In this document: one piece after another, positions 1-64,000 of the stretch
Layout: the number at the start of each line of letters is the position of its first letter
How positions within the stretch are numbered: position 1 is the stretch's first letter
From: Alteromonas sp. KC3
Lineage (GTDB): Bacteria; Pseudomonadota; Gammaproteobacteria; Enterobacterales; Alteromonadaceae
DNA: 64,000 nt
Reading direction: 5' to 3'
Assembly: GCF_016756315.1 (NCBI RefSeq)
Contig: NZ_AP024235.1
Coordinates: 3,596,001-3,660,000 of the forward strand
Translations under genes and position numbers: made by a program
Notes under the pieces: model-generated
What the model was told of the DNA's origin: nothing
What the model saw: only the letters and a program-made list of their open reading frames with translations
The model's database searches: none

Positions 1-408
1 AACTTATCGTTCATATCCACAGCTGCTGCAATGGTGTTGGCCGTATTGCTTTTCGTCATGCAACCTGTACCTACCCCAGAGGTTTCCCATATTGCCGTGG
101 TCAATAATGCTGATAACACGCCATTGTGGGTGATAGAAGTTTCTGACGCGACCATGAATGTTAAGGTCACCGATGCATTTGTGGCTTTAGCGGACAAAGA
201 CTATGAACTTTGGATGGTGCCGGCAAACGGCGAAGCACCAATTTCCCTCGGCTTGATGCCTGAAGTTAATGGCGACACGCGCGCGACTCCGGATATCTTG
301 CTAGATCGAAGTATCGCGGCGTTAGCAGTGAGCTTAGAAGCACCAGGCGGCTCGGTAACAGGCGCACCAACGGAAGTGCTATATATAGCGCCGATTGTTT
401 CTGTGTAA
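1..408 (+). CDS. Anti-sigma factor, RskA-like C-terminal part (partial gene)
   Basis: The reading frame is open from the first base, so the gene starts upstream of the window. What is visible is a membrane segment (about residues 8-20 of the fragment) followed by an extracytoplasmic domain with the RskA pattern: LWMVP, a short loop, SLGLMP, and near the end LAVSLEAPGGS and GAPT. In this family the cytoplasmic N-terminus holds an ECF sigma factor and the periplasmic part senses a signal. The sigma factor gene would be expected just upstream. It probably controls the DUF4331 gene group that follows; that last point is inference. Confidence 0.8.
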   Translation, partial: NLSFISTAAAMVLAVLLFVMQPVPTPEVSHIAVVNNADNTPLWVIEVSDATMNVKVTDAFVALADKDYELWMVPANGEAPISLGLMPEVNGDTRATPDILLDRSIAALAVSLEAPGGSVTGAPTEVLYIAPIVSV

Positions 409-431
409 TTTTTCGCACTAAGCAGCACACC

Positions 432-456
432 AAAAGGCCACAAAACGTGGCCTTTT
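432..456 (+). terminator. Hairpin terminator after the anti-sigma gene
   Basis: A 10-bp perfect stem (AAAAGGCCAC / GTGGCCTTTT) with a 5-base loop lies 24 bases after the stop codon. The T-rich arm and the following ACTTTTC make it a plausible intrinsic terminator. Confidence 0.7.
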
Positions 457-561
457 ACTTTTCATAAAAACTTTTTTCTAATTTTTTAAACAATTTTGCA
501 TCTAAGGTGAAACCTCAGTCGTTTGGTCTCTTGAACTCATAAAAAAACAGAGAGACTCGAC

Positions 562-2154
562 ATGATCCAATTCAAACGCAAAACTTTGTCACTGGCTATT
601 GCCGTGACATGTGCAGCTCTAACTGCTGGCGCAATAGCGTCAAGTCACCGAGAAGCACCGAATATCACTCGCCACCCCGCTTTAGATAGCACCGACTTTT
701 ATGCTTTCAATAGCTATGAACAAGGTCGTGAAGATTATGTGACTTTCATAGCAAACTATATTCCACTGCAAGATGCCTACGGTGGCCCTAACTACTTTGC
801 TATGGATCCCAACGCGCACTACGCGATTCATATCGATAGTGATGGCGACGCGGTTGAAGACCTAAGCTTTGTTTTCAAGTTTAACAATATGCTTGCCGCC
901 GAGAACGAAGGTATTGCCCTGCCTATAGGCCCTGAAGGCGAACAAAAAATGGTGAAAGTACCGCTTAAAAATGTAGGCGGTATCAGCGCAGACGATTCAA
1001 GCGCAGCAAACTTCTCAGAAATGTACAGCCTTACTATGGTGAGCGGCGACATGCAGACAGGCACGCGCACTACGCTTACTCCCGCCATGGGCGATATGTT
1101 TAAAAAGCCGCTTGATTACATTGGTAACAAAACCTTTACCAGCGAAACTGAATACGCGCGTTATGCTGAAAGCTTTATTTACTCGTTTAGTATCCCTGGG
1201 TGCGATGATATGGCCAAAGTGTTTGTTGGTCAGCGTAAAGACCCCTTCGTTGTTAACTTGGGCAAAACATTCGACTTGGTAAACTATGTACCGGTTGAGG
1301 GCGACAGCTCACCGGGCGCTGGCGATGGTGAAGGATTCCCTGGCGGTATAACGCAAAGTGCCATGAATGATGACTTGGCCGATAAAAACGTGACAGCGTT
1401 ATCTATTGAAGTTCCAAAAGCGTGCATCACCGGTGAAGGTAACGGCGTAATAGGTAGCTGGACCACGGCAAGTTTACCGCAGGCGCGCATCCTAAATCCA
1501 GATGCCACTTTTGCGAAACCTGAGACTAATGGCGGCGCGATGACTCAGGTGTCTCGTTTAGGTAGCCCGCTAGTCAATGAGCTTGTTATTGGCATTGGCG
1601 ATAAAGACAAATTCTCAACTTCTCACCCAAGTACAGACGGTCAATTCGCTGATTATGTAACCCACCCTTCTTTGCCAGAACTACTGAACATCCTGTTTAA
1701 AGATGCAGTGAATACTACGCTGGGTACGGATATCGAGACCCTTGCGCCGACTAACTTCCCGCGAATGGACTTAGTAACAGCGTTTCTTACAGGTTTCCCA
1801 GGCGTTAACCAGCAAGCAACGGTTACAGCATCAGAAATGCTGCGCCTAAATACAGGGATCCCAGCAACGCCAGCCGAATCACAGTCAGCATTTGGCGTTG
1901 CAGGCGATGACTTAGCAGGATTTCCGAACGGTCGCCGCCCAGGTGATGACGTGGTTGATATTGCCCTTCGCGTAGTTATGGGCCGTTTGTGCTACCCCAT
2001 CCCGGTAGCTGGTGAAGATACAGATCTTGGCCTTTGTACACCAGAGGACGCTAGCGTAGGTAATGTACCTTTCACTGATGGCGCGCCTGTAGATGCAAGC
2101 ATGATTGATTCATCATTTCCGTACCTAAAAACACCACTTGCTGGCTCTGAATAA
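562..2154 (+). CDS. DUF4331 family secreted protein
   Basis: A 530-residue protein with a signal peptide (about residues 1-27, cut after an Ala-rich stretch) followed at once by SSHREAP, the typical start of DUF4331 proteins. Further family features are the DSTDFYAF and PNAHYAIHIDSDGDA segments. The molecular function of the family is not established. It starts a same-strand gene group with a lipoprotein, a TPR protein and a HupE/UreJ-like membrane protein. An AGAGAG stretch precedes the ATG. Confidence 0.85.
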   Translation: MIQFKRKTLSLAIAVTCAALTAGAIASSHREAPNITRHPALDSTDFYAFNSYEQGREDYVTFIANYIPLQDAYGGPNYFAMDPNAHYAIHIDSDGDAVEDLSFVFKFNNMLAAENEGIALPIGPEGEQKMVKVPLKNVGGISADDSSAANFSEMYSLTMVSGDMQTGTRTTLTPAMGDMFKKPLDYIGNKTFTSETEYARYAESFIYSFSIPGCDDMAKVFVGQRKDPFVVNLGKTFDLVNYVPVEGDSSPGAGDGEGFPGGITQSAMNDDLADKNVTALSIEVPKACITGEGNGVIGSWTTASLPQARILNPDATFAKPETNGGAMTQVSRLGSPLVNELVIGIGDKDKFSTSHPSTDGQFADYVTHPSLPELLNILFKDAVNTTLGTDIETLAPTNFPRMDLVTAFLTGFPGVNQQATVTASEMLRLNTGIPATPAESQSAFGVAGDDLAGFPNGRRPGDDVVDIALRVVMGRLCYPIPVAGEDTDLGLCTPEDASVGNVPFTDGAPVDASMIDSSFPYLKTPLAGSE

Positions 2155-2165
2155 GGAGATCCATC

Positions 2166-2744
2166 ATGTCCATGAAGATTAGGTTATTTAACAAGAATCC
2201 AAATGCACCCGCGTTTGCGGGTTCAGCTCAAGCCCCTTTGCAAAAACACAAGTTGTGGGTCATTTCTGGATTGGTGCTAGCGCTAACTGGTTGTTTCGAT
2301 AGTGATGACGATAACGATTATCAAGCGCCAGAAGAAAATGCAGTGCCCGTAGCCGTTGATGAAATGCTAACGACGCAAGCAGATATTGCGTTTGATGGCA
2401 CGTTGACAGCAACCGACGCCGATGGTGATGCGCTTACATTTGGGCTTGGTGAAAACGGTACATTAGGTAATGCAGAAGTTAATGCTGATGGAAGCTTTAC
2501 CTACACACCTAACGCTCAGGTAACGGGTAGCGATAGCTTCACATTCACCGTTTCTGATGGCGTAAACTCAGAGGTTACGGCCACCGTAAGCGTTACGATT
2601 GAGGCACAGCAGGTATCGTTCTCTAGCTATACCCGTGATGCCTTTAATCAAGCACCCACCGATGAACCTCTGCCAATTAACGGCCGCGAGTTCACCCAAG
2701 ATGCTGACGACACAACATTTGATGACTTATTGATAGATCAATAG
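2166..2744 (+). CDS. Lipoprotein with one cadherin/VCBS-like repeat
   Basis: A 192-residue protein with an unusually long N-terminal arm before a hydrophobic segment (residues 30-42) and a lipobox-like LTGC at Cys43, so it is probably a lipoprotein. An acidic linker (SDDDNDY) follows. Residues about 60-147 form one Ig/cadherin-like repeat of the bacterial tandem type (TATDADGDALTF, SFTYTP, DSFTFTVSDG). The start is fixed by AAGGAG seven bases upstream, which overlaps the end of the DUF4331 gene. Probably co-transcribed with it. Function unknown; such repeats usually mediate adhesion or calcium-dependent folding. Confidence 0.75.
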   Translation: MSMKIRLFNKNPNAPAFAGSAQAPLQKHKLWVISGLVLALTGCFDSDDDNDYQAPEENAVPVAVDEMLTTQADIAFDGTLTATDADGDALTFGLGENGTLGNAEVNADGSFTYTPNAQVTGSDSFTFTVSDGVNSEVTATVSVTIEAQQVSFSSYTRDAFNQAPTDEPLPINGREFTQDADDTTFDDLLIDQ

Positions 2745-2827
2745 CACGCATCAAATGCTAGCAATGCGTTAGCAAACCAACAGTGTCAACCGCAAAGCCA
2801 AGGACGGCTTTTTTAAAGGAAGTTCTC

Positions 2828-3898
2828 ATGAAGTTTTTAAAGCATTCAGCTCTGCAATTCGCTTTAGCAAGTGTATCGCTGGCCTCGATAGCTTGTTCAG
2901 CGTATGCCCAATCTAGAAATCTAGATTTTAATACCGTTATCGCAACATGGCAGCCTCAGCAGCTATCAATAGAGAGTATAGATGAAGCGGAAGAGGTGCT
3001 GTCTTCAAGTCGTTACCTTTCAGCATCTGGAGATGAAAGAGAACGAGTAACGCGTTTTGTAAACTTCATGCGAAAAGACATTACATTACTAAGTGCCGGA
3101 CAAAAAGAGCGTTTAGTGTTATTGGAAGCTCGATTATTACAGGGCATTCATAAATTTGAGCAGGCTCAACAACACCTTAAAAAAATAAATCACTCTCGCT
3201 CTCCAGCTGCACAATTACTGTTGGCAGACATCAATATGCAACAAGGTAATATCAAAAAAGCAAAAGAATACTGCGAGAAATTGGTAGGACAAACAAGCTT
3301 TTTGATCGCCTTTACGTGCATGATAAACGCCGATTTTTCACAAAATAGAGATGCAAAACTGCTCAGTAAGCTTAGTACATTTGAGCGCTACACCAGTAAA
3401 GCAAGGCCTGCTGAGCGCCAGTGGTTTTACGAAGTACTATCAGATATGGCACTGCAACTTGGTAATCCTGAAACAGCAATTAAACATCTAGCAAAAACCA
3501 ATTTTGAGCAGCTTCCCATAAGCGCAATGCTAGTTTGGGCCGACGCTCATTTTGCATTAGAAAATTACGAAACAATAACCTCTAAACTTGCCTACTTCGT
3601 GCCTGATATATCGACAGCCGACGATGGCCTACTTCTTAAATGGGCAATTGCCGAGAGAGCACAAGGTATTGTGTTATCTGAAGTGCAAAACCAACTTGCC
3701 AAGAACATGGAAATTAGAGTGTGGCGCGAAGACAGCTCTCACGCTGCACAAGTAGCCACGTATTTTTTAGAGATAGAACCTGATTATCCATTGGCACTCA
3801 AATTTGCTGAACTCAATTGGCAGTTCGCACAGTCATTGGATGACAAAAGGCTCTTGGAGCGCGCTCGCCAAGCTAATGATGTATCAACCAATGCTTAA
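2828..3898 (+). CDS. Secreted TPR-like repeat protein
   Basis: A 356-residue protein with a clear signal peptide ending in SAYAQ. The body is all-helical and TPR-like, with repeated Ala/Leu helix pairs such as QLLLADINMQQGNIKKAKEY and DMALQLGNPETAIKHL. I chose the ATG at 2828, which has AAAGGA just upstream and begins directly with the signal peptide, over an in-frame ATG at 2783 that would bury it. TPR proteins act as interaction scaffolds; here it would lie in the periplasm next to the HupE/UreJ-like protein. Partner unknown. Confidence 0.7.
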   Translation: MKFLKHSALQFALASVSLASIACSAYAQSRNLDFNTVIATWQPQQLSIESIDEAEEVLSSSRYLSASGDERERVTRFVNFMRKDITLLSAGQKERLVLLEARLLQGIHKFEQAQQHLKKINHSRSPAAQLLLADINMQQGNIKKAKEYCEKLVGQTSFLIAFTCMINADFSQNRDAKLLSKLSTFERYTSKARPAERQWFYEVLSDMALQLGNPETAIKHLAKTNFEQLPISAMLVWADAHFALENYETITSKLAYFVPDISTADDGLLLKWAIAERAQGIVLSEVQNQLAKNMEIRVWREDSSHAAQVATYFLEIEPDYPLALKFAELNWQFAQSLDDKRLLERARQANDVSTNA

Positions 3899-3926
3899 CG
3901 CTTTCAACTACTTTAGTGTACGAATC

Positions 3927-5024
3927 ATGAATAGATTTATCGCATTTGTTATTTTTGCAGCTTTCAGTGCTTTCACATTTTCACACGAGTTGAGCAACGG
4001 CTATTTAACGCTTAAAAACAGTTCAAGTGAATCGCTTTTGGGCGAACTTCTACTAAAGCCTGAAGATATTGGACGAGCCGCTGGTTTGGACATTAACAAC
4101 GACGGGAGTTTGACTTGGGGTGAGGTCAACAGAAACCATAATGTAGCAAACGACTACATTCAAAAACACTTAGTGATACGAGGCAGCGAAACGCGATGCT
4201 CCATTAGCGTAGCCCCCCCCTCTTTACGGGAGATATCTGCTGAGTCGCTACTCGCATATCCACTATCAGTAAATTGCGCTTCTTTAAACGAAGTGTCGAT
4301 TCAGTACACCGGCATAGTTAATAACTTTCCAACGCACAAACTACTCACAACACTAACGCTAAGCGATAGCACAAATGTTCATGTGCTAACCGATGAGCGA
4401 CCTCTTATCACCGTATCAGCTGGTGAAAACAACTGGATTTCTCAGTTTAACGAGATGGTTTATCAGGGAATTTGGCACATATTTATTGGTCTAGATCATA
4501 TTCTGTTCTTAGTGGCTACGTTACTTACCGTGAATCTTTACAGAGAAAATAAAAGCTGGGTAAAAAAACATAGCAAGCAACATATTATAAAAAGTACGGT
4601 CATTTTAGTGAGCACGTTTACTTTAGCGCATTCAATTACGTTAACCGCAACAGCATTAAATGTTATAACGCTTGAAAGCCGTATTGTTGAGTTAGGTATT
4701 GCCATTTCAGTAGTAGTTACTGCCATCAACAATGTGTACCCAGTCATCATGCGCTTAGGGTTTATTACTTTCGGGTTCGGCCTACTTCATGGAATGGGGT
4801 TCGCCAGCGTTTTTGGCGACCTTAATGCCCAGTCGAACAGTCTAGTAGTGAGTGTTCTCGCCTTTAATTTAGGCGTTGAGATTGGCCAACTCGCCATAAT
4901 TGTACTGCTATTACCTTTGTTAATCTTGCTTAGAAACATAAAGTTATATTCAAAAGCCATTATGCCCATTGCATCGTCAATAATTGCGCTAGTAGCGATT
5001 AATTGGACACTTCAGCGTTGGTAA
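3927..5024 (+). CDS. HupE/UreJ-family membrane protein with EF-hand-like loop
   Basis: A 365-residue protein: signal peptide (MNRFIAF...), a periplasmic domain to about residue 165, then a membrane domain with about six helices. The signature GIWHIFIGLDHILFL is that of HupE/UreJ proteins, which have been linked to nickel or cobalt handling. The N-terminal domain contains DINNDGSLTWGE at about residues 55-66, which has the spacing of a calcium-binding EF-hand loop. The start is uncertain: an ATG at 3891 overlaps the stop of the TPR gene (ATGCTTAA) and would add 12 residues. Last gene of the group. Confidence 0.8.
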   Translation: MNRFIAFVIFAAFSAFTFSHELSNGYLTLKNSSSESLLGELLLKPEDIGRAAGLDINNDGSLTWGEVNRNHNVANDYIQKHLVIRGSETRCSISVAPPSLREISAESLLAYPLSVNCASLNEVSIQYTGIVNNFPTHKLLTTLTLSDSTNVHVLTDERPLITVSAGENNWISQFNEMVYQGIWHIFIGLDHILFLVATLLTVNLYRENKSWVKKHSKQHIIKSTVILVSTFTLAHSITLTATALNVITLESRIVELGIAISVVVTAINNVYPVIMRLGFITFGFGLLHGMGFASVFGDLNAQSNSLVVSVLAFNLGVEIGQLAIIVLLLPLLILLRNIKLYSKAIMPIASSIIALVAINWTLQRW

Positions 5025-5116
5025 AGACCACGTTTTGTTGAATAATAGAGAAATTGCAAAAGCAGAATACGCTTTTGAACAATCTTTCGGCACTTGATCA
5101 TAAAAAGCATAAAAAG

Positions 5117-5147
5117 TTGTTGTATAGGCGCGCTGCATCGCTATAAT
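5117..5147 (+). promoter_or_regulatory. Promoter of the tRNA-Leu locus
   Basis: A perfect TATAAT (5142-5147) is preceded by TTGTAT (5120-5125, 16-base spacer) or TTGTTG (5117-5122, 19-base spacer). A GC-rich stretch, common in stable-RNA promoters, lies between them. It sits about 40 bases before the broken tRNA copy, not before the intact one. Confidence 0.6.
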
Positions 5148-5184
5148 GCCAAGCATCAACTCCACGTTGATAACCATACACAAT

Positions 5185-5226
5185 GCCAGTGTGATGGAAT
5201 TGGTAGACATGGCGGATTCAAAATTG
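5185..5226 (+). pseudogene. Truncated tRNA-Leu (5' half only)
   Basis: From 5185 the sequence matches the 5' half of the intact tRNA-Leu at 5353 (acceptor strand, D-arm, anticodon arm up to TTCAAAAT) with a single difference in the anticodon stem (ATGGCGG for ATGACGG). It then diverges completely: no matching anticodon 3' strand, T-arm or acceptor 3' strand follows. It lies directly behind the promoter. Most likely a scar of an earlier integration or deletion at this hotspot. Confidence 0.7.
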
Positions 5227-5302
5227 GTCGCGTCTAGCACGTAAATCCTGGTAAGTCATTGAAAGGTAAAGCTCCTTTTGACTCAAACAAGTTAAAAAAT
5301 GC

Positions 5303-5322
5303 TTGCAAAGTCATGCAAAGTG
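5303..5322 (+). repeat. TGCAAAG direct-repeat pair, left
   Basis: Two TGCAAAG heptamers separated by three bases (TGCAAAGTCATGCAAAG). An equivalent pair (TGCAAAGTCCATGCAAAG) occurs at 42809-42825 upstream of the right-hand att copy. Both lie 30-60 bases before a tRNA-derived segment, so they could be recombinase or excisionase arm sites. Confidence 0.4.
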
Positions 5323-5352
5323 TTTAGAGTTTTGTGGACTGTAAAATTTAAT

Positions 5353-5439
5353 GCCAGTGTGATGGAATTGGTAGACATGACGGATTCAAAATCCGTTGCT
5401 AGCGATAGCGTGGCGGTTCAAGTCCGCCCACTGGTACCA
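5353..5439 (+). tRNA. tRNA-Leu (anticodon CAA)
   Basis: 87 nt including CCA. The acceptor strands GCCAGTG / CACTGGT pair (one G-T), the discriminator base is A, and the CCA is encoded. The anticodon stem ACGGA/TCCGT encloses the loop TTCAAAA, giving anticodon CAA. A variable arm (TGCTAGCGATAGCG) typical of class II leucine tRNAs follows, then the T-arm GGCGGTTCAAGTCCGCC. This is the leuX-type tRNA, a well-known integration site for genomic islands. Confidence 0.93.
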
Positions 5440-5442
5440 TCT
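5385..5442 (+). repeat. attL: tRNA-Leu 3' part, left copy of 58-bp direct repeat
   Basis: The anticodon-loop-to-CCA part of tRNA-Leu plus three following bases is repeated at 42884-42941 with one mismatch (CCGTTG versus CCGCTG). This is the attachment-site duplication left by integration of island 1. Confidence 0.85.
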
Positions 5443-5463
5443 CTTCTTTATGAAGTAGATACT

Positions 5464-5490
5464 AAAACCGACCTTCGAGTCGGTTTTTTT
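5464..5490 (+). terminator. Terminator after tRNA-Leu
   Basis: Stem AAAACCGAC / GTCGGTTTT with a 6-base loop and a T-run. Related hairpins follow the att copies at 42963, about 43090 and 46455, so this terminator travels with the duplicated tRNA end. Confidence 0.8.
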
Positions 5491-5689
5491 GTATCCTTAC
5501 ATAGTTGTTGTTCAGCAGTTAATTCGGCTCTACCCCATGAACGGGAGCTCAGCATTCATGGCTCTTCTTTCACGGTTGTAGCAAGATAGTCGACTGGGTA
5601 AGGTCCAAACTAGCTTCTATATACCAGTTCCTTCCAAACCACTGAAAGGCTCGCTACTACAAGATTCCGGGGACTTAGAACACTCAACT

Positions 5690-5967
5690 CTTCAACGCAT
5701 ACGAACATCACTTGGTAACTTATTGCTAGAACCAGCATGGACGTGATCGCTCGCCAATGTGGTAAAAGTGCTGCAATGATTGAGCAGCATTACAGTCATG
5801 TAAAACCTGAGATGTTTGCAGATGCATTATCTGGTGTTACGTTTGATCAAGAAAAGCCTCAGCCTAAGTCCAAGAAAAGGCAAGCTGTCGATGCCAAAAA
5901 CATGGAGCGCGACGAGAAACGATTTAAAGAATGGGCTGCTGAATTAAAGAACCGTGGTTGTATCTGA
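5690..5967 (+). pseudogene. Tyrosine integrase relic (C-terminal part)
   Basis: The open part (5737-5967) encodes MIEQHYSHV, including the conserved His and nucleophilic Tyr, and ends KEWAAELKNRGCI. The integrase at 41136-42458 has MIEQHYSHV and ends KEWAANYKRRGCI, so the two are close relatives. Reading the same frame upstream gives ITW, a TAA stop where the intact homologue has Glu, then LIARTSM joined to the open frame. Before that only a degenerate SLRH box can be seen. It is a decayed remnant of an earlier island's integrase. Confidence 0.75.
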
Positions 5968-6096
5968 GGCAATCAAATAGCTTTGCGAATATACAAATTT
6001 TCTCAATCGTTTGTTTTTCTGGGATTAAAATAGAATTTTTGAGTATCCTATACGACAGAAAGTATTTGTATTATCTCTTAGCCGTTAGGAATGGAA

Positions 6097-7383
6097 ATGA
6101 ACGATTTAAAGGGAAAAAAGTTAGTTGAGCTGTCTTATGATATACAGTCAGGCTTAGGAAATACTGACGTACCGGACTTTGATGGTTTAACTGAAATGGG
6201 AATGGCTGCTACCCTTGCAGTTCATCTGCGAGGATTAGGGGAAATCGAGTATGACTTGCTGCGGAAAGTTAGTGACTTCTATTTTAACATCCCATCTGTG
6301 TCACTCAAAGCTGCAATTAATATCCTCGCTGAAATTGAATATATTCAAATCAACAAAACCGGGGCGAGAATTAGAAGTATCATCCCCCAAATACCTAGAT
6401 TCAAAAACCTTTATGAGGGCGTCGGTGAGTACTTTACGTTTGCAGAACTTAACGAGCACGAACAGGCAACTCTCGTTATATTATCTACTCTTCAAAACAA
6501 GCCTGAGAATAAAGACAAACTCATTGCGTCAACTGGTATCAATAGAAATGTGCTAGACAGATCTCTGAAAATAGGAGAGTTCGGCAATTATTTTAAGGAA
6601 TACCGAAAACGTGGTAAAAACATTCTCGCAAGTCCTTTCTACTTTTCAGACAATCTAGATGGACTGGCTGACTTATCCGCAAAGGTTGGCTCGGATGATA
6701 TCTCTAAGGTCCTGGAAATTATCAGAAAAAATCAAGGCTGGCCACTTTCGCTAATTCATCAGCGATTAGAACTAGGTGGATTTACGCTTACTGCCACACA
6801 AAAAGAACTCCTTATCCAACTTTGCAGTGATGGAATACTCAAACCACCATCGTTAAAGTTTAATAATACAAAAGAAACATTTATTTTCACTCCCAAACCT
6901 GGGAACGCAAGACTTGATGTCGCCAACCGTGAGGTTTATGAAAGGGCTATGGCGTTAGTTTCTTGTGTCAGAAAAGGACAGCTTCTTGCAGACCAATACA
7001 GAATTAGACATCCAGTTGCAATATTGAGAGCTCTGAGGGATAAGGGCTATATAGGTGCAAATTCAGAAGCTAACAATCAATATAGAAATCTTGTATTTCT
7101 TAAAGTGGGTAAACTTGTTGACGTTGGGCATGGCAGGTTTCAATTTCAATTAGTCAAAGAACCTGAAAATATCGAGGCTGTGAATTTGGCTATAGGGTTG
7201 TTGCAAACAGGGGATTTAGCAAACTTGGATGTTAAAAAAGAAGCTCAGTTAGCACTATCCAAAGATGAAAAATATATACAGTCAATAATATCTTCTGCTG
7301 AGCTCAAAAAAAGGGAACAGGTTGTTCTGGAGGCTGAAGCATCAGAACAGTGGGAGCAGTTCGTATTGGGGTTGGACACATAA
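6097..7383 (+). CDS. Uncharacterised protein, first gene of a nuclease pair
   Basis: About 428 residues; I do not recognise a named family. It is mixed helical, soluble, without signal peptide. Segments at residues about 25-115 (short helices, then EIEYIQINKTGARIRSI) and again around 130-230 resemble winged-helix folds, so a DNA-binding or adaptor role is possible. The C-terminus is a charged helix. ATG at 6097 is preferred because TAGGA lies six bases upstream; ATG at 6091 is also possible. It is coupled to the next gene by a TAATG overlap, which suggests a two-component system with the nuclease-like partner. Confidence 0.65.
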   Translation: MNDLKGKKLVELSYDIQSGLGNTDVPDFDGLTEMGMAATLAVHLRGLGEIEYDLLRKVSDFYFNIPSVSLKAAINILAEIEYIQINKTGARIRSIIPQIPRFKNLYEGVGEYFTFAELNEHEQATLVILSTLQNKPENKDKLIASTGINRNVLDRSLKIGEFGNYFKEYRKRGKNILASPFYFSDNLDGLADLSAKVGSDDISKVLEIIRKNQGWPLSLIHQRLELGGFTLTATQKELLIQLCSDGILKPPSLKFNNTKETFIFTPKPGNARLDVANREVYERAMALVSCVRKGQLLADQYRIRHPVAILRALRDKGYIGANSEANNQYRNLVFLKVGKLVDVGHGRFQFQLVKEPENIEAVNLAIGLLQTGDLANLDVKKEAQLALSKDEKYIQSIISSAELKKREQVVLEAEASEQWEQFVLGLDT

Positions 7384-8477
7384 TGGGAAAACTTGATAAA
7401 GACCTTTTGCAAAAGGAAATGGCCGTTAGATTTTGTCTAGTGAACAATTTAATTCCATTTTTAGAGGTCGATGTACAAAACTATAGAGAGCTTTCCGATG
7501 TCTCAACAACAATTACAGATATCGATGCTTTGGGAGTAAGCATCGATTCAGCAGGAAAACCGCGTAAAGTGATTTTTGACTGCAAAACTTTGAAAAATAC
7601 AAGCCCAGTGAATAGGGCTTTCTGGGCATCCGGATTAATGCAATTCACGGGTTGTACTGAAGCTTTCATTATTTTAAGCAAGAAAGCCTCGGAGGCACAT
7701 AGATTTTCAGCAAAGAGAATTGGCGTTCACTTATTTAATGACAAGCAGTTCATTAATTATGCTGAATCATGTTCTCAAGACTTTAATATTGACTATTGCT
7801 ATAGCACAAATATTGATAGCTGGATTGCGCTTGAAAACGTGTCTACTGGAAATATCCATTTTGAACAATACATGCACTTTCTTTGTAATGAAATTCCACT
7901 TGAGAATGATTCTGTCAAAGGTTTCCGTAGACTACTCGCCGCAACTAGAAAAATAAAAGGTGAATTTGATCCAGCCAAAGCTAAACACCGCGCAGTGTTC
8001 TTTTACTCTGTTGCAATGCTAGCTTTTACACTCTCTCAAATTGTGCATGATTTGCGTAACATCATTGATTTTAATGCCTCAGAAAAGGTTTTCGAAAAAA
8101 CTTTGAAATATTACGTTTGGGGTGGAAAAGACAGCTTTGAATTGAGAAACAAACTGCAATCAATCAAAAAACCGATGGATCTCCCTGAAAATGAGTTGAA
8201 GCTAAAAGACTGGGATAAATTCATCGAACTCGTACGGAATTTGATGGATTCACCTTCAGATATTTCAGAATGTATCGCGCCAATGCGAGAGTTCGGAATG
8301 CTGGAAGTTGTAGCTAGAATGGAAGTTAAAGATCTTTACTTGAAAGACACGATCAAATCAAACAACCGTGTCCGTCAATTCTGTACCTTTATAGCTTCCT
8401 ATCTTATAGGTGCAACTGATCTTCCAAGAGATATGATGGATAAGCTAAATGATAGTTTTGAAGAATTATTGAAATAA
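7383..8477 (+). CDS. PD-(D/E)XK nuclease-like protein, partner of upstream gene
   Basis: 364 residues starting at the ATG that overlaps the upstream stop (TAATG). The N-terminal domain has a restriction-nuclease-like arrangement: Glu12 in a first helix, TDIDALG with Asp48, then KVIFDCK with Asp66 and Lys68, followed by a helix. This fits the metal-binding core E...D...(D/E)xK. The C-terminal two thirds are helical and not recognised. I infer a DNA-cutting effector in an anti-phage or anti-plasmid pair with the preceding gene. The exact family is not known to me. Confidence 0.65.
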   Translation: MGKLDKDLLQKEMAVRFCLVNNLIPFLEVDVQNYRELSDVSTTITDIDALGVSIDSAGKPRKVIFDCKTLKNTSPVNRAFWASGLMQFTGCTEAFIILSKKASEAHRFSAKRIGVHLFNDKQFINYAESCSQDFNIDYCYSTNIDSWIALENVSTGNIHFEQYMHFLCNEIPLENDSVKGFRRLLAATRKIKGEFDPAKAKHRAVFFYSVAMLAFTLSQIVHDLRNIIDFNASEKVFEKTLKYYVWGGKDSFELRNKLQSIKKPMDLPENELKLKDWDKFIELVRNLMDSPSDISECIAPMREFGMLEVVARMEVKDLYLKDTIKSNNRVRQFCTFIASYLIGATDLPRDMMDKLNDSFEELLK

Positions 8478-8835
8478 ATCATGGGTTCTAATCTACTTGC
8501 TCCTCTTAACGCAACTCTTGTTGATAAACAGCGTTAAGAGGTTTCGTAGGTACTGTGAACCATCATTCACAGTACCTTGTCAACGGCAGTTTAATTTTGT
8601 CCCCTTTTGCGGTGAATCGGCAATCTAATTTTGCCCCCCTCCTGATTTAAATTTCACCAAGTATCGGTGCGACCTCTCTACTCTAACTTGTTTGGACAGA
8701 AATGCGCTAAGACTCTAACCCTCATGCATTCAATCGAGATTAAGAAAAGTAAGCCAACTAATGACGAGAAAAGAAGGACGACCCTATTATCTGAATTAGT
8801 CTCAACTTAAGTTGAACCACATCTCAGTTCTTCAT
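8478..8835. other. Intergenic region between convergent genes: two hairpins and IS21-like repeats
   Basis: The stretch holds two strong inverted repeats: CCTCTTAACGC / GCGTTAAGAGG (8503-8542, long loop) and GGTACTGTGAA / TTCACAGTACC (about 8552-8578). Both could end transcription of the convergent genes. A direct-repeat pair follows (GGCAGTTTAATTTTGTCCCC and GGCAATCTAATTTTGCCCCC, about 8584-8640). It resembles the repeated terminal sequences of IS21-type elements, so a decayed IS end is possible. No gene seen. Confidence 0.45.
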
Positions 8836-10602
8836 TTAGATTACAGTCATATCGACGGTTTCTTCATGAAGATGTTGATAATCTTCTAGTGATTGAGAAA
8901 AAAAGCTACGCTCTGACTTTCCAGCGCCTACATAAATCAGCTTTGAGTTAGTCGGAAAGTAAGAGCTTTGAACGTCTTTCACTCTGACTTTTTCGATAGG
9001 TTTGATTTCTGCATTTTCTTCAGGACTAGACTCTTTAACATGCTCAGAAATCGAAAAAAACGTCTGAGTATCACTTGGCAGATTATTCGCAACAAATGAC
9101 AGAATAGTCTCCAAGTTAGTCTCATCAATATCCTCCTTGAGAATGGCGTCAAGCAAGAATGGGAGTCTATGTCCTGTTTTTGATTTCTCTATCATGGCGT
9201 TTAAAGCAAAATGATAAGCCATGACGGTCTTGTGAAGTTCAACTCCTTGACGTGGGAAAGAATGTATTTTGTACAAATCTAGATATCGCGAATCAGTTAA
9301 AGGCTTAAGCTTTAACTGCGATGTATACTCTGTAAATATCTTCCTAAATGCCTCTTCCTTACTTATTCGTGAGGATATTGTTTCTTGTTCAGTGACCATG
9401 GCGCCAAGAGAAAGTTTTACGCTTTCTAACTCACTTTCTGAGTACTCAATATCTGCTTGCATTTTTTTATATAGCGTAATATTTGCTTTATTTGCCACCC
9501 ATTGTTCAAACGTAACTCCATCCACGTTTTTGTCCAAAAGTACGCCATAATCATTAAAAATTTCGTTTTCTATTGCCCTCATTTTCTTTTTAGACGAATT
9601 TATCTTAGATTTTTTATCTATTAGCTTACTTGTAATGTGCGACTCAAGCTCGACGGTATCATTATATTTTTGATAGTGGCTATACAATCCTTCAAGTGAA
9701 TATAACAGAACCTGCGTGCAGGCTGGGCAACGATCAACATCGTTGTAATTCTGTTTCTTGATATTACTTTTGGTTCTTTTTAGAATTTTATGATGATTTT
9801 GTAATAGAGAAAATTCATTACAAAGCTTTATATACTTGTTTCTTTCTTCCTCTAATGAATTTGCCTTTAAAACGTAGTTTTCAATATAGGCCTCTGCTTG
9901 CTCACCAAATGCTTCGTCAACCAAATTAGAAAACTGGAACTCCGCTTTCTTACTGTATCGTTTGAGATTATTTATCTCAGCAAAGAGTCGATCTCTTTCC
10001 TTCGTTAACCTTCTATGCTCCAAGCGATCAAACCTGTTACTTATACCTAGGTAATAATCTAAATAGTCGTCTTTAAATCCCTTGTAATATTGAAGATTAG
10101 AGAATGAATCACGTAAATATACCCAGCCTACAGACTGAGAAATGTAATACGGTAAAAACATGCTTTCAAGCGGAGCAGATTTTAGCTCTCCTTTTTGCTC
10201 AAGAATAAGCGAAAATCCAACTAAATCTCTTATGTAATCCTTCAGTCTAGTGTGCTCAACACTGTTATCTGCATCTATTCCATGGAAAGAAATTATTTTC
10301 CCGCTTGGCTCTTTGACATAGATGGTTTTTGAGTCCCTTACAATAGTATAAGATTCTTCAACATCACCTACTTTCTTAGTAAAGTCTACTCTGAACGTCG
10401 GCTGATATGACAGGATTTCGTCTAAACTTTCTCTAACGTCATTGACACCAAACGCGAACATTAGGCTCTGGATTAAAGAGCTTTTACCTGATGTGTTGCG
10501 CCCACTAATTATGTTTACACCAGGTGAAAACTCATTACTGAAACAAGAATTATGCGATTCTGAGCTTACAAATAATCTGTTAAACGTAATTGTTGTGTTC
10601 AT
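8836..10602 (-). CDS. SMC/Rad50-like ATPase with zinc-hook motif (LmuB-like)
   Basis: 588 residues. Walker A GRNTSGKSS lies at about residues 33-41. Coiled-coil arms follow, with a central CPAC zinc-hook motif at about 290. A Walker-B-like LPFLLDAILKED lies near 480-490. This is the compact Rad50/SMC layout seen in Lamassu-type defence systems and in other nuclease-coupled ATPases. The start is placed at the ATG overlapping the stop of the DUF4297 gene (TAATG), so translation is coupled. Presumably it senses DNA ends or foreign DNA and activates the nuclease. Lamassu membership is likely but not proven. Confidence 0.7.
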   Translation of the reverse strand: MNTTITFNRLFVSSESHNSCFSNEFSPGVNIISGRNTSGKSSLIQSLMFAFGVNDVRESLDEILSYQPTFRVDFTKKVGDVEESYTIVRDSKTIYVKEPSGKIISFHGIDADNSVEHTRLKDYIRDLVGFSLILEQKGELKSAPLESMFLPYYISQSVGWVYLRDSFSNLQYYKGFKDDYLDYYLGISNRFDRLEHRRLTKERDRLFAEINNLKRYSKKAEFQFSNLVDEAFGEQAEAYIENYVLKANSLEEERNKYIKLCNEFSLLQNHHKILKRTKSNIKKQNYNDVDRCPACTQVLLYSLEGLYSHYQKYNDTVELESHITSKLIDKKSKINSSKKKMRAIENEIFNDYGVLLDKNVDGVTFEQWVANKANITLYKKMQADIEYSESELESVKLSLGAMVTEQETISSRISKEEAFRKIFTEYTSQLKLKPLTDSRYLDLYKIHSFPRQGVELHKTVMAYHFALNAMIEKSKTGHRLPFLLDAILKEDIDETNLETILSFVANNLPSDTQTFFSISEHVKESSPEENAEIKPIEKVRVKDVQSSYFPTNSKLIYVGAGKSERSFFSQSLEDYQHLHEETVDMTVI

Positions 10603-11723
10603 TACAAGGCCTCTCCGTGGTGCTCTACAAATGCGCATAAAGTAGAGAAGAAAATATCAATATCGTTTAGATTGATGCTGATCTTTCTTTTAATATCCGA
10701 AACGTACGCTTCGAACATTTCATCATGGCTGTAAAAGTTCATAGAGTAGTCATTGTCCTTGACGAAGCTTTTGATTATCTGGTGCTCGTTATTCATCATG
10801 TCCTTGAGAAGTTCAAATGTATTCCTAATATAGTTTTCGTGACTATTTTGGATACCTATAGGAACTCGAAACTTACGAGCTAACTTGGTTGAGTGATCTC
10901 TCCACAGCTTGAATGTCTTCTGTTCTGTTTCAATGATATCAATCGCTTTCCTAATTTCATCGCCCTCAACCCTCTTAGAACTGTCAAGTAAGGTAATAAC
11001 TTTGCCTTGGTTATAAGTGGCTTCAACTTCTCTAAAAAGGCTAAGAAGCAACTCGACGGCGGCAAAAGGATCTGATACGTGTTGAAACTTCCTCCTCATC
11101 AGCCCGACTAGGCCATCTTTTTGTGCAGTCTTTGTTCGTGGAAAATCCACCCATTGAATATGCAGATTGGCGAGTTCATGTTTGTGGAAAGTAAGTTTTG
11201 CCTTGTCACAAAAACTGTCTACTTTCTTGGTGATTTTATCCTTGATATCGTCAGGAAAGGAATCGTATCTACACTTACAGTTCTGCTCGTTAAGCAGTGT
11301 TATTATTTCCTTTTTTCCATCATTCCTTTCTTTCTGATTTGGCGTGAATTTAAGCTCAATGTCGGAGTTGGATACAAAAGTTAGCTCATGAGTATAGTTT
11401 TGACATTTAGGTGCTGGGTCGTTTCGGAGATCGTTTCCAACATCTAGCATCTTAGCTATTACTTCAGAGAAACGTTCATTTATAGTCCATACCTTACCTG
11501 AAAGTTTTTTGGCCTGATAAGAATGCACTTCTTCAATATTACTTCGACAATCTGTTCTGTAGCAAAATAGGAAGTCGTCATGATGCTCGATACTAAGAAA
11601 AAACTCTCTTCCCTTGAATCGATTATATTCGTTTAGGAGTAAGTACAACGCACAATTGCGCTGAAATTCGAATCCCAATAAAGCATCAATCCCAGAGTTA
11701 GCTGATTTTTTTCTTTTATTCAA
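10602..11723 (-). CDS. DUF4297/Cap4-type endonuclease (LmuA-like)
   Basis: 373 residues. The N-terminal part has the DUF4297 pattern: GIDALLGFEFQRN (11-23), EHHDDFLF (46-53) and HSYQAKK (68-73). Asp50 and QAK (70-72) form a D...QxK nuclease core like that of Cap4 and Lamassu LmuA effectors. The C-terminal half is helical and unassigned. The gene appears to start with TTG: no ATG lies near the conserved N-terminus, AAGGTGA lies four bases upstream, and an in-frame stop lies just before. It precedes and is coupled to the SMC-like gene. Confidence 0.7.
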   Translation of the reverse strand: MNKRKKSANSGIDALLGFEFQRNCALYLLLNEYNRFKGREFFLSIEHHDDFLFCYRTDCRSNIEEVHSYQAKKLSGKVWTINERFSEVIAKMLDVGNDLRNDPAPKCQNYTHELTFVSNSDIELKFTPNQKERNDGKKEIITLLNEQNCKCRYDSFPDDIKDKITKKVDSFCDKAKLTFHKHELANLHIQWVDFPRTKTAQKDGLVGLMRRKFQHVSDPFAAVELLLSLFREVEATYNQGKVITLLDSSKRVEGDEIRKAIDIIETEQKTFKLWRDHSTKLARKFRVPIGIQNSHENYIRNTFELLKDMMNNEHQIIKSFVKDNDYSMNFYSHDEMFEAYVSDIKRKISINLNDIDIFFSTLCAFVEHHGEAL

Positions 11724-11788
11724 AGCTTCACCTTAATCAAAACCCTGATAGCATCCTCATCACACAATGCCATTTGCCCTTAAACTTT

Positions 11789-11803
11789 GTGACATATTGT
11801 CAC
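11789..11803. promoter_or_regulatory. Inverted repeat upstream of the DUF4297/SMC operon
   Basis: GTGACATATTGTCAC is an inverted repeat (6-bp arms, 3-base centre), extended outward by AACTT/AAGTT. It lies about 65 bases before the start of the operon at 11723, where an operator is expected. No adjacent regulator gene is obvious. Confidence 0.4.
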
Positions 11804-11999
11804 TTAAGTTGCTCAGTTTAAAGAAGCTGGTTTTGCTTCTAATTCCTTTATAGAAGAATAGTTTTACATACTTCAGATGAAACTGATATCCCATCGCGCT
11901 CTCATTCCGTCGATTTAAATTAAAGATTAGAAATTTTAAAATGAGGGACTAACGTTCGCCTATATATTAGTTTTAGTTTGGCCCAGAAGCCAATATGTG

Positions 12000-12761
12000 T
12001 TAGACACTTTTTTCGATGTTCCTTACTGCTTCAATCACCACATGTGTCGGAAATCGCAGGACTTCTTGTCCGTTTTCCACAGATTTGACTGTGGGCTCTG
12101 ATTGCTCTACGCAAATTTTCAAACACCAACCAAAAACAAGCTGCAAGTCAATATCTTTGAGGCCTTCCGATTCGCAATATTCTGTGGCTGTAACAAATTT
12201 CGTATTTGGTGAGACTTCTTCCAATGTATTAAGCTTTGAACTTATAGATTTAATAACTTCTTCATGCTTGGCAAAGCGTTCCTTAGTCTCTCTTTCTAAC
12301 CTTTCTCGTTCTTCTATTTCAAGTACAAGAGTTTTGGCTATTTTCATAACATCTGATTCTTGATGTACAAGTGGAGGCGGAAACTTGCCATATTTCATTA
12401 TAGAGGGTACTACTTCGTGATAGAGCCATCTCTGAAATTTCTTACCTGCTACGCTATCATCGTATGACAAAACCCTAAAGAGGCCTGGCTGGGTGACAAA
12501 CATTTCTTGCTTATCTAAATGGGTAAGAAGTTCGTTGTGAATATAAATGTATTCATCACTCTCAAGTTGTTTGAGGCGGCCTTTCAATACACCAATAATG
12601 GATTTTGATACATGAGTTTTATCTATATCCCGATTTTCTTTATTCAGTGCAGTCTGAACATCTATCAGCGAAATATAAAGAATATTACCCTGCATTACGG
12701 TTTTAATATCTGATGAGCCCTCAGTTCCTTCATAGCACACATTAATTAAATTATTTTCCAT
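12000..12761 (-). CDS. Bro-N domain protein (phage antirepressor type)
   Basis: 253 residues. The N-terminal half contains the Bro-N core: FVTQPGLFRVLSYDDS, then KKFQRWLYHEVVPSIMKYGKFPPP at about residues 95-125. A charged coiled coil follows (about 140-180), then a C-terminal domain that may bind partners or DNA. Bro-N proteins are DNA-binding factors of phages and mobile elements. GAGGAAG lies six bases before the ATG. It stands alone and may be a phage remnant or an island regulator. Confidence 0.8.
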   Translation of the reverse strand: MENNLINVCYEGTEGSSDIKTVMQGNILYISLIDVQTALNKENRDIDKTHVSKSIIGVLKGRLKQLESDEYIYIHNELLTHLDKQEMFVTQPGLFRVLSYDDSVAGKKFQRWLYHEVVPSIMKYGKFPPPLVHQESDVMKIAKTLVLEIEERERLERETKERFAKHEEVIKSISSKLNTLEEVSPNTKFVTATEYCESEGLKDIDLQLVFGWCLKICVEQSEPTVKSVENGQEVLRFPTHVVIEAVRNIEKSV

Positions 12762-13025
12762 TAAAACTTCCTCTGTGGCTGCTGCCTAACAGCTTATTAC
12801 TGAGACATCATAATTACACCCATTTCCGCATAATAAACCATCTTCCGTGATTTCACAGGAAAAGTAAAATACCTGCTTCTTGTATAGGCTGTATGAAAAC
12901 TATTTTAGTGATGACTCATTGGTGATTTTAGACAGAAACAAACTACATTAAACTCGTTAGCTTATTCACACCATATGTTCTGTTTTTAACGTAGGCTCAC
13001 TTAACGATATTGCTCAGCTGAGTTT

Positions 13026-13412
13026 TTACACAGTCTGCATACACAGCCATCTTTCGTTGCACCAAGTGTCGATATCCCCCCTTTCAAGAAAGCATGCGTC
13101 TTTGTTTTGAGAAGGTCCAGTACAGCCATTCGCATTACTGACCACCGATTTACATGTCTTCAAGGACTGATGCGAGCCTTTCAGCAATTGTTTCCTGAAA
13201 ACGACAATTATATCTTTCTCTAGCAAAACCATTTCATCAATCAGCTCTTCGTCTGTAAATGCTGAAAACCTAGGATCTCTCCTAACATCAAGAAGAGGCT
13301 TTACTCTCGAAACGAAGCGTTTAAACGCCTCTGCACCGCCAATATCAGAGGTATAAGCGAGGTAGGTATCTGCGACAATAGCTTTCACTTCATTAGCGTA
13401 TGAACATTCCAT
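13026..13412 (-). CDS. Small uncharacterised protein, Cys-rich C-terminus
   Basis: 128 residues, not recognised. The N-terminal 85 residues are helical (EVKAIVADTYLAY, AFKRFVSRVKPLL). The last 40 carry six cysteines (TCKS, GCTG, ACFL, WCNERWLCM), which suggests disulphides or metal binding. No signal peptide is obvious. It lies between the Bro-N gene and the HNH-lipoprotein operon on the same strand, with gaps on both sides. Confidence 0.5.
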   Translation of the reverse strand: MECSYANEVKAIVADTYLAYTSDIGGAEAFKRFVSRVKPLLDVRRDPRFSAFTDEELIDEMVLLEKDIIVVFRKQLLKGSHQSLKTCKSVVSNANGCTGPSQNKDACFLERGDIDTWCNERWLCMQTV

Positions 13413-13533
13413 GTCAAAAACCTATTTAAGAAAATAATACGAGTAAATCTAACTTACTTTCATCGAAGAAGTAACTGGACTAGCGCACGGTTGTTATATT
13501 TTTCGTAATGACTCTTCCGTCATGCTTCGTGGG

Positions 13534-14283
13534 CTAATTATCTGTGCAAGCTTTTCGCATTCTGTTGATGACTCTTTTTTCGCTGGGAATAAGTAGAAGA
13601 CCATATTTATCGATGACGTTCATAAATCGCTCAATGTATTGACATCGGTAAGCCTGATTCGGCGGTAACCACTCATCTAAACCTTTAGCCCCCTTCTGTC
13701 GATTGAGTGACGCTTTGACCAACAAGAGGTTTTCAGAATCATTTGCAAATGCTTGCCGTTTATCTCGGGGCCATTTGTCACCGCCATGACCGTGCGCAAA
13801 TTTAAGCGGTACGATGTGATCGAGGTCAAGCTCAGCAGAATCAGTAAATACATCCCCAGAATACGGGTCATACCATTCACCGACGGCAACTTGACATCCT
13901 CTATCGGTTTTAAACACGACAGGAATGTTAGACGTTGATATCAACATTTCATGGCGCGTATTCTGACAATCACTATCATCATCAATCCAATGCGGCCAAT
14001 CGGCCCTGTCATAGTCAGAGGTGAAGGCCCTACCTTCGTTTAACGCCTCTTTTTCAGCCTGCTGGTATGCCGATTTTCCTTTGGGTAATCGACCACCGCT
14101 TTCAAGACAGGCTTCAATAGTACTAAAGGCTTCGAAATTCTTGGTTCGATTGTAAGATGCGCTCGACGTGTCATGACATATACCAGAATTACTCTTTTTT
14201 ACTTGGGTATTAGCATCACTGGGAAATGTGCATGCAAATATAAACAAACTCAGTAGTATGAGTATCGGTGTGTTGCGATTCAT
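13534..14283 (-). CDS. HNH endonuclease lipoprotein (DUF1524/GmrSD C-terminal type)
   Basis: 249 residues. The N-terminus has a lipoprotein signal with LFIFAC at Cys18. The body matches secreted DUF1524 nucleases: YDRADWPHWIDDD, an early TR, GCQVAVGEWYDPYSG, the catalytic LDLDHIVPLKFAHGHGGDKW, FANDSENL, and LNRQKGAKGLDEWLPP. An AAGG box precedes the ATG. It is the last gene of the leftward KAP / MORN-AAA / membrane-protein group. A nuclease anchored outside the cytoplasm could degrade incoming DNA; its link to the ATPases is inferred from gene order only. Confidence 0.8.
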   Translation of the reverse strand: MNRNTPILILLSLFIFACTFPSDANTQVKKSNSGICHDTSSASYNRTKNFEAFSTIEACLESGGRLPKGKSAYQQAEKEALNEGRAFTSDYDRADWPHWIDDDSDCQNTRHEMLISTSNIPVVFKTDRGCQVAVGEWYDPYSGDVFTDSAELDLDHIVPLKFAHGHGGDKWPRDKRQAFANDSENLLLVKASLNRQKGAKGLDEWLPPNQAYRCQYIERFMNVIDKYGLLLIPSEKRVINRMRKACTDN

Positions 14284-14333
14284 GATTGCCTTGTTCTTAT
14301 CTTTTTTATATTTACGGTATATTGCCTAGGTTA

Positions 14334-15032
14334 TTAATTATTATCACCTTTAAATGAGTTCCTGATTTTTCCGATATTGGTAATACCAGAACGGGACAGG
14401 CTAGTAGGGTTGAAAAAACTTCCTTCTTTGTACTTTACAAGTCTCGCGACAACAGGCGCAGCAATTAATAGGAACATCGTTGCAAATGCCCTGGCGCTGC
14501 GTCGCGATTCTGCGTTTTTTCCTGGTGGTGAGAGTAACCACCATATCGCCAACATCGTAAGCGTGCCCCAAAACACTTTCGTCACAAACACAACAGGAAA
14601 CATCCCTCTAACACCCGATTTCCATGTGTAGTGAAGAACACCCAACAAACATGCTAAAACCGCGCTGCCGGACAGTATAAAATACAGGTCTATAGAAAAA
14701 TTAAAAATCATCCATACGAAGCCAATTGCAGCTGGTGAGGCAATCATGCCAAAACACAATGCTAGGTCATCGAAGTTGTAAAATACCGTTGTGTTTTGCC
14801 TGAAACCACTTATGGTCCCCCAAAGAACAATGACCAACATTACGATGATAATAGCGTCATACTGCTCAGAGCTGATTGATTTTAGTCCTGTTTCATCTTT
14901 GATTGTTTCTGCTTTATCTTGTACCGCTTCTGTCAGCGTTTGTTGGTTTTGATTTGTTTGCGCAGTAACGTTTGGCGACAAAAAACACAACATGAGTACA
15001 GAAACAATTACGTAAGCTAATCGACACCTCAT
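14334..15032 (-). CDS. Multi-pass membrane protein of the KAP/MORN-AAA operon
   Basis: 232 residues: a signal peptide (cut near VTAQT), a polar helical stretch of about 30 residues, then four to five hydrophobic segments (roughly residues 55-75, 90-110, 113-135, 145-165 and 182-200) and a basic tail. No family recognised. Its start overlaps the stop of the MORN-AAA gene by four bases (ATGA), which supports operon membership and coupled translation. It could anchor the ATPases or form the membrane-acting effector. Confidence 0.65.
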   Translation of the reverse strand: MRCRLAYVIVSVLMLCFLSPNVTAQTNQNQQTLTEAVQDKAETIKDETGLKSISSEQYDAIIIVMLVIVLWGTISGFRQNTTVFYNFDDLALCFGMIASPAAIGFVWMIFNFSIDLYFILSGSAVLACLLGVLHYTWKSGVRGMFPVVFVTKVFWGTLTMLAIWWLLSPPGKNAESRRSARAFATMFLLIAAPVVARLVKYKEGSFFNPTSLSRSGITNIGKIRNSFKGDNN

Positions 15033-16231
15033 AGCTGAATTTCCTTATTTTTTAATACGGCTTTGATATCTTCAACCTGAATTGTAGTTAGTGCCAATTC
15101 GGAGTTCGCGTTTTCAGAAATGATACGATTTGATTGATGAATTATGGCTCGCTCGAACAGATTTCTCGCAAGGCGACCGTTCGCGAAGTTCTTTTTCTTT
15201 CTACTGATGGCGATGTTATAAACTTTAGTTAGGAACTGTCTTGCATTATCATCAAGCACATACCCGCTCTGTTTGCAGATAAGGTCAGAGATAGATAAAA
15301 GCTCGTTAGCGTTATAGTCAGGGAAGTCGATAAAGCGGTTAAAACGCGATGCAAGCCCCGGGTTTACTTGAAGCATCGCATTCATTTCTTTTTGGTAACC
15401 AGCCATAATAACTACCAAATCGTCACGACGGTCTTCCATGAGTTTAAGCAATGTTGCTATGGCTTCCTCGCCATACTGGTCTCGGTCGTCTTTTACTAAC
15501 GCATAAGCTTCATCTATGAATAGTACGCCTCCGGTTGCCTCATCTACTATATCAGTTACCTTGATACCCGTTTGCCCCACAAACCCCGCGACTAGTCCCG
15601 AGCGGTCAGTTTCTACCATGTGACCTTTGGATAACACTCCTAACGTGCCTAAGATACTGGCAATCTGACGAGCGATGGTCGTTTTACCCGTGCCCGGATT
15701 CCCCGTTAATACCATGTGAAGGCTTATAGATAACTCAGGTAAATCATGTTCGCGCCTGATTTTTTGCACCTTAACAAGGTTAATAAGACTTTTGATTTCT
15801 TTCTTGACCGCGCCTAAACCGATGAAAGCATCTAACTCCTCCATAAGAGTTTCAAGTGCCTTATGGCTGGCTTTGACATCTTCAACCTTGGCCCATTCTT
15901 CAGGATTTTCCACATCACGTCTTGCACAAGGACGGTTATCTTTTAAATAGCCTTCATACCCCAACTTTCCCTGTTCATCATATACTCTCCCCTTCCCATG
16001 CAATTTATTATCTACCCATGTTCCTTCACTGAACTTGATTCCGTTTGGAAAATAAGCGGTGCCTTCGCCTTCGAAGTCCCCCTCCGCAAATTCACCAACA
16101 TAAAGCAAGTGCCCTTCTTCTGCGAACAAAACGCCTTTACCGTGGAACTGCTGCGTAACTGGGTGCACCGTGCCGACGTATTCAATGTTGCCATTGTCGT
16201 AGAAAAACTGAACGCGTTCTAAGTCACTCAT
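15029..16231 (-). CDS. MORN-repeat / CbbX-type AAA+ ATPase fusion
   Basis: 400 residues. Residues about 5-100 are MORN-type repeats (YVGTVHP, GKGVLF, YVGEFAEGDFEGEGTAYFPNG, GTWVDNKLHGKGRVY). From about 130 comes a single AAA+ domain of the CbxX/CfxQ/SpoVK kind: FIGLGAVKKEIKSL, Walker A GNPGTGKTT (about 175-183), Walker B VLFIDEAYAL (about 235), sensor VIMAGY, and an arginine-finger SRFNRFIDFPDY. The MORN part may bind membranes or a partner. The gene lies six bases after the KAP gene, and its stop overlaps the next start. An unusual fusion; function unknown. Confidence 0.8.
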   Translation of the reverse strand: MSDLERVQFFYDNGNIEYVGTVHPVTQQFHGKGVLFAEEGHLLYVGEFAEGDFEGEGTAYFPNGIKFSEGTWVDNKLHGKGRVYDEQGKLGYEGYLKDNRPCARRDVENPEEWAKVEDVKASHKALETLMEELDAFIGLGAVKKEIKSLINLVKVQKIRREHDLPELSISLHMVLTGNPGTGKTTIARQIASILGTLGVLSKGHMVETDRSGLVAGFVGQTGIKVTDIVDEATGGVLFIDEAYALVKDDRDQYGEEAIATLLKLMEDRRDDLVVIMAGYQKEMNAMLQVNPGLASRFNRFIDFPDYNANELLSISDLICKQSGYVLDDNARQFLTKVYNIAISRKKKNFANGRLARNLFERAIIHQSNRIISENANSELALTTIQVEDIKAVLKNKEIQL

Positions 16232-16237
16232 AATGCG

Positions 16238-18154
16238 CTACTCTACTCCTAACAGCTCGCTAAGACATTGGTTTAGCTCAAATAAACCCTGTTTGACTTC
16301 GTGATGGTCCCGCTCTACGTCGTCGGTAAGCTCTATCACCTTCTCGATGACAATGATGCTTTTATATGCATGCGCATGGACGTCGATCTCATACTGCGAG
16401 GCCACCGCTTCCATCTCGCTACAAATGTCGTTTAACGCGCGGTGTGCCTTTCTTCGTCCACTGGCATACTGCATCATAATATTGTCACCATCCTCGACTG
16501 TGATTTCACAGACAAGCGACATCGTATCTGGATAATCGTAGACTCTTGCAGTATCAGAAATCGCGAATGAAAATGCCGCGTTTGAGTAATTTGTTGTTTT
16601 TTCTTTTGACACGATTTTAAATCGTGTTGTGTCACCGTCTCGTTTGATTTTGCTCTGGGGCAGTGTTGGTATAATGAGGAAGTCGAACGTCTCTTGGGCT
16701 ATATCGTCAAGTAGCGCACTAAAATATGAAGAAATAGCATTTTTCCTATCCTCGTCCGTGCCTGCTCGTGAGCTCGAATATGAAGAGTCGTCATCATCTA
16801 CCGAAGTTAATTGAAGCCCTTGTGCGATGCGCTTAACTTTGTGCATTTCAGCGTCGTCAAAATCTCCGCTTCCATCCTCATCAACAACATTGGCTAACAG
16901 CGTTAAAAAGGTTTCTGGCTGCTTGTTATCGGCTTCAGCGCGTTCTATTAGGCGAATGAATTCTGTGAGATGCGGATCTTCTTCGTGGTTATCCCAATCC
17001 AGTGAGTCCAGTAATAAAAAATCTAGGCTCTCAGTGCGATATATAAGTGAGAAGAGTGGCTCGTAAGCAATTTGAAAGCACGTAAATCCGAATAAAAGTA
17101 ACTGGTTGTGCTCGTCTCCATCTAAATCAAGCTTGTCTTCAGACATATCAAGATTGTGTGAAATGCTCATCAACGACAGTACATTAATTAACCGCTTAAT
17201 ACTTCTGGGGTTGGTGCCTATACTGGTAATAAGTAGATTCGCGCATGTAGTTAATCCTTCATCAGACATGCCATTGCCGTAGTTTGAACGTTCTAACAGG
17301 CGAGTGAGGTACGTTTTGATGTGTGCACCGTATGTCACAGTTGGCATTTGAAAAGGAAGTTGAATAATCTTATCAAAAAAGCTTCGCCCTTCGGCATCTA
17401 CTTCATCGGTGCCAAATTTAGCACTCACGCCCTTTTTAACCACACTTATATCCAGTGCCAGTACGAACACACATTTGGGAATATCGACGAATAACTTAAG
17501 CGTCTCAAGTAACTCAATAGCACTTTCAGGGCGAATGCGATCTAAATCATCGATAAAGATAACGATGCGGTTAAGTCCTTCATCCACGCATATTTTCTCA
17601 ACATACATCGTCAAGTCACGTTTTAGGTTCGATAGTGCATCAGACAATGCCAAGGTACTGGTATTTCCTACACCACCTTGTTTCCGTGCTTCGTCGTAAA
17701 CCTCCGTAGCAATACCACCAGTTGCAGCATAGGCAACTCCGCGACCTGCGGCAAATAGAAAGGGTTTAAGGGTATTTAATGAGCCTTGAACCTTTTTCAG
17801 CATATCAGAACTTTTTTCATCAAGCCGCTGTTTAAGCTGTCGCGTTAAGCTTTCCAAGAAGATGAGCGGCAACAATGAACTATTCGACGAGAATTGCGAA
17901 TACTGCCATGTGTTGAACCAGAATGAGCCGACCTTCACTGTTTCGTCAGTGGCAAGTGTCGATTCAATTAAGCGCATCATACTTGTTTTACCTGTACCCC
18001 AGTCGCCTTGAATAGCGATAGTCATGGGCGTACCGCACTGCACGATGAACTGGCTAAGTGCAAGCGCATAGCGTGTGAGACCTAACATTTCATCCTTAAA
18101 GTCACTGCCTTCACCTAGCGGGATATCTTGTACAGCGTGGGGGATAGTGTGCAT
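16238..18154 (-). CDS. KAP-family P-loop NTPase
   Basis: 638 residues from the ATG at 18154, chosen because AGAGGA lies eight bases upstream. Features: Walker A GDWGTGKTS (50-58), the KAP hallmark WFNTWQYSQF (about 79-88), a weak hydrophobic segment in the middle, Walker B VIFIDDLDR (about 200), then LDISVVKKGV and a conserved NPRSIKRLINV box. KAP NTPases are membrane-associated STAND-like ATPases that recur in defence systems (PifA, QatA). It heads a leftward operon with the MORN-AAA protein and is divergent from an XRE regulator with shared operators. Confidence 0.85.
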   Translation of the reverse strand: MHTIPHAVQDIPLGEGSDFKDEMLGLTRYALALSQFIVQCGTPMTIAIQGDWGTGKTSMMRLIESTLATDETVKVGSFWFNTWQYSQFSSNSSLLPLIFLESLTRQLKQRLDEKSSDMLKKVQGSLNTLKPFLFAAGRGVAYAATGGIATEVYDEARKQGGVGNTSTLALSDALSNLKRDLTMYVEKICVDEGLNRIVIFIDDLDRIRPESAIELLETLKLFVDIPKCVFVLALDISVVKKGVSAKFGTDEVDAEGRSFFDKIIQLPFQMPTVTYGAHIKTYLTRLLERSNYGNGMSDEGLTTCANLLITSIGTNPRSIKRLINVLSLMSISHNLDMSEDKLDLDGDEHNQLLLFGFTCFQIAYEPLFSLIYRTESLDFLLLDSLDWDNHEEDPHLTEFIRLIERAEADNKQPETFLTLLANVVDEDGSGDFDDAEMHKVKRIAQGLQLTSVDDDDSSYSSSRAGTDEDRKNAISSYFSALLDDIAQETFDFLIIPTLPQSKIKRDGDTTRFKIVSKEKTTNYSNAAFSFAISDTARVYDYPDTMSLVCEITVEDGDNIMMQYASGRRKAHRALNDICSEMEAVASQYEIDVHAHAYKSIIVIEKVIELTDDVERDHHEVKQGLFELNQCLSELLGVE

Positions 18155-18236
18155 GAGCATCGTCCTCTGATGAACTGAGAATGTTGCGTTCGAGCGCAAT
18201 TCTTGCGTCAAACAATTCACACACAAACTTAACACA

Positions 18237-18270
18237 ATATCTGAAAATCAGATATCTAAAATTCAGATAT
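18237..18270. promoter_or_regulatory. Tandem operators between KAP operon and XRE gene
   Basis: ATATCTGAAAATCAGATAT (18237-18255) is a perfect 8-bp-arm inverted repeat. It overlaps by four bases a second, slightly imperfect one, ATATCTAAAATTCAGATAT (18252-18270), so half-sites recur about every 15 bases. The pair lies in the divergent promoter region, 35 bases before the XRE start. It is the expected binding site of that regulator. Confidence 0.7.
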
Positions 18271-18304
18271 AGAGTGACTGTCCGCCACTTAATGAGACGC
18301 GGAT

Positions 18305-18553
18305 ATGTCAAAGACACTGTATACACGCGAACACGATATTTTGTTGAAAGTTATCAGAGCGACCAGAGCAAAATCTGGGCTTACACAAGCTCAATGTTCA
18401 GCTGCGCTTGGTCGCCCACAATCCTTCATAAGCGATGTCGAGCGCGGAGTAAGGAGACTAGATATTATTCAACTAAGAGAACTGTGTCATGTCCTCAACC
18501 TTTCACTGCCGACTTTCGTCAAATTATTAGAAGATGAAATACGAAGAGGCTAG
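18305..18553 (+). CDS. XRE-family HTH regulator
   Basis: 82 residues, almost entirely one Cro/C1-type helix-turn-helix: LLKVIRATRAKSGLTQAQCSAALGRPQSFISDVERGVRRLDIIQLRELCHVL. Small stand-alone XRE proteins of this kind often repress a neighbouring defence operon. It is divergent from the KAP gene, and the tandem palindromes at 18237-18270 lie between them, so it probably controls both directions. Confidence 0.85.
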   Translation: MSKTLYTREHDILLKVIRATRAKSGLTQAQCSAALGRPQSFISDVERGVRRLDIIQLRELCHVLNLSLPTFVKLLEDEIRRG

Positions 18554-19106
18554 CATGACCATGCTTTGTTATATAACAAGCAAACTGCTGCGTTGAAGCA
18601 ATTCGCAATAGCAACTTTTAATTCATATTAACAGTAACTACTTTCAGTTAATGCCTATCGGAATTTTGCTGCCGTTAGGCTGCATTAACATGGAGTTATT
18701 TTTCGTTATTATCTATGATCGGATATCGGTCTAGGGAAGCTGTTAACAGTAACTATTTTAAATTTAATGGCATGCTGGCTGAATGGATGTGAAGTGGACA
18801 GAATTTCACCCTGAAATTCCCCCTTTTAAATAATTGTCCCGTAACATCTATATCACCTTGTAAGGTCGCGCCTTCCCCTAAGGTTGTTATCAAATCTGTA
18901 TATTTGGGATTATCTTATGAACAAAAAACCTAACATATATTTACATTGATTTTCTATTTGATCGGGTTGGATTTACTTCAGATTTTTACTTGCGTTATTT
19001 TCAAATAACTTTGTAAACATAAAAAAAAGAAAAATGACACAAAAAAACTTGTCCTTTTAACTATGCAGTATCTTTTTAAGAGAGATTTTGAAGAAGCACG
19101 TTCTTG
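18554..19106. other. Noncoding stretch with two copies of a dispersed repeat
   Basis: No gene seen. Two related units lie here: about 18586-18665 (CTGCGTTGAAGCAATTCGC, then TTAACAGTAACTACTTTC) and about 18668-18770 (GCCGTTAGGCTGCATTAAC, then GCTGTTAACAGTAACTATTT). The first matches 40967-41065 and the second matches the reverse complement of about 38178-38283. The remainder is AT-rich and featureless. Confidence 0.5.
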
Positions 19107-19289
19107 TTACTGATCAAAGCTACTATCTAAATAAACACTTTGAATAAAATCAATCTCTTCTGGTGTTAATACGTTAGAGACGCACTTAAATTGCCTATCG
19201 AAATATCTAGAAAGGAGTTTATGTAACTCGCTACTAGTCAGAGACTTTTTGCCGTCTAAGTATTCTCTTATCTCATCTGCACACTGCAT
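19107..19289 (-). CDS. Small uncharacterised protein
   Basis: 60 residues, helical and acidic, not recognised (DEIREYL, ELHKLLSRYF, TPEEIDFIQSVYL). AAGG lies six bases before the ATG. It follows the EAL gene after 11 bases on the same strand and is probably the last gene of that operon. Confidence 0.5.
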   Translation of the reverse strand: MQCADEIREYLDGKKSLTSSELHKLLSRYFDRQFKCVSNVLTPEEIDFIQSVYLDSSFDQ

Positions 19290-19300
19290 TATTTATAACC

Positions 19301-19990
19301 TTACTTAACTAACTTTTTCTGTTCTAACTCTCTAAAAAAAAAGCCCTGCATTAATAAATTTAGTTCCTTACAGAATATGTATTTTTCAAAACAATCTACT
19401 CCTTCTACAATTACATTGTCAGCCTTTTTGCATAGATTACTTAGTAAACAACTCAATAGTTTTTTATCTTGATAGAAAAGTTGCCAAAAAAGTTCTTTAG
19501 ACAATTTTATTGCGTCAAAACTGCATTTTTCTAACGTATCAAAATTAGAGAAGCCATTGCCAAAGTCGTCTAACCAAATTGAGACATTAGGATGTGCTGT
19601 GAGCGCCTTGATTGCTCCAACATTTTCTGGCGAGGTATCCATTGATTCTGAGATTTCCAGTGCAATATGCAAACCTCTGAAGTCTTCTATTAACAAAGTG
19701 AGATACGCCGATTTAAGAAATTCTCCGTTCACATTGAATGAAACTTTTTTTATACCTCTTTGAGATATTTCTGAGAGAACGTCTCTCAAATAGCAGAAGT
19801 AATTAACTCTCGAAAACCTGTAAAAAAACTGTTCACTATCCTGTTGGTCTTCCGATAAAAATACTGACGTGAGGATTTCATAATAGTTATTCTCAGAACC
19901 AATAGTTCTGGTAATACACTCTAGTCTAGGTACAAGGTCGTACTCTAATTCCCTACTAGAAAAACTTCGGGTAGACAGCACTATCTCCAT
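19301..19990 (-). CDS. EAL-domain protein with altered first motif
   Basis: 229 residues, a stand-alone EAL domain. Matches to the c-di-GMP phosphodiesterase fold: ELEYDLVPRL (EAL motif changed to EYDLV), VSFNVNGEFL (metal Asn), ALEISES (Glu), WLDDFGNGF (two Asp), AIKLSKEL (Lys), IVEGVD (Glu) and LMQGFFF (Gln). Most ligands are kept, but the first motif and several flanks differ, so the protein may bind rather than cut c-di-GMP. It starts right at the stop of the wHTH gene (TAAATG) with GAGGT upstream. Confidence 0.75.
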   Translation of the reverse strand: MEIVLSTRSFSSRELEYDLVPRLECITRTIGSENNYYEILTSVFLSEDQQDSEQFFYRFSRVNYFCYLRDVLSEISQRGIKKVSFNVNGEFLKSAYLTLLIEDFRGLHIALEISESMDTSPENVGAIKALTAHPNVSIWLDDFGNGFSNFDTLEKCSFDAIKLSKELFWQLFYQDKKLLSCLLSNLCKKADNVIVEGVDCFEKYIFCKELNLLMQGFFFRELEQKKLVK

Positions 19991-20419
19991 TTAAAAACCT
20001 ACCTCTGTCAGCATATAACCTACTTTTCGTTGGTTTAATATATGTACACCAGTACTTGTTAGCGCAGTTCTGAGCTCAGAAATTACGACATTCACATTAT
20101 TTTCAACTCTTGGATAATCACCCCAGACGTATTTCATAATGTCGTCTTTGCTGACAAACTCATCAGTATTTCTCTGTAATAGGCACAGAGCTCTTCCAGC
20201 AGAATAAGAAATTTTGAAGTTCCCTCTGTTTGTGTAAAGAAAACCGGAGTCAAATTTAACTAATGAACTTACTACAAAACTTCGACTTGGATACAAAGAG
20301 CATTTAAAGCAGTGTTGACTGCAAAACTTATTACTTAACACTTTATTTGCAATCTTTCGATTATCACGTAGGTACTCGTCTCGTGTTAAAAAAATAATAT
20401 TTGAAGTAGTTTTAGACAT
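19991..20419 (-). CDS. Winged-helix (OmpR/CadC-type) DNA-binding protein
   Basis: 142 residues. The C-terminal part (about residues 65-140) is a trans_reg_C winged helix: FKISYSAGRALCLLQRN, FVSKDDIMKYVWG, VENNVNVVISELRTAL and the hairpin ILNQRKVGYMLTE. The N-terminus carries CSQHCFKC (four Cys/His), possibly a metal or redox site. No membrane segment. It is sandwiched between HD-GYP-like and EAL genes and may be the output regulator of this signalling operon. Confidence 0.75.
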   Translation of the reverse strand: MSKTTSNIIFLTRDEYLRDNRKIANKVLSNKFCSQHCFKCSLYPSRSFVVSSLVKFDSGFLYTNRGNFKISYSAGRALCLLQRNTDEFVSKDDIMKYVWGDYPRVENNVNVVISELRTALTSTGVHILNQRKVGYMLTEVGF

Positions 20420-20497
20420 AAAAAACTCCCTGATCCCTTAATGGAGTAAGAATAACTGCATTGGTCATAAAAGAAATTTTTATAAAAATTATAAATT

Positions 20498-21490
20498 TTA
20501 TAAAATAAGTGTTTTAATCCGTGATTCTTGGATAACTTCTATTTTTTGGTGTTGCTTTGAGAAGGCAATTATGCTTCCGCTTTCAACATGCATCTCTTTC
20601 ACTAGATATAGCGTTCCATTTGATTCAGCTACACAGCTGCCTTTAGGAAATAACCTTAGAAATAAGCATAACTTCTTGAATATGATTGGGTCGATCACTT
20701 CATTCAACGCCATGTTTTGCATGTCGTTAATAGTTTCATATGGTGACTTTTTAGCTTGATAACGTCGCCCAGAGGTCAACGCCTCGTAGGTATTCAGAAC
20801 TCTTAGAATTCTCGCACCAAGCTTGATTTGACGGCCTTTCAGACCACTAGGATAACCAGTACCATTAAAATTTTCATGGTGTTGGACTATAAGTGTTATT
20901 AGCGAACCCGATATGTTGGATTCACTAGCAATTTTCGCTGATTCAATGGGATGTTTTTGAATAAGTCCTCTTTGATATTGCGTGACTAACCTCCTAGAGC
21001 CCAACAATACTGGCTGCATTGCCATAGAAATGTCGATTAAGAATGCAGCATTGCAATATTCAATCGTCTTGCATCTGGTAAAGGTGAGATAATTACAAAA
21101 ACTAGCTGTTAGACAAACAAGCTTTACCGCTCGCTTGAAGAGCTCATTTTCAGAACGAATCAAGTTTGCACATGTCTTATGACAGAAGTTTCCCTCTATT
21201 ACTTGAGAAACAATCGCGTTGACACGTGAAACTACTGAAGCTTCATTTATCAATCCCGAACTAACTATTTCGGAAAATATGATTTTTAATAATTTGACGT
21301 TTTTCTTAGTTAGTCTAGAGTTTTTATTTAAGCTTATAACATAAAGATTTTTGTAGGCAGCTAAATCTTTAATATCCTTATTTGATTTAACTTTTTTAAA
21401 ATTTGTTATATATGGGGTGTGAAACCAATTTTTAAATACAAATACCAAATCACCGAGATTCAAATCGGCTGGTTGAATTTTTTTAAACAT
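20498..21490 (-). CDS. HD-GYP-like protein lacking the HD dyad
   Basis: 330 residues. The C-terminal half keeps the GYP part (HHENFNGTGYPSGLKG, KLGARILRVLNTYEALTSGRRY) and the HP motif (QKHPIESAKIA). The canonical HDIGK is replaced by IDISM, and the later VxDxYDAL by VLNTYEAL, so key metal ligands are missing. It is probably a binding or regulatory derivative, not a c-di-GMP phosphodiesterase. First gene of the leftward operon with the wHTH and EAL genes. Confidence 0.75.
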   Translation of the reverse strand: MFKKIQPADLNLGDLVFVFKNWFHTPYITNFKKVKSNKDIKDLAAYKNLYVISLNKNSRLTKKNVKLLKIIFSEIVSSGLINEASVVSRVNAIVSQVIEGNFCHKTCANLIRSENELFKRAVKLVCLTASFCNYLTFTRCKTIEYCNAAFLIDISMAMQPVLLGSRRLVTQYQRGLIQKHPIESAKIASESNISGSLITLIVQHHENFNGTGYPSGLKGRQIKLGARILRVLNTYEALTSGRRYQAKKSPYETINDMQNMALNEVIDPIIFKKLCLFLRLFPKGSCVAESNGTLYLVKEMHVESGSIIAFSKQHQKIEVIQESRIKTLIL

Positions 21491-21827
21491 GAATTTTGCA
21501 ACATATTGTAATTATAAATGCCGCATAGCCTTCCCATTGGCCTTTAACATCCCTGATATTTATAGTATTAAGTTGTTCCTGCTATTGTCACCTCTAATTT
21601 ATTAAACGAACAGTATTAATGCTTCAGCACTTACTATCAATACTACTTTAGTTTAAAAACTATTGACTTAGTTAGGTTGGGGAAACTGTAGATACGACCC
21701 ACTAAGGAGAAAGTGGACAAACAAGGAATCAGTAGTGCAATAAATTGCGATTAGAAATCCAAGCACAGTGACATGGAAGCGCCTAACATCAATCGATTGA
21801 AAGAGCTAAAAAGAATGTTCGCGGACG
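21491..21827. other. Intergenic region, nothing identified
   Basis: AT-rich stretch upstream of the HD-GYP-like gene and downstream of the DUF429 gene, both on the minus strand. The promoter of the signalling operon should lie here, but I see no convincing box, repeat or gene. Confidence 0.4.
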
Positions 21828-22829
21828 CTAGCTCATAAATCGGCGCTTGAACTCTCTTTTTCTTGCCTCAGGCTCGACCTCTGTTAATCCAGTGCAGCGA
21901 TGCGCGGCATGCGCATCCCACCCAAACGGCCAGCGTTTAAATTCATGTTGATGACAGGCTGGGCAGGCACGCTGATGGTCTGCATTGGAAACAGGCTGCT
22001 TTTTCTTTGTTGTGGTTTTAGGCTTTGTCGTTGGATTTTCCGTTGGACTGTTTATCGGCTTAATTTTTGGTATCCAGATAGCATCGTCTTTCTCAGGGTC
22101 ACCAAAACAGATGCGTTCCTGTTCAGGTAAGCTTGCTACCCATGCCGCACTGTAGGCGTCCACTCTGTCATGCATCGGTCCAAGGCACATATTGTCTGCT
22201 TGCGACCAATCGTCGTCAGTTTTAGGCCAACCGGTGTAATGCGACATGGCAGACAATTGCAATTCTGCCTGATTTCCTTTGCTTTTGTGGATGTCAGCAA
22301 CACCTAACTGTTTGACTGTCGCGTGGGGATAGACTTCTATGCATTCGGCGACTTTGCTTAGCCGTTCGTTCAACGCAAAACCCAACAGCATAAAGATTTG
22401 GTGGGCATGTGGTAGGTTTTGTATTGGCTTACCCGCCTCAAGATGTGCAATACCTTTCGCTTTAATCACCTTAAAGTCATTGGCAGAAGGTGTGGTGTAA
22501 CAACTAATACTTGCTCTATCGAGCGCCTGTTCTGCAAATCTACGCTTAAGATGGTTATCCCTTGGCCGAAGCGGAGAGTCGATACCTATTCGGATTGGGC
22601 TTAAATGGAATGCGTCGCATACCGTTTCTATGTAACTGGCGACATTTTCTGCAAATGCCTGATTAACCTTGTCATCCAAGGTCCGTCCGTTGCCTAAACC
22701 TCTCGGTGGTTTTATTGGGTAGCTGGCTAACGGGAACGGTATTAGTCGCCCATTTTCTTGAGTACAAATCACCAATGGCAGGTACTTGCCTTTGGCACAA
22801 GCGACATCGATACCGATAAACACGTCCAT
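21828..22829 (-). CDS. DUF429-like RNase H-fold protein with C-terminal zinc motif
   Basis: 333 residues. The N-terminus FIGIDVACAKGKYLPLVI and the later RIGIDSPLRPR, CIEVYPHATVKQLG and HDRVDAYSAAWVA follow the DUF429 pattern, an RNase H-like fold with acidic residues. A Pro/Lys/Thr-rich linker (about residues 255-280) leads to a small CPACHQHEF...HRC cluster, probably zinc-binding. Function of the family is unproven. It is divergent from the Mrr-like gene. Confidence 0.7.
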   Translation of the reverse strand: MDVFIGIDVACAKGKYLPLVICTQENGRLIPFPLASYPIKPPRGLGNGRTLDDKVNQAFAENVASYIETVCDAFHLSPIRIGIDSPLRPRDNHLKRRFAEQALDRASISCYTTPSANDFKVIKAKGIAHLEAGKPIQNLPHAHQIFMLLGFALNERLSKVAECIEVYPHATVKQLGVADIHKSKGNQAELQLSAMSHYTGWPKTDDDWSQADNMCLGPMHDRVDAYSAAWVASLPEQERICFGDPEKDDAIWIPKIKPINSPTENPTTKPKTTTKKKQPVSNADHQRACPACHQHEFKRWPFGWDAHAAHRCTGLTEVEPEARKREFKRRFMS

Positions 22830-22957
22830 GTTTGCCTCTCCTATTTCTCAAAAACCTACCGTCTATTGTTAGACGATACTACACGATTGAAATTAATACC
22901 CAATCAAGATATTGCCTGAGTTAATATATTTTTGATATTTAACAAGGATGTTCAGTT

Positions 22958-23725
22958 ATGCCTAGAAAAAATACTTCTTTTGCTGACCTTCTTTTCCAAG
23001 CGCCATGGTGGGTTTCGGTTATAACAGCAGCTATTACCTATGTTGTAATGGGTCAGGTACTGCCTTCCGTTGAAACTGATAACCAGCTTATCAACATGGT
23101 ATTTAAGGCACTCGCTATTCCTGCGCCTTATTTTGCACTTTTCATATTACTCATCGCGCCTTTTTCGTTTTTTAATGCGCGTCGGAAAGCCAAGCAATTA
23201 GATGCGCAAAAGAGTATTGAAACCATCAGACAACTGCATTGGCGCAATTTTGAGGAGCTAGTGGCAGAAGCCTATCGAAGACAAGGGTATCAAGTAACCG
23301 AAGGTAGCTTTGGTGCTGACGGTGGAATTGACCTAGAACTGAGGAAAGGCGAAGGGCTTATTCTCGTTCAGTGCAAACAATGGAAGGCACAAAAAGTTGG
23401 TGTCAGTGTGGTACGCGAGATGTTTGGTGTATTAACCGCCAGTAATGCAGACAAGGTTATTGTCATCTGTTCAGGCAGATTCACCCAACAGGCAATAGAC
23501 TTCGCATCTGATAAACCAGTGACTCTCATTGACGGAAATGAACTGCTATCTCTTATTCATGAAGTGCAAACAGAACCAAAAGTAGAAACGGTTAAACAAA
23601 ACGTCTGCCCTAGGTGTGGTAGTGAGCTTGTAGAACGGCAAGCAAAACGTGGCGCTCATGCTGGAAACGTCTTCTTGGGTTGTTCTGCCTTCCCCAAATG
23701 CCGTTACACCGAAGAATTATTTTAA
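22958..23725 (+). CDS. Mrr-type restriction endonuclease with membrane helices and zinc ribbon
   Basis: 255 residues. Two hydrophobic segments (about 18-35 and 52-72) are followed by an Mrr_cat domain: WRNFEELVAEAYRRQGY, GADGGIDLEL (Asp) and LVQCKQWK (QxK). The C-terminus is a topoisomerase-type zinc ribbon (CPRCGSEL...GNVFLGCSAFPKC). Mrr-type nucleases attack modified or foreign DNA. AAGGA lies upstream of the ATG. It has a close paralogue in island 2 (43379-44137). Confidence 0.85.
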   Translation: MPRKNTSFADLLFQAPWWVSVITAAITYVVMGQVLPSVETDNQLINMVFKALAIPAPYFALFILLIAPFSFFNARRKAKQLDAQKSIETIRQLHWRNFEELVAEAYRRQGYQVTEGSFGADGGIDLELRKGEGLILVQCKQWKAQKVGVSVVREMFGVLTASNADKVIVICSGRFTQQAIDFASDKPVTLIDGNELLSLIHEVQTEPKVETVKQNVCPRCGSELVERQAKRGAHAGNVFLGCSAFPKCRYTEELF

Positions 23726-23734
23726 GGAAAATAG

Positions 23735-24484
23735 ATGAAAGACTTGGATGTTCACAAAAAAGTAGCGGTACTTATTGATGCTGATAACGCCCAACTATCG
23801 AAGTTATCTGCCATTTTGGATGAGATATCAGCGCACGGTCATGTGCTTATCAAGCGTGCCTATGGTGATTGGTCTGTTGAAGCCCTTAAGAACTGGAAAA
23901 CGTCACTCAATGAGTTAGCCATCCAGCCTATTCAACAATTTGCCTATACCACCGGAAAGAACTCTACCGACGCGTCCATGATCATAGATGCGATGGATTT
24001 ACTCTATTCTGAAAAAATCGATGCATTTGCATTGGTATCCAGTGATAGCGATTTCACCAAGCTTGCGTCACGTTTGAGGGAGTCAGAGAAGTTTGTCTTT
24101 GGTGTAGGTGAAAAGAAGACACCAGTGTCGTTCAGGAATGCCTGTGATGACTTTATCTTTACGGAAAACCTTGAAGCCGGAAAAGTATCTAAATCAGGGA
24201 AGTCCAAGCAAACAGGAACTAATACTTCCAATGGCGCAGAAGAGTTAATACCGGCACTTCTTAAAGCATGGGAGCTCTATCAAAATGACGATGGATGGGT
24301 GAATGCGGGCCCCGCTGGTAGCTTCCTAAAACGTGCGAAGCCTGACTTTGATCCAAGAACTTATGGTGCAGCAAAAGTTACCGATATTATTTCAAGTCTG
24401 TCTACCGTCTTTGAAATGACGAGACAAAAAGGAAAAGGGACGACACAAATCATTCTGTACCGCCCCATCTTCGCAACATCTTAG
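23735..24484 (+). CDS. NYN (LabA/PIN-like) nuclease with C-terminal OST-HTH/LOTUS domain
   Basis: 249 residues. The N-terminal NYN domain shows VAVLIDADNAQ, KRAYGDW, KNSTDASMIIDAMDLLY and FALVSSDSDFTKLASRLRE, the acidic residues of a PIN-like RNase. After a Ser/Gly linker the C-terminus (about residues 165-245) looks like an OST-HTH/LOTUS domain (DDGWVNAGPAGSFLKRAKPDFDPRTYGAAKVTDII), which binds RNA. AAGGA precedes the ATG, nine bases after the Mrr-like gene, so the two are probably co-transcribed. Confidence 0.85.
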   Translation: MKDLDVHKKVAVLIDADNAQLSKLSAILDEISAHGHVLIKRAYGDWSVEALKNWKTSLNELAIQPIQQFAYTTGKNSTDASMIIDAMDLLYSEKIDAFALVSSDSDFTKLASRLRESEKFVFGVGEKKTPVSFRNACDDFIFTENLEAGKVSKSGKSKQTGTNTSNGAEELIPALLKAWELYQNDDGWVNAGPAGSFLKRAKPDFDPRTYGAAKVTDIISSLSTVFEMTRQKGKGTTQIILYRPIFATS

Positions 24485-24485
24485 G

Positions 24486-24782
24486 CTAATCGATATCCCA
24501 AGGCGGAAGGTCATCATCAATAACGGCTGACCGTTTGATGGGTTTCTGCTTCTTGGGTTTGGATTTCGGTTTAGATATCGCTTTCTTTTCCTTTAGATAA
24601 CGATGGTAAGCACGCCTTGCCTTTTCGAGGCTCGGAAAACCTTTGTGCTTGTTATTGCTATAACCTTTAACTTGGTCTTCCGTCTCTTCCCAAGTGGTGT
24701 AACCCCCTGGCTTAACACCTTCGAAAACAACATAAGCTGCATGTCTACGGGAAAGTTTTATATCGTCAAAACCTCTTGGCAT
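24486..24782 (-). CDS. Viroplasmin/RNase H1 N-terminal-domain protein
   Basis: 98 residues from the ATG at 24782 (AAGGA upstream); an ATG at 24809 would add nine residues. Residues about 15-55 match the RNase HI N-terminal (viroplasmin) fold that binds RNA-DNA hybrids: AAYVVFEGVKPGGYTTWEE and GYSNNKHKGFPSLEKARRAY. No catalytic RNase H domain follows, only a Lys/Pro-rich tail ending DDDLPPWDID. It ends two bases from the convergent NYN gene. Confidence 0.75.
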   Translation of the reverse strand: MPRGFDDIKLSRRHAAYVVFEGVKPGGYTTWEETEDQVKGYSNNKHKGFPSLEKARRAYHRYLKEKKAISKPKSKPKKQKPIKRSAVIDDDLPPWDID

Positions 24783-24847
24783 AATCCTGTCCTTACTGTG
24801 TTTAATCATTCCCTAACTGTTTACAGTTTTCAGAAATGCCACTGGGT

Positions 24848-25255
24848 TTATTCGGAAATACTCACAGTGAAGGCCTCTAATTCAAGCAAGTAATACAAAA
24901 AGTTGCCTTCCCATATTTGATACATGTCTTTTGCCTGTTCGATAGGAAACACACCGAAGAGGTTTTGAAAGACACCTGATTGGAAATCGAAGTCGAGCTC
25001 TTTAGTCAGTTCCGCATAAGGTCCACTACCGATGTAAGCAAAATCGGTGATGTAGCAGAAATGCCACATGTTGTCGCGTTGTTCGAGCCTTATCTCGACC
25101 GGATGAAAACCCCCTCTTTTGACACAATAGTTGGGATCTCGAAAATTAAAAGTAACCGACTCGCTGTGCTGTTGGTTATTTCTTAAAAGATTATCAAGTT
25201 CATGAACAAATTTCGTAGAGACTGGCAACGCCAGCCCATCGTAATGAATACGCAT
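24848..25255 (-). CDS. DUF2787 family protein
   Basis: 135 residues from the ATG at 25255, preceded by GAGGT; an upstream ATG at 25348 is less likely. It has the DUF2787 pattern: TFNFRDPNYC, GGFHPVEIRLEQ, ITDFAYIG, ELDFDFQSGVFQ and YQIWEGNFLYYLLELEAF. The family is of unknown function and frequent in gammaproteobacterial mobile elements. Confidence 0.8.
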   Translation of the reverse strand: MRIHYDGLALPVSTKFVHELDNLLRNNQQHSESVTFNFRDPNYCVKRGGFHPVEIRLEQRDNMWHFCYITDFAYIGSGPYAELTKELDFDFQSGVFQNLFGVFPIEQAKDMYQIWEGNFLYYLLELEAFTVSISE

Positions 25256-25428
25256 AAAATACCTCGAATATATAGAAAGGATTTGATGTGCGCCTTTGGC
25301 ACTGGATTTGATGGAAGAAACTAATTTATTAGTATGCAGATAAGCCAAGCACCTATCTTTGCGGCAATACCTTATTGCTAGATGAATAAAAGCGGATAAG
25401 GCTATTTTTGTTATCCGCTTTCTACTCG

Positions 25429-25866
25429 CTATTGCTTAGCCTTCTTCGGCACAGCAGGTTTAAGTAAGAAGTCATCCAGCTCACCGGACTCTGTCGCTTT
25501 GATGATGGTGTCAATCACCTCAGGCAGTTTGGCCTTATCACCGACATCGATAGCAGGTTTGCCTTTTTGTATATCGATAGGCTTGTTGTTCACTTTGACT
25601 TCCAGATAGTAATGTTCGTCGCTGTCGTAATACCACGGCCTAACGCTGGTAGGTCGACGTTGAACGGTGACTTCGCCTGTTTCGGGATTTTTGACTTTCT
25701 TATCCCGAAAGGCTTCGAAGCGGCGGTTCTCAATCATGCAGACAGCCATCTCTTTTTGTTGCTCCAGCTTTTCGATAAGCTTGAGACGTTTGCCAAGAAC
25801 CGGTGGCTTTGGCTCGATTTTAGGACGAGCGATAACCTTGAGCGAACTCAATACTGATGTAGTCAT
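25429..25866 (-). CDS. Uncharacterised protein downstream of double AAA ATPase
   Basis: 145 residues, basic at both ends. Features: RPKIEPKPPVLGKRLKLIEKLEQQKEMA at the N-terminus, a beta-rich middle (RRPTSVRPWYYDSDEHYYLEVKVNNKPIDI), and a Lys-rich C-terminus. Possibly of the DUF6641 type, but I am not sure. It follows the AAA gene after 22 bases on the same strand and is likely the third gene of the recombinase/AAA operon. Confidence 0.6.
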   Translation of the reverse strand: MTTSVLSSLKVIARPKIEPKPPVLGKRLKLIEKLEQQKEMAVCMIENRRFEAFRDKKVKNPETGEVTVQRRPTSVRPWYYDSDEHYYLEVKVNNKPIDIQKGKPAIDVGDKAKLPEVIDTIIKATESGELDDFLLKPAVPKKAKQ

Positions 25867-25888
25867 GTTGTATACCTTCTAGGTTGGT

Positions 25889-27901
25889 TTAGTTGGCTAT
25901 AAAGCCGATTGGGGTTTTAGGTTGTTTGCGACGGTTTTCCTCAACAAGCAGTGAGAGTGCCTGTTTGCGGTGGTCCGTCTTGGGGTTAAAACGCATATGT
26001 CTGGCAACGATTGCCAAATCACCTGGCGTAATATGCTTAAGCTGACTGAGTGTAGAGACCTCAGACTGCGTGAGAGCGCGTATGCCAAGCGTTTGCTTGT
26101 ACAGCTTATGCAGTTGCTTAAGTGACAAGTACGTGCATTCAAGCTTGATATCAAAGCGTCTAAGCACTGCATGGTCTAACTTGGCTGCATAGTTAGTGGC
26201 AGCAAACACGGGCTGTGTATTGCACTCGAGTTGCGTCAGCAGTTCATTGACGAGTTGTACATCGTGTTGGGCGGTCAATTGCTGCCTGCTTGCTAACAGG
26301 CTATCGACTTCATCCAGCAACAAGATTGCCTGCTCACGATGGGCGCGATAGAACAGCTCAGAGACCTGTTGCTCGCTTTCGCCAACGTATTTGCTAAGCA
26401 CATCCGATGCTGAAACACGGATAATAGGCTTGTCGTGCATGTCGGCAAGATGATGAGCCAATGCGGTTTTACCTGTGCCGGGTGGCCCTGTTAAAAGAAC
26501 ACGAATAGGCGCATCGCATTTAATCGCATTATCGATGTCGCGAATTCGCGACTTGGGGCCTTTGATATTGAGCAGGCTCATATCAAACGGCATGTCGCCT
26601 TGGTATTGCGGAATTGAGTCCAATAGACCAGAAGCGATTAAGGTGTTCTCGGCCACTTCAGATACCGTCTTTTCGGCATCGTTCCCCGAGTGATTTACCA
26701 AATGGGCAACATGGCAGGCATTATCGATGACTGCTGGCGTGAGGTTATTTGTCTTTGCCCATTGATGCTTGAACGTCTTGGACAGACGCAAACCTTTGCT
26801 CGATGTCTGGATAATCGACTCAAGCTGTGACGCAGGCGGTGCGGTGACTTCCATCACCAGTTTAAACCTGCGAATGTAGCTCGGCTCTAGCCAGTTGATA
26901 TAATTCGTTATCCAAATGCACGGCACTTGGGTATGCTCAATAAACCGTTGTAACCGTTCTTTGGTATATCGGGTATCGGCTTGGTCGAACAGACTCTCAC
27001 ATTCATCAATTAACAACATGGCATTGCTGTTACTGCCCAGTAGGGTTTGTAACAGCTTTAGACTTTGCAGCCTTTCGTCACTGGCAAATGGGTAACTGAA
27101 TTCGTTCTGTGTAACCGTCTGTTTAGTGTCTTTTGCACGTACCTCGATAAGCTGACGATGCGTGACTTTAGCGAGCGTTCGGGCAAACTCGGTTTTACCA
27201 TTGCCGCTTTCGCCGTAAAGCAGAAGCGAAACACCCGATACCTGTTTATCAATTGCAGCATGTAGGTAATCACTCACCAATTCATGATTGATATGCGCAA
27301 AGTCTTTAAGCCCTAACTGTGCATTTTGGCTGCTCGTCATCAACGGTGCTAGCAACTGCTCTTTTGTGCTTATCGTTGTCGTCAGCAACGCATTACGCAG
27401 AAAGTACGGTAAGCCCAAGGTCGATAAATTGTCGATGTCCATGCTATCGACAAAACCGAGTTCAAAAAGCATTGCCTGAGCATCATGCAATGCTTCGATA
27501 CGCGCCTCGAACATATGGGATAAGATGCGCTGGTTAGTCAGACGCTGGACGGTAAACTCCATGTCTGAGTAAAGCTTGGCGAAGCCTTCATTGATAGATA
27601 AAAGCATCGTGAACAGCATTATCTCGCCGCATGGATGCGCTAGGCCAAACAGCTCACACACCTTATCGACGTTTCTTGATAACCGCAGTTCTTCTGGAGA
27701 CAGAGTAAGACTTGATAACAGTACCTTTTTAGCGTCCTGTTTTTTCAACGTCTTGGCAAGGCGAACATGCTTGTCTATCACTTTAGGCAACGTGGCAGGC
27801 CAGTCAAAATCAACGTGTGACGGTGTCACTTCTAACAATCTCAATGCCAGCTTTGAACCAAGTGCAGGCAATGCGCTGGATACCATATTGCGCGATGTCA
27901 T
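25889..27901 (-). CDS. Double AAA ATPase of the recombinase operon
   Basis: 670 residues with two AAA modules. First: Walker A GESGNGKTE (about 230-238) and Walker B MLLIDECESLFD. Second: Walker A GPPGTGKTA (about 468-476), Walker B ILLLDEVDSL, and an ARG-finger-like LRRFDIKLE. The second resembles FtsH/Vps4-type unfoldase domains; the first is more divergent. The N-terminal 200 residues are helical and unassigned. Its start overlaps the stop of the tyrosine recombinase by four bases (ATGA), so the ATPase probably works with it. Confidence 0.8.
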   Translation of the reverse strand: MTSRNMVSSALPALGSKLALRLLEVTPSHVDFDWPATLPKVIDKHVRLAKTLKKQDAKKVLLSSLTLSPEELRLSRNVDKVCELFGLAHPCGEIMLFTMLLSINEGFAKLYSDMEFTVQRLTNQRILSHMFEARIEALHDAQAMLFELGFVDSMDIDNLSTLGLPYFLRNALLTTTISTKEQLLAPLMTSSQNAQLGLKDFAHINHELVSDYLHAAIDKQVSGVSLLLYGESGNGKTEFARTLAKVTHRQLIEVRAKDTKQTVTQNEFSYPFASDERLQSLKLLQTLLGSNSNAMLLIDECESLFDQADTRYTKERLQRFIEHTQVPCIWITNYINWLEPSYIRRFKLVMEVTAPPASQLESIIQTSSKGLRLSKTFKHQWAKTNNLTPAVIDNACHVAHLVNHSGNDAEKTVSEVAENTLIASGLLDSIPQYQGDMPFDMSLLNIKGPKSRIRDIDNAIKCDAPIRVLLTGPPGTGKTALAHHLADMHDKPIIRVSASDVLSKYVGESEQQVSELFYRAHREQAILLLDEVDSLLASRQQLTAQHDVQLVNELLTQLECNTQPVFAATNYAAKLDHAVLRRFDIKLECTYLSLKQLHKLYKQTLGIRALTQSEVSTLSQLKHITPGDLAIVARHMRFNPKTDHRKQALSLLVEENRRKQPKTPIGFIAN

Positions 27902-28812
27902 AAAGGCAAACCTGCATCACCATAATTAAGCTCATCCGCTGCTTTACGCATGGTTTTATCATCGCGCTTATCGTAAATGACGGTAGTTGAGATGTCCGAA
28001 TGCCCTGCCATTTGGCGGACTGTGTTTAGGTCTGCGCCTTGGTCTAGTAATCGAGTAATGTATGTACGGCGTAAGTCATGGGGTGTGACGGTGGGTAAAC
28101 CGAGTTCTTTGAAGTATCGCTTGACCAGTGAATAGACTAATTCTCCATTAATAGGATTGCCTGTATGCGCATGACCACCGCGTTTTACGGTGCAAAATAG
28201 GAAGCCAGGTTCTTCGGTACGCGCCTCTACCCAGTCTTCGATGGTAACCTGCACCCAGTCAGGCAAGTAGACGGTACGCGACTTGTTGCCTTTGCCTTGG
28301 GCAACAAATAGGGTGCGCTTTTCTTTATCGTAGTGCCCAATGTTTAAGTCAGCTACTTCGCTTCGGCGCAGGCCACATCCTAACATCACTGCAAAGATGG
28401 CATAGTTACGCAGACCTAACGGTGTGCGGTTCTGAGCGAGCAGCCGAAATAGCTTTCGCACCTGATGCACTGTAAGCGGCGTACCGGCATGCTGGCCATG
28501 CTTTACCTTAGGAACAGATTGAAGATTGAGATAATGTTGTTGGTCGACTTGGTTGGTAATAACGGCAGCTTTCACCACACCGCGTATCGCCATCATAGCT
28601 CGGTTGATACTGCGTGGTGCATAGCCTTCGCGTAGAAGTGTATTTTGAAGGGAAAGCGCCTGTGCATAATCAACGCAGGTAAGCTTGGTAGGTAAATCAA
28701 CAATTGGCCAATCCATGACATCAGCAATACCTTCTAACTGAGCCTGAATTGACCGCCTGCTATTGGTTGATAATCGAGCCAAATACAGCTGATACGGACA
28801 CTGAGTATCCAT
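27898..28812 (-). CDS. Tyrosine recombinase (XerC/D-like)
   Basis: 304 residues from the ATG at 28812, fixed by AGGAGG six bases upstream. It has the full catalytic set: GCGLRRSEV (Arg), GKGNKSR (Lys), HDLRRTYIT (His, Arg), AGHSD (His) and TVIYDKR (Tyr). It is smaller and of a different type from the island integrase at 41136. It heads a leftward operon with the double AAA ATPase. Likely the recombinase of an inner mobile element or a resolvase. Confidence 0.85.
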   Translation of the reverse strand: MDTQCPYQLYLARLSTNSRRSIQAQLEGIADVMDWPIVDLPTKLTCVDYAQALSLQNTLLREGYAPRSINRAMMAIRGVVKAAVITNQVDQQHYLNLQSVPKVKHGQHAGTPLTVHQVRKLFRLLAQNRTPLGLRNYAIFAVMLGCGLRRSEVADLNIGHYDKEKRTLFVAQGKGNKSRTVYLPDWVQVTIEDWVEARTEEPGFLFCTVKRGGHAHTGNPINGELVYSLVKRYFKELGLPTVTPHDLRRTYITRLLDQGADLNTVRQMAGHSDISTTVIYDKRDDKTMRKAADELNYGDAGLPL

Positions 28813-28982
28813 AGGAACCTCCTGAATAAGCGTTTTTGAGTGGGAAAGAAGTGGCTGCCATACCACAGCCATATCCACAATTTAACGCCTATTTCAGATG
28901 ATTCCTGCCGTTGTTTTTGACCTATTTAGTTGACAGTGTTATGCGCTAGAACAATTGCTACAGCTTTCAAACTCACCAAGCA

Positions 28983-30020
28983 TTAAGCTCGGGAGTCACA
29001 AACTAACAATGCCCATTCTAGTATATCGGCCAATTTTGGTTTCCCGTCTCTCGGCATCATGGGGAGTGTCATTCCTTTCTCCCTCATGTACTTAGTAAGT
29101 ATTGTTATGTACGAAGTGCTTAGTGCATTTTCAAGAAATCCGAGCTCTGTTTGAAGTTGTATCGAATAATCTAAGTTATGAGGCAAATAAACATATCGCC
29201 AAATGTTTTCGAGGGTGTCAGCTTGCCTTCGCTCATTAAGACGCCAATAAAACCGTTGCATTCCATACCGGTGAATATATTGACGTTGCTTACAGCTGAT
29301 CACACCATCATCATAAGCACTCATGTAATCGGCATAATAAATAGATTTGGCTTGATGATAGCGACTTGCCTTGAATTGAAGTGCTTCTCCTTCACCACTA
29401 TACGAAGCATGTATCTGTAGTTGGGTGCTCAAACGAGGTAAAAAAGCCTTGTCAAAACGTCGCCGCCTTAATAATACATTCATTCCACTGCTTTGGTTGG
29501 TAAAACGTTGTAAAACCCAAGTTTCGGTATTACGGTCAATCCTAAGACGATGCTTAATCTCATTTTTTCCTTCTTCGAAAAAGAAACCATCTGCTGTTGG
29601 TCCTCCCAAATATTCGAATATAAAGGAGGTTTGCAACGTTTTGGTACTGCCGTATACAACACCTTTCAAACATGACGCTATGACACTAGATAAATAAGGT
29701 GCATGTGTTTCAATTGAGCAAATATCCGCAATTGAAATATCAAGTACGATATTTTTGGTTTGCTTACTCCCTTGTTTTACTCTGATCATCAAGCGAGGCC
29801 TAAAGGAAATTTCGTGCAGAGTAAAAGCTGGAAGAGCTGCGACGATCTTACTTCTATTGTCCTTAAATTCTATATCGGGGCTACTGTTAGCTACTTCTCT
29901 CAGGTTGGTTTTAATGAGTTCTACATCACCGCTGGCGGCCAGCTTAACTTTTATGCTGCGATAAAGTGGTGTGAGACAGGCATCCTGTGAAGGTATTCTC
30001 TGATATGCATCAATCTTCAT
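28983..30020 (-). CDS. Uncharacterised protein
   Basis: 345 residues from the ATG at 30020, preceded by GGAGGT five bases upstream; it overlaps the previous gene by 11 bases. Not recognised. The N-terminal half is beta-rich (FRPRLMIRVKQGSKQTKNIVLDI), and the C-terminal half is basic and aromatic (KQRQYIHRYGMQRFYWRLNERR), perhaps nucleic-acid binding. No signal peptide or membrane helix. Works presumably with the 211-residue protein encoded upstream. Confidence 0.55.
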   Translation of the reverse strand: MKIDAYQRIPSQDACLTPLYRSIKVKLAASGDVELIKTNLREVANSSPDIEFKDNRSKIVAALPAFTLHEISFRPRLMIRVKQGSKQTKNIVLDISIADICSIETHAPYLSSVIASCLKGVVYGSTKTLQTSFIFEYLGGPTADGFFFEEGKNEIKHRLRIDRNTETWVLQRFTNQSSGMNVLLRRRRFDKAFLPRLSTQLQIHASYSGEGEALQFKASRYHQAKSIYYADYMSAYDDGVISCKQRQYIHRYGMQRFYWRLNERRQADTLENIWRYVYLPHNLDYSIQLQTELGFLENALSTSYITILTKYMREKGMTLPMMPRDGKPKLADILEWALLVCDSRA

Positions 30021-30645
30021 CGCACACCTCCAAATCTTCCAGACGTTCTTCAATAAACGTCTGAATTTCTGAGAGCTCTTCCATCGACGCCCCGCGTAAC
30101 GATTGGACTACTCGTTCTATTGAAAAGGACGCTGTCGACTTTCTTGTAGAGCGGCAGTCAATTTGGTTCTTTGCTTCAAGTAAGGCTAGGACATGCTCTA
30201 GGTCTTTAACAGATTTCGAACTGCACTTTTCGAGCTCCTCCCAAATAGTGACACGATCTTCTTTAGAGTACTTATAGAACTTCAGAAGCAAGGTTAAACG
30301 GTAGACTCCTATATCCAGATCCAATGACCTCTCTACGTCATGTGCCTGCAAATATCGATATAGAGTGGATTGCTCAACAATTTTGCAATGAATACTCAAG
30401 CATTTAATACATCCCTTCAAACTGTCCTCAAAACCCAAAACGACATGCATTTTTTTATTGAAAAAGTCCGTTACCATTTGCCGGACATTGACCTCAGAGG
30501 AGTCAATTTCGCGGATTGCCTCCAACGCATCCTCTGCAGATAGCTTCTGAACAGGCTTGGGAAACCATCTCGTTGATTTCTGCCTATCAGAACCTTTGGG
30601 CTTCTCACGCTTTCTTTGTGAGTTACAAGAATGATGTTTGTTCAT
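30010..30645 (-). CDS. Uncharacterised protein, overlaps downstream gene
   Basis: 211 residues, not recognised. It has a very basic N-terminus (about residues 1-35, KREKPKGSDRQKSTRW), a helical body and an acidic C-terminal helix (EELSEIQTFIEERLEDLEVCDED). AGGAAA lies eight bases before the ATG. Divergent from the gene at 30838. Confidence 0.55.
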   Translation of the reverse strand: MNKHHSCNSQRKREKPKGSDRQKSTRWFPKPVQKLSAEDALEAIREIDSSEVNVRQMVTDFFNKKMHVVLGFEDSLKGCIKCLSIHCKIVEQSTLYRYLQAHDVERSLDLDIGVYRLTLLLKFYKYSKEDRVTIWEELEKCSSKSVKDLEHVLALLEAKNQIDCRSTRKSTASFSIERVVQSLRGASMEELSEIQTFIEERLEDLEVCDED

Positions 30646-30837
30646 GATTTTATTTCCTGAGTCAGAGCAACATTGCTCACCTTCGAATTAGCAATTCCTA
30701 AAGAAACTCAGACTAAAAAATAAAAAAAATCATAAACAACTGTTTTAATTTGCTTTTTTGATACTCAACATGCTCTTAAAACTACGGTTCAAAAATGAAT
30801 TTTAATGAGCATAAAATATCCTTTAATGCTTTAATGT

Positions 30838-31614
30838 ATGCATAATGTACATTTTGAAGAGGTGGTAGTAGTGCCGAAAACTAGCAGACGAAAAATCCGC
30901 ACTCGCTCCGACTGGGCAATCATTGCGAGATGGATAAAAGAGAGAAAGAGTGACGAGTTTGACAGGCTTCCAGCGCATATCAGAGAACTCCTAGATAAGT
31001 CTGAATCTGGCCCACACGACCAAGACGAGCTAATCGTTGCAGAACTAGAGCGTGCAAGAGAGGAGGGTTGGCTTTCTGGTTTGTGGGATAGCTGTGTTCG
31101 CAAGCTTAAGAGAGTACGTGACGCTGAAGCTGGTAATAACAGACGTAACGATTACCTAATTGACCTCTCTGACAGTGCCAATTTAATTAACAGAATTAAA
31201 GACAAATTCCTACTTCTCAATCTCACCAACGTCCAGGCAGTCAACCTGGGGCTTTATTTCATGTCTTGGTCTCTGAGAGATCGAACGGAGGTAGTTAACG
31301 CCTTCTATAACCAACTTGGTCTAAATCCTAAAGATTATGAAAAGCCAGACACTGATGATGCGGAATACTTTGTAGATTTTATCGGAGGACAAAAAGAAAC
31401 AGATGAGGCGGAAAAACTGGCACATGAAATTAAAAACAGTGAATATTTAGACGAAAAACTGTTGGCTTTAGCAAAAATGATCAATTTGCCAAATGTGTTA
31501 TCCGGCAGCGATATTGAATCACTTAGTAAGAGTATAGAAACGTGGTGGCATTCGACGGAGATATCTGGGACCTTAGGAGGCACTAATTCTGATGATGAGG
31601 ACTTCGAGTGTTGA
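30838..31614 (+). CDS. Uncharacterised protein upstream of the Rep-helicase gene
   Basis: Up to 258 residues, not recognised. A basic N-terminus (KTSRRKIRTRSDW) precedes a helical, acidic body. The start is uncertain: GTG at 30871 has GAGGTGG seven bases upstream and fits better than the ATG at 30838, which has no ribosome site. It lies 124 bases before the Rep-helicase gene on the same strand and may be an accessory protein. Confidence 0.55.
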   Translation: MHNVHFEEVVVVPKTSRRKIRTRSDWAIIARWIKERKSDEFDRLPAHIRELLDKSESGPHDQDELIVAELERAREEGWLSGLWDSCVRKLKRVRDAEAGNNRRNDYLIDLSDSANLINRIKDKFLLLNLTNVQAVNLGLYFMSWSLRDRTEVVNAFYNQLGLNPKDYEKPDTDDAEYFVDFIGGQKETDEAEKLAHEIKNSEYLDEKLLALAKMINLPNVLSGSDIESLSKSIETWWHSTEISGTLGGTNSDDEDFEC

Positions 31615-31620
31615 AGTTAG

Positions 31621-31638
31621 TTTTTGCATATGCAAAAA
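31621..31638. repeat. Perfect 18-bp palindrome before the Rep-helicase gene
   Basis: TTTTTGCATATGCAAAAA is a perfect palindrome seven bases after the upstream stop codon. About 25 bases further lies a pair of TATAACG repeats (31661-31681). It may be a terminator, an operator, or part of a replication or nick site for the initiator encoded next. Confidence 0.45.
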
Positions 31639-31738
31639 AAACGGAAACCACCCAATATTGCTATAACGTATGTATAACGCTATTAAGTGTAAAGCTAGTT
31701 GTAAGCGGTATTTGAGTAAAAGGATGTAAGATTTAAGC

Positions 31739-34417
31739 ATGTCTGACGCAAATTTGAGTTTTGAAGATATTCATTGGAGTAACAAATTTGCAGCTCACAA
31801 GCACAAACCTAGCTTCAAAAAACACAGTGAAATAATACGGCCACTGATACAGACACGCGATTTTTCTTACGGTTCTGATGCTGAAAAGCTTCTCAGTGTT
31901 ATTCAAGACAAGCAAATGTGTGCAGCACAGGCTCGCTTATTAGAACGCTATCTTTGTAAACCAAAACAATATCTCACGTTAGACATCGACCATATTTCAA
32001 TTTTTATTGACTGCTCAAATAACTCGGTAGTTGAAAAGCTTCTCGATAATGACGCAATATGTAATCCAAAGACAAAAACACGAGCGACGGTACTCAAAGT
32101 TAAAGAAGAACCTAACGTCGGCAAAGTACATAAGAAGCGATACTATGACGGTAAAATAGGTGTAAAATACACGCGCCGATTCTCAATGACGCTATTCGAT
32201 AATACTTACAAACGTATTCAGCTTTACTTAGCAGACGGAACAGCTAGCACATCTAATCGGAAAGCATTGCGGTTAGACATTATTCCTAGCAGGTTTAGTG
32301 ACTTTGAACTACAGATATTCTTCCAGCACTTGAGTTCTATTATTGGAAACACTCAATACAAGCAAGTCATTAGACATGCAAAGTGCCAGCGACTTGATAT
32401 CGGTTTTAATATGCCCGGGGTCAGTCAGCTATTTCTATTTGTAGATCATGCTAACAATCAGTCTGTTAAAGCCGGTGCATGCTTTCCTAATGGAGATGCT
32501 TTTGCAGAAACGACCTATATTGGCGATAGGAAGCAAGCGAATCATTATATTGTTTACGATAAGGTGCTTAAGGAACTTAAAAAGCATTCAGAGCGGTATG
32601 GGTGGACACACAGACGCAGCAGTAATCTACTAAGAAAGTGTATTGTTGCTAGTAGAGTTGAGCGCCGCCATTTCTTCGGTGAAAAGCCGTTAAAACTGTC
32701 TAATCTGCATGATGCAAAAATTGATTTTGAAGGGCTCTCATTCTTCAATCCTAAGCTCTTACCTAAGCTTGAAAAGCCTAAACTGGTGAGACTACTCAAA
32801 AACAAGAGTCGTCGAAAGAAAGGCAGCGAAACTGAAAAACTCAATGCTTGGCGCGCACTGAGACGAATTTATATTGCGCAAAAGCTACCGCCGTTTAGGC
32901 TGGATACTGACTGGTACTCAAACGCAAAAACTAAGCTAATTGATCACTTCCTAGCCACTATTACACTCACAGCTAAAAATGATGCGCCTAATAGTAAAAC
33001 CTTAGAACAATACCGTCACTGGTGGCAGCGTTCAGAAACCAACAAGCTATTCTCTTTCGATGTAAGACCAGTAAGAACATTTGACCCATTCAAACCAGAC
33101 AGAGCGTGGCAAAGAGCTGTTGAGTCGTCAGCTCCGCTTACTATTGTATACGGTGGTGCTGGTACAGGTAAAACTAGGCTAATGGCAGAACGCGCTCAAT
33201 ACCTTGCTGATAATGGTGTACCAGACAACGAAATAACGTGCTTATCGTTCACTAACGCCGCTGCTGACGAGCTTAATCAAAGGTTCAGGACAGGTTTTAC
33301 GGTCAGACCTAATGTTTCCACATTCACTGCGTGGTGCGGTAGACAGTTGAAGAACCTTTTCCCAGAATATAAGGGCTATAGGTACATTGCTGACACTGAT
33401 GATGAAAGCGGCAAAGTTGAAGTACTAAACAAGATTATTAAAGATCTTAAGGCAACTATTTCGGCCTCGGACGTCAGCGATGTTCTGTCACTTGCTTACA
33501 ACGACTGTAAATCAATATCAAAATGTGCAGAGCCGACTCTGGGAAAAAGCAAGGTTAACGAATGCCTTGAGGTCATTAAGCACTATGAGAAATATAAAAA
33601 GGTTAATAGGCTTTGGGATTTCGAGGACGTTGTAAGAGAGCTAGAAAGAAGGATAAAAGACAAGACCACAGCCGAGACGCTAGGCAGAAAGCACAAACAC
33701 CTACTACTTGATGAAATGCAAGATACCAACCGCGCACAAATCAAACTGCTTGGCAGGCTGCTTGAATCTGGGATAGAGCTCACTTTTGTGGGAGACATAT
33801 CCCAGTCTATCTATGGTTTCAGAGGAAGCAGGCCGGAATTGCTAACCAAGTTTGCGAAAAACAAAGATGCAAATGTGTGCCACCTCACTCGACAATATCG
33901 AGCATCGAAACAACTATTAATGCTAACTAACTTTGTTCGTCAGTTTACGGGGACTGGCAGCAGAGGTTTGCGAGTTCGGCCAGACTCTGATGGCACGCTA
34001 CCACATATCTGTCATGTCGATAGACTCGACAATGTACTTAAACCAATAAGTGCTTTTCTAAAAAAGCACCACAATACCGATACGCTAATTCTTGTCAGAA
34101 CAAATTCGATGGTTAAAAAACTGAAAACAACTTTGAAAGGACTTGTTGATCCGGAGCAAGTGATAACAATGCATAGGGCTAAAGGTCTGGAGTGTCAGAA
34201 CTGTATTGTGATTGACCCTCGATTCAGTGGCAATGTGATAGATACGAAGAAAGAGTTTAACCGCCTCATCTACACAGCTGTGACAAGACCCAAGTATAAT
34301 TTAATGCTTATCAACTCGCTTTCTAACACCCACTATTACAAAGATGGTATTGATCACGAAGATATTAACATTTTAGATGTATTATCGAATTTGGAGGGTG
34401 CTATCCAGTCCCCATAG
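31739..34417 (+). CDS. Rolling-circle initiator-like domain fused to UvrD/PcrA-type helicase
   Basis: 892 residues. Residues about 60-320 resemble Rep_trans-type initiators of rolling-circle plasmids and Tn916: CQRLDIGFN (about 217), TTYIGDRKQANHYIVYDKVLKEL (about 258-280) and ASRVERRHF. From about 440 comes a complete SF1A helicase: Walker A GGAGTGKT (about 471-478), SFTNAAADEL, LLLDEMQDTN (about 656), GDISQSIYGFRGS (about 685), TRQYRAS, TMHRAKGLE and IYTAVTRP. The 2B insertion looks short. Rep_trans initiators normally recruit host PcrA, so a fusion would be self-sufficient for unwinding. The helicase call is firm; the initiator call is from motif pattern. Confidence 0.75.
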   Translation: MSDANLSFEDIHWSNKFAAHKHKPSFKKHSEIIRPLIQTRDFSYGSDAEKLLSVIQDKQMCAAQARLLERYLCKPKQYLTLDIDHISIFIDCSNNSVVEKLLDNDAICNPKTKTRATVLKVKEEPNVGKVHKKRYYDGKIGVKYTRRFSMTLFDNTYKRIQLYLADGTASTSNRKALRLDIIPSRFSDFELQIFFQHLSSIIGNTQYKQVIRHAKCQRLDIGFNMPGVSQLFLFVDHANNQSVKAGACFPNGDAFAETTYIGDRKQANHYIVYDKVLKELKKHSERYGWTHRRSSNLLRKCIVASRVERRHFFGEKPLKLSNLHDAKIDFEGLSFFNPKLLPKLEKPKLVRLLKNKSRRKKGSETEKLNAWRALRRIYIAQKLPPFRLDTDWYSNAKTKLIDHFLATITLTAKNDAPNSKTLEQYRHWWQRSETNKLFSFDVRPVRTFDPFKPDRAWQRAVESSAPLTIVYGGAGTGKTRLMAERAQYLADNGVPDNEITCLSFTNAAADELNQRFRTGFTVRPNVSTFTAWCGRQLKNLFPEYKGYRYIADTDDESGKVEVLNKIIKDLKATISASDVSDVLSLAYNDCKSISKCAEPTLGKSKVNECLEVIKHYEKYKKVNRLWDFEDVVRELERRIKDKTTAETLGRKHKHLLLDEMQDTNRAQIKLLGRLLESGIELTFVGDISQSIYGFRGSRPELLTKFAKNKDANVCHLTRQYRASKQLLMLTNFVRQFTGTGSRGLRVRPDSDGTLPHICHVDRLDNVLKPISAFLKKHHNTDTLILVRTNSMVKKLKTTLKGLVDPEQVITMHRAKGLECQNCIVIDPRFSGNVIDTKKEFNRLIYTAVTRPKYNLMLINSLSNTHYYKDGIDHEDINILDVLSNLEGAIQSP

Positions 34418-34534
34418 CCAATTCAATGTGTTGAAGGCATAAGCCAAAAGTAATTACTGTTAATGCATGTTAAAGGTAACTATGTGCCAGTTGCAGGTCG
34501 TCGGTTTCCCATCGGCGTGCGGCAGCTTGGTACG

Positions 34535-36202
34535 CAGGCTGTGTGAAAACCCATTTTTTACCGATACCACTGTGATAGCTCTACAGTGTAATTTTTGGCT
34601 CTGTAAAATTATGAATGATTGTTGCTTCAACTTTTAGGACTTCAATGCAGATATCAGTCCGTTAACGCCTATGATATTCATCATTCTTTTGAAGTTGTAT
34701 GCCAAGACTTGCAGACTTACCTCTGTTTTAACGTGTTTTAGTGTCTTCGTAAGCAATTGGTGAGTCCCTGCCCATTGCTTTATTGTACCGAAGGGATGCT
34801 CGACGGTTTGATGCCTTAATGTCATTGCGTTTGGCATATTTTTATAAGCTTGAGCAACCCGCTCAACGTGTTCCTCATCATCAAGCCTGCGGATCCGTCT
34901 ACCTGCTGGTGAAGTTGTGCACCGTGATTTTATAGCACAACCTTTGCAGGTCATGACCGACATGTAAGCACGTAACGGTTTACCTTTATCCGTTGAAACA
35001 AAACTAAACGGGATGTCTTTGCCAGCAGGACATTCATAGACATCTTTCTCTTTGTTATAAACAAAGTCTTCTTTGGTAAACAGTCCCTTGCTTCGATTGG
35101 CTGAAGTACGAATCTTCGGAACAATTGCCGTAACGCCTGCCTCATGAACGGCCTTAAAACTCGTACTGTCGTCGTAACCTCTGTCTGCAAGAATGGTAAT
35201 GTCTTGTTTATCTAATATTTGTTGTACATGTTGGCTCATGGGGACAAGCTGATGTCTGTCACTGGGGTTGTTCGTCACATAATGTGCAAGTATCAGGTGG
35301 TGCTTGGTGTCGACAGCCGCTTGAACATTGTAGCCAACTAACACGCCTTTATGCTTGAGCGCCATTCGCCTGCTGTCAGGATCGGTATAGGATATTTGTT
35401 TATCGGGTAAGGATTCCAGTTCTTGCTGAATTACCTTTTCGCTTTCCAGACGCGCTTGCAGTTTAGCGAGTTTGCCTTTCAATTTTATTGCATCGTCAGC
35501 TCGCGACTGGCGGTCTGCCCTGTCGAGTTCCATGAGATAATTGGCAATATCTTTTTCGGTCGTTTCAATACACGTCTTGATCAAACCACGAGAGTAGTTT
35601 TTAGCGATATTATTAACCGCTTTGAATTTAGTGCCGTCTATAGCCACAATGGCATCCGTAAACATATTCAGTTCACGACATATCAACACAAAGTGCTTAC
35701 AGACTTGCTGTATAGCGTTGCCGTTATCACGCCTAAAGTCAGCAATCGTTTTAAAATCTGGGGTTAGGCGCTCAACCAGCCACATTAACTCCACATTCCT
35801 CTGTGTTTCTTTTTCTAAACGTCGACTTGATTGAATGCGGTTAAGGTAGCCATAAAGGTAAATCTTGAGCATGGTTGCTGGCGAGTAGCTTGGTCTACCT
35901 GTTTTAGCAGGTTGACTACGAGCAAAACCCAACTCAGATAAATCCAATGAATTGATAAACATATCAATTGCACGAATCGGATTATCTTCATGGATATAAT
36001 CATCCAAAACTTCCGGAAACAGCGTGCTCTGTGTTCTGCTTTGGCCTTCGATAAATCTCGACATGCATTTGAAACCTATCAGCTTTCTGATAGTTTCATT
36101 TTACCAACTGACACCCAGATTGAGGATCAATAGCTAAGACAGATTGATCATATAAAACGCATACTTAGACCAAAAGGTGATCAATAGTTTTCACACAGCC
36201 TG
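34535..36202 (-). mobile_element. IS1182-family insertion sequence (1668 bp)
   Basis: Terminal inverted repeats CAGGCTGTGTGAAAAC (34535-34550) and its complement (36187-36202) match over 16 bp. A 4-bp target duplication TACG flanks the element (34531-34534 and 36203-36206). One intact transposase gene lies inside. Clean ends and duplication point to a recent insertion. Confidence 0.9.
34634..36064 (-). CDS. IS1182-family transposase
   Basis: 476 residues. The N-terminal DUF772-type domain (SRFIEGQSRTQSTLFPE, ATMLKIYLYGYLNRI, RRLEKETQRNVELMWL) is followed by a DDE core with AIVAIDGTKFKAVNN, ITILADRGYDDSTSF and the late Glu in QTVEHPFGTIKQW. The reading frame is complete, so the element may be active. 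Confidence 0.92.
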   Translation of the reverse strand: MSRFIEGQSRTQSTLFPEVLDDYIHEDNPIRAIDMFINSLDLSELGFARSQPAKTGRPSYSPATMLKIYLYGYLNRIQSSRRLEKETQRNVELMWLVERLTPDFKTIADFRRDNGNAIQQVCKHFVLICRELNMFTDAIVAIDGTKFKAVNNIAKNYSRGLIKTCIETTEKDIANYLMELDRADRQSRADDAIKLKGKLAKLQARLESEKVIQQELESLPDKQISYTDPDSRRMALKHKGVLVGYNVQAAVDTKHHLILAHYVTNNPSDRHQLVPMSQHVQQILDKQDITILADRGYDDSTSFKAVHEAGVTAIVPKIRTSANRSKGLFTKEDFVYNKEKDVYECPAGKDIPFSFVSTDKGKPLRAYMSVMTCKGCAIKSRCTTSPAGRRIRRLDDEEHVERVAQAYKNMPNAMTLRHQTVEHPFGTIKQWAGTHQLLTKTLKHVKTEVSLQVLAYNFKRMMNIIGVNGLISALKS

Positions 36203-36405
36203 TACGTATTTCGGACGGTCGCTTTTTGGTGGCGCTAGGTGGCAAGTAAGGGATATTAGCGGACTTATTGTAAATCAATTTATAAGTCCACTGATAATAA
36301 GCAACAGTAGTCCAGTTGTTTTTCTTTTCTAGACTTTTATATTAATCTTCATGACTATTCGATGAACCACTAGCACTAACGAAAACTGTTTCTAAGGTGA
36401 TTTTT
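36203..36405. other. IS right flank and upstream region of the GH16 gene
   Basis: Between the IS end and the GH16 start there is no gene. The AT-rich part from about 36260 should hold the GH16 promoter, but no clear boxes stand out. AAGGTGA (36394-36400) is the GH16 ribosome site. Confidence 0.4.
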
Positions 36406-37782
36406 ATGAAACTAACAATCTGGTCTGCCGTTTTTTGTTGTCTATTCTTTGCCGTAGAAACGTTTGGTCAGTACAAAACTGGTCTAAACGGCGAATTTCT
36501 GAATGAATCTGAATCTCAGACTTACAAGCAAACCAATATTTTTCATAATTCAGATGTTGTGTGGGCGGTAAATGTAGGTGGTAAGGATTACATTGGGCTA
36601 GACGGTATACACTATAAAGCTGAACAGTATGTTAGTGGTGGAATTCGGGGTGAAATAGATAAAATTTTAGGCTCTCAGGATAGTGTTTTGTATCAATCAT
36701 ATAGAGAGGGTGATGTCGCTATCGACTATCCTCTCGAAAATGGTGAATACAATATAGTTTTTCATTTCGCAGAGCCCTTCGATATTGACATGGACGGACG
36801 TTTGTTCGATGTAATTGCGCAAGACGAGCTGGTAATAAATGATTTGAATGTTCGCCTTGCACGGGATGGCAAGCATAAGTCAGGTTTGGTCACTGCTGTT
36901 TCAAACGTAAAAGTGACTGACGGAAGATTAAAAATAAGGTTTGAAGCAACGACAGGAAAGCCAATTTTGAGTGCGCTCGTTGTGCGCAAAACAAATGATG
37001 ACACCAGAAGATGGAACTTGATTTGGTACGATGAGTTTGAAGGTAATAGTCTCGATGAGAGCAAGTGGTCGATAGATGTTTGGCCAGCATTCAAAGTTAA
37101 TAGCGAAGACCAAGCTTATACTGCTAGAGCGAAAAATATCAGACTTGCTGATGGCAAGTTGATTATTGAAGCTCACAAAGAGGACTTCGAAGGGGCTGCA
37201 TATACCTCTGGCCGCATTCATTCAAAAGGCAAAGGTGACTTTCTCTACGGCAAAGCCGACATCAGCGCCAAACTTCCCCCTGGGCAAGGCACTTGGGCTG
37301 CGATATGGATGCTACCAAGCGATCCTTACAAATATTCTACTACATGCAGACCCAATGAGGATTGGCAGGGAAGCAGAACCTGTGATGCGTGGCCAAATTC
37401 TGGGGAGATAGATATCATGGAGCATGTTGGCCATGACATGGGAACAGTATGGGGAACTGTTCATAACAAGGCCTATTATTGGATAAACTGGGAACAGAGA
37501 AAGGGCAGTATTGTTCAAGAGGATTTGGATAAAAGATTTCACCTCTATTCAGTTGAATGGACACCAGACCATATCCATATATTTCTAGATAACAAGCTAT
37601 ATTTCACTTACATAAACGAGGGAACTGGTTGGAAGGCTTGGCCTTACGACCATCCATATCACCTTATTTTAAACTTAGCTATCGGTGGAAACTGGGGAAG
37701 AGCAGGCGGGCCAATTGACGACAATATATTTCCTGTTCAAATGGAAGTTGATTATGTGAGATTGTATCAGCTAGCTGAATAA
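36406..37782 (+). CDS. Malectin-like / GH16 secreted beta-glucanase
   Basis: 458 residues. Signal peptide about 1-21 (ending FGQ); malectin-like carbohydrate-binding domain about 25-195 (VVWAVNVGGKDYIGLDGI, YNIVFHFAEPF, DVIAQDELVINDLNV); GH16 domain from about 200 (WNLIWYDEFEGNSLDESKW, YTSGRIHSKGKGDFLYGKADISAKLP). The catalytic GEIDIMEHVG lies at about 333-342, giving both Glu residues. It probably cleaves laminarin-type beta-1,3-glucans. ATG at 36406 is chosen because AAGGTGA precedes it. It is metabolic cargo among defence genes. Confidence 0.88.
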   Translation: MKLTIWSAVFCCLFFAVETFGQYKTGLNGEFLNESESQTYKQTNIFHNSDVVWAVNVGGKDYIGLDGIHYKAEQYVSGGIRGEIDKILGSQDSVLYQSYREGDVAIDYPLENGEYNIVFHFAEPFDIDMDGRLFDVIAQDELVINDLNVRLARDGKHKSGLVTAVSNVKVTDGRLKIRFEATTGKPILSALVVRKTNDDTRRWNLIWYDEFEGNSLDESKWSIDVWPAFKVNSEDQAYTARAKNIRLADGKLIIEAHKEDFEGAAYTSGRIHSKGKGDFLYGKADISAKLPPGQGTWAAIWMLPSDPYKYSTTCRPNEDWQGSRTCDAWPNSGEIDIMEHVGHDMGTVWGTVHNKAYYWINWEQRKGSIVQEDLDKRFHLYSVEWTPDHIHIFLDNKLYFTYINEGTGWKAWPYDHPYHLILNLAIGGNWGRAGGPIDDNIFPVQMEVDYVRLYQLAE

Positions 37783-38486
37783 GGTTTAGAGACTAATCAA
37801 AAGCCACCTTAACACCGATAACGTCTGCGTTTTGCTGATATGCAAGATATTGTTCTGTAGCTCTGTCGACTAATGGTTACGTATTATGTGGAGCTTGTAT
37901 AAAAAATTCTGACAGTCAGATTGAAGCCACAGATCTGCCGTATGCTCGAAGAAGCAAGAACGGCATGAGCTTTTTATTTGCTGCACAAAGGTGGCTTTGC
38001 GGCGAAAGCGCCATTTGAAATCAGAGTACTAAACTAATCATTGAATGTCCGCTCCTTGTCTCTAGCCGCCGTCCAATTAGGGGTTGCCTGATTGCCTGCA
38101 ATTCGCTCAAAGAAGTTCCTCGAACTTATGAGGCTGAACGGTTAGCTGTAGAACTAGTCAACTGGCCCAAAGTGAAACCTGAAAATAGTTGCTGTTAACA
38201 GCTACCCCAGACAAACAGATTGAATAAGATAACAGCCCAAATTAGCCCCACGTTAATACGGATTAACGGCAAATTCTAAGCTTTTTGAAAATGATAAAGA
38301 GTTAAAGTAATTAACAATAGCTGTATCATATGTCACCATTGAATGGGCGACAATGCCAGCTTAGCTGATGACAAAGGCTCAATCTATAGTCGATGTAAGC
38401 GGCTGAAAAAATTGGTGTTATTTGATAATCCTACCCAACCACTTTAACATTTTGAAAATGTATTTTTACTGTAAAGGAAAGAGCGA
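37783..38486. other. Long noncoding stretch before the Septu-like module
   Basis: About 700 bases without a convincing gene. It contains one copy of the dispersed repeat, in reverse orientation, at about 38178-38283. The last 100 bases are AT-rich and should carry the promoter of the Septu-like operon. GGAAAGAG precedes its start. Confidence 0.45.
38178..38283 (-). repeat. Dispersed noncoding repeat, copy left of Septu-like genes
   Basis: On the minus strand this reads GCCGTTAATCCGTATTAACGTGG, then about 60 bases later AGCTGTTAACAGCAACTATT. The same order and spacing occur at 18668-18770 (plus strand). The GTTAACAGCAACTAT part also recurs at 41039-41053. Confidence 0.55.
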
Positions 38487-40061
38487 ATGGCGCTGACTTT
38501 TAGGAAGATTGCTTATGGCTCAGCAACACCTCAATCTGGAAGAGAGATTGTATATCTGACGGCAAACAACTGGGATGACTACAGTCACAAGACACAATTC
38601 AACGTTACGATCTTTGATTCACAAGCTAATCGCTTCGAACTCGGTGATGTAAAGATTGGATTCCGTAATCAGCAACCTGGGTGGACAATTGAAGCTATCC
38701 CTAATGGTGACTTTCACGAACTCCCAGAAGGATTCTTCTCGCTTGGTCAAGATGTGGATTATTACAAGGCAATACAAAATGATTTACCACATCAACTCAG
38801 GGAGAATTACCTATCAGCAATAAAGGATGTAGTTGCTTCAGCTGACATTTTAAATCAAGCGAAGAGCGAAGACGTATTTGAGGTGTCTTTGACTAGGGGT
38901 GTAAAGGCTGATGCAGTGTTCGGCCAGTTTCAGCGGGTTTTGAGTAATGATGCCGTTTTAACCCCCTTCTATTTTCGATATTTCAAACCTAGAACAGACT
39001 CATACTCTGGTATCGACATTGATTTCAATGTAGTTCCAAATAGCAAACCTCCAACGAACATCCATGTCCTAATTGGCCGAAATGGTATTGGAAAAACAAC
39101 ATTACTGAATAACATTGTTAAATCCCTTGTTGTTAAAGACTATCAAAACTCAGGTGCATTTTTTTCTCGAACACCACCATTTGGTAACATTCCACAAATA
39201 GATCCTGACAGTTTTTTTTCAAGAATAATTTCGGTCTCGTTTAGTTCTTTTGACCGTTTTGTTCCACCAGATGATCAGGACAACCACGAGCTCGGAGTCC
39301 GCTATACTTACGTTGGGCTTAAAAAGGTTGTAATACCAGAAAATGGCGAAAGGCGAACTAGTCACAAGGATAATGAAGACCTTTGTGATGACTTCATTTC
39401 TAGTGTCGTCAATTGTTTTAGAAGCAGCGCCAGAAGAAAACGCTGGGAAGTTGCTATTAAAAAGCTCGAGTCAGATAGAAACTTTGAAGACATGAACTTG
39501 GTAGAAAACCTAAACCTAGATCCTCAAGTTGAACAAGAAAAAAATGAGTTGAAGAGGAGATGTAGGCACTTATTTGAAACTAAATTGAGTTCTGGACATG
39601 CGATCGTACTTCTTACAGTTACGAGACTGGTTGAGAAAGTCGACGAAAAAACCCTTGTTATTCTTGACGAACCAGAAAGTCATTTACACCCGCCGTTGTT
39701 ATCTGCTTTTATCAGTTCATTATCTTATCTACTGCTTAATAGGAATGGAGTCGCGCTAGTTGCTACGCACTCGCCTGTTATTCTTCAGGAGGTACCTCGA
39801 AGTTGTGTTTGGAAAATAAGACGTATTCGATTAGAACTTCAAGCCGATAGGCCCGAGCTCGAAACATTTGGTGAAAATGTTGGGGTACTCACAAGAGAAG
39901 TATTCGGACTAGAAGTCTTTCAGTCTGGGTTTTATGCAGATTTAGCAAGATTGGTGGAAAAAGGAAAAAGTTTTGACGAGATTCTAGATGAATATAACCA
40001 TCAAATAGGGTTTGAAGGAAAAGCTTTGCTGAACTCTTTAATTGTGAATAGAGGTAATTAA
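38487..40061 (+). CDS. ptuA: Septu-like ATPase PtuA
   Basis: 524 residues. ABC/RecF-type ATPase with Walker A IGRNGIGKTT (about 195-204), a signature-like KLSSGHA before Walker B, Walker B TLVILDEPESHLHPP (about 387-401), and the H-loop VATHSPVILQ. The N-terminal 180 residues are specific to the family. The immediately following HNH gene makes this the PtuA/PtuB arrangement of Septu, in which the ATPase senses phage cues and the HNH protein cuts DNA. Confidence 0.8.
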   Translation: MALTFRKIAYGSATPQSGREIVYLTANNWDDYSHKTQFNVTIFDSQANRFELGDVKIGFRNQQPGWTIEAIPNGDFHELPEGFFSLGQDVDYYKAIQNDLPHQLRENYLSAIKDVVASADILNQAKSEDVFEVSLTRGVKADAVFGQFQRVLSNDAVLTPFYFRYFKPRTDSYSGIDIDFNVVPNSKPPTNIHVLIGRNGIGKTTLLNNIVKSLVVKDYQNSGAFFSRTPPFGNIPQIDPDSFFSRIISVSFSSFDRFVPPDDQDNHELGVRYTYVGLKKVVIPENGERRTSHKDNEDLCDDFISSVVNCFRSSARRKRWEVAIKKLESDRNFEDMNLVENLNLDPQVEQEKNELKRRCRHLFETKLSSGHAIVLLTVTRLVEKVDEKTLVILDEPESHLHPPLLSAFISSLSYLLLNRNGVALVATHSPVILQEVPRSCVWKIRRIRLELQADRPELETFGENVGVLTREVFGLEVFQSGFYADLARLVEKGKSFDEILDEYNHQIGFEGKALLNSLIVNRGN

Positions 40062-40064
40062 AAG

Positions 40065-40934
40065 GTGCGGAGTATACCAAAACCTGAAGGGAATCAATTT
40101 TCGGCTAGTTCCGTGTATAAAAAGTGCGTCGATGAGGTAAGCAACAAAACAATGCGGGATGCTTTCAATTCAAGCATTGTGGATATTGTTAATGCGGCTA
40201 ATGATTATGATACTGCTGGCAATAATTCAACTTTAGTGGAACTACTCCCCAACGATGGTGATAAAGAAAAAGCTTTTTTGAATGGGCTTTCTAAGGAGCA
40301 CTTTATCAAGCTTTATTCAAACCAATTGGTAAAGAAAGAAATCCCCAGAAAAGAGATTTATGACCAGCTTAAGAGTCGTGCGCCTCATGGCAAATGTCCA
40401 TTTTGTGGGTATTGCGACGTTGACCAATTGGACCATTATCTTCCCAAATCAAAATACCCCCTGTTGACGGTATTACCACTGAACCTTGTCCCATCTTGTC
40501 CTTATTGTAACGGTGGTAAAAATGCTGAAATTGCTGAGAGGCCAGAAGATCAAATACTGCATCCTTATTACGACCACGAACTAATAATGGAACATCAATG
40601 GGTGTTTGCATCGGTTATTCGTTCGCAGCCTGCTGCGGTAAAGTATTTCGTGAGAACTCCTGATCATTTTGACCCAGTTGCATCTAGCAGAGTAGTAAAC
40701 CATTTCGAGAAAAACAGCTTAGCTACCAGATACTCGACTCAAGCTGCGGACCAGATATCAACTCTTCCATATACCCTAGAATATTTTTATTCGAGCGGAG
40801 GAGCTGAAAACGTTAAGGAGCATTTGCTGCGACAGTATCGTGCAGAACATCAGAAGTTTAAAAACTCATGGCAAACAGCAATGTATTTAGCATTAGCTGA
40901 AGATGACTGGTTCTGTTCAGGAGGATTTAGGTAA
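40065..40934 (+). CDS. ptuB: Septu-like HNH endonuclease PtuB
   Basis: 289 residues starting with GTG three bases after the ptuA stop. The HNH core sits between two zinc pairs: CPFC (about 111-114), LDHYLPKSKYP with the catalytic His (about 122-133), LNLVPSCPYCNGGKN (about 140-155). The DHYLPKSxYP motif is typical of PtuB-type nucleases. The C-terminal part is helical. GAGG lies upstream within the end of ptuA. Confidence 0.8.
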   Translation: MRSIPKPEGNQFSASSVYKKCVDEVSNKTMRDAFNSSIVDIVNAANDYDTAGNNSTLVELLPNDGDKEKAFLNGLSKEHFIKLYSNQLVKKEIPRKEIYDQLKSRAPHGKCPFCGYCDVDQLDHYLPKSKYPLLTVLPLNLVPSCPYCNGGKNAEIAERPEDQILHPYYDHELIMEHQWVFASVIRSQPAAVKYFVRTPDHFDPVASSRVVNHFEKNSLATRYSTQAADQISTLPYTLEYFYSSGGAENVKEHLLRQYRAEHQKFKNSWQTAMYLALAEDDWFCSGGFR

Positions 40935-40966
40935 CTTACGAAATTATGCTATTACTGCACGATAAT

Positions 40967-41065
40967 TTCTGCGTTGAAAATTCGCCTATTTGACAGGTGT
41001 GAGAATTCTCATTGAGAATGTTGCGTAGTCAAGCACCTGTTAACAGCAACTATCCACTTTCGATT
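40967..41065 (+). repeat. Dispersed noncoding repeat, copy right of Septu-like genes
   Basis: TCTGCGTTGAAAATTCGC at 40969 and CTGTTAACAGCAACTATCCACTTTCG near 41037 match, in order and orientation, the unit at 18586-18648. With the inverted copy at 38178-38283 it brackets the Septu-like module. Confidence 0.55.
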
Positions 41066-41135
41066 GCGACTGCAAGCAATTCAAGTACTATAAGCACTAG
41101 GCACGTTATTTTTCTTTGCATGGGCAGTTACGCGA

Positions 41136-42458
41136 ATGGCACAACTTGAACGAGTAGATATTGAGGGTTTTGAACACTTTTATGTTTTTCTCCAAGATAA
41201 CAGTAACAAGTGGCTCGCTCGCTTTAAGTTAGATAATGACCCCAGTAAAAAATGGTACTGCAAAACCACAGGTCAAGAAGACCTCGAAGACGCAAGAGTT
41301 GAAGCTAAATTTATTAGAAGAGAGTTTCAGTCTAAACTTAATGAAGGAACCTTAGTAAAAAATAAGAGTTTCAAAGAGGTTGCCGAACTCGCAATAGCTG
41401 ATATGAAGCAAAAAATAGATGCTGGAACCGGTAAAGTAGTATTCAAAGACTACATCGGTGTGCTGAGGAAATACCACATCGAATTTTTTGCTAAAACGTC
41501 GATTACGTCCATTAAAAGAGCGCAGCTTAAGGAATTTGATAATTGGCGGTTTAAGAAAGCCGGTAAAGCTTTATCTAAATCCACAATCCTCAACCACAAT
41601 GCAGCATTACAACGAGTGTTTGAGTTTGCTCTAGATAATGAATGGATGCTCCCAATTCAGGTCCCCAAATTAACAAATGATGGAGAGTCTGGACACAGAC
41701 GTCTATCTTTCACGCCTGAAGAATATGACCAGATCTGCGAGGAAGTACTTAGACTTGAGCAAAATTCTAGAAAAAAGGTTACCGCCGAAATCCGACGACT
41801 ACTTTACTACTATATGGAATTCGCGATAAATACGGGGTTAAGGCCAGGTACTGAACTCGATAATCTAAAGTGGGGCGACCTACATATCCAAACGCAAGGC
41901 CATCAAGCGCGCTTCTACTTGAACGTCAGGAAAGGAAAAACAACCAAGTTCACTGGAACAAGAGAGGTAGTCTGTAACGCAAACATTTATGATGCTATTT
42001 GGCTTCTCACCAGAGACTTTCCGGAACGAAAGCCTAACGATTTGATATTTAGATTGAAAAGCGGGAAGCAAACTAAGGAGCTTGGTAGAACATTTGCGCT
42101 TGCTCTCGAAAACCTTGGGTTAAAAAAGCCTAAAACAGAGAAAGGAGAGCAAGATAACTCATCAGGCGAGCGAACCTTATATTCATTACGCCATAGCTAT
42201 ATAACTTGGGAAATGAGAGCTCAAAGAGTTCCCATAGAAGTTCTTGCCAAACAGTGCGGTACATCTATATCTATGATTGAACAACACTACAGCCATGTTG
42301 TTCCTAAAATGTATAGTAACCAGCTATCTGGACTTGAACTTGACGAGGTTCAGCAGATTAAAAACCGATTCGCACTTTCCAATGAAAAAGCAATAGAAAG
42401 CTACTCCCGCAGGGCCAAAGAATGGGCAGCCAACTACAAAAGACGAGGCTGTATTTAA
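41136..42458 (+). CDS. Island tyrosine integrase
   Basis: 440 residues, phage-type integrase. An N-terminal arm- and core-binding region (about 1-190, with SKSTILNHNAALQRVFEFALDNEWM) precedes the catalytic domain with NTGLRPGTEL (Arg), VRKGKTTK (Lys), YSLRHSYITWE (His, Arg) and IEQHYSHV (His, Tyr). It lies next to the right att copy and should integrate the island at tRNA-Leu. The decayed integrase at 5690-5967 is a close relative. Confidence 0.92.
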   Translation: MAQLERVDIEGFEHFYVFLQDNSNKWLARFKLDNDPSKKWYCKTTGQEDLEDARVEAKFIRREFQSKLNEGTLVKNKSFKEVAELAIADMKQKIDAGTGKVVFKDYIGVLRKYHIEFFAKTSITSIKRAQLKEFDNWRFKKAGKALSKSTILNHNAALQRVFEFALDNEWMLPIQVPKLTNDGESGHRRLSFTPEEYDQICEEVLRLEQNSRKKVTAEIRRLLYYYMEFAINTGLRPGTELDNLKWGDLHIQTQGHQARFYLNVRKGKTTKFTGTREVVCNANIYDAIWLLTRDFPERKPNDLIFRLKSGKQTKELGRTFALALENLGLKKPKTEKGEQDNSSGERTLYSLRHSYITWEMRAQRVPIEVLAKQCGTSISMIEQHYSHVVPKMYSNQLSGLELDEVQQIKNRFALSNEKAIESYSRRAKEWAANYKRRGCI

Positions 42459-42483
42459 GGACTACAAAACGAAAGGAGGACTA

Positions 42484-42783
42484 ATGGAGCCACAAGAATT
42501 TATTCTACATTGTCGCAATGAGCTAAGAGCTTGTTTTGAGAGTACAAAGAAAGGCGAAGGTGATGACGTAAAGAAAAGCCGTACTGAAGGACTCTTTCAG
42601 GCATGTCGGCTACTTGGAATTTTAACTTCAGAAGAAGTTCGCGATATTTATGAGGAAGAACACATTCTTGTGTTTGGCGAAACTATTCAGCGAAGGAAGA
42701 AACGGAAAGAGCACATGAGTCAATTAAAAGCCTACTCGCCTGACGATTATTTTGATATTCCAGCTATAGAGCGGATGCGTTAA
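42484..42783 (+). CDS. Small protein downstream of integrase
   Basis: 99 residues, helical and charged, not recognised. GGAGG lies five bases before the ATG, 25 bases after the integrase stop, so the two are co-transcribed. Its position between integrase and att site would suit an excision factor, but the acidic-basic composition gives no direct support. Confidence 0.6.
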   Translation: MEPQEFILHCRNELRACFESTKKGEGDDVKKSRTEGLFQACRLLGILTSEEVRDIYEEEHILVFGETIQRRKKRKEHMSQLKAYSPDDYFDIPAIERMR

Positions 42784-42807
42784 AAACAAAGAAATAAAGC
42801 CCTTCCG

Positions 42808-42826
42808 TGCAAAGTCCATGCAAAGC
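42808..42826 (+). repeat. TGCAAAG direct-repeat pair, right
   Basis: TGCAAAGTCCATGCAAAG, about 60 bases before the right att copy. It mirrors the pair at 5303-5322 before the intact tRNA-Leu. Possible integrase arm-binding sites. Confidence 0.4.
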
Positions 42827-42883
42827 GCCTAAAAACAAACTTTAACCCTTTGTTTTTAATGGATTATTCATAGACACTAAACT

Positions 42884-42941
42884 TTCAAAATCCGCTGCTA
42901 GCGATAGCGTGGCGGTTCAAGTCCGCCCACTGGTACCATCT
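42884..42941 (+). repeat. attR of island 1: tRNA-Leu 3' end duplicate
   Basis: 58 bases matching 5385-5442 except for one T-to-C change. It carries the tRNA T-arm, acceptor 3' strand and CCA but no 5' half, so it is not a functional tRNA. Confidence 0.85.
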
Positions 42942-42962
42942 TATTCGTTAGAAGAAGATACT

Positions 42963-42989
42963 GAAACCGACTGTTAGGTCGGTTTTTTT
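42963..42989 (+). terminator. Terminator behind attR
   Basis: Stem AAACCGAC / GTCGGTTT with a short loop and a T-run, the counterpart of the tRNA terminator at 5464-5490. Confidence 0.7.
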
Positions 42990-43010
42990 GTGTCTGAAGT
43001 TCCGAAAATC

Positions 43011-43110
43011 GACACGCAGGCGTGTCGGCCGAAGGTCGGTCCCATCAAGTCCTGCCTCTAGGGCCATATACTTCTTTAAAAATAGATCCTGAAACCCACC
43101 TTTAAGTCGT
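43011..43110 (+). repeat. Degenerate att-like copy with altered T-arm
   Basis: GACACGCAGGCGTGTC (a 7-bp-arm palindrome) runs into GTGTCGGCCGAAGGTCGGTC and CCATCAAGTCCTGCCTCTAGGGCCAT. Then comes a decayed version of the tRNA terminator (AAACCCACCTTTAAGTCGTTTTT). The GTGTCGGCCGAAGGTC insertion is shared only with the copy at 46371-46434. Confidence 0.5.
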
Positions 43111-43378
43111 TTTTGTTATTAATCTTATAGGTTGCCAAGATTATTTAACGTTAAATTGATAGTAACTCAACTTTGCAAGTTTGCTTTCCCAACCATAGGA
43201 TTTGCAAAAAAGTTTAATTGGCTAAATAGTTTCTGTTAGATGTAAGAAAAGATAATCGCTAATGTGGATTCCTTCTCAATGGATGAGATGTTGCCTAATA
43301 CTTTGCGATGGAGATATATACTCTATTCTTTGTAGTAGAAGATTACACTTTAGGTACTTAAGACAAGGATGTTTGTGA

Positions 43379-44137
43379 ATGCCAAGAAGTAAAACCACTT
43401 TTATTGATCTGCTGGTAGAGTCGCCCTGGTGGGTTTCGGTAATAGTCTCCGCCACAGCCTATGTAATGATGGCGCATGTGTTGCCATCCATTCAAATCGA
43501 TAACCAAATTACCGCTATGGTGTTTAGAGCCTTTGCGATCCCCGCTCCTTTTATCGCAGGCATGATATTGCTTGCCGCCCCTTTTGCGTTTTTGAATGCT
43601 CGCCGAAAAGCCAAGCAGCTGGATACCCAGCGTAATATTCAAACTGTGCGTAATTTGCACTGGCGTAACTTTGAGGAGTTGGTGGCAGAAGCCTATCGCA
43701 GACAAGGATATCGAGTAGTTGAAGGAGGCTATGGTGCTGATGGAGGCATCGATTTAGAGCTTTTCAAGGATGACCAACATACCTTAGTACAGTGCAAGCA
43801 GTGGAAAACACAAAAAGTAGGCGTAAATGTGGTGCGTGAAATGTTTGGTGTGCTCACTGCGCATCAGGCTAACCACTTTATCATCATCAGTTCTGGCACC
43901 TTTACCCAACAGGCTATCGACTTTGCGGCAGGCAAACCTATCGAGTTGATTGACGGGCCAAAACTATTAGCACTAGTCAACGATGTACAAGTTTTACCTC
44001 AGGTAACTATTGAAAAAATTAAGGTATGCCCAAGGTGTTCTGGTGAGTTAGTCGAAAGAACGGCGAAACGCGGTGCTAATGCAGGTGATACCTTTTTGGG
44101 GTGCGCCAACTTTCCGAGATGCCGTTACACCGAATAA
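43379..44137 (+). CDS. Mrr-type restriction endonuclease, paralogue of 22958-23725
   Basis: 252 residues with the same layout as the island 1 copy: two membrane segments, Mrr_cat domain (WRNFEELVAEAYRRQGY, GADGGIDLEL, LVQCKQWK) and C-terminal zinc ribbon (CPRCSGEL...GCANFPRC). Long stretches are identical between the paralogues. The similarity includes ACAAGGATGTT upstream and AGGA...ATGAAAGACCT downstream, so the NYN gene that follows the first copy seems to have been lost here after four or five codons. Confidence 0.85.
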   Translation: MPRSKTTFIDLLVESPWWVSVIVSATAYVMMAHVLPSIQIDNQITAMVFRAFAIPAPFIAGMILLAAPFAFLNARRKAKQLDTQRNIQTVRNLHWRNFEELVAEAYRRQGYRVVEGGYGADGGIDLELFKDDQHTLVQCKQWKTQKVGVNVVREMFGVLTAHQANHFIIISSGTFTQQAIDFAAGKPIELIDGPKLLALVNDVQVLPQVTIEKIKVCPRCSGELVERTAKRGANAGDTFLGCANFPRCRYTE

Positions 44138-44279
44138 CTAAGGATAGAAATGAAAGACCTCTTAAAATTATGGAGTACTAAATTTGTTGAAACCAACATT
44201 TACTATTAAAGTAACAAAAATAATCTAAACCTCTAGTTTGCACTAAAAACTTTTATGAAAATTAAAAAGGATTTTAACC

Positions 44280-46279
44280 ATGTCTTCATACTCCGAGTTA
44301 ATTATTGGAATAACGGCTCCCGTTGGGGTAAGTTGCTCTGAAACAATAGCAATTTTAGAAAAAGAAATAACATCCCACAAATGGACTCCTTGTCTTATAA
44401 ATACATCGTCTATAGTTTTAAAAGAAGATAAATTTTCTGATAGTAGAGAGCAGGAGAAGGGATTAACATCATTTAGAATTTTGAAAGACAGCGAAAATAT
44501 TCAGACGAGTTAGATAAAGAAATAAAACTAAACTCTTTAAATGCCACTGTAGTTATAAGCCATATTATTAAAAATAGGAAATCACAGATAGACAAATGTG
44601 AAAAAGAAGATAAACATGGTGTAGTCTACACAATAAATGCTCTTCAAGATGATAAAGATTCTGAGCAGCTAAGAGAGTTTTATGGGCAAGCGTTCTTTCA
44701 AATAGGTATAACTGATACAGAAGAAAATAGAAGAAAAAATATTGACTCTATTCTCAGAGCTGAGGACTTCAACAATAAAAAAGAAAAAAATTTCGCAAAC
44801 GACGCAGCTAGGAAAATAAACAAGAATGAAATAGAAAAAGTTTTTGTTAATTCGGACTTTTTCGTAAGATCCTCAGAAAATGAAAACAATATAATTGAGA
44901 GAATGATAGATTTAATATTTGGCGCCCCAAATATTACTCCTACTCACGATGAATACTCAATGTTTATGGCTTTTATGGCATCTGTGAATTCGGCCGACTT
45001 ATCAAGGCAAGTTGGCGCTGTTATTACTTCTAAATATCTTGATATTATTGCTACTGGTTCAAATGATGTACAAAAATCAGGTGGTGGAAAATATTGGCCA
45101 GATAGTACTTACAAACCTCTCACAGAAGATAGTTTTGGAACTTTTGAGGATAAAAGAGACGCGAGTATAGGTTTCGATGCTAACGCAGCAGAAATCTCAT
45201 ATCTCGCCGATGAAATAGCTTCAAATCTAATCAATTCTTCGCTAGATTTTGGTAGTGTTACCAAGGGTGAACTATCAAGCGTTCTGAGAAATAAGACAAG
45301 CTTGAAAGATATTACTGAATTTGGACGCGTTGTTCATGCAGAACTTTCAGCTATTATGAGTGCATCAAGAAATAGTCTGAGTGTTGTTGGCGCACACCTC
45401 TTCTGTACCACTTTTCCTTGTCATAATTGTGCAAAACATATTATTGCTAGTGGAATAAAAAAAGTAACTTTCATTGAACCCTATCCGAAAAGTAAGGCAT
45501 TACAATTACACACCGATTCAATATCGATTGACGAAGAGAACAACGAAAAAGTTGTTTTTTCGGCATTTACAGGAGTAGGTCCTAAGCGATTTTTAGATCT
45601 GTTCTCAACTATGGCTTTGGGTGCTGCAAGCAGAGTTATAAGAAAAAATAAAGAAGGCAAAGCGTTACCAACTCTAAAAGGAACATACTGTAAACCGAAA
45701 ATTCCGGTTTCGCTTAGTATTCAAGAGTTTAATGAAAAAAGACCAGACATACAAAAAGCTATAAGTTTGGCAGAGGATATTATTAGCAGGCCCGAAGAAC
45801 TTTTCGAAAAAACCTACACCTCCTACATAAAAGTATTTAATGGTTCAAGCGGAGTCAATGTAATTGAAAGAGTAAAAGATCTATCTAACAGCTACCCTCT
45901 CGATTACATGTTCAACCTGTCTATCGTACAAGAAGAATACAGAGAGTCGCTTTACAAAGGCTTATTCGTCACATTTAAGTTGGCGGTTGGTGACAAGCGC
46001 ATTCTTTTAGCTAACTCAATCGAACCTCTGTCTGTTGTTGAAAACTGTAGCGGGACAATTATTGGGAAATTTATTGGCACTGCATACAAAAGCAAGAAAA
46101 GCAGCGATTGGTATATCAATCGTGTATCAAATAGGCATAAGTCAGATTATGTAATCAAAGATATTGAAGTTATTCAAAAATTAGATATCGATGACATTGC
46201 AGAGGTCGAAGTGTCGTTTATCTTAACAGAAAATACACACGGATATTATGAGGCCAAGAATGTCCAATGGCAAAGTTAA
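44280..46279 (+). pseudogene. AvcD-type anti-phage dCTP/dCMP deaminase, frameshifted
   Basis: The start (44280) has AAAAAGGA upstream and encodes a P-loop-kinase-like domain (ELIIGITAPVGVS) that stops at 44513. In the -1 frame, coding continues without a break from about 44480 (FERQRKYSDELDKEI, ATVVISHIIKNR) into the 458-residue open part (44903-46279). That part has the deaminase domain: SADLSRQVGAV, HAE (45337), CTTFPCHNC with the zinc ligands (about 45417), then helical and beta segments. The layout of N-terminal P-loop plus C-terminal deaminase is that of AvcD-like proteins, which deplete dC nucleotides on infection. A single frameshift near 44475-44490 breaks it; sequencing error is not excluded. 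Confidence 0.75.
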
Positions 46280-46370
46280 GATAATGGAAAAAGAACAGGC
46301 AAAGGTTTTGCTAAGTGTCAAAAGATCAATTTAACTAATTGATCTTAATGTTCATGCAATTGTTCACAAA

Positions 46371-46434
46371 CCGCTGCTAGCGATAGCGTGTCGGCCGAAG
46401 GTCAGTCCCATCAAGTCCGCCCACTGGTACCACC
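46371..46434 (+). repeat. Right-most tRNA-Leu 3'-end copy (att of island 2)
   Basis: CCGCTGCTAGCGATAGCGTG is as in attR. Then TCGGCCGAAGGTCAGTCCCA is inserted before TCAAGTCCGCCCACTGGTACCA. So the variable arm and acceptor end match tRNA-Leu, but the T-arm is altered. The preceding 46280-46370 holds no gene. Confidence 0.65.
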
Positions 46435-46454
46435 TCTTATAGAAGTAGATACTT

Positions 46455-46481
46455 AAACCGACCTTTGAGTCGGTTTTTTTG
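46455..46481 (+). terminator. Terminator behind the last att copy
   Basis: AAACCGAC / GTCGGTTT stem with T-run, nearly identical to the tRNA terminator at 5464-5490. It probably was the original chromosomal tRNA terminator before the insertions. Confidence 0.7.
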
Positions 46482-46649
46482 TTCTTGGAAAATGGGTTTA
46501 GGGCTTTTATCTTCAGGCCGCTTCTACCTAGCGTTTTATACTCTATAATGCAGGCTACACTCATGGGTATCAGCTTTTTAGAACGAATTAAACTCCATTT
46601 TACAGCTTCAAAACGGTATAATCGCGCGCAAATTATTGAAGGAAATAGA

Positions 46650-47084
46650 ATGAAAGTTTTAGGTGTAGATTTAAAAAGTAACGACGCTACCTTATGTCTA
46701 TTGTCGTTAGTTGACGGTGTATTTCATATTCCAGATTGTCGCTCTCGCCGCTTAACACTTGCAGACACTAGCGCTAAGGGTTTAAAAAACTTTCAGAGCA
46801 CGTTTGCCAAATTAGCGGCTGATTATAAAGTGGATGCTGTTATCATTCGTCAGCGTCAGAGCAAAGGCAAGTTTGCAGGCAGCGCCATTGGTTTTAAGCT
46901 TGAAGCAGCCATTGAGCTTATCGACGATTTAGACGTGATTGTCTTCAGCCCAACTGACATAAAAGAATCGTTACGCAAAAATCCTTTGGCAGTGCCGTTC
47001 TCTGAAACAGGTTTAAAACAATTTCAAGAGCCCGCGTTTACAACTGCTTATGCATGGCTAATGAAAAATGAGCACGAGGCTTAA
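46650..47084 (+). CDS. DUF3010 family protein
   Basis: 144 residues from the ATG at 46650 (GAAGGA upstream). Matches DUF3010: MKVLGVDLKSNDATLCLL, FHIPDCRSRRLTL, VDAVIIRQRQSKGKFAGSAIGFKLEA and the end KQFQEPAFTTAYAWLMK. Function unknown; RNase H-like beginnings suggest a Holliday-resolvase-type fold. First gene of the right chromosomal flank. Confidence 0.85.
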   Translation: MKVLGVDLKSNDATLCLLSLVDGVFHIPDCRSRRLTLADTSAKGLKNFQSTFAKLAADYKVDAVIIRQRQSKGKFAGSAIGFKLEAAIELIDDLDVIVFSPTDIKESLRKNPLAVPFSETGLKQFQEPAFTTAYAWLMKNEHEA

Positions 47085-47114
47085 GGCTGGGTCAGATAAG
47101 TAGACAATAGTGAG

Positions 47115-47153
47115 ATCCAATGCACCTGCAGAATATTCGCAGATGCATTGGAT
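47115..47153. terminator. Long hairpin between convergent genes
   Basis: ATCCAATGCACCTGC and GCAGATGCATTGGAT form a 15-bp stem with one mismatch and a 9-base loop. It lies between the convergent DUF3010 and lipoprotein genes. No strong T-run; likely a bidirectional terminator. Confidence 0.5.
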
Positions 47154-47161
47154 TAGCGTAG

Positions 47162-47680
47162 TTAGTTAACTTCAATTGACCAATCAGCACCGTCATTAGC
47201 AGCCGACCAGTAATAGTTCTTTGGAACAGCGCCAGCTTCTACAACCCACACTTGAGCCACCAGCCGCTCAACATCACCACCAATCGTGAGCTGATATTCA
47301 GCCGCGCCAGCAGGCAATGTTGTGCGCAACTGACAGGTAGTGTAGTCAACTTTCACTACCCCATTCACCGTTGAAAAGTTGTTGCAAACATTCAAGTATA
47401 CTCTCGATGCATCAGCATTATTATCCAGTGACAAAGTTAGGTTGTTTTTGCCTATAAAGTCGAATTTTTCATCACTAATGATATCGCCTGTTTCTTCTGG
47501 CTCTTCCACCGGTTCTGGCGTAGTAGTGGGCGGCGGAGTACTTGCCGGAGGCGGTGTGCTCGCAGGAGGCGCAGACTGCCCATTACCACTAGAACTTGAA
47601 ACTGACGTATCGCTACCGCTACCACCGCCACCACAAGCGACTAACATTGCAATTGCTGGAATAAGTAAAAGATGTTTCAT
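47162..47680 (-). CDS. Secreted lipoprotein with Pro/Thr-rich linker
   Basis: 172 residues. Lipobox LVAC at Cys17 followed by GGGGSGSD, then a Ser/Pro/Thr-rich low-complexity linker (about 25-65). A C-terminal beta-rich domain of about 100 residues has two cysteines (CNN, TCQ) that may pair. Family not recognised. It follows the LruC gene by 10 bases on the same strand and is probably co-transcribed. Confidence 0.7.
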   Translation of the reverse strand: MKHLLLIPAIAMLVACGGGGSGSDTSVSSSSGNGQSAPPASTPPPASTPPPTTTPEPVEEPEETGDIISDEKFDFIGKNNLTLSLDNNADASRVYLNVCNNFSTVNGVVKVDYTTCQLRTTLPAGAAEYQLTIGGDVERLVAQVWVVEAGAVPKNYYWSAANDGADWSIEVN

Positions 47681-47690
47681 TGTCAGCCCC

Positions 47691-49796
47691 TTAGTAAGAA
47701 TAAACTTTTGATAAGTCAGCGTTTTCGCTCATAAACCATGACTTTTTGTCTTGGCCATTAGAGCTTACAAAGTCTGCAAATTGAGGGTAAGCTCTTAAAA
47801 TATCCACATATTCTTGAGGATGAAGCCAGTTACTGTTCGTGCTTGCATTAATGGCTATAGCCCAAGGTAATCCATTTTCTGTTTGATAGGTGGCCCCAGC
47901 TCCCAAATCTGTGGCATCTTCAGCTAAACCAAAGTAACTTGTGTTTGCTAACGCTGTAGGTGTTTTGTTTTTAAGATGAATTTCTAAACCGCGCCCTGGG
48001 TTAGTTGCAAAGGCATCTCCATGTTCGGTCCCCTCTGTGGCGAAAATGAAGGGTTTATAAGGAGCCTGAGGGAAGTTGCTCACACTAACATCACGATTGA
48101 ACTGAAGCGAAATTGCAAACTTAAATTCATATTGTGACGTACATCCCTCTTCGGTTTTATAGAACCAACAACCGCCGGCTGTCACGTGCTCCCATAAATC
48201 GTCGCTAATTTTTAATACCGCGTACTCGGTACCATTCTCTAATAAAGGTGTCGCCACTTCGGTGCCATTAATGTAAAAACGAATAGTATCAGTATCGATA
48301 TCCTCATTAGTGATACCTTCAAGCTGAATAGCAAACCCATTGTTATACGACGCGCCCATAGCGGTTAATTCACCGGTGAGGCTCAGTTTTTTAACGTGGT
48401 TTTGTTGCGAGACAATCATTGACGAGTTAAGACGAATTACAACATCGTTAAAATCATAATCACCGGTTTCAGGCCAGTTATCTTCAAAGGCCAAGAAGTA
48501 TGGCGTATTGTTCACTAAACTGTTGCCTGAGTTAACAACCGCTACTTGATAATCTTCCACCTCACCATCAGTTACACCACCGCTTGGTCCAACCCCCGCC
48601 GTGGTTGTATAGCGCACACGGGCCCAAGTTACACCTGAGGTGACTTCTAATGGAGTATCTTCGAAGAGGAAGTGCGTGCCTGAAGTTAAGCTTTTATCAG
48701 CAATTAATTGCTCGCTCGCGTCGAACTTGCCATTCTGATCCCAGTCGACCCACATACTTAAGAAGCCGTCACCTTCGACTGTTACTTGCATAAAGCTTTC
48801 TAGACCAGCTTCAAACGCGGTAATAAAGTTAACCCCGTCTTCATCGCCATTGGTCTGCTCATCTGTGAACGGCGAAACATGCGCATCATATTCAGCATCT
48901 ATAGCATTACCCAAATGAATGCCTTCAACCACGCCGTGTCTTGCGCCGTTACTGGCAAGCGAAGTTAAATACGAGTCTGGCGCATCGCCAAAATCAGTAG
49001 TCGCTGGCACAGATTCATCGGTGATGGGTGCCATCGCGCAGCGCGCACCATCATTATTGCCAGAACTTGGGCCGTAGGCGAAAAGCTCAGCTTTTGGATT
49101 ATTCCCGTCAACATCGATACGGAAAATATTTCCATCTGAGTTTCGACTAATGTAAAAGGTGCCGTTTACGTCAAAATACGCCGCGCCGAAGGTTCCTCGT
49201 TGCCCCACGTTGCTTACTTTCGACTTACTACCCGTGCTAACGTCTATACGATATAAGTCACCATATTTGTCTACGGCATAGGCAAAACCGTCGGTTGGAT
49301 GAAACGCTAAATCGTAAATTAGCATTGAAAGCGAAGCGCCATCGATTACGCGCTGCATGTCTAAATAATCGACATCATCTTCATCTAAAGAGACTCGATA
49401 CAAGCCATATTGACTGCCTTTCTTATACAGATAATAGGCATTTTCTGTGAGCGCCACATCACCAACAAAAAAGTTCGCTCCGGGTTTGTTGGTTACTGTT
49501 AACGGCTCAATTTGGTAGTCGTTACCAATTCGTACGATAGTATTGTTTTGATAACCCCAGCCATAAAGATATCTGTCGTGGTTACTGAACCCAAAACCAT
49601 TAATCCGATCGTTCGTGCCAAGATTACTTGAAAGTAAATCAACGTTTCCTGTAACGAGATTTACCCCATACAACTGTGCGGTAGTGTCTTGCATTAAAAA
49701 GGCTTGTGATGGACAGGTGTCAAAAGCGTCTGCTACTACATGACATGACGATAATGCCGTTAAAATTGCAACTGCTAGCTTGCATTGTCTTTTCAT
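47691..49796 (-). CDS. Secreted LruC-domain / GEVED protein
   Basis: 701 residues from the ATG at 49796; upstream in-frame TTG/GTG codons lack support. Signal peptide about 1-24. An N-terminal propeller-like domain (about 25-255, AFLMQDTTAQLYGVNLVTG, ...FGFSNHDRYLYGWGY) follows. A GEVED domain has TDFGDAPDSY at its start and VTDGEVEDYQVAV at its end. The C-terminal LruC domain begins at AFEDNWPETGDYDFNDVVI. LruC proteins are cell-surface or secreted proteins of unknown role. Confidence 0.8.
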   Translation of the reverse strand: MKRQCKLAVAILTALSSCHVVADAFDTCPSQAFLMQDTTAQLYGVNLVTGNVDLLSSNLGTNDRINGFGFSNHDRYLYGWGYQNNTIVRIGNDYQIEPLTVTNKPGANFFVGDVALTENAYYLYKKGSQYGLYRVSLDEDDVDYLDMQRVIDGASLSMLIYDLAFHPTDGFAYAVDKYGDLYRIDVSTGSKSKVSNVGQRGTFGAAYFDVNGTFYISRNSDGNIFRIDVDGNNPKAELFAYGPSSGNNDGARCAMAPITDESVPATTDFGDAPDSYLTSLASNGARHGVVEGIHLGNAIDAEYDAHVSPFTDEQTNGDEDGVNFITAFEAGLESFMQVTVEGDGFLSMWVDWDQNGKFDASEQLIADKSLTSGTHFLFEDTPLEVTSGVTWARVRYTTTAGVGPSGGVTDGEVEDYQVAVVNSGNSLVNNTPYFLAFEDNWPETGDYDFNDVVIRLNSSMIVSQQNHVKKLSLTGELTAMGASYNNGFAIQLEGITNEDIDTDTIRFYINGTEVATPLLENGTEYAVLKISDDLWEHVTAGGCWFYKTEEGCTSQYEFKFAISLQFNRDVSVSNFPQAPYKPFIFATEGTEHGDAFATNPGRGLEIHLKNKTPTALANTSYFGLAEDATDLGAGATYQTENGLPWAIAINASTNSNWLHPQEYVDILRAYPQFADFVSSNGQDKKSWFMSENADLSKVYSY

Positions 49797-50248
49797 TGAG
49801 CTTCTCACAATCAAAGGATAGTAATGACGGTGATTACAAGTTGCATGCCAGCGATAAGAAAAAACTAACCAAACATAGAAAATTAGCTTTTAAAACAATG
49901 CTATAAGAAAAAATCAAACCAGATTACTGCGTTAACTGTATTGGGTAAAAACACTTTGTATTTTCAATTTGCGAATTGCAAAATCAAAGAGATTCGCAAT
50001 AAGAAAATCAATTCAACGCCATCACTCAGCACTTTTTAAGCGAGCAATACACGAGGAAACAAAATGTCACATTTTTTTTACCTTTAGTGATAGTGTAACC
50101 ATACCCGTGTTCAATATACTGGGTTATCAGACAACCTTTTTTATTCAGTTTGCCTGTAATCTTTTTCAGCGTTTAACGACTAACGCTAACAGACAACTCA
50201 TTCAGTAAGCTAAGTAAATTTAAGTTTTAAACAAACAAGGAAATAGAT
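49797..50248. other. Intergenic region between divergent genes
   Basis: No gene seen in about 450 bases. One hairpin, TTGCGAAT (49969-49976) with ATTCGCAA (49992-49999), lies in the middle. The promoters of the LruC gene and of the LolA-like gene must be here. Confidence 0.4.
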
Positions 50249-51007
50249 ATGAAACTAGCAAAAATCCTCGTGCCTGCGCTTTTAATTGGTTTTAGTTCAT
50301 TGGCACACGCTACCGATGCAGATGAAATTATCACCACATACCATGAAAATATTGGTGGGGAAGATGCACTTAAAGCAATGAAAGGTATCAAGATTGTTGC
50401 CGAAGTATCGCAAGGACCAATGAAGTTTCCATTGGAAATTGTCCAACAGTCTTCGGGCAAGCAGTACACCAAAGCGACTGTACAGGGTCAAGAAATCATG
50501 CAAGGCGTATTTGACGGTGAAACGCTTTGGAGCACTAACTTCATGACCATGAAAGCAGAAAAAGCGCAAACCGAAGAAACTGAAAACATGAAGTTAAATA
50601 TGAACGACTTCCCTGATTCGTTAATGGATTACGCTGAAAAAGGCTATCAAGCAGAACTAATGGGCACTGAAAGTGTTGACGGCGAAGACACCTATAAGGT
50701 GAAGCTAGTTAAAGAGCCTATTACCGTTGAAGGCGAAGAAATCCCTTCTGTTGAATATTATTACTTCGATGCAGAAAGCATGGTCTTAGTGATGATGGAA
50801 AGCGATATTCACAGCGGTCCAATGAAAGGCCAGGTTCAACAAATAAAAATGAGTGACTATCAAGAAGTTGACGGTATTTATTTTCCGTTTGCTATGACAC
50901 AAGGCATCAAAGGACAGCCTGCTGCTACATCGCCACTTGTAATTAATGAGATTGAATTAAACCCAACTGTTGATGACAGTGTGTTCGCATTTCCAGCTGC
51001 ACAATAA
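50249..51007 (+). CDS. LolA-like periplasmic protein
   Basis: 252 residues. Signal peptide about 1-21 (ending AHA). The remainder has the half-barrel pattern of LolA/LppX-type outer membrane lipoprotein-sorting proteins: IVAEVSQGPMKFPLEIVQQSSGKQYTKA, VFDGETLWS, AELMGTESVDGEDTYKVKLV, VEYYYFDAESMVLVMMESD and MSDYQEVDGIYFPFAM. It may carry a hydrophobic ligand. AAGGAAA precedes the ATG. It is followed after 25 bases by the Asp-box propeller gene, probably one operon. Confidence 0.75.
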   Translation: MKLAKILVPALLIGFSSLAHATDADEIITTYHENIGGEDALKAMKGIKIVAEVSQGPMKFPLEIVQQSSGKQYTKATVQGQEIMQGVFDGETLWSTNFMTMKAEKAQTEETENMKLNMNDFPDSLMDYAEKGYQAELMGTESVDGEDTYKVKLVKEPITVEGEEIPSVEYYYFDAESMVLVMMESDIHSGPMKGQVQQIKMSDYQEVDGIYFPFAMTQGIKGQPAATSPLVINEIELNPTVDDSVFAFPAAQ

Positions 51008-51032
51008 ATTGGTTTTATAAGGAGATAAACCC

Positions 51033-54000
51033 ATGAATCAACTCCCAAAACGCTGGGCGTTGGCAGTTGCTATTGCAATGACTACAGCAGCAAGTGCACC
51101 CGCACTTGCTGTTGACAAGGCAAAAGGCAGCCCAATTTTTGGCGACTTACAAGCACGTCACATTGGCCCCGCACTAATGAGTGGTAGATTTGGCGACATT
51201 GAAGGTCACCCTACGAATAGCCGAGTGCTATACGCTGGCGCAGCGGGCGGCGGTGTGTGGAAGAGTGAAAATGGTGGTGCAACCTTCCAGCCTATCTTCG
51301 AAGAATTCCCTCAGTCTATCGGTGCTATTGAGGTGGACCCGAGCGACCCTGACAATACCGTATGGGTTGGTACAGGTGAGATCTGGACGCGTAACAGTGT
51401 ATCGATTGGTGATGGCCTGTTTCGCACTAGTGACGGCGGTAAGAACTGGGAGCTCATGGGTTTTGAAGGCTCTGAACGAATTAGTAGCGTTATCGTAAAC
51501 CCGCAAAACAGCAACGAAATTTACGTTGGTGTGTTGGGTGGTTTATGGAGTGACAGCACACAGCGCGGCGTTTACAAATCAACAGACGGCGGCAAGACGT
51601 GGGAACAGCAGCTTTACGTAGACGAAACGACAGGCTGTGCTGACCTTATCATGGACCCTCAAAATCCAAACGTTCTCTACGCTTCAATGTGGGAATTTAG
51701 ACGTACCGGTTGGTCATTCAACTCTGGCGGTACTAATAGTGCACTGTATAAATCAAGTGATGGCGGTAAAACGTGGAACAAAATTCACCAAGGCTTCCCC
51801 GAAGGAAAGCTTGGAAGAATTGCCGTAGCCGTTGCACCTTCTGATCCGAACAGACTGTACGCAGTGCTTGAAACAGAGCAAGATGAAGAAAAAGGTTTAT
51901 ACGGTTCAAATGATGCCGGCGCAACATGGCAGCACCTTAATAGCGATTTTGGGCTAGTAGTAAGACCTTTCTATTTCTCGCGCATTACGGTTGACCCGAA
52001 AAACCCAGATATCCTTGTGAAAGGTGGCCTATTTGGTTCAATCTCAAGAGACGGCGGCAATACCTTTAGAAATATGGGTACTATGCACTCAGATATTCAC
52101 GATATTTGGTTTGACCCTAACGATTCTGATCAAATGTTTGTCGCCACTGACGGCGGCATTTACCGTACGTGGGACGGCGGTACAACAATGGAAATTGTTG
52201 AGAATATTCCTGTATCTCAGTTCTATCACGTGAGTGTAGACAACGCACAGCCATATAATGTGTACGGTGGTTTACAAGACAACGGCAGTTGGTATGGCCC
52301 TTCTGCCGCCCCTGGTGGTGTACGCGCAAGCGATTGGAACAGTGTTGGCTTTGGTGACGGTTTTCGCGTGTTAAAACACGAAACCAAACCCGTAATCTAT
52401 TCTGAAATGCAAGGTGCTGAAAACGTGTGGCGTTACAACACCAAGCTAAAACAGATTAAGACTATTCAGCCATTGCCAATTGAAGGCACACCAAAGTTTA
52501 GATTTAACTGGAACGCACCAATTACGCTAAGCCCTAACGAGCCTGATCGTATCTATATTGGTAGCCAGTTCTTGCACGTGTCAGACGACATGGGTGATAC
52601 GTGGAAGATTATTTCACCAGATTTGACAACCAACGATCCCGAGAAGCAAAAGCAACTGGAATCTGGTGGTCTGTCGATGGATAACTCTGGTGCAGAGAAT
52701 CACTCCACTATTTTCACCATTGCCGAGTCGAGCTTTGATGAAGACATCATTTGGGTAGGTACAGACGATGGTAATGTTCAGCTTACAAAAAATGGTGGCA
52801 AGTCGTGGACGAACTTAATCGACAACGTACCTGACTTACCGAAAAACACATGGGTGTCACACATTGAAGCAAGTGTGCATGACAAGAAAACCGCTTATGT
52901 GACCTTTGAAGGTCATACATCAGGTGACATGAAACCTTACGTTTATAAAACGCAAGACTTTGGTAAAACCTGGACGGCGCTTCACGATGACACCATTGAA
53001 GGCTTCGCCAGAAACATTCAAGAAGACACAGTAAATCCAGATTTGCTGTTTTTGGGCACTGAGTTTGGTCTGTTTGTAACAATCAATGGCGGAAAGTCGT
53101 GGGAACGTTTCACTAACAATATGCCTGCAACAGCAGTGCACTATTTAGCGTTGCAAGAGCGTACCAACGATCTCGTAATGGGTACACATGGACGCGGCGT
53201 TATTATTATTGACGATATATCGCCTCTTCGTGAGTTAAACGACGATGTATTAGCGAAGAAAGTACATTTCTTCGATGAAGGATCTGCGACCATTATAGAT
53301 GAACAGCAAAGCTTTGGTGCTGGAGGGTTCGGCAGCGAAACCCAGTTTGTAGGGCGCAACCCAAATAACGAAGCCAAAATTGCTTACTACATGAAGAAAA
53401 AGCACATCTTTGGAAAAATGAAGATTGAGATCTTCAACGAAGAAGGTGAGCTAGTAAAAGCGTTACCAGCGGGCAAGAAGAAGGGTATTAACTTGGTCAC
53501 ATGGGATTACCATTTACCTGTCCCTAAAATTGCTACCGGAAAGACGTTTGCTCGCGGCGGTTTCGCGGCCCCTACCGCACCAGCAGGTGAATATAAAGTG
53601 GTATTAACCAAGGGCAAAGAAACCTTTGAAAGCACCTTAACGCTTAAAAACGATCCTGACTCAGCCTTGTCTAAGCGTGAGCGTCGCAAGCTTCAACAAA
53701 CTACGATGAAGCTATATGACATGACACAAGACTTAGCATACTTAGTTTATCAAGTTGACCAGTATCTAAACGCAGCACAAGGCAGCGAATCTGACGAAGT
53801 TACTGCGATAACCGATAAACTTATGGCGCTGAAGGAGACCCTAGTTATCACCACGGGTGACAACTACGTTGGTGCAGCCGAACCTCAGCTGCGCGAGAAA
53901 ATCGCAGACTTGTACAGCAAAATTACGCAAAGTTTTGTAGCACCATCTAAGTCTGAAATGCAGAACCTTGCGCTGTTAGAAGACATGTTTGATAAAGCAA

Positions 54001-54113
54001 AAAACACTTATCAAGCAATGGAAAAGTCAGAGCTACCTGCGCTTACCGCGTTATTGGAAGCTAAGCAAAGCAAAGTTGAAATAAAGTCATTTGACGATTT
54101 CGTCGCCGAATAA
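51033..54113 (+). CDS. Large secreted Asp-box (BNR/VPS10-like) propeller protein
   Basis: 1026 residues. Signal peptide about 1-27. At least ten Asp-box motifs (SDGGKNW, STDGGKTW, SSDGGKTW, SNDAGATW, SRDGGNTF, TKNGGKSW, TQDFGKTW, TINGGKSW) fill residues about 70-710, making one or two beta-propellers. The last 300 residues are a different domain with helices. Related proteins are often labelled sortilin-like or glycosyl hydrolase; substrate unknown. AAGGAG lies upstream of the ATG. Confidence 0.8.
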   Translation: MNQLPKRWALAVAIAMTTAASAPALAVDKAKGSPIFGDLQARHIGPALMSGRFGDIEGHPTNSRVLYAGAAGGGVWKSENGGATFQPIFEEFPQSIGAIEVDPSDPDNTVWVGTGEIWTRNSVSIGDGLFRTSDGGKNWELMGFEGSERISSVIVNPQNSNEIYVGVLGGLWSDSTQRGVYKSTDGGKTWEQQLYVDETTGCADLIMDPQNPNVLYASMWEFRRTGWSFNSGGTNSALYKSSDGGKTWNKIHQGFPEGKLGRIAVAVAPSDPNRLYAVLETEQDEEKGLYGSNDAGATWQHLNSDFGLVVRPFYFSRITVDPKNPDILVKGGLFGSISRDGGNTFRNMGTMHSDIHDIWFDPNDSDQMFVATDGGIYRTWDGGTTMEIVENIPVSQFYHVSVDNAQPYNVYGGLQDNGSWYGPSAAPGGVRASDWNSVGFGDGFRVLKHETKPVIYSEMQGAENVWRYNTKLKQIKTIQPLPIEGTPKFRFNWNAPITLSPNEPDRIYIGSQFLHVSDDMGDTWKIISPDLTTNDPEKQKQLESGGLSMDNSGAENHSTIFTIAESSFDEDIIWVGTDDGNVQLTKNGGKSWTNLIDNVPDLPKNTWVSHIEASVHDKKTAYVTFEGHTSGDMKPYVYKTQDFGKTWTALHDDTIEGFARNIQEDTVNPDLLFLGTEFGLFVTINGGKSWERFTNNMPATAVHYLALQERTNDLVMGTHGRGVIIIDDISPLRELNDDVLAKKVHFFDEGSATIIDEQQSFGAGGFGSETQFVGRNPNNEAKIAYYMKKKHIFGKMKIEIFNEEGELVKALPAGKKKGINLVTWDYHLPVPKIATGKTFARGGFAAPTAPAGEYKVVLTKGKETFESTLTLKNDPDSALSKRERRKLQQTTMKLYDMTQDLAYLVYQVDQYLNAAQGSESDEVTAITDKLMALKETLVITTGDNYVGAAEPQLREKIADLYSKITQSFVAPSKSEMQNLALLEDMFDKAKNTYQAMEKSELPALTALLEAKQSKVEIKSFDDFVAE

Positions 54114-54130
54114 ATTTCAGCACACCTAAA

Positions 54131-54157
54131 GCAGGCGAGTTATCGATGCTCGCCTGC
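54131..54157 (+). terminator. Hairpin after the propeller gene
   Basis: GCAGGCGAG / CTCGCCTGC, a 9-bp GC-rich stem with a 9-base loop, 17 bases after the stop. Only a weak T-run follows. The remaining bases up to 54374 hold no gene. Confidence 0.45.
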
Positions 54158-54374
54158 ACTTCCCTCTCAGCGCTTTTTCTTAACGTATTGAAGATCCATG
54201 AAATAGTGTTATTTCGCAGTACCTATTCACTAAATGTTCAGCTTACTCAATTTAGTTCTTTAACCAATTTGACATACGCTTTGTGAACTGCCATATTTTC
54301 GTTGAAGAAGTATATTTTATAAACAACATTGTACTGAGAAAGTAAGGTACATCTGAGATTTAAGGAAGAATGTT

Positions 54375-54821
54375 ATGAAGAAGCTTTTCGCAGTAGTTTC
54401 CCTGCTAGTTCTAGCGCCTTTTAGTTTTGCAAGTCAGCACACCGGCAACGCTTCTTGCGCCACAGACTCTACGTGGCAGGAAGTTGGCTATAAAGCAGCA
54501 AGCCAAGGTGAGCCTGCAACGCAGTTTTACAATATCGTACAATCGTGCGACAAGCCAGCAACAGCGCAAGATGAAGCCGAGTTTGTGCAAGGCTACATGT
54601 CAGGCATTGAAAGCTTCTGTACCTATGACAATGGCTATGCACTGGGAAGAATTAAAAAAGCGTACCCGAATGTATGTCCAACAGCGATGGCCGATGACTT
54701 TATGCAAGGCTATGAAGTAGGATTACAAAAGCACAACAGTGTAAACCATGCTGTTTACCACGACGGTTACAAACATTCTCGCCAACCTATTCACAGCGCA
54801 AAGAGCGCTAGTGGTCGATAA
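54375..54821 (+). CDS. DUF2799-like secreted protein
   Basis: 148 residues. Signal peptide about 1-19 (ending FAS). The body has the DUF2799 arrangement: CATDSTWQEVGYKAASQGE, FVQGYMSGIESFCTYDNGYALGRIK, VCPTAMADDFMQGYEVGLQ, with five cysteines. Function unknown. Well-separated single gene with its own terminator. Confidence 0.75.
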   Translation: MKKLFAVVSLLVLAPFSFASQHTGNASCATDSTWQEVGYKAASQGEPATQFYNIVQSCDKPATAQDEAEFVQGYMSGIESFCTYDNGYALGRIKKAYPNVCPTAMADDFMQGYEVGLQKHNSVNHAVYHDGYKHSRQPIHSAKSASGR

Positions 54822-54840
54822 GCAATCACAGAATTAAGTA

Positions 54841-54868
54841 AAAACCGACACATGGTGTCGGTTTTTTT
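54841..54868 (+). terminator. Intrinsic terminator after the DUF2799-like gene
   Basis: AAAACCGACAC / GTGTCGGTTTT perfect 11-bp stem, 3-base loop and T-run. It also serves the convergent DUF1904 gene. Confidence 0.85.
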
Positions 54869-54873
54869 ATGCC

Positions 54874-55206
54874 CTAAAAGTGCGTTTTATTTTCGTAATA
54901 GTCTTGCCCGCGCAAATCAGAAAACACCACTGTAATGTCTTTGTCTGTCCCCACTATGGGCCGCAAAATGTCATCAACAATAATGGCCACACTGGTTTTT
55001 AATTCTTGCCCTCTATCAAACCACAGTATTTCAATGAAAGGGTAAGCAGGCGACGCGCCACCCTTCACGATAAACTCACTGGGTATGTGTTCGACAGTAA
55101 AATGATCGGCAGGCGTATCAGTCACCGCAGCAATACTCTCAACAATATCACCCGCAACGCTCGTAAGCGCGCTAACGTCAATTCCTCTAGCTCGAATGTG
55201 TGGCAC
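54874..55206 (-). CDS. DUF1904 family protein
   Basis: 110 residues. It begins MPHIRARGIDVSALTSV, the usual start of this family, and has the tautomerase-like layout (DHFTVEHIPSEFI, PFIEILWFDRGQELK, DITVVFSDL). Pro2 is present. Catalytic activity is not established. Confidence 0.8.
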   Translation of the reverse strand: MPHIRARGIDVSALTSVAGDIVESIAAVTDTPADHFTVEHIPSEFIVKGGASPAYPFIEILWFDRGQELKTSVAIIVDDILRPIVGTDKDITVVFSDLRGQDYYENKTHF

Positions 55207-55327
55207 GTTGGCTCCTTGGTAAACTTCTCTTGTTTCTTTTAATAATGATACTAAATATTGGCAAGTAACTTGAAAGGTAAAGGTTAATTAAGAGCCAAAA
55301 CCAGTAAAACAACGAGATTTTGACACT

Positions 55328-55522
55328 ATGCGTTTACCTACAAAACAACTTATCACTAAGATTGAACACCTTTCTAGCGAACTATCACCGAAACAGCTAG
55401 CGCATTTTCTCGATATTATTGATGCCATGACGGCATTGGTCGAGGAAGCGGGCACTGTTGGTTTAGACACCCCAAAATACGATAAACCACCTATTGCGCC
55501 ATCATCATCGGCTGTCCACTAA
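55328..55522 (+). CDS. Small uncharacterised protein
   Basis: 64 residues: a helical first half (KQLITKIEHLSSELSPKQLAHFLDIIDAMTALVEEAG) and a Pro/Ser tail. No clear ribosome site. The helix composition looks protein-like, and the frame is free of stops over its whole length; a small chromosomal protein is likely but not certain. Confidence 0.45.
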   Translation: MRLPTKQLITKIEHLSSELSPKQLAHFLDIIDAMTALVEEAGTVGLDTPKYDKPPIAPSSSAVH

Positions 55523-55924
55523 TAGTGAATTAGACGAAGCCCCCTTACTAGCTCCATACAATACTCAGCACATTCCTTCCCCTGTGCCCGATAATAAAGC
55601 GACTATTCTGAAGTGCAATTGAGTAACGCGTTGTGAATTGTCGGGTTCATTAGTTTAAGCTCGCTATCAAGTATTAACTACAACACAATACTGTTAAAAA
55701 TAGATCGCGGTTAGAATTAAATGGTTACCTACACGACGTTTGTTGTAGCCTGAACACTTATACTTTTTGTGACTACCAGTACTTTCATAAATTGAACTAG
55801 AATTAATGACAAGACTAGACGTTATTGTTTACCCTCATTAAGTTAGCTTCAAAATTAAGACGCTGTTATGTTGCTACTTATAGAGAATAGGCGTTGTGGA
55901 ACAACCGGAAAGCGAATGTAATTG
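55523..55924. other. Intergenic region before the propeller/GGDEF/EAL gene
   Basis: About 400 bases without a gene. No repeat or regulatory palindrome stands out. Confidence 0.4.
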
Positions 55925-58900
55925 ATGCTGTCATTGCGCGACAAAAAAGTTTCTACTTTTACCTTTGTTAAGTTCTTTGCACTCACAGTCGTATTAAGCG
56001 TATGCGTGCATTCGTTCGTCTTTGCTGAGCCCATTATATCCAATCCTCGATTCAAACAACTCTCCACCGAAAATGGTCTTTCACAGGACTCCGTCAACGA
56101 CATGTTGGTCGATAGTGATGGCTTTTTATGGGTAGCGACTGAGACAGGCCTTAACCGATATGACGGACATCACAACAAGCAATATGTTGGTCTACAAAAT
56201 GAGTTTGCTGATGACGGTATCTATTCGCTATTTGAAGATAAGAACGGCGATATTTGGGTCAGTACATACAGTAGTGGCGTTTATCGAATTAGTCGCGCCA
56301 CGGGTAAGAGCGAACGTTTACTTGCCATAACCTACCAAAGCCAGCCGTCGTGGTATCAATATGCATCACATTATATAGAAGGGCCAGATAACACCCTATT
56401 TATTGCGTTTGATCACGTCGTTGTTCAATACGACCTAACCACGAATACATGGGAAACCGTATTCGATTTACTGGCACCCGAACTCGCTATTTCAGATGAC
56501 GAAGTTATTCGATATTTGACGTTACACGATGATGTACTTTTTGTGGCGGTTTCCACAGGTCTTTACACGTTTCACATCCCAAGCCTTACTATCAAAAAGG
56601 TTGAATACATCAAAAACAGTGACGCGAACAAAGACAAAATGAACGCGAAGCTAATTCTAATCGACGATAAGCATCAATTCTGGCTAGGCACTGTCGATGG
56701 GTTATATCGATTTGATCTCGCTGAGTTACTCGGTTTTGCGCGAGGACAAGACAACATGCCCAAAAGTGTTAGAGCATTATCTTCACTCAATATTTGGAGC
56801 ATGCTATCTATTAAAGGTAGCCAGTATTATCTGGCTACCAACGATGGTTTATATATTATCGACCTTAATACACTTCAGCTGCAGCACCTGTTTCGCCCTT
56901 CCAACTCCAATTTATTGATGACTGACGATAACCTTACCGAAATGGCTCAAACGCCAAACGGCCAATTATGGTTGTCAACGAAGACATCTGGTATGTTGCT
57001 GTGGAATCCTCGCTCAGTCCTTTTTAAAAACATTTTTTCTGACAAATCGTCACCCAACCAACTTAGTGACAATATGGTTCATGACTTCCATGTTCAAAAT
57101 GATACTAATTTGTGGGTTGGGACGAATAACGGGTTAAACCTCTACAACTTGGAAACAGGCGATTTTGAACATTTGTTGGTATCACCGGATAAAAAAGCAG
57201 TAGCCTCTTCTGGCTCAATTTTTATTATTCGTGAAGGTGAAGACAATTGGGTATGGCTGGTTACCTACGAGGCAATACTCAAATTTGATCTTGTGACTAA
57301 GCGCGTTATTCCTTTAAGTATGGATGCAAAAGCCAATGCGCTGTTAAGCTCAGACATGGCCTACGATATTCTTCGACTGTCGAAAAACAAATATATTGTG
57401 GCTGGCAAAGAGCAGTTCTATCTGCTTGACGGTACAAAAAACACACTCACAAAAGACGAAGTACTTTCAGCCACTTTAGATACCAGTCAGTTCTACACCT
57501 TCATTCCTGATTATGATAGCGAAGAGCATACTGTACTTATTTCTATGACGGGTGGGCTATGGCGCTATCATGTGGCTACCAGCCAGTTAGAAAAAATCCA
57601 CGAGGCGCGAAGTTTTCAGTCTGAATATGTCATTCAGCCTACTGAGGCTATTTTAGATGACTATAATACGCTGTGGATTAGCTACCCAGGTCATGGACTT
57701 TACGGGTTAGATGCGACTACGTACAAACAAAAACACTTCTTCGATACTTCAAATTTGCTGCCTACCAATATCGTGTTTAGTTTAGAGAAAGACGATAACG
57801 GCTATATATGGATGGGTAGCCACAAAGGATTACTGCAATTTAATCCTAAGACGCTGGCTATTAAGCAATACACTACCAAAGAAGGGCTAATCAACAACGA
57901 ATTCAAATGGGGCGCGAAAAAGCCATTAAACAATGGTGATTTGGTATTCGGTTCTCAAAAAGGTTTTACCCTCTTCAACCCCGATCAGTTTGTTCAAAAG
58001 AATGAGGTTACGTCTAATGTTCTGATCACAGATGTAAGCTTAATATCAAATCAACTTGAATTAGGTGCAGGTAACAAGAACGGTAAAACGGTAATTCTGC
58101 AGCACAATGATATTGGTTTAACGATAAACTACTCTGACATGCAATACGACCAAACCAATGTAAGTCATTATAAATATGCCTTACTCGGAGGCGTTGATGT
58201 TACCTACCCCCCAACTAATTCAACAGAAGTTACGTTTCCCCAACTTGAACCTGGCCAATACACCTTTGAAGTAAGCCGGTTTAATGTTGCCAATAACACA
58301 ACAGGCCCAGTTTCGTCTTTGCGTATTAAGGTACATTATCCCCCTTTTGCCTCTCCTTTTGCTTATCTTGTTTACAGCCTGCTAGTCATCTTGTTTTTGG
58401 TGATATTTTTCTGGCGAAGAAAGCTAAACAGCGACAAGCTCAAAGCTGCCCACCTCGCAGTGCTTAAGAATAAAAACAGACTGTCCATGGCCCTCACAGC
58501 TAGTAATACAAAGGTATGGCAGTGGCGTGAAGACACCAATCACATTTCGCAAGAACGCATTGCTACAGAGCTTGGATACGACGCTTTAGATGGCTCAATT
58601 GACTTCGACTCACATTGCGCATTAATTCACGAACACGACCTCAAAGCATTTAAATCACAGTGGCAACTTGTGCTTGAAGGCCAGCGAAAAAACCTTGACC
58701 TGACATACCGTTTACAAGCAAAAGACGGGCATTATGAATGGTATAGAGATGTAGGTGCCATTGTAGATAGCACAGAGGCCAGTGACACCATAAAACTGGC
58801 TGGCACATATTCAAACGTAACCGAGTCAATTAACACGCAAACTAAAGCACAGCTCTACGGCGAAGCATTCGAGCACACCCGAGACTGGGTAGTAATTTTT

Positions 58901-60526
58901 GATGGCGCTTTTAGACCCATTGTAGCAAATCAGTCGTTTAAGGACGCACTTTGCCTTTGTCCTAACAAAGACATTGCCATTCAACTTAGTCAGATTTTTT
59001 CTGATCAAAAAAGTGCATTGTTTGAATCGCTGCGCAATATGCGAAGACTTGCGCCTAATGAACACTGGAGCGGCGAAACTGAAATTCAAAGCTTAAAAGG
59101 CAATAAGTTTGTTGTAAATATTGGCATAACCGCCGTTACCAATGCGCAAGACCACAACGAAATAAGCCGCTATCTAGTCATTCTGTCAGATATTACTCAG
59201 CAAAAAGATGCTCAAGGGGCTTTGGTACAATTAGCCAACTACGATAGTTTAACAGGGCTACCAAATCGCTCTTTGCTGCTAGACCGTGTTCAACACGCGT
59301 TTGATCAGGCTACCAGAGATAATACTTCCATAGGGCTATTCTTCATTGATTTAGATCGATTCAAGCAAGTAAACGATAGCTTAGGCCACGATGCGGGCGA
59401 TACCTTGTTGCGTGTCGTCGGTGAAAGGCTTGAAAACTTAATGCGTCAATCTGATACCGTCGCTCGATTAGGCGGTGATGAATTCGTTGTCATGATTGAG
59501 AAAGTCTCTAAAGAAAAAGATCTCAGTCATATCGCCAATGAAATGATTAAAGAGCTATCAAAAAGCGTGATGCTGTCTAACCAAGTTGTCAGTGTTTCAG
59601 CAAGCGTAGGAATATCGATATTTCCTGAAGATGCCAGCACACCAGCAGAATTATTGAAAAATGCAGATATTGCCATGTATCACGCTAAAGAGCTGGGCAG
59701 TAATAATTTCCAATACTTTACTGAATACATGAATGAACGAGCACAAAACAAACTGCGACTAGAGAATGCCGTAAAACAAGCCCATGCCAATAAACAGTTT
59801 ATTGGCTACTACCAGCCTATCGTGCACTGCAAAACGGGACGCATTTCTGGCTTTGAAGTGTTAATGCGCTGGCCCACTGAGAATGGCATGACACCACCCG
59901 ATGTTTTCATTCCCGTTGCAGAAGATATTGGACTGGTCGAAGACATGACGATTTCGCTAATCGAGCAAGCAATCCCTACGCTTACCTCCCCCGAGTGGCG
60001 ACAAAGTGGCTACTATTTGTCTATCAACTTAAGTGCAACACATATATCTAAATGCGCGAAAATTGATGAAATAGTTGTGTTGCTTGCCGCCCACGACATC
60101 CCAAACAGTGCTATCAGATTTGAGATTACAGAAAGCGCACTCATGTCAGACTACGAAAGCGCCATGCGTGCAATGGCAAAAATGAAAGAATGTGGTTTTG
60201 TCATTGCTTTAGATGACTTTGGCACAGGATATTCCTCGCTAAAGTACTTGAAAGACTTCCCGATTGATATTCTTAAAATAGACAAAAGTTTTGTACAGGA
60301 CATCGGCTTTAACGGCGGTAATGAAGCCATAATTCTTGCCACGCTTAGAATGGCAGACAGCTTAAATATTCAATGCGTAGCGGAGGGAATTGAAACCCAA
60401 GAGCAAGCAGCGTTCTTTAAGCAGTACGGTTGTGAATATTTACAAGGCTACTTATACGCTAAGCCTCTTCCAGAAGCTGACATGCTCACGCTTTTGCATG
60501 ACAACGTGCTTAGCACATCTGAATAA
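55925..60526 (+). CDS. Propeller-sensor / PAS / GGDEF / EAL signalling protein
   Basis: 1533 residues from the ATG at 55925. Signal peptide about 1-35. Two seven-bladed Reg_prop-type propellers span about 40-720 (QLSTENGLSQDSVNDMLVDSDGFLWVATETGLNRYDG opens the first). A Y_Y_Y domain ends near 800; a membrane helix lies at about 812-832. Two PAS domains follow (about 850-1095). GGDEF: TGLPNR near 1108 and intact RLGGDEF near 1180. EAL from about 1280: GFEVLMRW, EITES, LDDFGTGYSSL, KIDKSF, AEGIE, LQGY. It should sense a periplasmic ligand and turn over c-di-GMP; the phosphodiesterase site looks complete except EAL to EVL. Confidence 0.9.
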   Translation: MLSLRDKKVSTFTFVKFFALTVVLSVCVHSFVFAEPIISNPRFKQLSTENGLSQDSVNDMLVDSDGFLWVATETGLNRYDGHHNKQYVGLQNEFADDGIYSLFEDKNGDIWVSTYSSGVYRISRATGKSERLLAITYQSQPSWYQYASHYIEGPDNTLFIAFDHVVVQYDLTTNTWETVFDLLAPELAISDDEVIRYLTLHDDVLFVAVSTGLYTFHIPSLTIKKVEYIKNSDANKDKMNAKLILIDDKHQFWLGTVDGLYRFDLAELLGFARGQDNMPKSVRALSSLNIWSMLSIKGSQYYLATNDGLYIIDLNTLQLQHLFRPSNSNLLMTDDNLTEMAQTPNGQLWLSTKTSGMLLWNPRSVLFKNIFSDKSSPNQLSDNMVHDFHVQNDTNLWVGTNNGLNLYNLETGDFEHLLVSPDKKAVASSGSIFIIREGEDNWVWLVTYEAILKFDLVTKRVIPLSMDAKANALLSSDMAYDILRLSKNKYIVAGKEQFYLLDGTKNTLTKDEVLSATLDTSQFYTFIPDYDSEEHTVLISMTGGLWRYHVATSQLEKIHEARSFQSEYVIQPTEAILDDYNTLWISYPGHGLYGLDATTYKQKHFFDTSNLLPTNIVFSLEKDDNGYIWMGSHKGLLQFNPKTLAIKQYTTKEGLINNEFKWGAKKPLNNGDLVFGSQKGFTLFNPDQFVQKNEVTSNVLITDVSLISNQLELGAGNKNGKTVILQHNDIGLTINYSDMQYDQTNVSHYKYALLGGVDVTYPPTNSTEVTFPQLEPGQYTFEVSRFNVANNTTGPVSSLRIKVHYPPFASPFAYLVYSLLVILFLVIFFWRRKLNSDKLKAAHLAVLKNKNRLSMALTASNTKVWQWREDTNHISQERIATELGYDALDGSIDFDSHCALIHEHDLKAFKSQWQLVLEGQRKNLDLTYRLQAKDGHYEWYRDVGAIVDSTEASDTIKLAGTYSNVTESINTQTKAQLYGEAFEHTRDWVVIFDGAFRPIVANQSFKDALCLCPNKDIAIQLSQIFSDQKSALFESLRNMRRLAPNEHWSGETEIQSLKGNKFVVNIGITAVTNAQDHNEISRYLVILSDITQQKDAQGALVQLANYDSLTGLPNRSLLLDRVQHAFDQATRDNTSIGLFFIDLDRFKQVNDSLGHDAGDTLLRVVGERLENLMRQSDTVARLGGDEFVVMIEKVSKEKDLSHIANEMIKELSKSVMLSNQVVSVSASVGISIFPEDASTPAELLKNADIAMYHAKELGSNNFQYFTEYMNERAQNKLRLENAVKQAHANKQFIGYYQPIVHCKTGRISGFEVLMRWPTENGMTPPDVFIPVAEDIGLVEDMTISLIEQAIPTLTSPEWRQSGYYLSINLSATHISKCAKIDEIVVLLAAHDIPNSAIRFEITESALMSDYESAMRAMAKMKECGFVIALDDFGTGYSSLKYLKDFPIDILKIDKSFVQDIGFNGGNEAIILATLRMADSLNIQCVAEGIETQEQAAFFKQYGCEYLQGYLYAKPLPEADMLTLLHDNVLSTSE

Positions 60527-60544
60527 CCTGTTCAGATGTGCTAA
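60510..60544. terminator. Inverted repeat overlapping the stop codon
   Basis: TTAGCACATCTGAA / TTCAGATGTGCTAA, perfect 14-bp arms and a 7-base loop, starting before the stop codon of the signalling gene. No T-run follows. Probably a terminator or mRNA-stabilising hairpin. Confidence 0.5.
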
Positions 60545-60601
60545 ACCTCAATGTGCGAACCTCTTTAGGTAGCAAAAACGTACGGCAAAGGTCAATACAC
60601 T

Positions 60602-61354
60602 CTAGCGTAGTACCACTTTATGCAACTCAAAGCGCACAGTACCATTTCGCAGCTGTTCAGAAAGACTGGCAAACTCTGGTAACGCCTGCAATTTCTCGAC
60701 ACCATCTGAGGTGTCCCACTCAACCAATGTAATCTGTTGAGGCGCTAACGCATTGGAATCATGAGCACTTAGCACACTATTATTTATTTTATATACAAAG
60801 CGCCCCCCGACTTTATCTAAAAGCGGCGGCAGGCTGCTTATGTAGTCAAAGTATTCACTTGGCTTTGCAGGGTTAGTCCATGCAAAAGCCAATGTATAGG
60901 TTTTATTCTTTTTAAACGTTAAGGTTAGCGGAGCGTCTAACTCATGATCGTAAAGCCTTAACGCTTCCCATGCTTGGCGTCTTAACGATTTAACATCAGT
61001 GAATTGAGCAAGCGACTGAAATGCTTTTTGTGCTTTCAGTGAAGACCAATGGCTAACGACAAATACATTGGGTTTGAAATCGCCAAGTAAAGTTTCTTCA
61101 ACAACAAGTACACCGTCTTGTTGATAGCCATAGTTGCGTGCAGTATCGCCATTTTTCTTAAAATAACTATCCCGTAGTGCGCGTTTTGCAGGATCAGTTA
61201 CCGGAGCAATAAGTTGCATTACAGCGCCCGGATAAAAATGCACCACCAATTCACCACTTTCTTCTTGCGCCGCTGCTCTGGGCATTATGAGGCCGCAAAA
61301 AACAATAAAAATAATAATACAACACCTTACACTAAAAACATCTACACCCTTCAT
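60602..61354 (-). CDS. Secreted uncharacterised protein (dimeric alpha-beta barrel-like)
   Basis: 250 residues. Signal peptide about 1-30 (ending AAAQ). Two similar halves begin LVVHFYPGAVMQLIAP and TYTLAFAWTNPAKPSEYFDYI. Each has strand-helix patterns like small DUF1330/EthD-type barrels (FVVSHWSSLKAQKAF, TLVEWDTSDGVEKL). Divergent from the LysR gene and so perhaps its target. Confidence 0.6.
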   Translation of the reverse strand: MKGVDVFSVRCCIIIFIVFCGLIMPRAAAQEESGELVVHFYPGAVMQLIAPVTDPAKRALRDSYFKKNGDTARNYGYQQDGVLVVEETLLGDFKPNVFVVSHWSSLKAQKAFQSLAQFTDVKSLRRQAWEALRLYDHELDAPLTLTFKKNKTYTLAFAWTNPAKPSEYFDYISSLPPLLDKVGGRFVYKINNSVLSAHDSNALAPQQITLVEWDTSDGVEKLQALPEFASLSEQLRNGTVRFELHKVVLR

Positions 61355-61436
61355 TTCTATCTCGTACTTTTCCTGTTAGCTTTAGGTCACTTTACCAAGG
61401 TAGACACTGGCTAACACGGTTTGTTTTTTATTCAAA

Positions 61437-62324
61437 ATGGTGCATTATCGTTCCATGAATGACTGGAATGATTATGCACTTATCTTAGCGCTTCACCGCA
61501 CAGGAACCTTGCGCGGCGCAGCAATTTCATTGGGCACCACACACACTACGGTTGCTCGACGTCTCGCGATACTTGAAAAACAGCGCAAAGCAGAAGTATT
61601 TGAAAAGATCCCAGGTGGCTACCGAGCAACGCCATTCGGTGAGCAATTGGTGGCGACCGCCAAAAAAGTAGAAGATGTAATAATGACATCTGAACGCTTT
61701 GCTTGTTCAAATAGCGACGCGCTTTCAGGCCCAATTACGCTCTCATTAGGCGAACCTATGTCTCAGTTTTTGTTAGTGAAAGAGCTAGGAGAATTTTCGC
61801 GTCTATACCCAAATATTAACTTGCGTATTAAGAGCTCTACTGCCTTCGCTGACATCGATAAAGGCGAAGCTGATGTTGTAATACGCGGTGCGTATAAACT
61901 TCCTGATCACCTTTTTGGTAGAAGATTGTGCAAGCTTGGCTTGTGTTTTTATGCACATAAAGACTATTGCAGTAACGTGGGGCAAGAAGACTGGCGATGG
62001 ATAGCGCCTATTGAAAACGAAGTTTGGCCTGAGTGGCTTGCTGAATCGCCTCTTCCCGATGTCCCCATAGGTATCGCTTTTGACGATATTATTTCGCGCT
62101 ACCATGCTATCGTTCAGGGCGTCGGCATGGGGCGCGCGGCGTGCTTCATGGGTGATACTAACCCGAATTTGGTGAGACTTGAGGGCAGTTCTCCCATTTT
62201 AAAATACGACATTTGGGTGCTCACGCACCCAGACCTTCATCATCAGTCAAAAGTAAAGTTGCTAATGCAGTTCTTAATTGATGCGCTGCTAAAAAAGAAA
62301 CCGCTTATCGAGGGCCATCAATAA
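61437..62324 (+). CDS. LysR-family transcriptional regulator
   Basis: 295 residues. N-terminal winged helix (DYALILALHRTGTLRGAAISLGTTHTTVARRLAILEKQ) and C-terminal substrate-binding domain (PITLSLGEPMSQFLLVKELGEFSRLYPNINLRI, EADVVIRGAY). The ATG at 61455 (MNDWNDY) could be the true start. It resembles the AmpR-like subgroup with unusual GTTHTTV recognition helix. Probably controls the divergent secreted protein. Confidence 0.85.
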   Translation: MVHYRSMNDWNDYALILALHRTGTLRGAAISLGTTHTTVARRLAILEKQRKAEVFEKIPGGYRATPFGEQLVATAKKVEDVIMTSERFACSNSDALSGPITLSLGEPMSQFLLVKELGEFSRLYPNINLRIKSSTAFADIDKGEADVVIRGAYKLPDHLFGRRLCKLGLCFYAHKDYCSNVGQEDWRWIAPIENEVWPEWLAESPLPDVPIGIAFDDIISRYHAIVQGVGMGRAACFMGDTNPNLVRLEGSSPILKYDIWVLTHPDLHHQSKVKLLMQFLIDALLKKKPLIEGHQ

Positions 62325-62370
62325 CGTCGCAATTAAACACTCTTTGAGAACACCAAACCCGTAATATGCC

Positions 62371-64000
62371 TTAGAACATTGGACGCTGAATGTCATCGAC
62401 GTTGTCTTTTGTCACAGGCTTGATTGGTAAAAAAGTAAGTAGAGGGACATCTTCGCCCCTCAGATACAAAATCAGCGTATCTATGGTCAACGTCGCCTCT
62501 TCTTTGGGCGATTGCCATACCGACCCCCATATATCGCCTTTCTTTATCGCGTCGTAACCTTCTCCAAACAATGTTGCCGATGTTATTTTAGGGCTATAGT
62601 CCTTACTCCACTCAACCTCTTTCAACGCGCTTATTGCGCCTATTGCCATGTTGTCATCCGCAATATAGAGGCCATCAAAGTTGTCATGTCGCCTTAAAAG
62701 ACGTTGCATTGCTTGGTAAGCTTTGTCTCTAGACCAGTACCCCGCTGCCACATCAATGACTTCTATATCAAACTCACTATTTTGCTGGCGCATATCCTTT
62801 AAATATTGGTGAAACCCAAGGCTGCGAAGCACAGCCGTTTTGTAACCAGGAAAGCCTTGAATTTCGAGCACTCGCCCCTTGTTCCCGAGCGCTTCGTGCA
62901 TCATCTTCGCGGCAAGAACACCTTCTTGATAATTATCTGGCCCAATATAGCCACGTACATATTGCCACAGCGACTCCGTAACAGGAGTATTGATTAAAAA
63001 CACGGGGATATTTTGCTGATAAGCAAATTGAAGTGCAGGCTCTATTTTTTCTCCATGTACAGGCCACAAAGCAATAACATCAGGCTTTGATTGCACTACC
63101 TTCCTCACAAGCTCTATTTGCTGTTCAATGCTACCTTGTGCATCGTAGATTGATAGGTAAATGCCTTTTTGGGCAGCGAGTGCTTCTAATTGATCTCTAT
63201 AGGTTTGCTGATAAGAATCCGTTTCCCAATTAAACCCAATAACAGCTATTTGCATCTCGCTGACGCTAGCCCTTTCTTGTGTTGGTAATAAACCACTTCC
63301 TTTCAGATCTCTAAGGGTACTTGGCTCAAGGGGCGTGAACCGTTTGGTTTCATCGCTAAGTAACCTCACTTTTTCTTCTATGCGATACGCTGACAATATA
63401 GCTTGATATTCTCCAGATGCTTTGATGTTTGCTAACCCACGCTCAAACGCAGCCTGCATATCGTTAGCGTTTTCGTCTAGCGAACTTATACCTAAATACA
63501 ACTCAGACGATGCGATATAAGGGGGAGAAAGCACCACTAAATCTCTGTAAGCAGGCTTTGAGAGCATGTAGTTTGCTGTGAGTTCGTCGGTAATAGCAAA
63601 GTCGACACGCTTTCGTTTTACCAAGTTAAATAGTTGCTCTGTTGAACCGACATCGATTTTATCAACGTCTTTCAATACGCTGTATTCTTGTGAAAAGTGA
63701 ATCCCCCGGTGTGACGCTATACTTCGACCTTTTACACTGGACAAATCACCGTTCCATCGATCTTCAGATGAAATATGTTTTACAAGCACTATTGGCAAAG
63801 TGTTGTACAACAACACCCGCTCGCCGTTCATATCGAAAGTATCTTCATAACTTGCGGGGTAAATCGCATCGGCCTCACCGGACATCACCAGAAGCTTCGC
63901 GCGCGCCCATGGCAATGTATGGCGCTTTACCCGATAACCCTCTTTTTTGAAGGCTGATTCAACTATGTCAGTAAGGAAACCTTGGCGGTTCTTTTCATCG
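62371..64000 (-). CDS. Two-domain periplasmic binding protein (partial)
   Basis: The frame runs past the window end, so the N-terminus is missing. The first visible domain is an SBP_bac_3-type amino-acid-binding fold (GFLTDIVESAFKKEGYRV, GEADAIYPA, KGRSIASHRG, RVDFAITDELTA). After a linker with LKGSG comes a sugar-type Peripla_BP_4 domain (MQIAVIGFNWETDSYQQTYRDQLEALA, PDVIALWP, FLINTP, DGLYIADDNMAIGAISAL). A fusion of two binding proteins is unusual and points to a sensor rather than a transporter subunit. Ends RPMF; no transmembrane part visible at the C-terminus. Confidence 0.75.
   Translation of the reverse strand, partial: DEKNRQGFLTDIVESAFKKEGYRVKRHTLPWARAKLLVMSGEADAIYPASYEDTFDMNGERVLLYNTLPIVLVKHISSEDRWNGDLSSVKGRSIASHRGIHFSQEYSVLKDVDKIDVGSTEQLFNLVKRKRVDFAITDELTANYMLSKPAYRDLVVLSPPYIASSELYLGISSLDENANDMQAAFERGLANIKASGEYQAILSAYRIEEKVRLLSDETKRFTPLEPSTLRDLKGSGLLPTQERASVSEMQIAVIGFNWETDSYQQTYRDQLEALAAQKGIYLSIYDAQGSIEQQIELVRKVVQSKPDVIALWPVHGEKIEPALQFAYQQNIPVFLINTPVTESLWQYVRGYIGPDNYQEGVLAAKMMHEALGNKGRVLEIQGFPGYKTAVLRSLGFHQYLKDMRQQNSEFDIEVIDVAAGYWSRDKAYQAMQRLLRRHDNFDGLYIADDNMAIGAISALKEVEWSKDYSPKITSATLFGEGYDAIKKGDIWGSVWQSPKEEATLTIDTLILYLRGEDVPLLTFLPIKPVTKDNVDDIQRPMF

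Follow-up and report, generated by a model that had tools for sequence, protein, structure and literature searches.

A three-gene KAP/MORN-AAA/membrane protein operon followed by an HNH nuclease cassette in an Alteromonas defence-type island

The window analysed here, that is, the whole stretch of 64,000 nt (positions 3,596,001-3,660,000 in a genome of 4.56 Mb assembled as one contig), contains a three-gene operon that encodes a KAP NTPase, a MORN-AAA ATPase and a rare membrane protein, which we call MEM. Behind this core lies a pair of genes, for an HNH nuclease and for a small protein named p128, that can also occur without it. Taken as a whole, the locus is best explained as a membrane-associated anti-phage or anti-plasmid module of the inner membrane, perhaps responsive to Ca2+, a reading to which we assign a probability of about one half. 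A defence role is favoured because of the context, the family links and the regulation of the locus, and we regard such a function as likely; that KAP, MORN-AAA and MEM act jointly also seems probable, if with slightly less assurance. The setting is indeed the defence island that the initial annotation had described, with the Lamassu genes LmuA (6e-146) and LmuB (1e-243) downstream, together with other defence-type neighbours.

Gene layout and control region

The genes for KAP (638 aa, 16238-18154), MORN-AAA (400 aa, 15029-16231), MEM (232 aa, 14334-15032) and HNH (13534-14283) lie head to tail on the minus strand at the positions where they had been annotated, and re-measurement of the spacings returned the same values: 6 bp between KAP and AAA, -4 between AAA and MEM (an ATGA overlap) and 50 bp between MEM and HNH. 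The p128 ORF (13026-13412, minus strand), 121 bp past HNH, was absent from the earlier four-gene description. The KAP gene starts at an ATG with AGAGGA upstream, while its mechanical ORF begins at a GTG at 18235. On the opposite strand from KAP, a small gene (18305-18553, plus strand) encodes an XRE-family HTH protein of 82 aa (PF01381, HTH_3, 1.5e-8). As previously claimed, the promoter region between the two genes (18155-18304) contains two tandem palindromes, which form a probable operator (18237-18270). The first one, ATATCTGA/TCAGATAT, spans 18237-18255 and the second one, ATATCTAAA/TTCAGATAT, spans 18252-18270 and is 89% complementary. Tandem palindromes before a divergent XRE gene are the usual layout of autoregulation. 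Promoter and terminator scans performed at or below chance, and Rfam gave no matches in 10000-22000.

The four genes had been proposed as a possible defence operon. The co-occurrence search does not support them as a conserved unit, since it turned up no second locus with all four. Inspection of 13 KAP loci (L083-L095, taken from G022 and 12 genomes of the order) as well as 20 MORN-AAA loci (L011-L030) revealed no other partner of the set, bar a generic AAA gene in L085 (3e-4), and the second KAP contig of G127 (a 4.2-kb locus, L061) has no partner either. Some of the inspected contigs are short (3.7-4.4 kb for L011, L012 and L018), so that a partner could lie past the contig end; nine further genomes of the genus, whose KAP matches are weak, lie outside the set inspected. 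Among the genomes searched, the KAP/AAA/MEM core is intact in this one only.

MEM and the HNH-p128 cassette

Hydropathy supports the earlier view of MEM as a protein with 4-5 hydrophobic helices, which follow a signal-like N-terminus here. No Pfam family scored above its cut-off (the best, ABC_export, reached 16.4 bits against 29.7), the predicted structure has a pLDDT of 43.5, and the MEM profile gave a single match to solved structures, at chance level. MEM is rare. At E<=1e-3 only 2 of 432 candidate proteins matched (P0001 and P0002, 97% and 84%), which represent two diverged versions, and matches occur in 3 of 394 order genomes and 4 of 375 family genomes (own genome counted; the samples overlap). 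In the class, 2 of 369 genomes matched, own genome counted, the other being a broken match in G764 that we do not believe (6e-5, with four stops). No MEM relatives were found on plasmids, nor with two queries in viral contigs; a weak plasmid match (6e-2) to the MEM relative of L082 was also rejected.

Distant relatives of MEM (L081, L082 and L106) were found in three other family genomes: G427, G931 and G354. Those of G427 and G931 are N-terminally extended (473 and 475 aa, respectively) and belong to an operon that comprises MEM, a coiled-coil TM protein and an Mrr_cat nuclease (PADLOC PDC-S02); in G931, WYL and phosphoesterase genes lie upstream of this operon. In G354, a TerB protein is encoded 10 bp behind MEM, and genes for a secreted Endonuclease_NS and a PDDEXK_4 protein (PDC-S26) lie near but outside the operon. 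Relatives of KAP, AAA, HNH or p128 were absent from the stretches examined at these three loci. The link between MEM and nucleases is only suggestive, because the window and these three loci are all the MEM loci seen. A membrane component outside the Pfam families that accompanies different nucleases in other genomes of the bacterial family would point to modular membrane-linked defence.

The nuclease encoded behind MEM in the window is of the GmrSD_C/DUF1524 type (PF07510, 1.2e-11, with a weak HNH_4 match besides) and is predicted to be secreted, probably as a lipoprotein; it has a leader with a lipobox cysteine and, in a 22-sequence alignment, conserved cysteines. Its HNH core, DHIVPL...N..N.K (13693-13821, minus strand), is intact, with D155, H156, P159, L160, N185 and K197 invariant in the same alignment, and its profile matched no solved structure at E<=0.1. 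As for p128, the first ~85 aa are conserved, and homologues are encoded after HNH in L096 (5e-40) and L097 (2e-40). HNH relatives occur at five loci in viral contigs (the best at 49% over residues 86-229); p128 relatives were not found on plasmids.

The HNH-p128 pair is also present in two further Alteromonas species, G024 and G045 (protein identity 86% and 84%), with no KAP, AAA or MEM genes in the flanks examined, and the HNH loci of the other 11 genus genomes show no p128, KAP, AAA or MEM in flanks of up to 1.5 kb. DNA identity with the window is 83% over 13209-14292 for G024 and over 13209-14378 for G045. The latter alignment takes in the 3′ end of MEM (14334-14378, minus strand): upstream of HNH, G045 (L097) keeps 14 MEM codons (86%, tblastn about 0.005-0.008). 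In G024 only ~15-20 bp of the MEM end look similar, which is suggestive. Either MEM and HNH would once have been neighbours in the G045 lineage or the cassette border would lie within MEM. On these alignments, HNH-p128 appears as a cassette of its own that persists without MEM, and the nuclease as an exchangeable follower of the core. What looks like a four-gene operon can thus consist of a core with a mobile cassette attached.

The strongest alternative, to which we concede nearly even odds, carries this one step further and takes HNH-p128 as an independent secreted-nuclease cassette that stands behind KAP-AAA-MEM but outside the system and serves to degrade DNA as a nutrient, to cut DNA at the entry stage or to compete. 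HNH relatives are common (705 at E<=1e-3, of which the best 120 are listed; at E<=1e-20 they occur in 14 of the 59 genus genomes, the own one counted), its contexts differ among the five loci inspected at length (L096-L100), and the pairs of G024 and G045 lack the core. Against independence stand the 14 MEM codons of G045, which imply that the adjacency of MEM and HNH is old and predates ~17% DNA divergence, and the nucleases of the other MEM loci, Mrr being in the operon at two of the three and nuclease genes being near the third. Joint action of HNH with the KAP/AAA/MEM core is rather less likely than not.

The two ATPases and the EF-hand loop of KAP

KAP belongs to the KAP_NTPase superfamily by its Pfam match (5e-39, 134.7 bits against a gathering score of 20) and by its intact nucleotide-binding motifs. 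In an alignment of 36 sequences, D51, W52, G53, G55, K56, T57 and S58 of the Walker A motif GDWGTGKTS (residues 50-58; 17981-18007, minus strand) do not vary, and neither do D202, D203, D205 and R206 of the Walker B motif DDLDR (residues 202-206; 17537-17551, minus strand). The protein combines an RdrA-like NTPase fold with an EF-hand and a C-terminal alpha/beta region. Its nearest solved structure is, by a slim lead and at 13-15% identity, the RdrA ring of RADAR; the C-terminal region (~500-638) has modest model confidence and is barely covered by fold searches. No TM insert was predicted, since the sole hydropathy peaks (215-239) fall on a core strand of the model.

The search for KAP relatives yielded 2848 proteins. 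Among the best 120 (P0003-P0122), the closest named one comes from Alteromonas australica (98%), which would make this species the probable host, and two diverged versions are known, at 98% and 90% (P0003 and P0004, near-copies of the KAP of the window). Counting the own genome, 394 genomes of the order gave 13 with a match at E<=1e-30, and 59 genomes of the genus gave 11 at E<=1e-3. A single plasmid record reached E<=1e-30, and viral contigs gave none. In G275 a KAP relative lies between MmeI and TerB genes, and on a Butyrivibrio plasmid another is a neighbour of McrBC and is followed after 1 bp by the gene for a 4-TM protein; a multi-TM neighbour of KAP as a general rule was not supported by the loci checked.

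KAP residues 425-436 (16847-16882, minus strand) form the loop DEDGSGDFDDAE, a canonical EF-hand pattern with predicted Ca2+ binding. Of the best 120 of 2848 relatives, 31 fit the strict pattern D.[DNS]G[DNSG]G.[ILVF]...E at the same place (residues 396-425), near-copies P0003 and P0004 included; 200 letter shuffles, which ignore relatedness, gave 0.02 on average and never more than 1. In an alignment of 121 KAP sequences, loop position 12 is conserved as E (114 sequences), position 3 as D or N (100) and position 8 as L, I, F or V (116), and 63 keep all four of the ligand positions tested. In a FastTree phylogeny, the strict label requires 12 changes compared to 28 in shuffles, an effect to which the near-copies add; the EF-hand is therefore clustered and has been gained or lost repeatedly. 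The genome searches gave 13 KAP loci, of which L083 alone fits the strict pattern, and the Butyrivibrio relative has an EF-like loop outside the strict pattern. The KAP model places the loop between two helices (413-424 and 434-447), the helix-loop-helix of an EF-hand, with a block pLDDT of 85-91 over residues 411-440 and 75 over 441-450. Pfam EF-hand models matched at most 3 of 36 KAP members, the one of the window not being among them. That KAP would sense Ca2+ through this loop is, on motif and model, possible but somewhat doubtful.

The second ATPase joins MORN repeats (PF02493, 1.1e-6) to a CbbX/SpoVK/EccA-type AAA+ module (AAA, PF00004, 7.3e-20; AAA_lid_6, PF17866, 2.4e-14) that matches the CbbX structure 3zuh at 2e-58. 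This fusion had been called unusual. It is uncommon, yet it is not unique, as a protein encoded on a Peptoclostridium plasmid shares the arrangement and is 44.6% identical. At E<=1e-3, 11 of 98 relatives matched, the match being strong in the own genome only and the next one at 5.7e-7; at E<=1e-20, 2 of 236 family genomes matched, own genome counted. The other one is G913, with an AAA protein (40% identity) that shows a weak SAP match where MORN would be. Plasmids gave 281 records, 6 of them with coverage >=80%, of which four were opened; viral contigs gave none.

Among the papers listed from the open-licence literature we found nothing relevant that ties an EF-hand or calcium to KAP or to anti-phage defence, which may have been published elsewhere, nor on TerB with calcium and phage defence or on a MORN repeat with an AAA ATPase and phage.

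Proposed working and comparison with known systems

In the membrane-associated module that we propose, the XRE protein would keep expression low at the tandem palindromes. KAP would form a ring like those of RdrA and QatA and sense an invasion cue, which could be nucleic acid that enters the cell or, upon envelope breach, a rise in Ca2+ that the EF-hand detects. The CbbX-type MORN-AAA would then remodel or load its partner at the membrane, for which MEM would be the platform; where present, the HNH lipoprotein would act as an extracytoplasmic DNA cutter from which p128 may shield the cell. The Ca2+ step is suggested by the motif and fold of the EF-hand. Seawater holds millimolar Ca2+ outside cells. 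A fully Ca2+-gated immune module, in which a breach of the envelope by a phage or plasmid lets Ca2+ rise and act on the EF-hand of the KAP ring, and in which ring, MORN-AAA and MEM act at the breach with a nuclease at the membrane, is improbable in our estimation. RADAR, Qat, PifA and Tmn all contain KAP NTPases, whose activation cues are, to our knowledge, mostly unknown. The EF-hand conserved in one KAP group would be a concrete candidate trigger and hints at a novel mode of invader sensing; were the Ca2+-gated module real, KAPs with an EF-hand would make up a wide class of prokaryotic immune NTPases that sense calcium.

The same loop lends itself to an alternative in which the core is a Ter-like response to metal or envelope stress rather than defence, with the EF-hand KAP and TerB-linked relatives sensing Ca2+ or metals and the AAA protein maintaining membrane proteins. 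TerB is encoded beside a MEM relative (L081, 35.8 bits) and beside a KAP relative (L093, 30.7 bits), with a weak match beside the SpoVK-type AAA relative L011 (20.0 bits against a cut-off of 24.4). We consider this reading unlikely, though, given the Lamassu neighbours, the PADLOC-type nuclease partners of MEM relatives and a nearest solved KAP fold that is that of RADAR; moreover, the EF-hand region of KAP did not match TerB (HHalign probability <=2.6%, a weak test with single sequences on the TerB side). Still less likely is a chance assembly of island genes, in which KAP, AAA and MEM share a promoter but do not work together. The combination is absent elsewhere in the genomes searched, as such an assembly would have it, but the spacings of 6 bp and -4 bp argue against it, and so do the two versions each of KAP (98%, 90%) and MEM (97%, 84%), as expected if both travel together, although their contig linkage was not seen.

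The defence module proposed here matches no named system, in agreement with the initial annotation: KAP is closest to defence KAPs, and the Qat and RADAR partners are missing. Partner domains were sought with Pfam and PADLOC in eight proteins between 10602 and 18553. That RADAR contains a KAP-type NTPase agrees with the structure comparisons, yet RdrA lacks the EF-hand of this KAP and its operon partners differ. The partner in RADAR is RdrB, an adenosine deaminase, and no deaminase domain was detected among the eight proteins. QatA (PADLOC 2.6e-31) is, like this KAP, an NTPase with a C-terminal extension, but the NCBIfam score here is 123.6 bits against a cut-off of 600, and QatB, a QueC-like QatC and a TatD-like QatD are absent from the proteins scanned. 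A degenerate or partner-swapped QatABCD or RADAR, which the resemblance of KAP to QatA and RdrA might suggest, is very unlikely, being largely refuted by the absence of these partners from the proteins scanned, and that score speaks against it too. According to PMC13279940, QatA binds DNA and is probably a heptamer or octamer, which would make a DNA-sensing KAP ring a reasonable model, although QatB plus QatC are reported there to suffice against some phages.

PifA is a defence KAP too (PADLOC 3.2e-29 over residues 20-328 of 638, with a model that has no curated cut-off), and so is Tmn, whose activation cue is described as mostly unknown in PMC11846954. Tmn has two TM segments in its KAP protein, which simple hydropathy does not find here, and the present locus differs from both in the two genes tightly coupled behind KAP. 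The best PADLOC model for KAP is PDC-S20, a set of KAP candidates (6.2e-35, residues 10-332), whose four matched models are 446-464 long compared to 638 residues here. With CbbX, SpoVK and EccA, MORN-AAA shares the AAA module and lid, but it scores 250, 271 and 249 bits against cut-offs of 459, 423 and 467, respectively, and has a MORN N-terminus instead. These three proteins serve Rubisco, the spore and ESX, and no Rubisco, spore or ESX genes were present among the neighbours scanned. The HNH domain is like that of the type IV restriction system GmrSD, whose DUF262 NTPase part is missing here, and the nuclease differs from GmrSD_C/DUF1524 nucleases in its lipobox leader and conserved cysteines. 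The locus is thus not RADAR, Qat, Tmn or GmrSD, since the defining feature tested for each was not found, and we file it as a new variant among KAP-based defence candidates.

Left side of the window and neighbours of the HNH-p128 cassette

A tRNA-Leu (caa) gene (5353-5439) lies to the left of the defence-type genes, and near it the G+C content drops from 0.48 to 0.36-0.41. The Lamassu pair LmuB/LmuA occupies positions 8836-11723 (LmuB, 1e-243; LmuA, 6e-146; the LmuA start codon is given as TTG), and a gene encoding a Bro-N domain protein (12000-12761) stands between this pair and the HNH-p128 cassette, which comprises the secreted HNH nuclease gene and ORF p128.

A dispersed intergenic repeat of ~90 bp lies at 12785-12878. 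Copies at 77-82% were found on six Alteromonas plasmids, and additional ones in the loci L045, L033, L096 (two copies) and L068, the last about 100 bp upstream of an HNH stretch.

Mrr_cat and AAA genes elsewhere in the window

Two proteins combining Mrr_cat with a Zn-ribbon (22958-23725 and 43379-44137) occur in the window with the same layout, and behind the one at 22958-23725 comes a NYN + OST-HTH/LOTUS protein. At 25889-28878, a phage-integrase gene overlaps by 4 bp the gene of a 670-aa IetA/TRIP13-like protein with two AAA stretches.

Relatives of the core genes in other genomes

In genome G275, an MmeI-type restriction-methylation gene, the KAP relative and a TerB protein gene follow one another with gaps of 15 and 9 bp (L093, 6632-11743). 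In G913 (L110, 5234-14628), the CbbX-type AAA gene, which has a weak SAP match, adjoins genes that, judged by eye, resemble those of WYL regulators and DUF262 proteins. In G931, genes for a WYL regulator, a small protein and a calcineurin-like phosphoesterase precede an operon of a distant relative of the rare membrane protein MEM, a coiled-coil TM protein and Mrr_cat (L106, 6748-12806), making this stretch a candidate defence locus in its own right.
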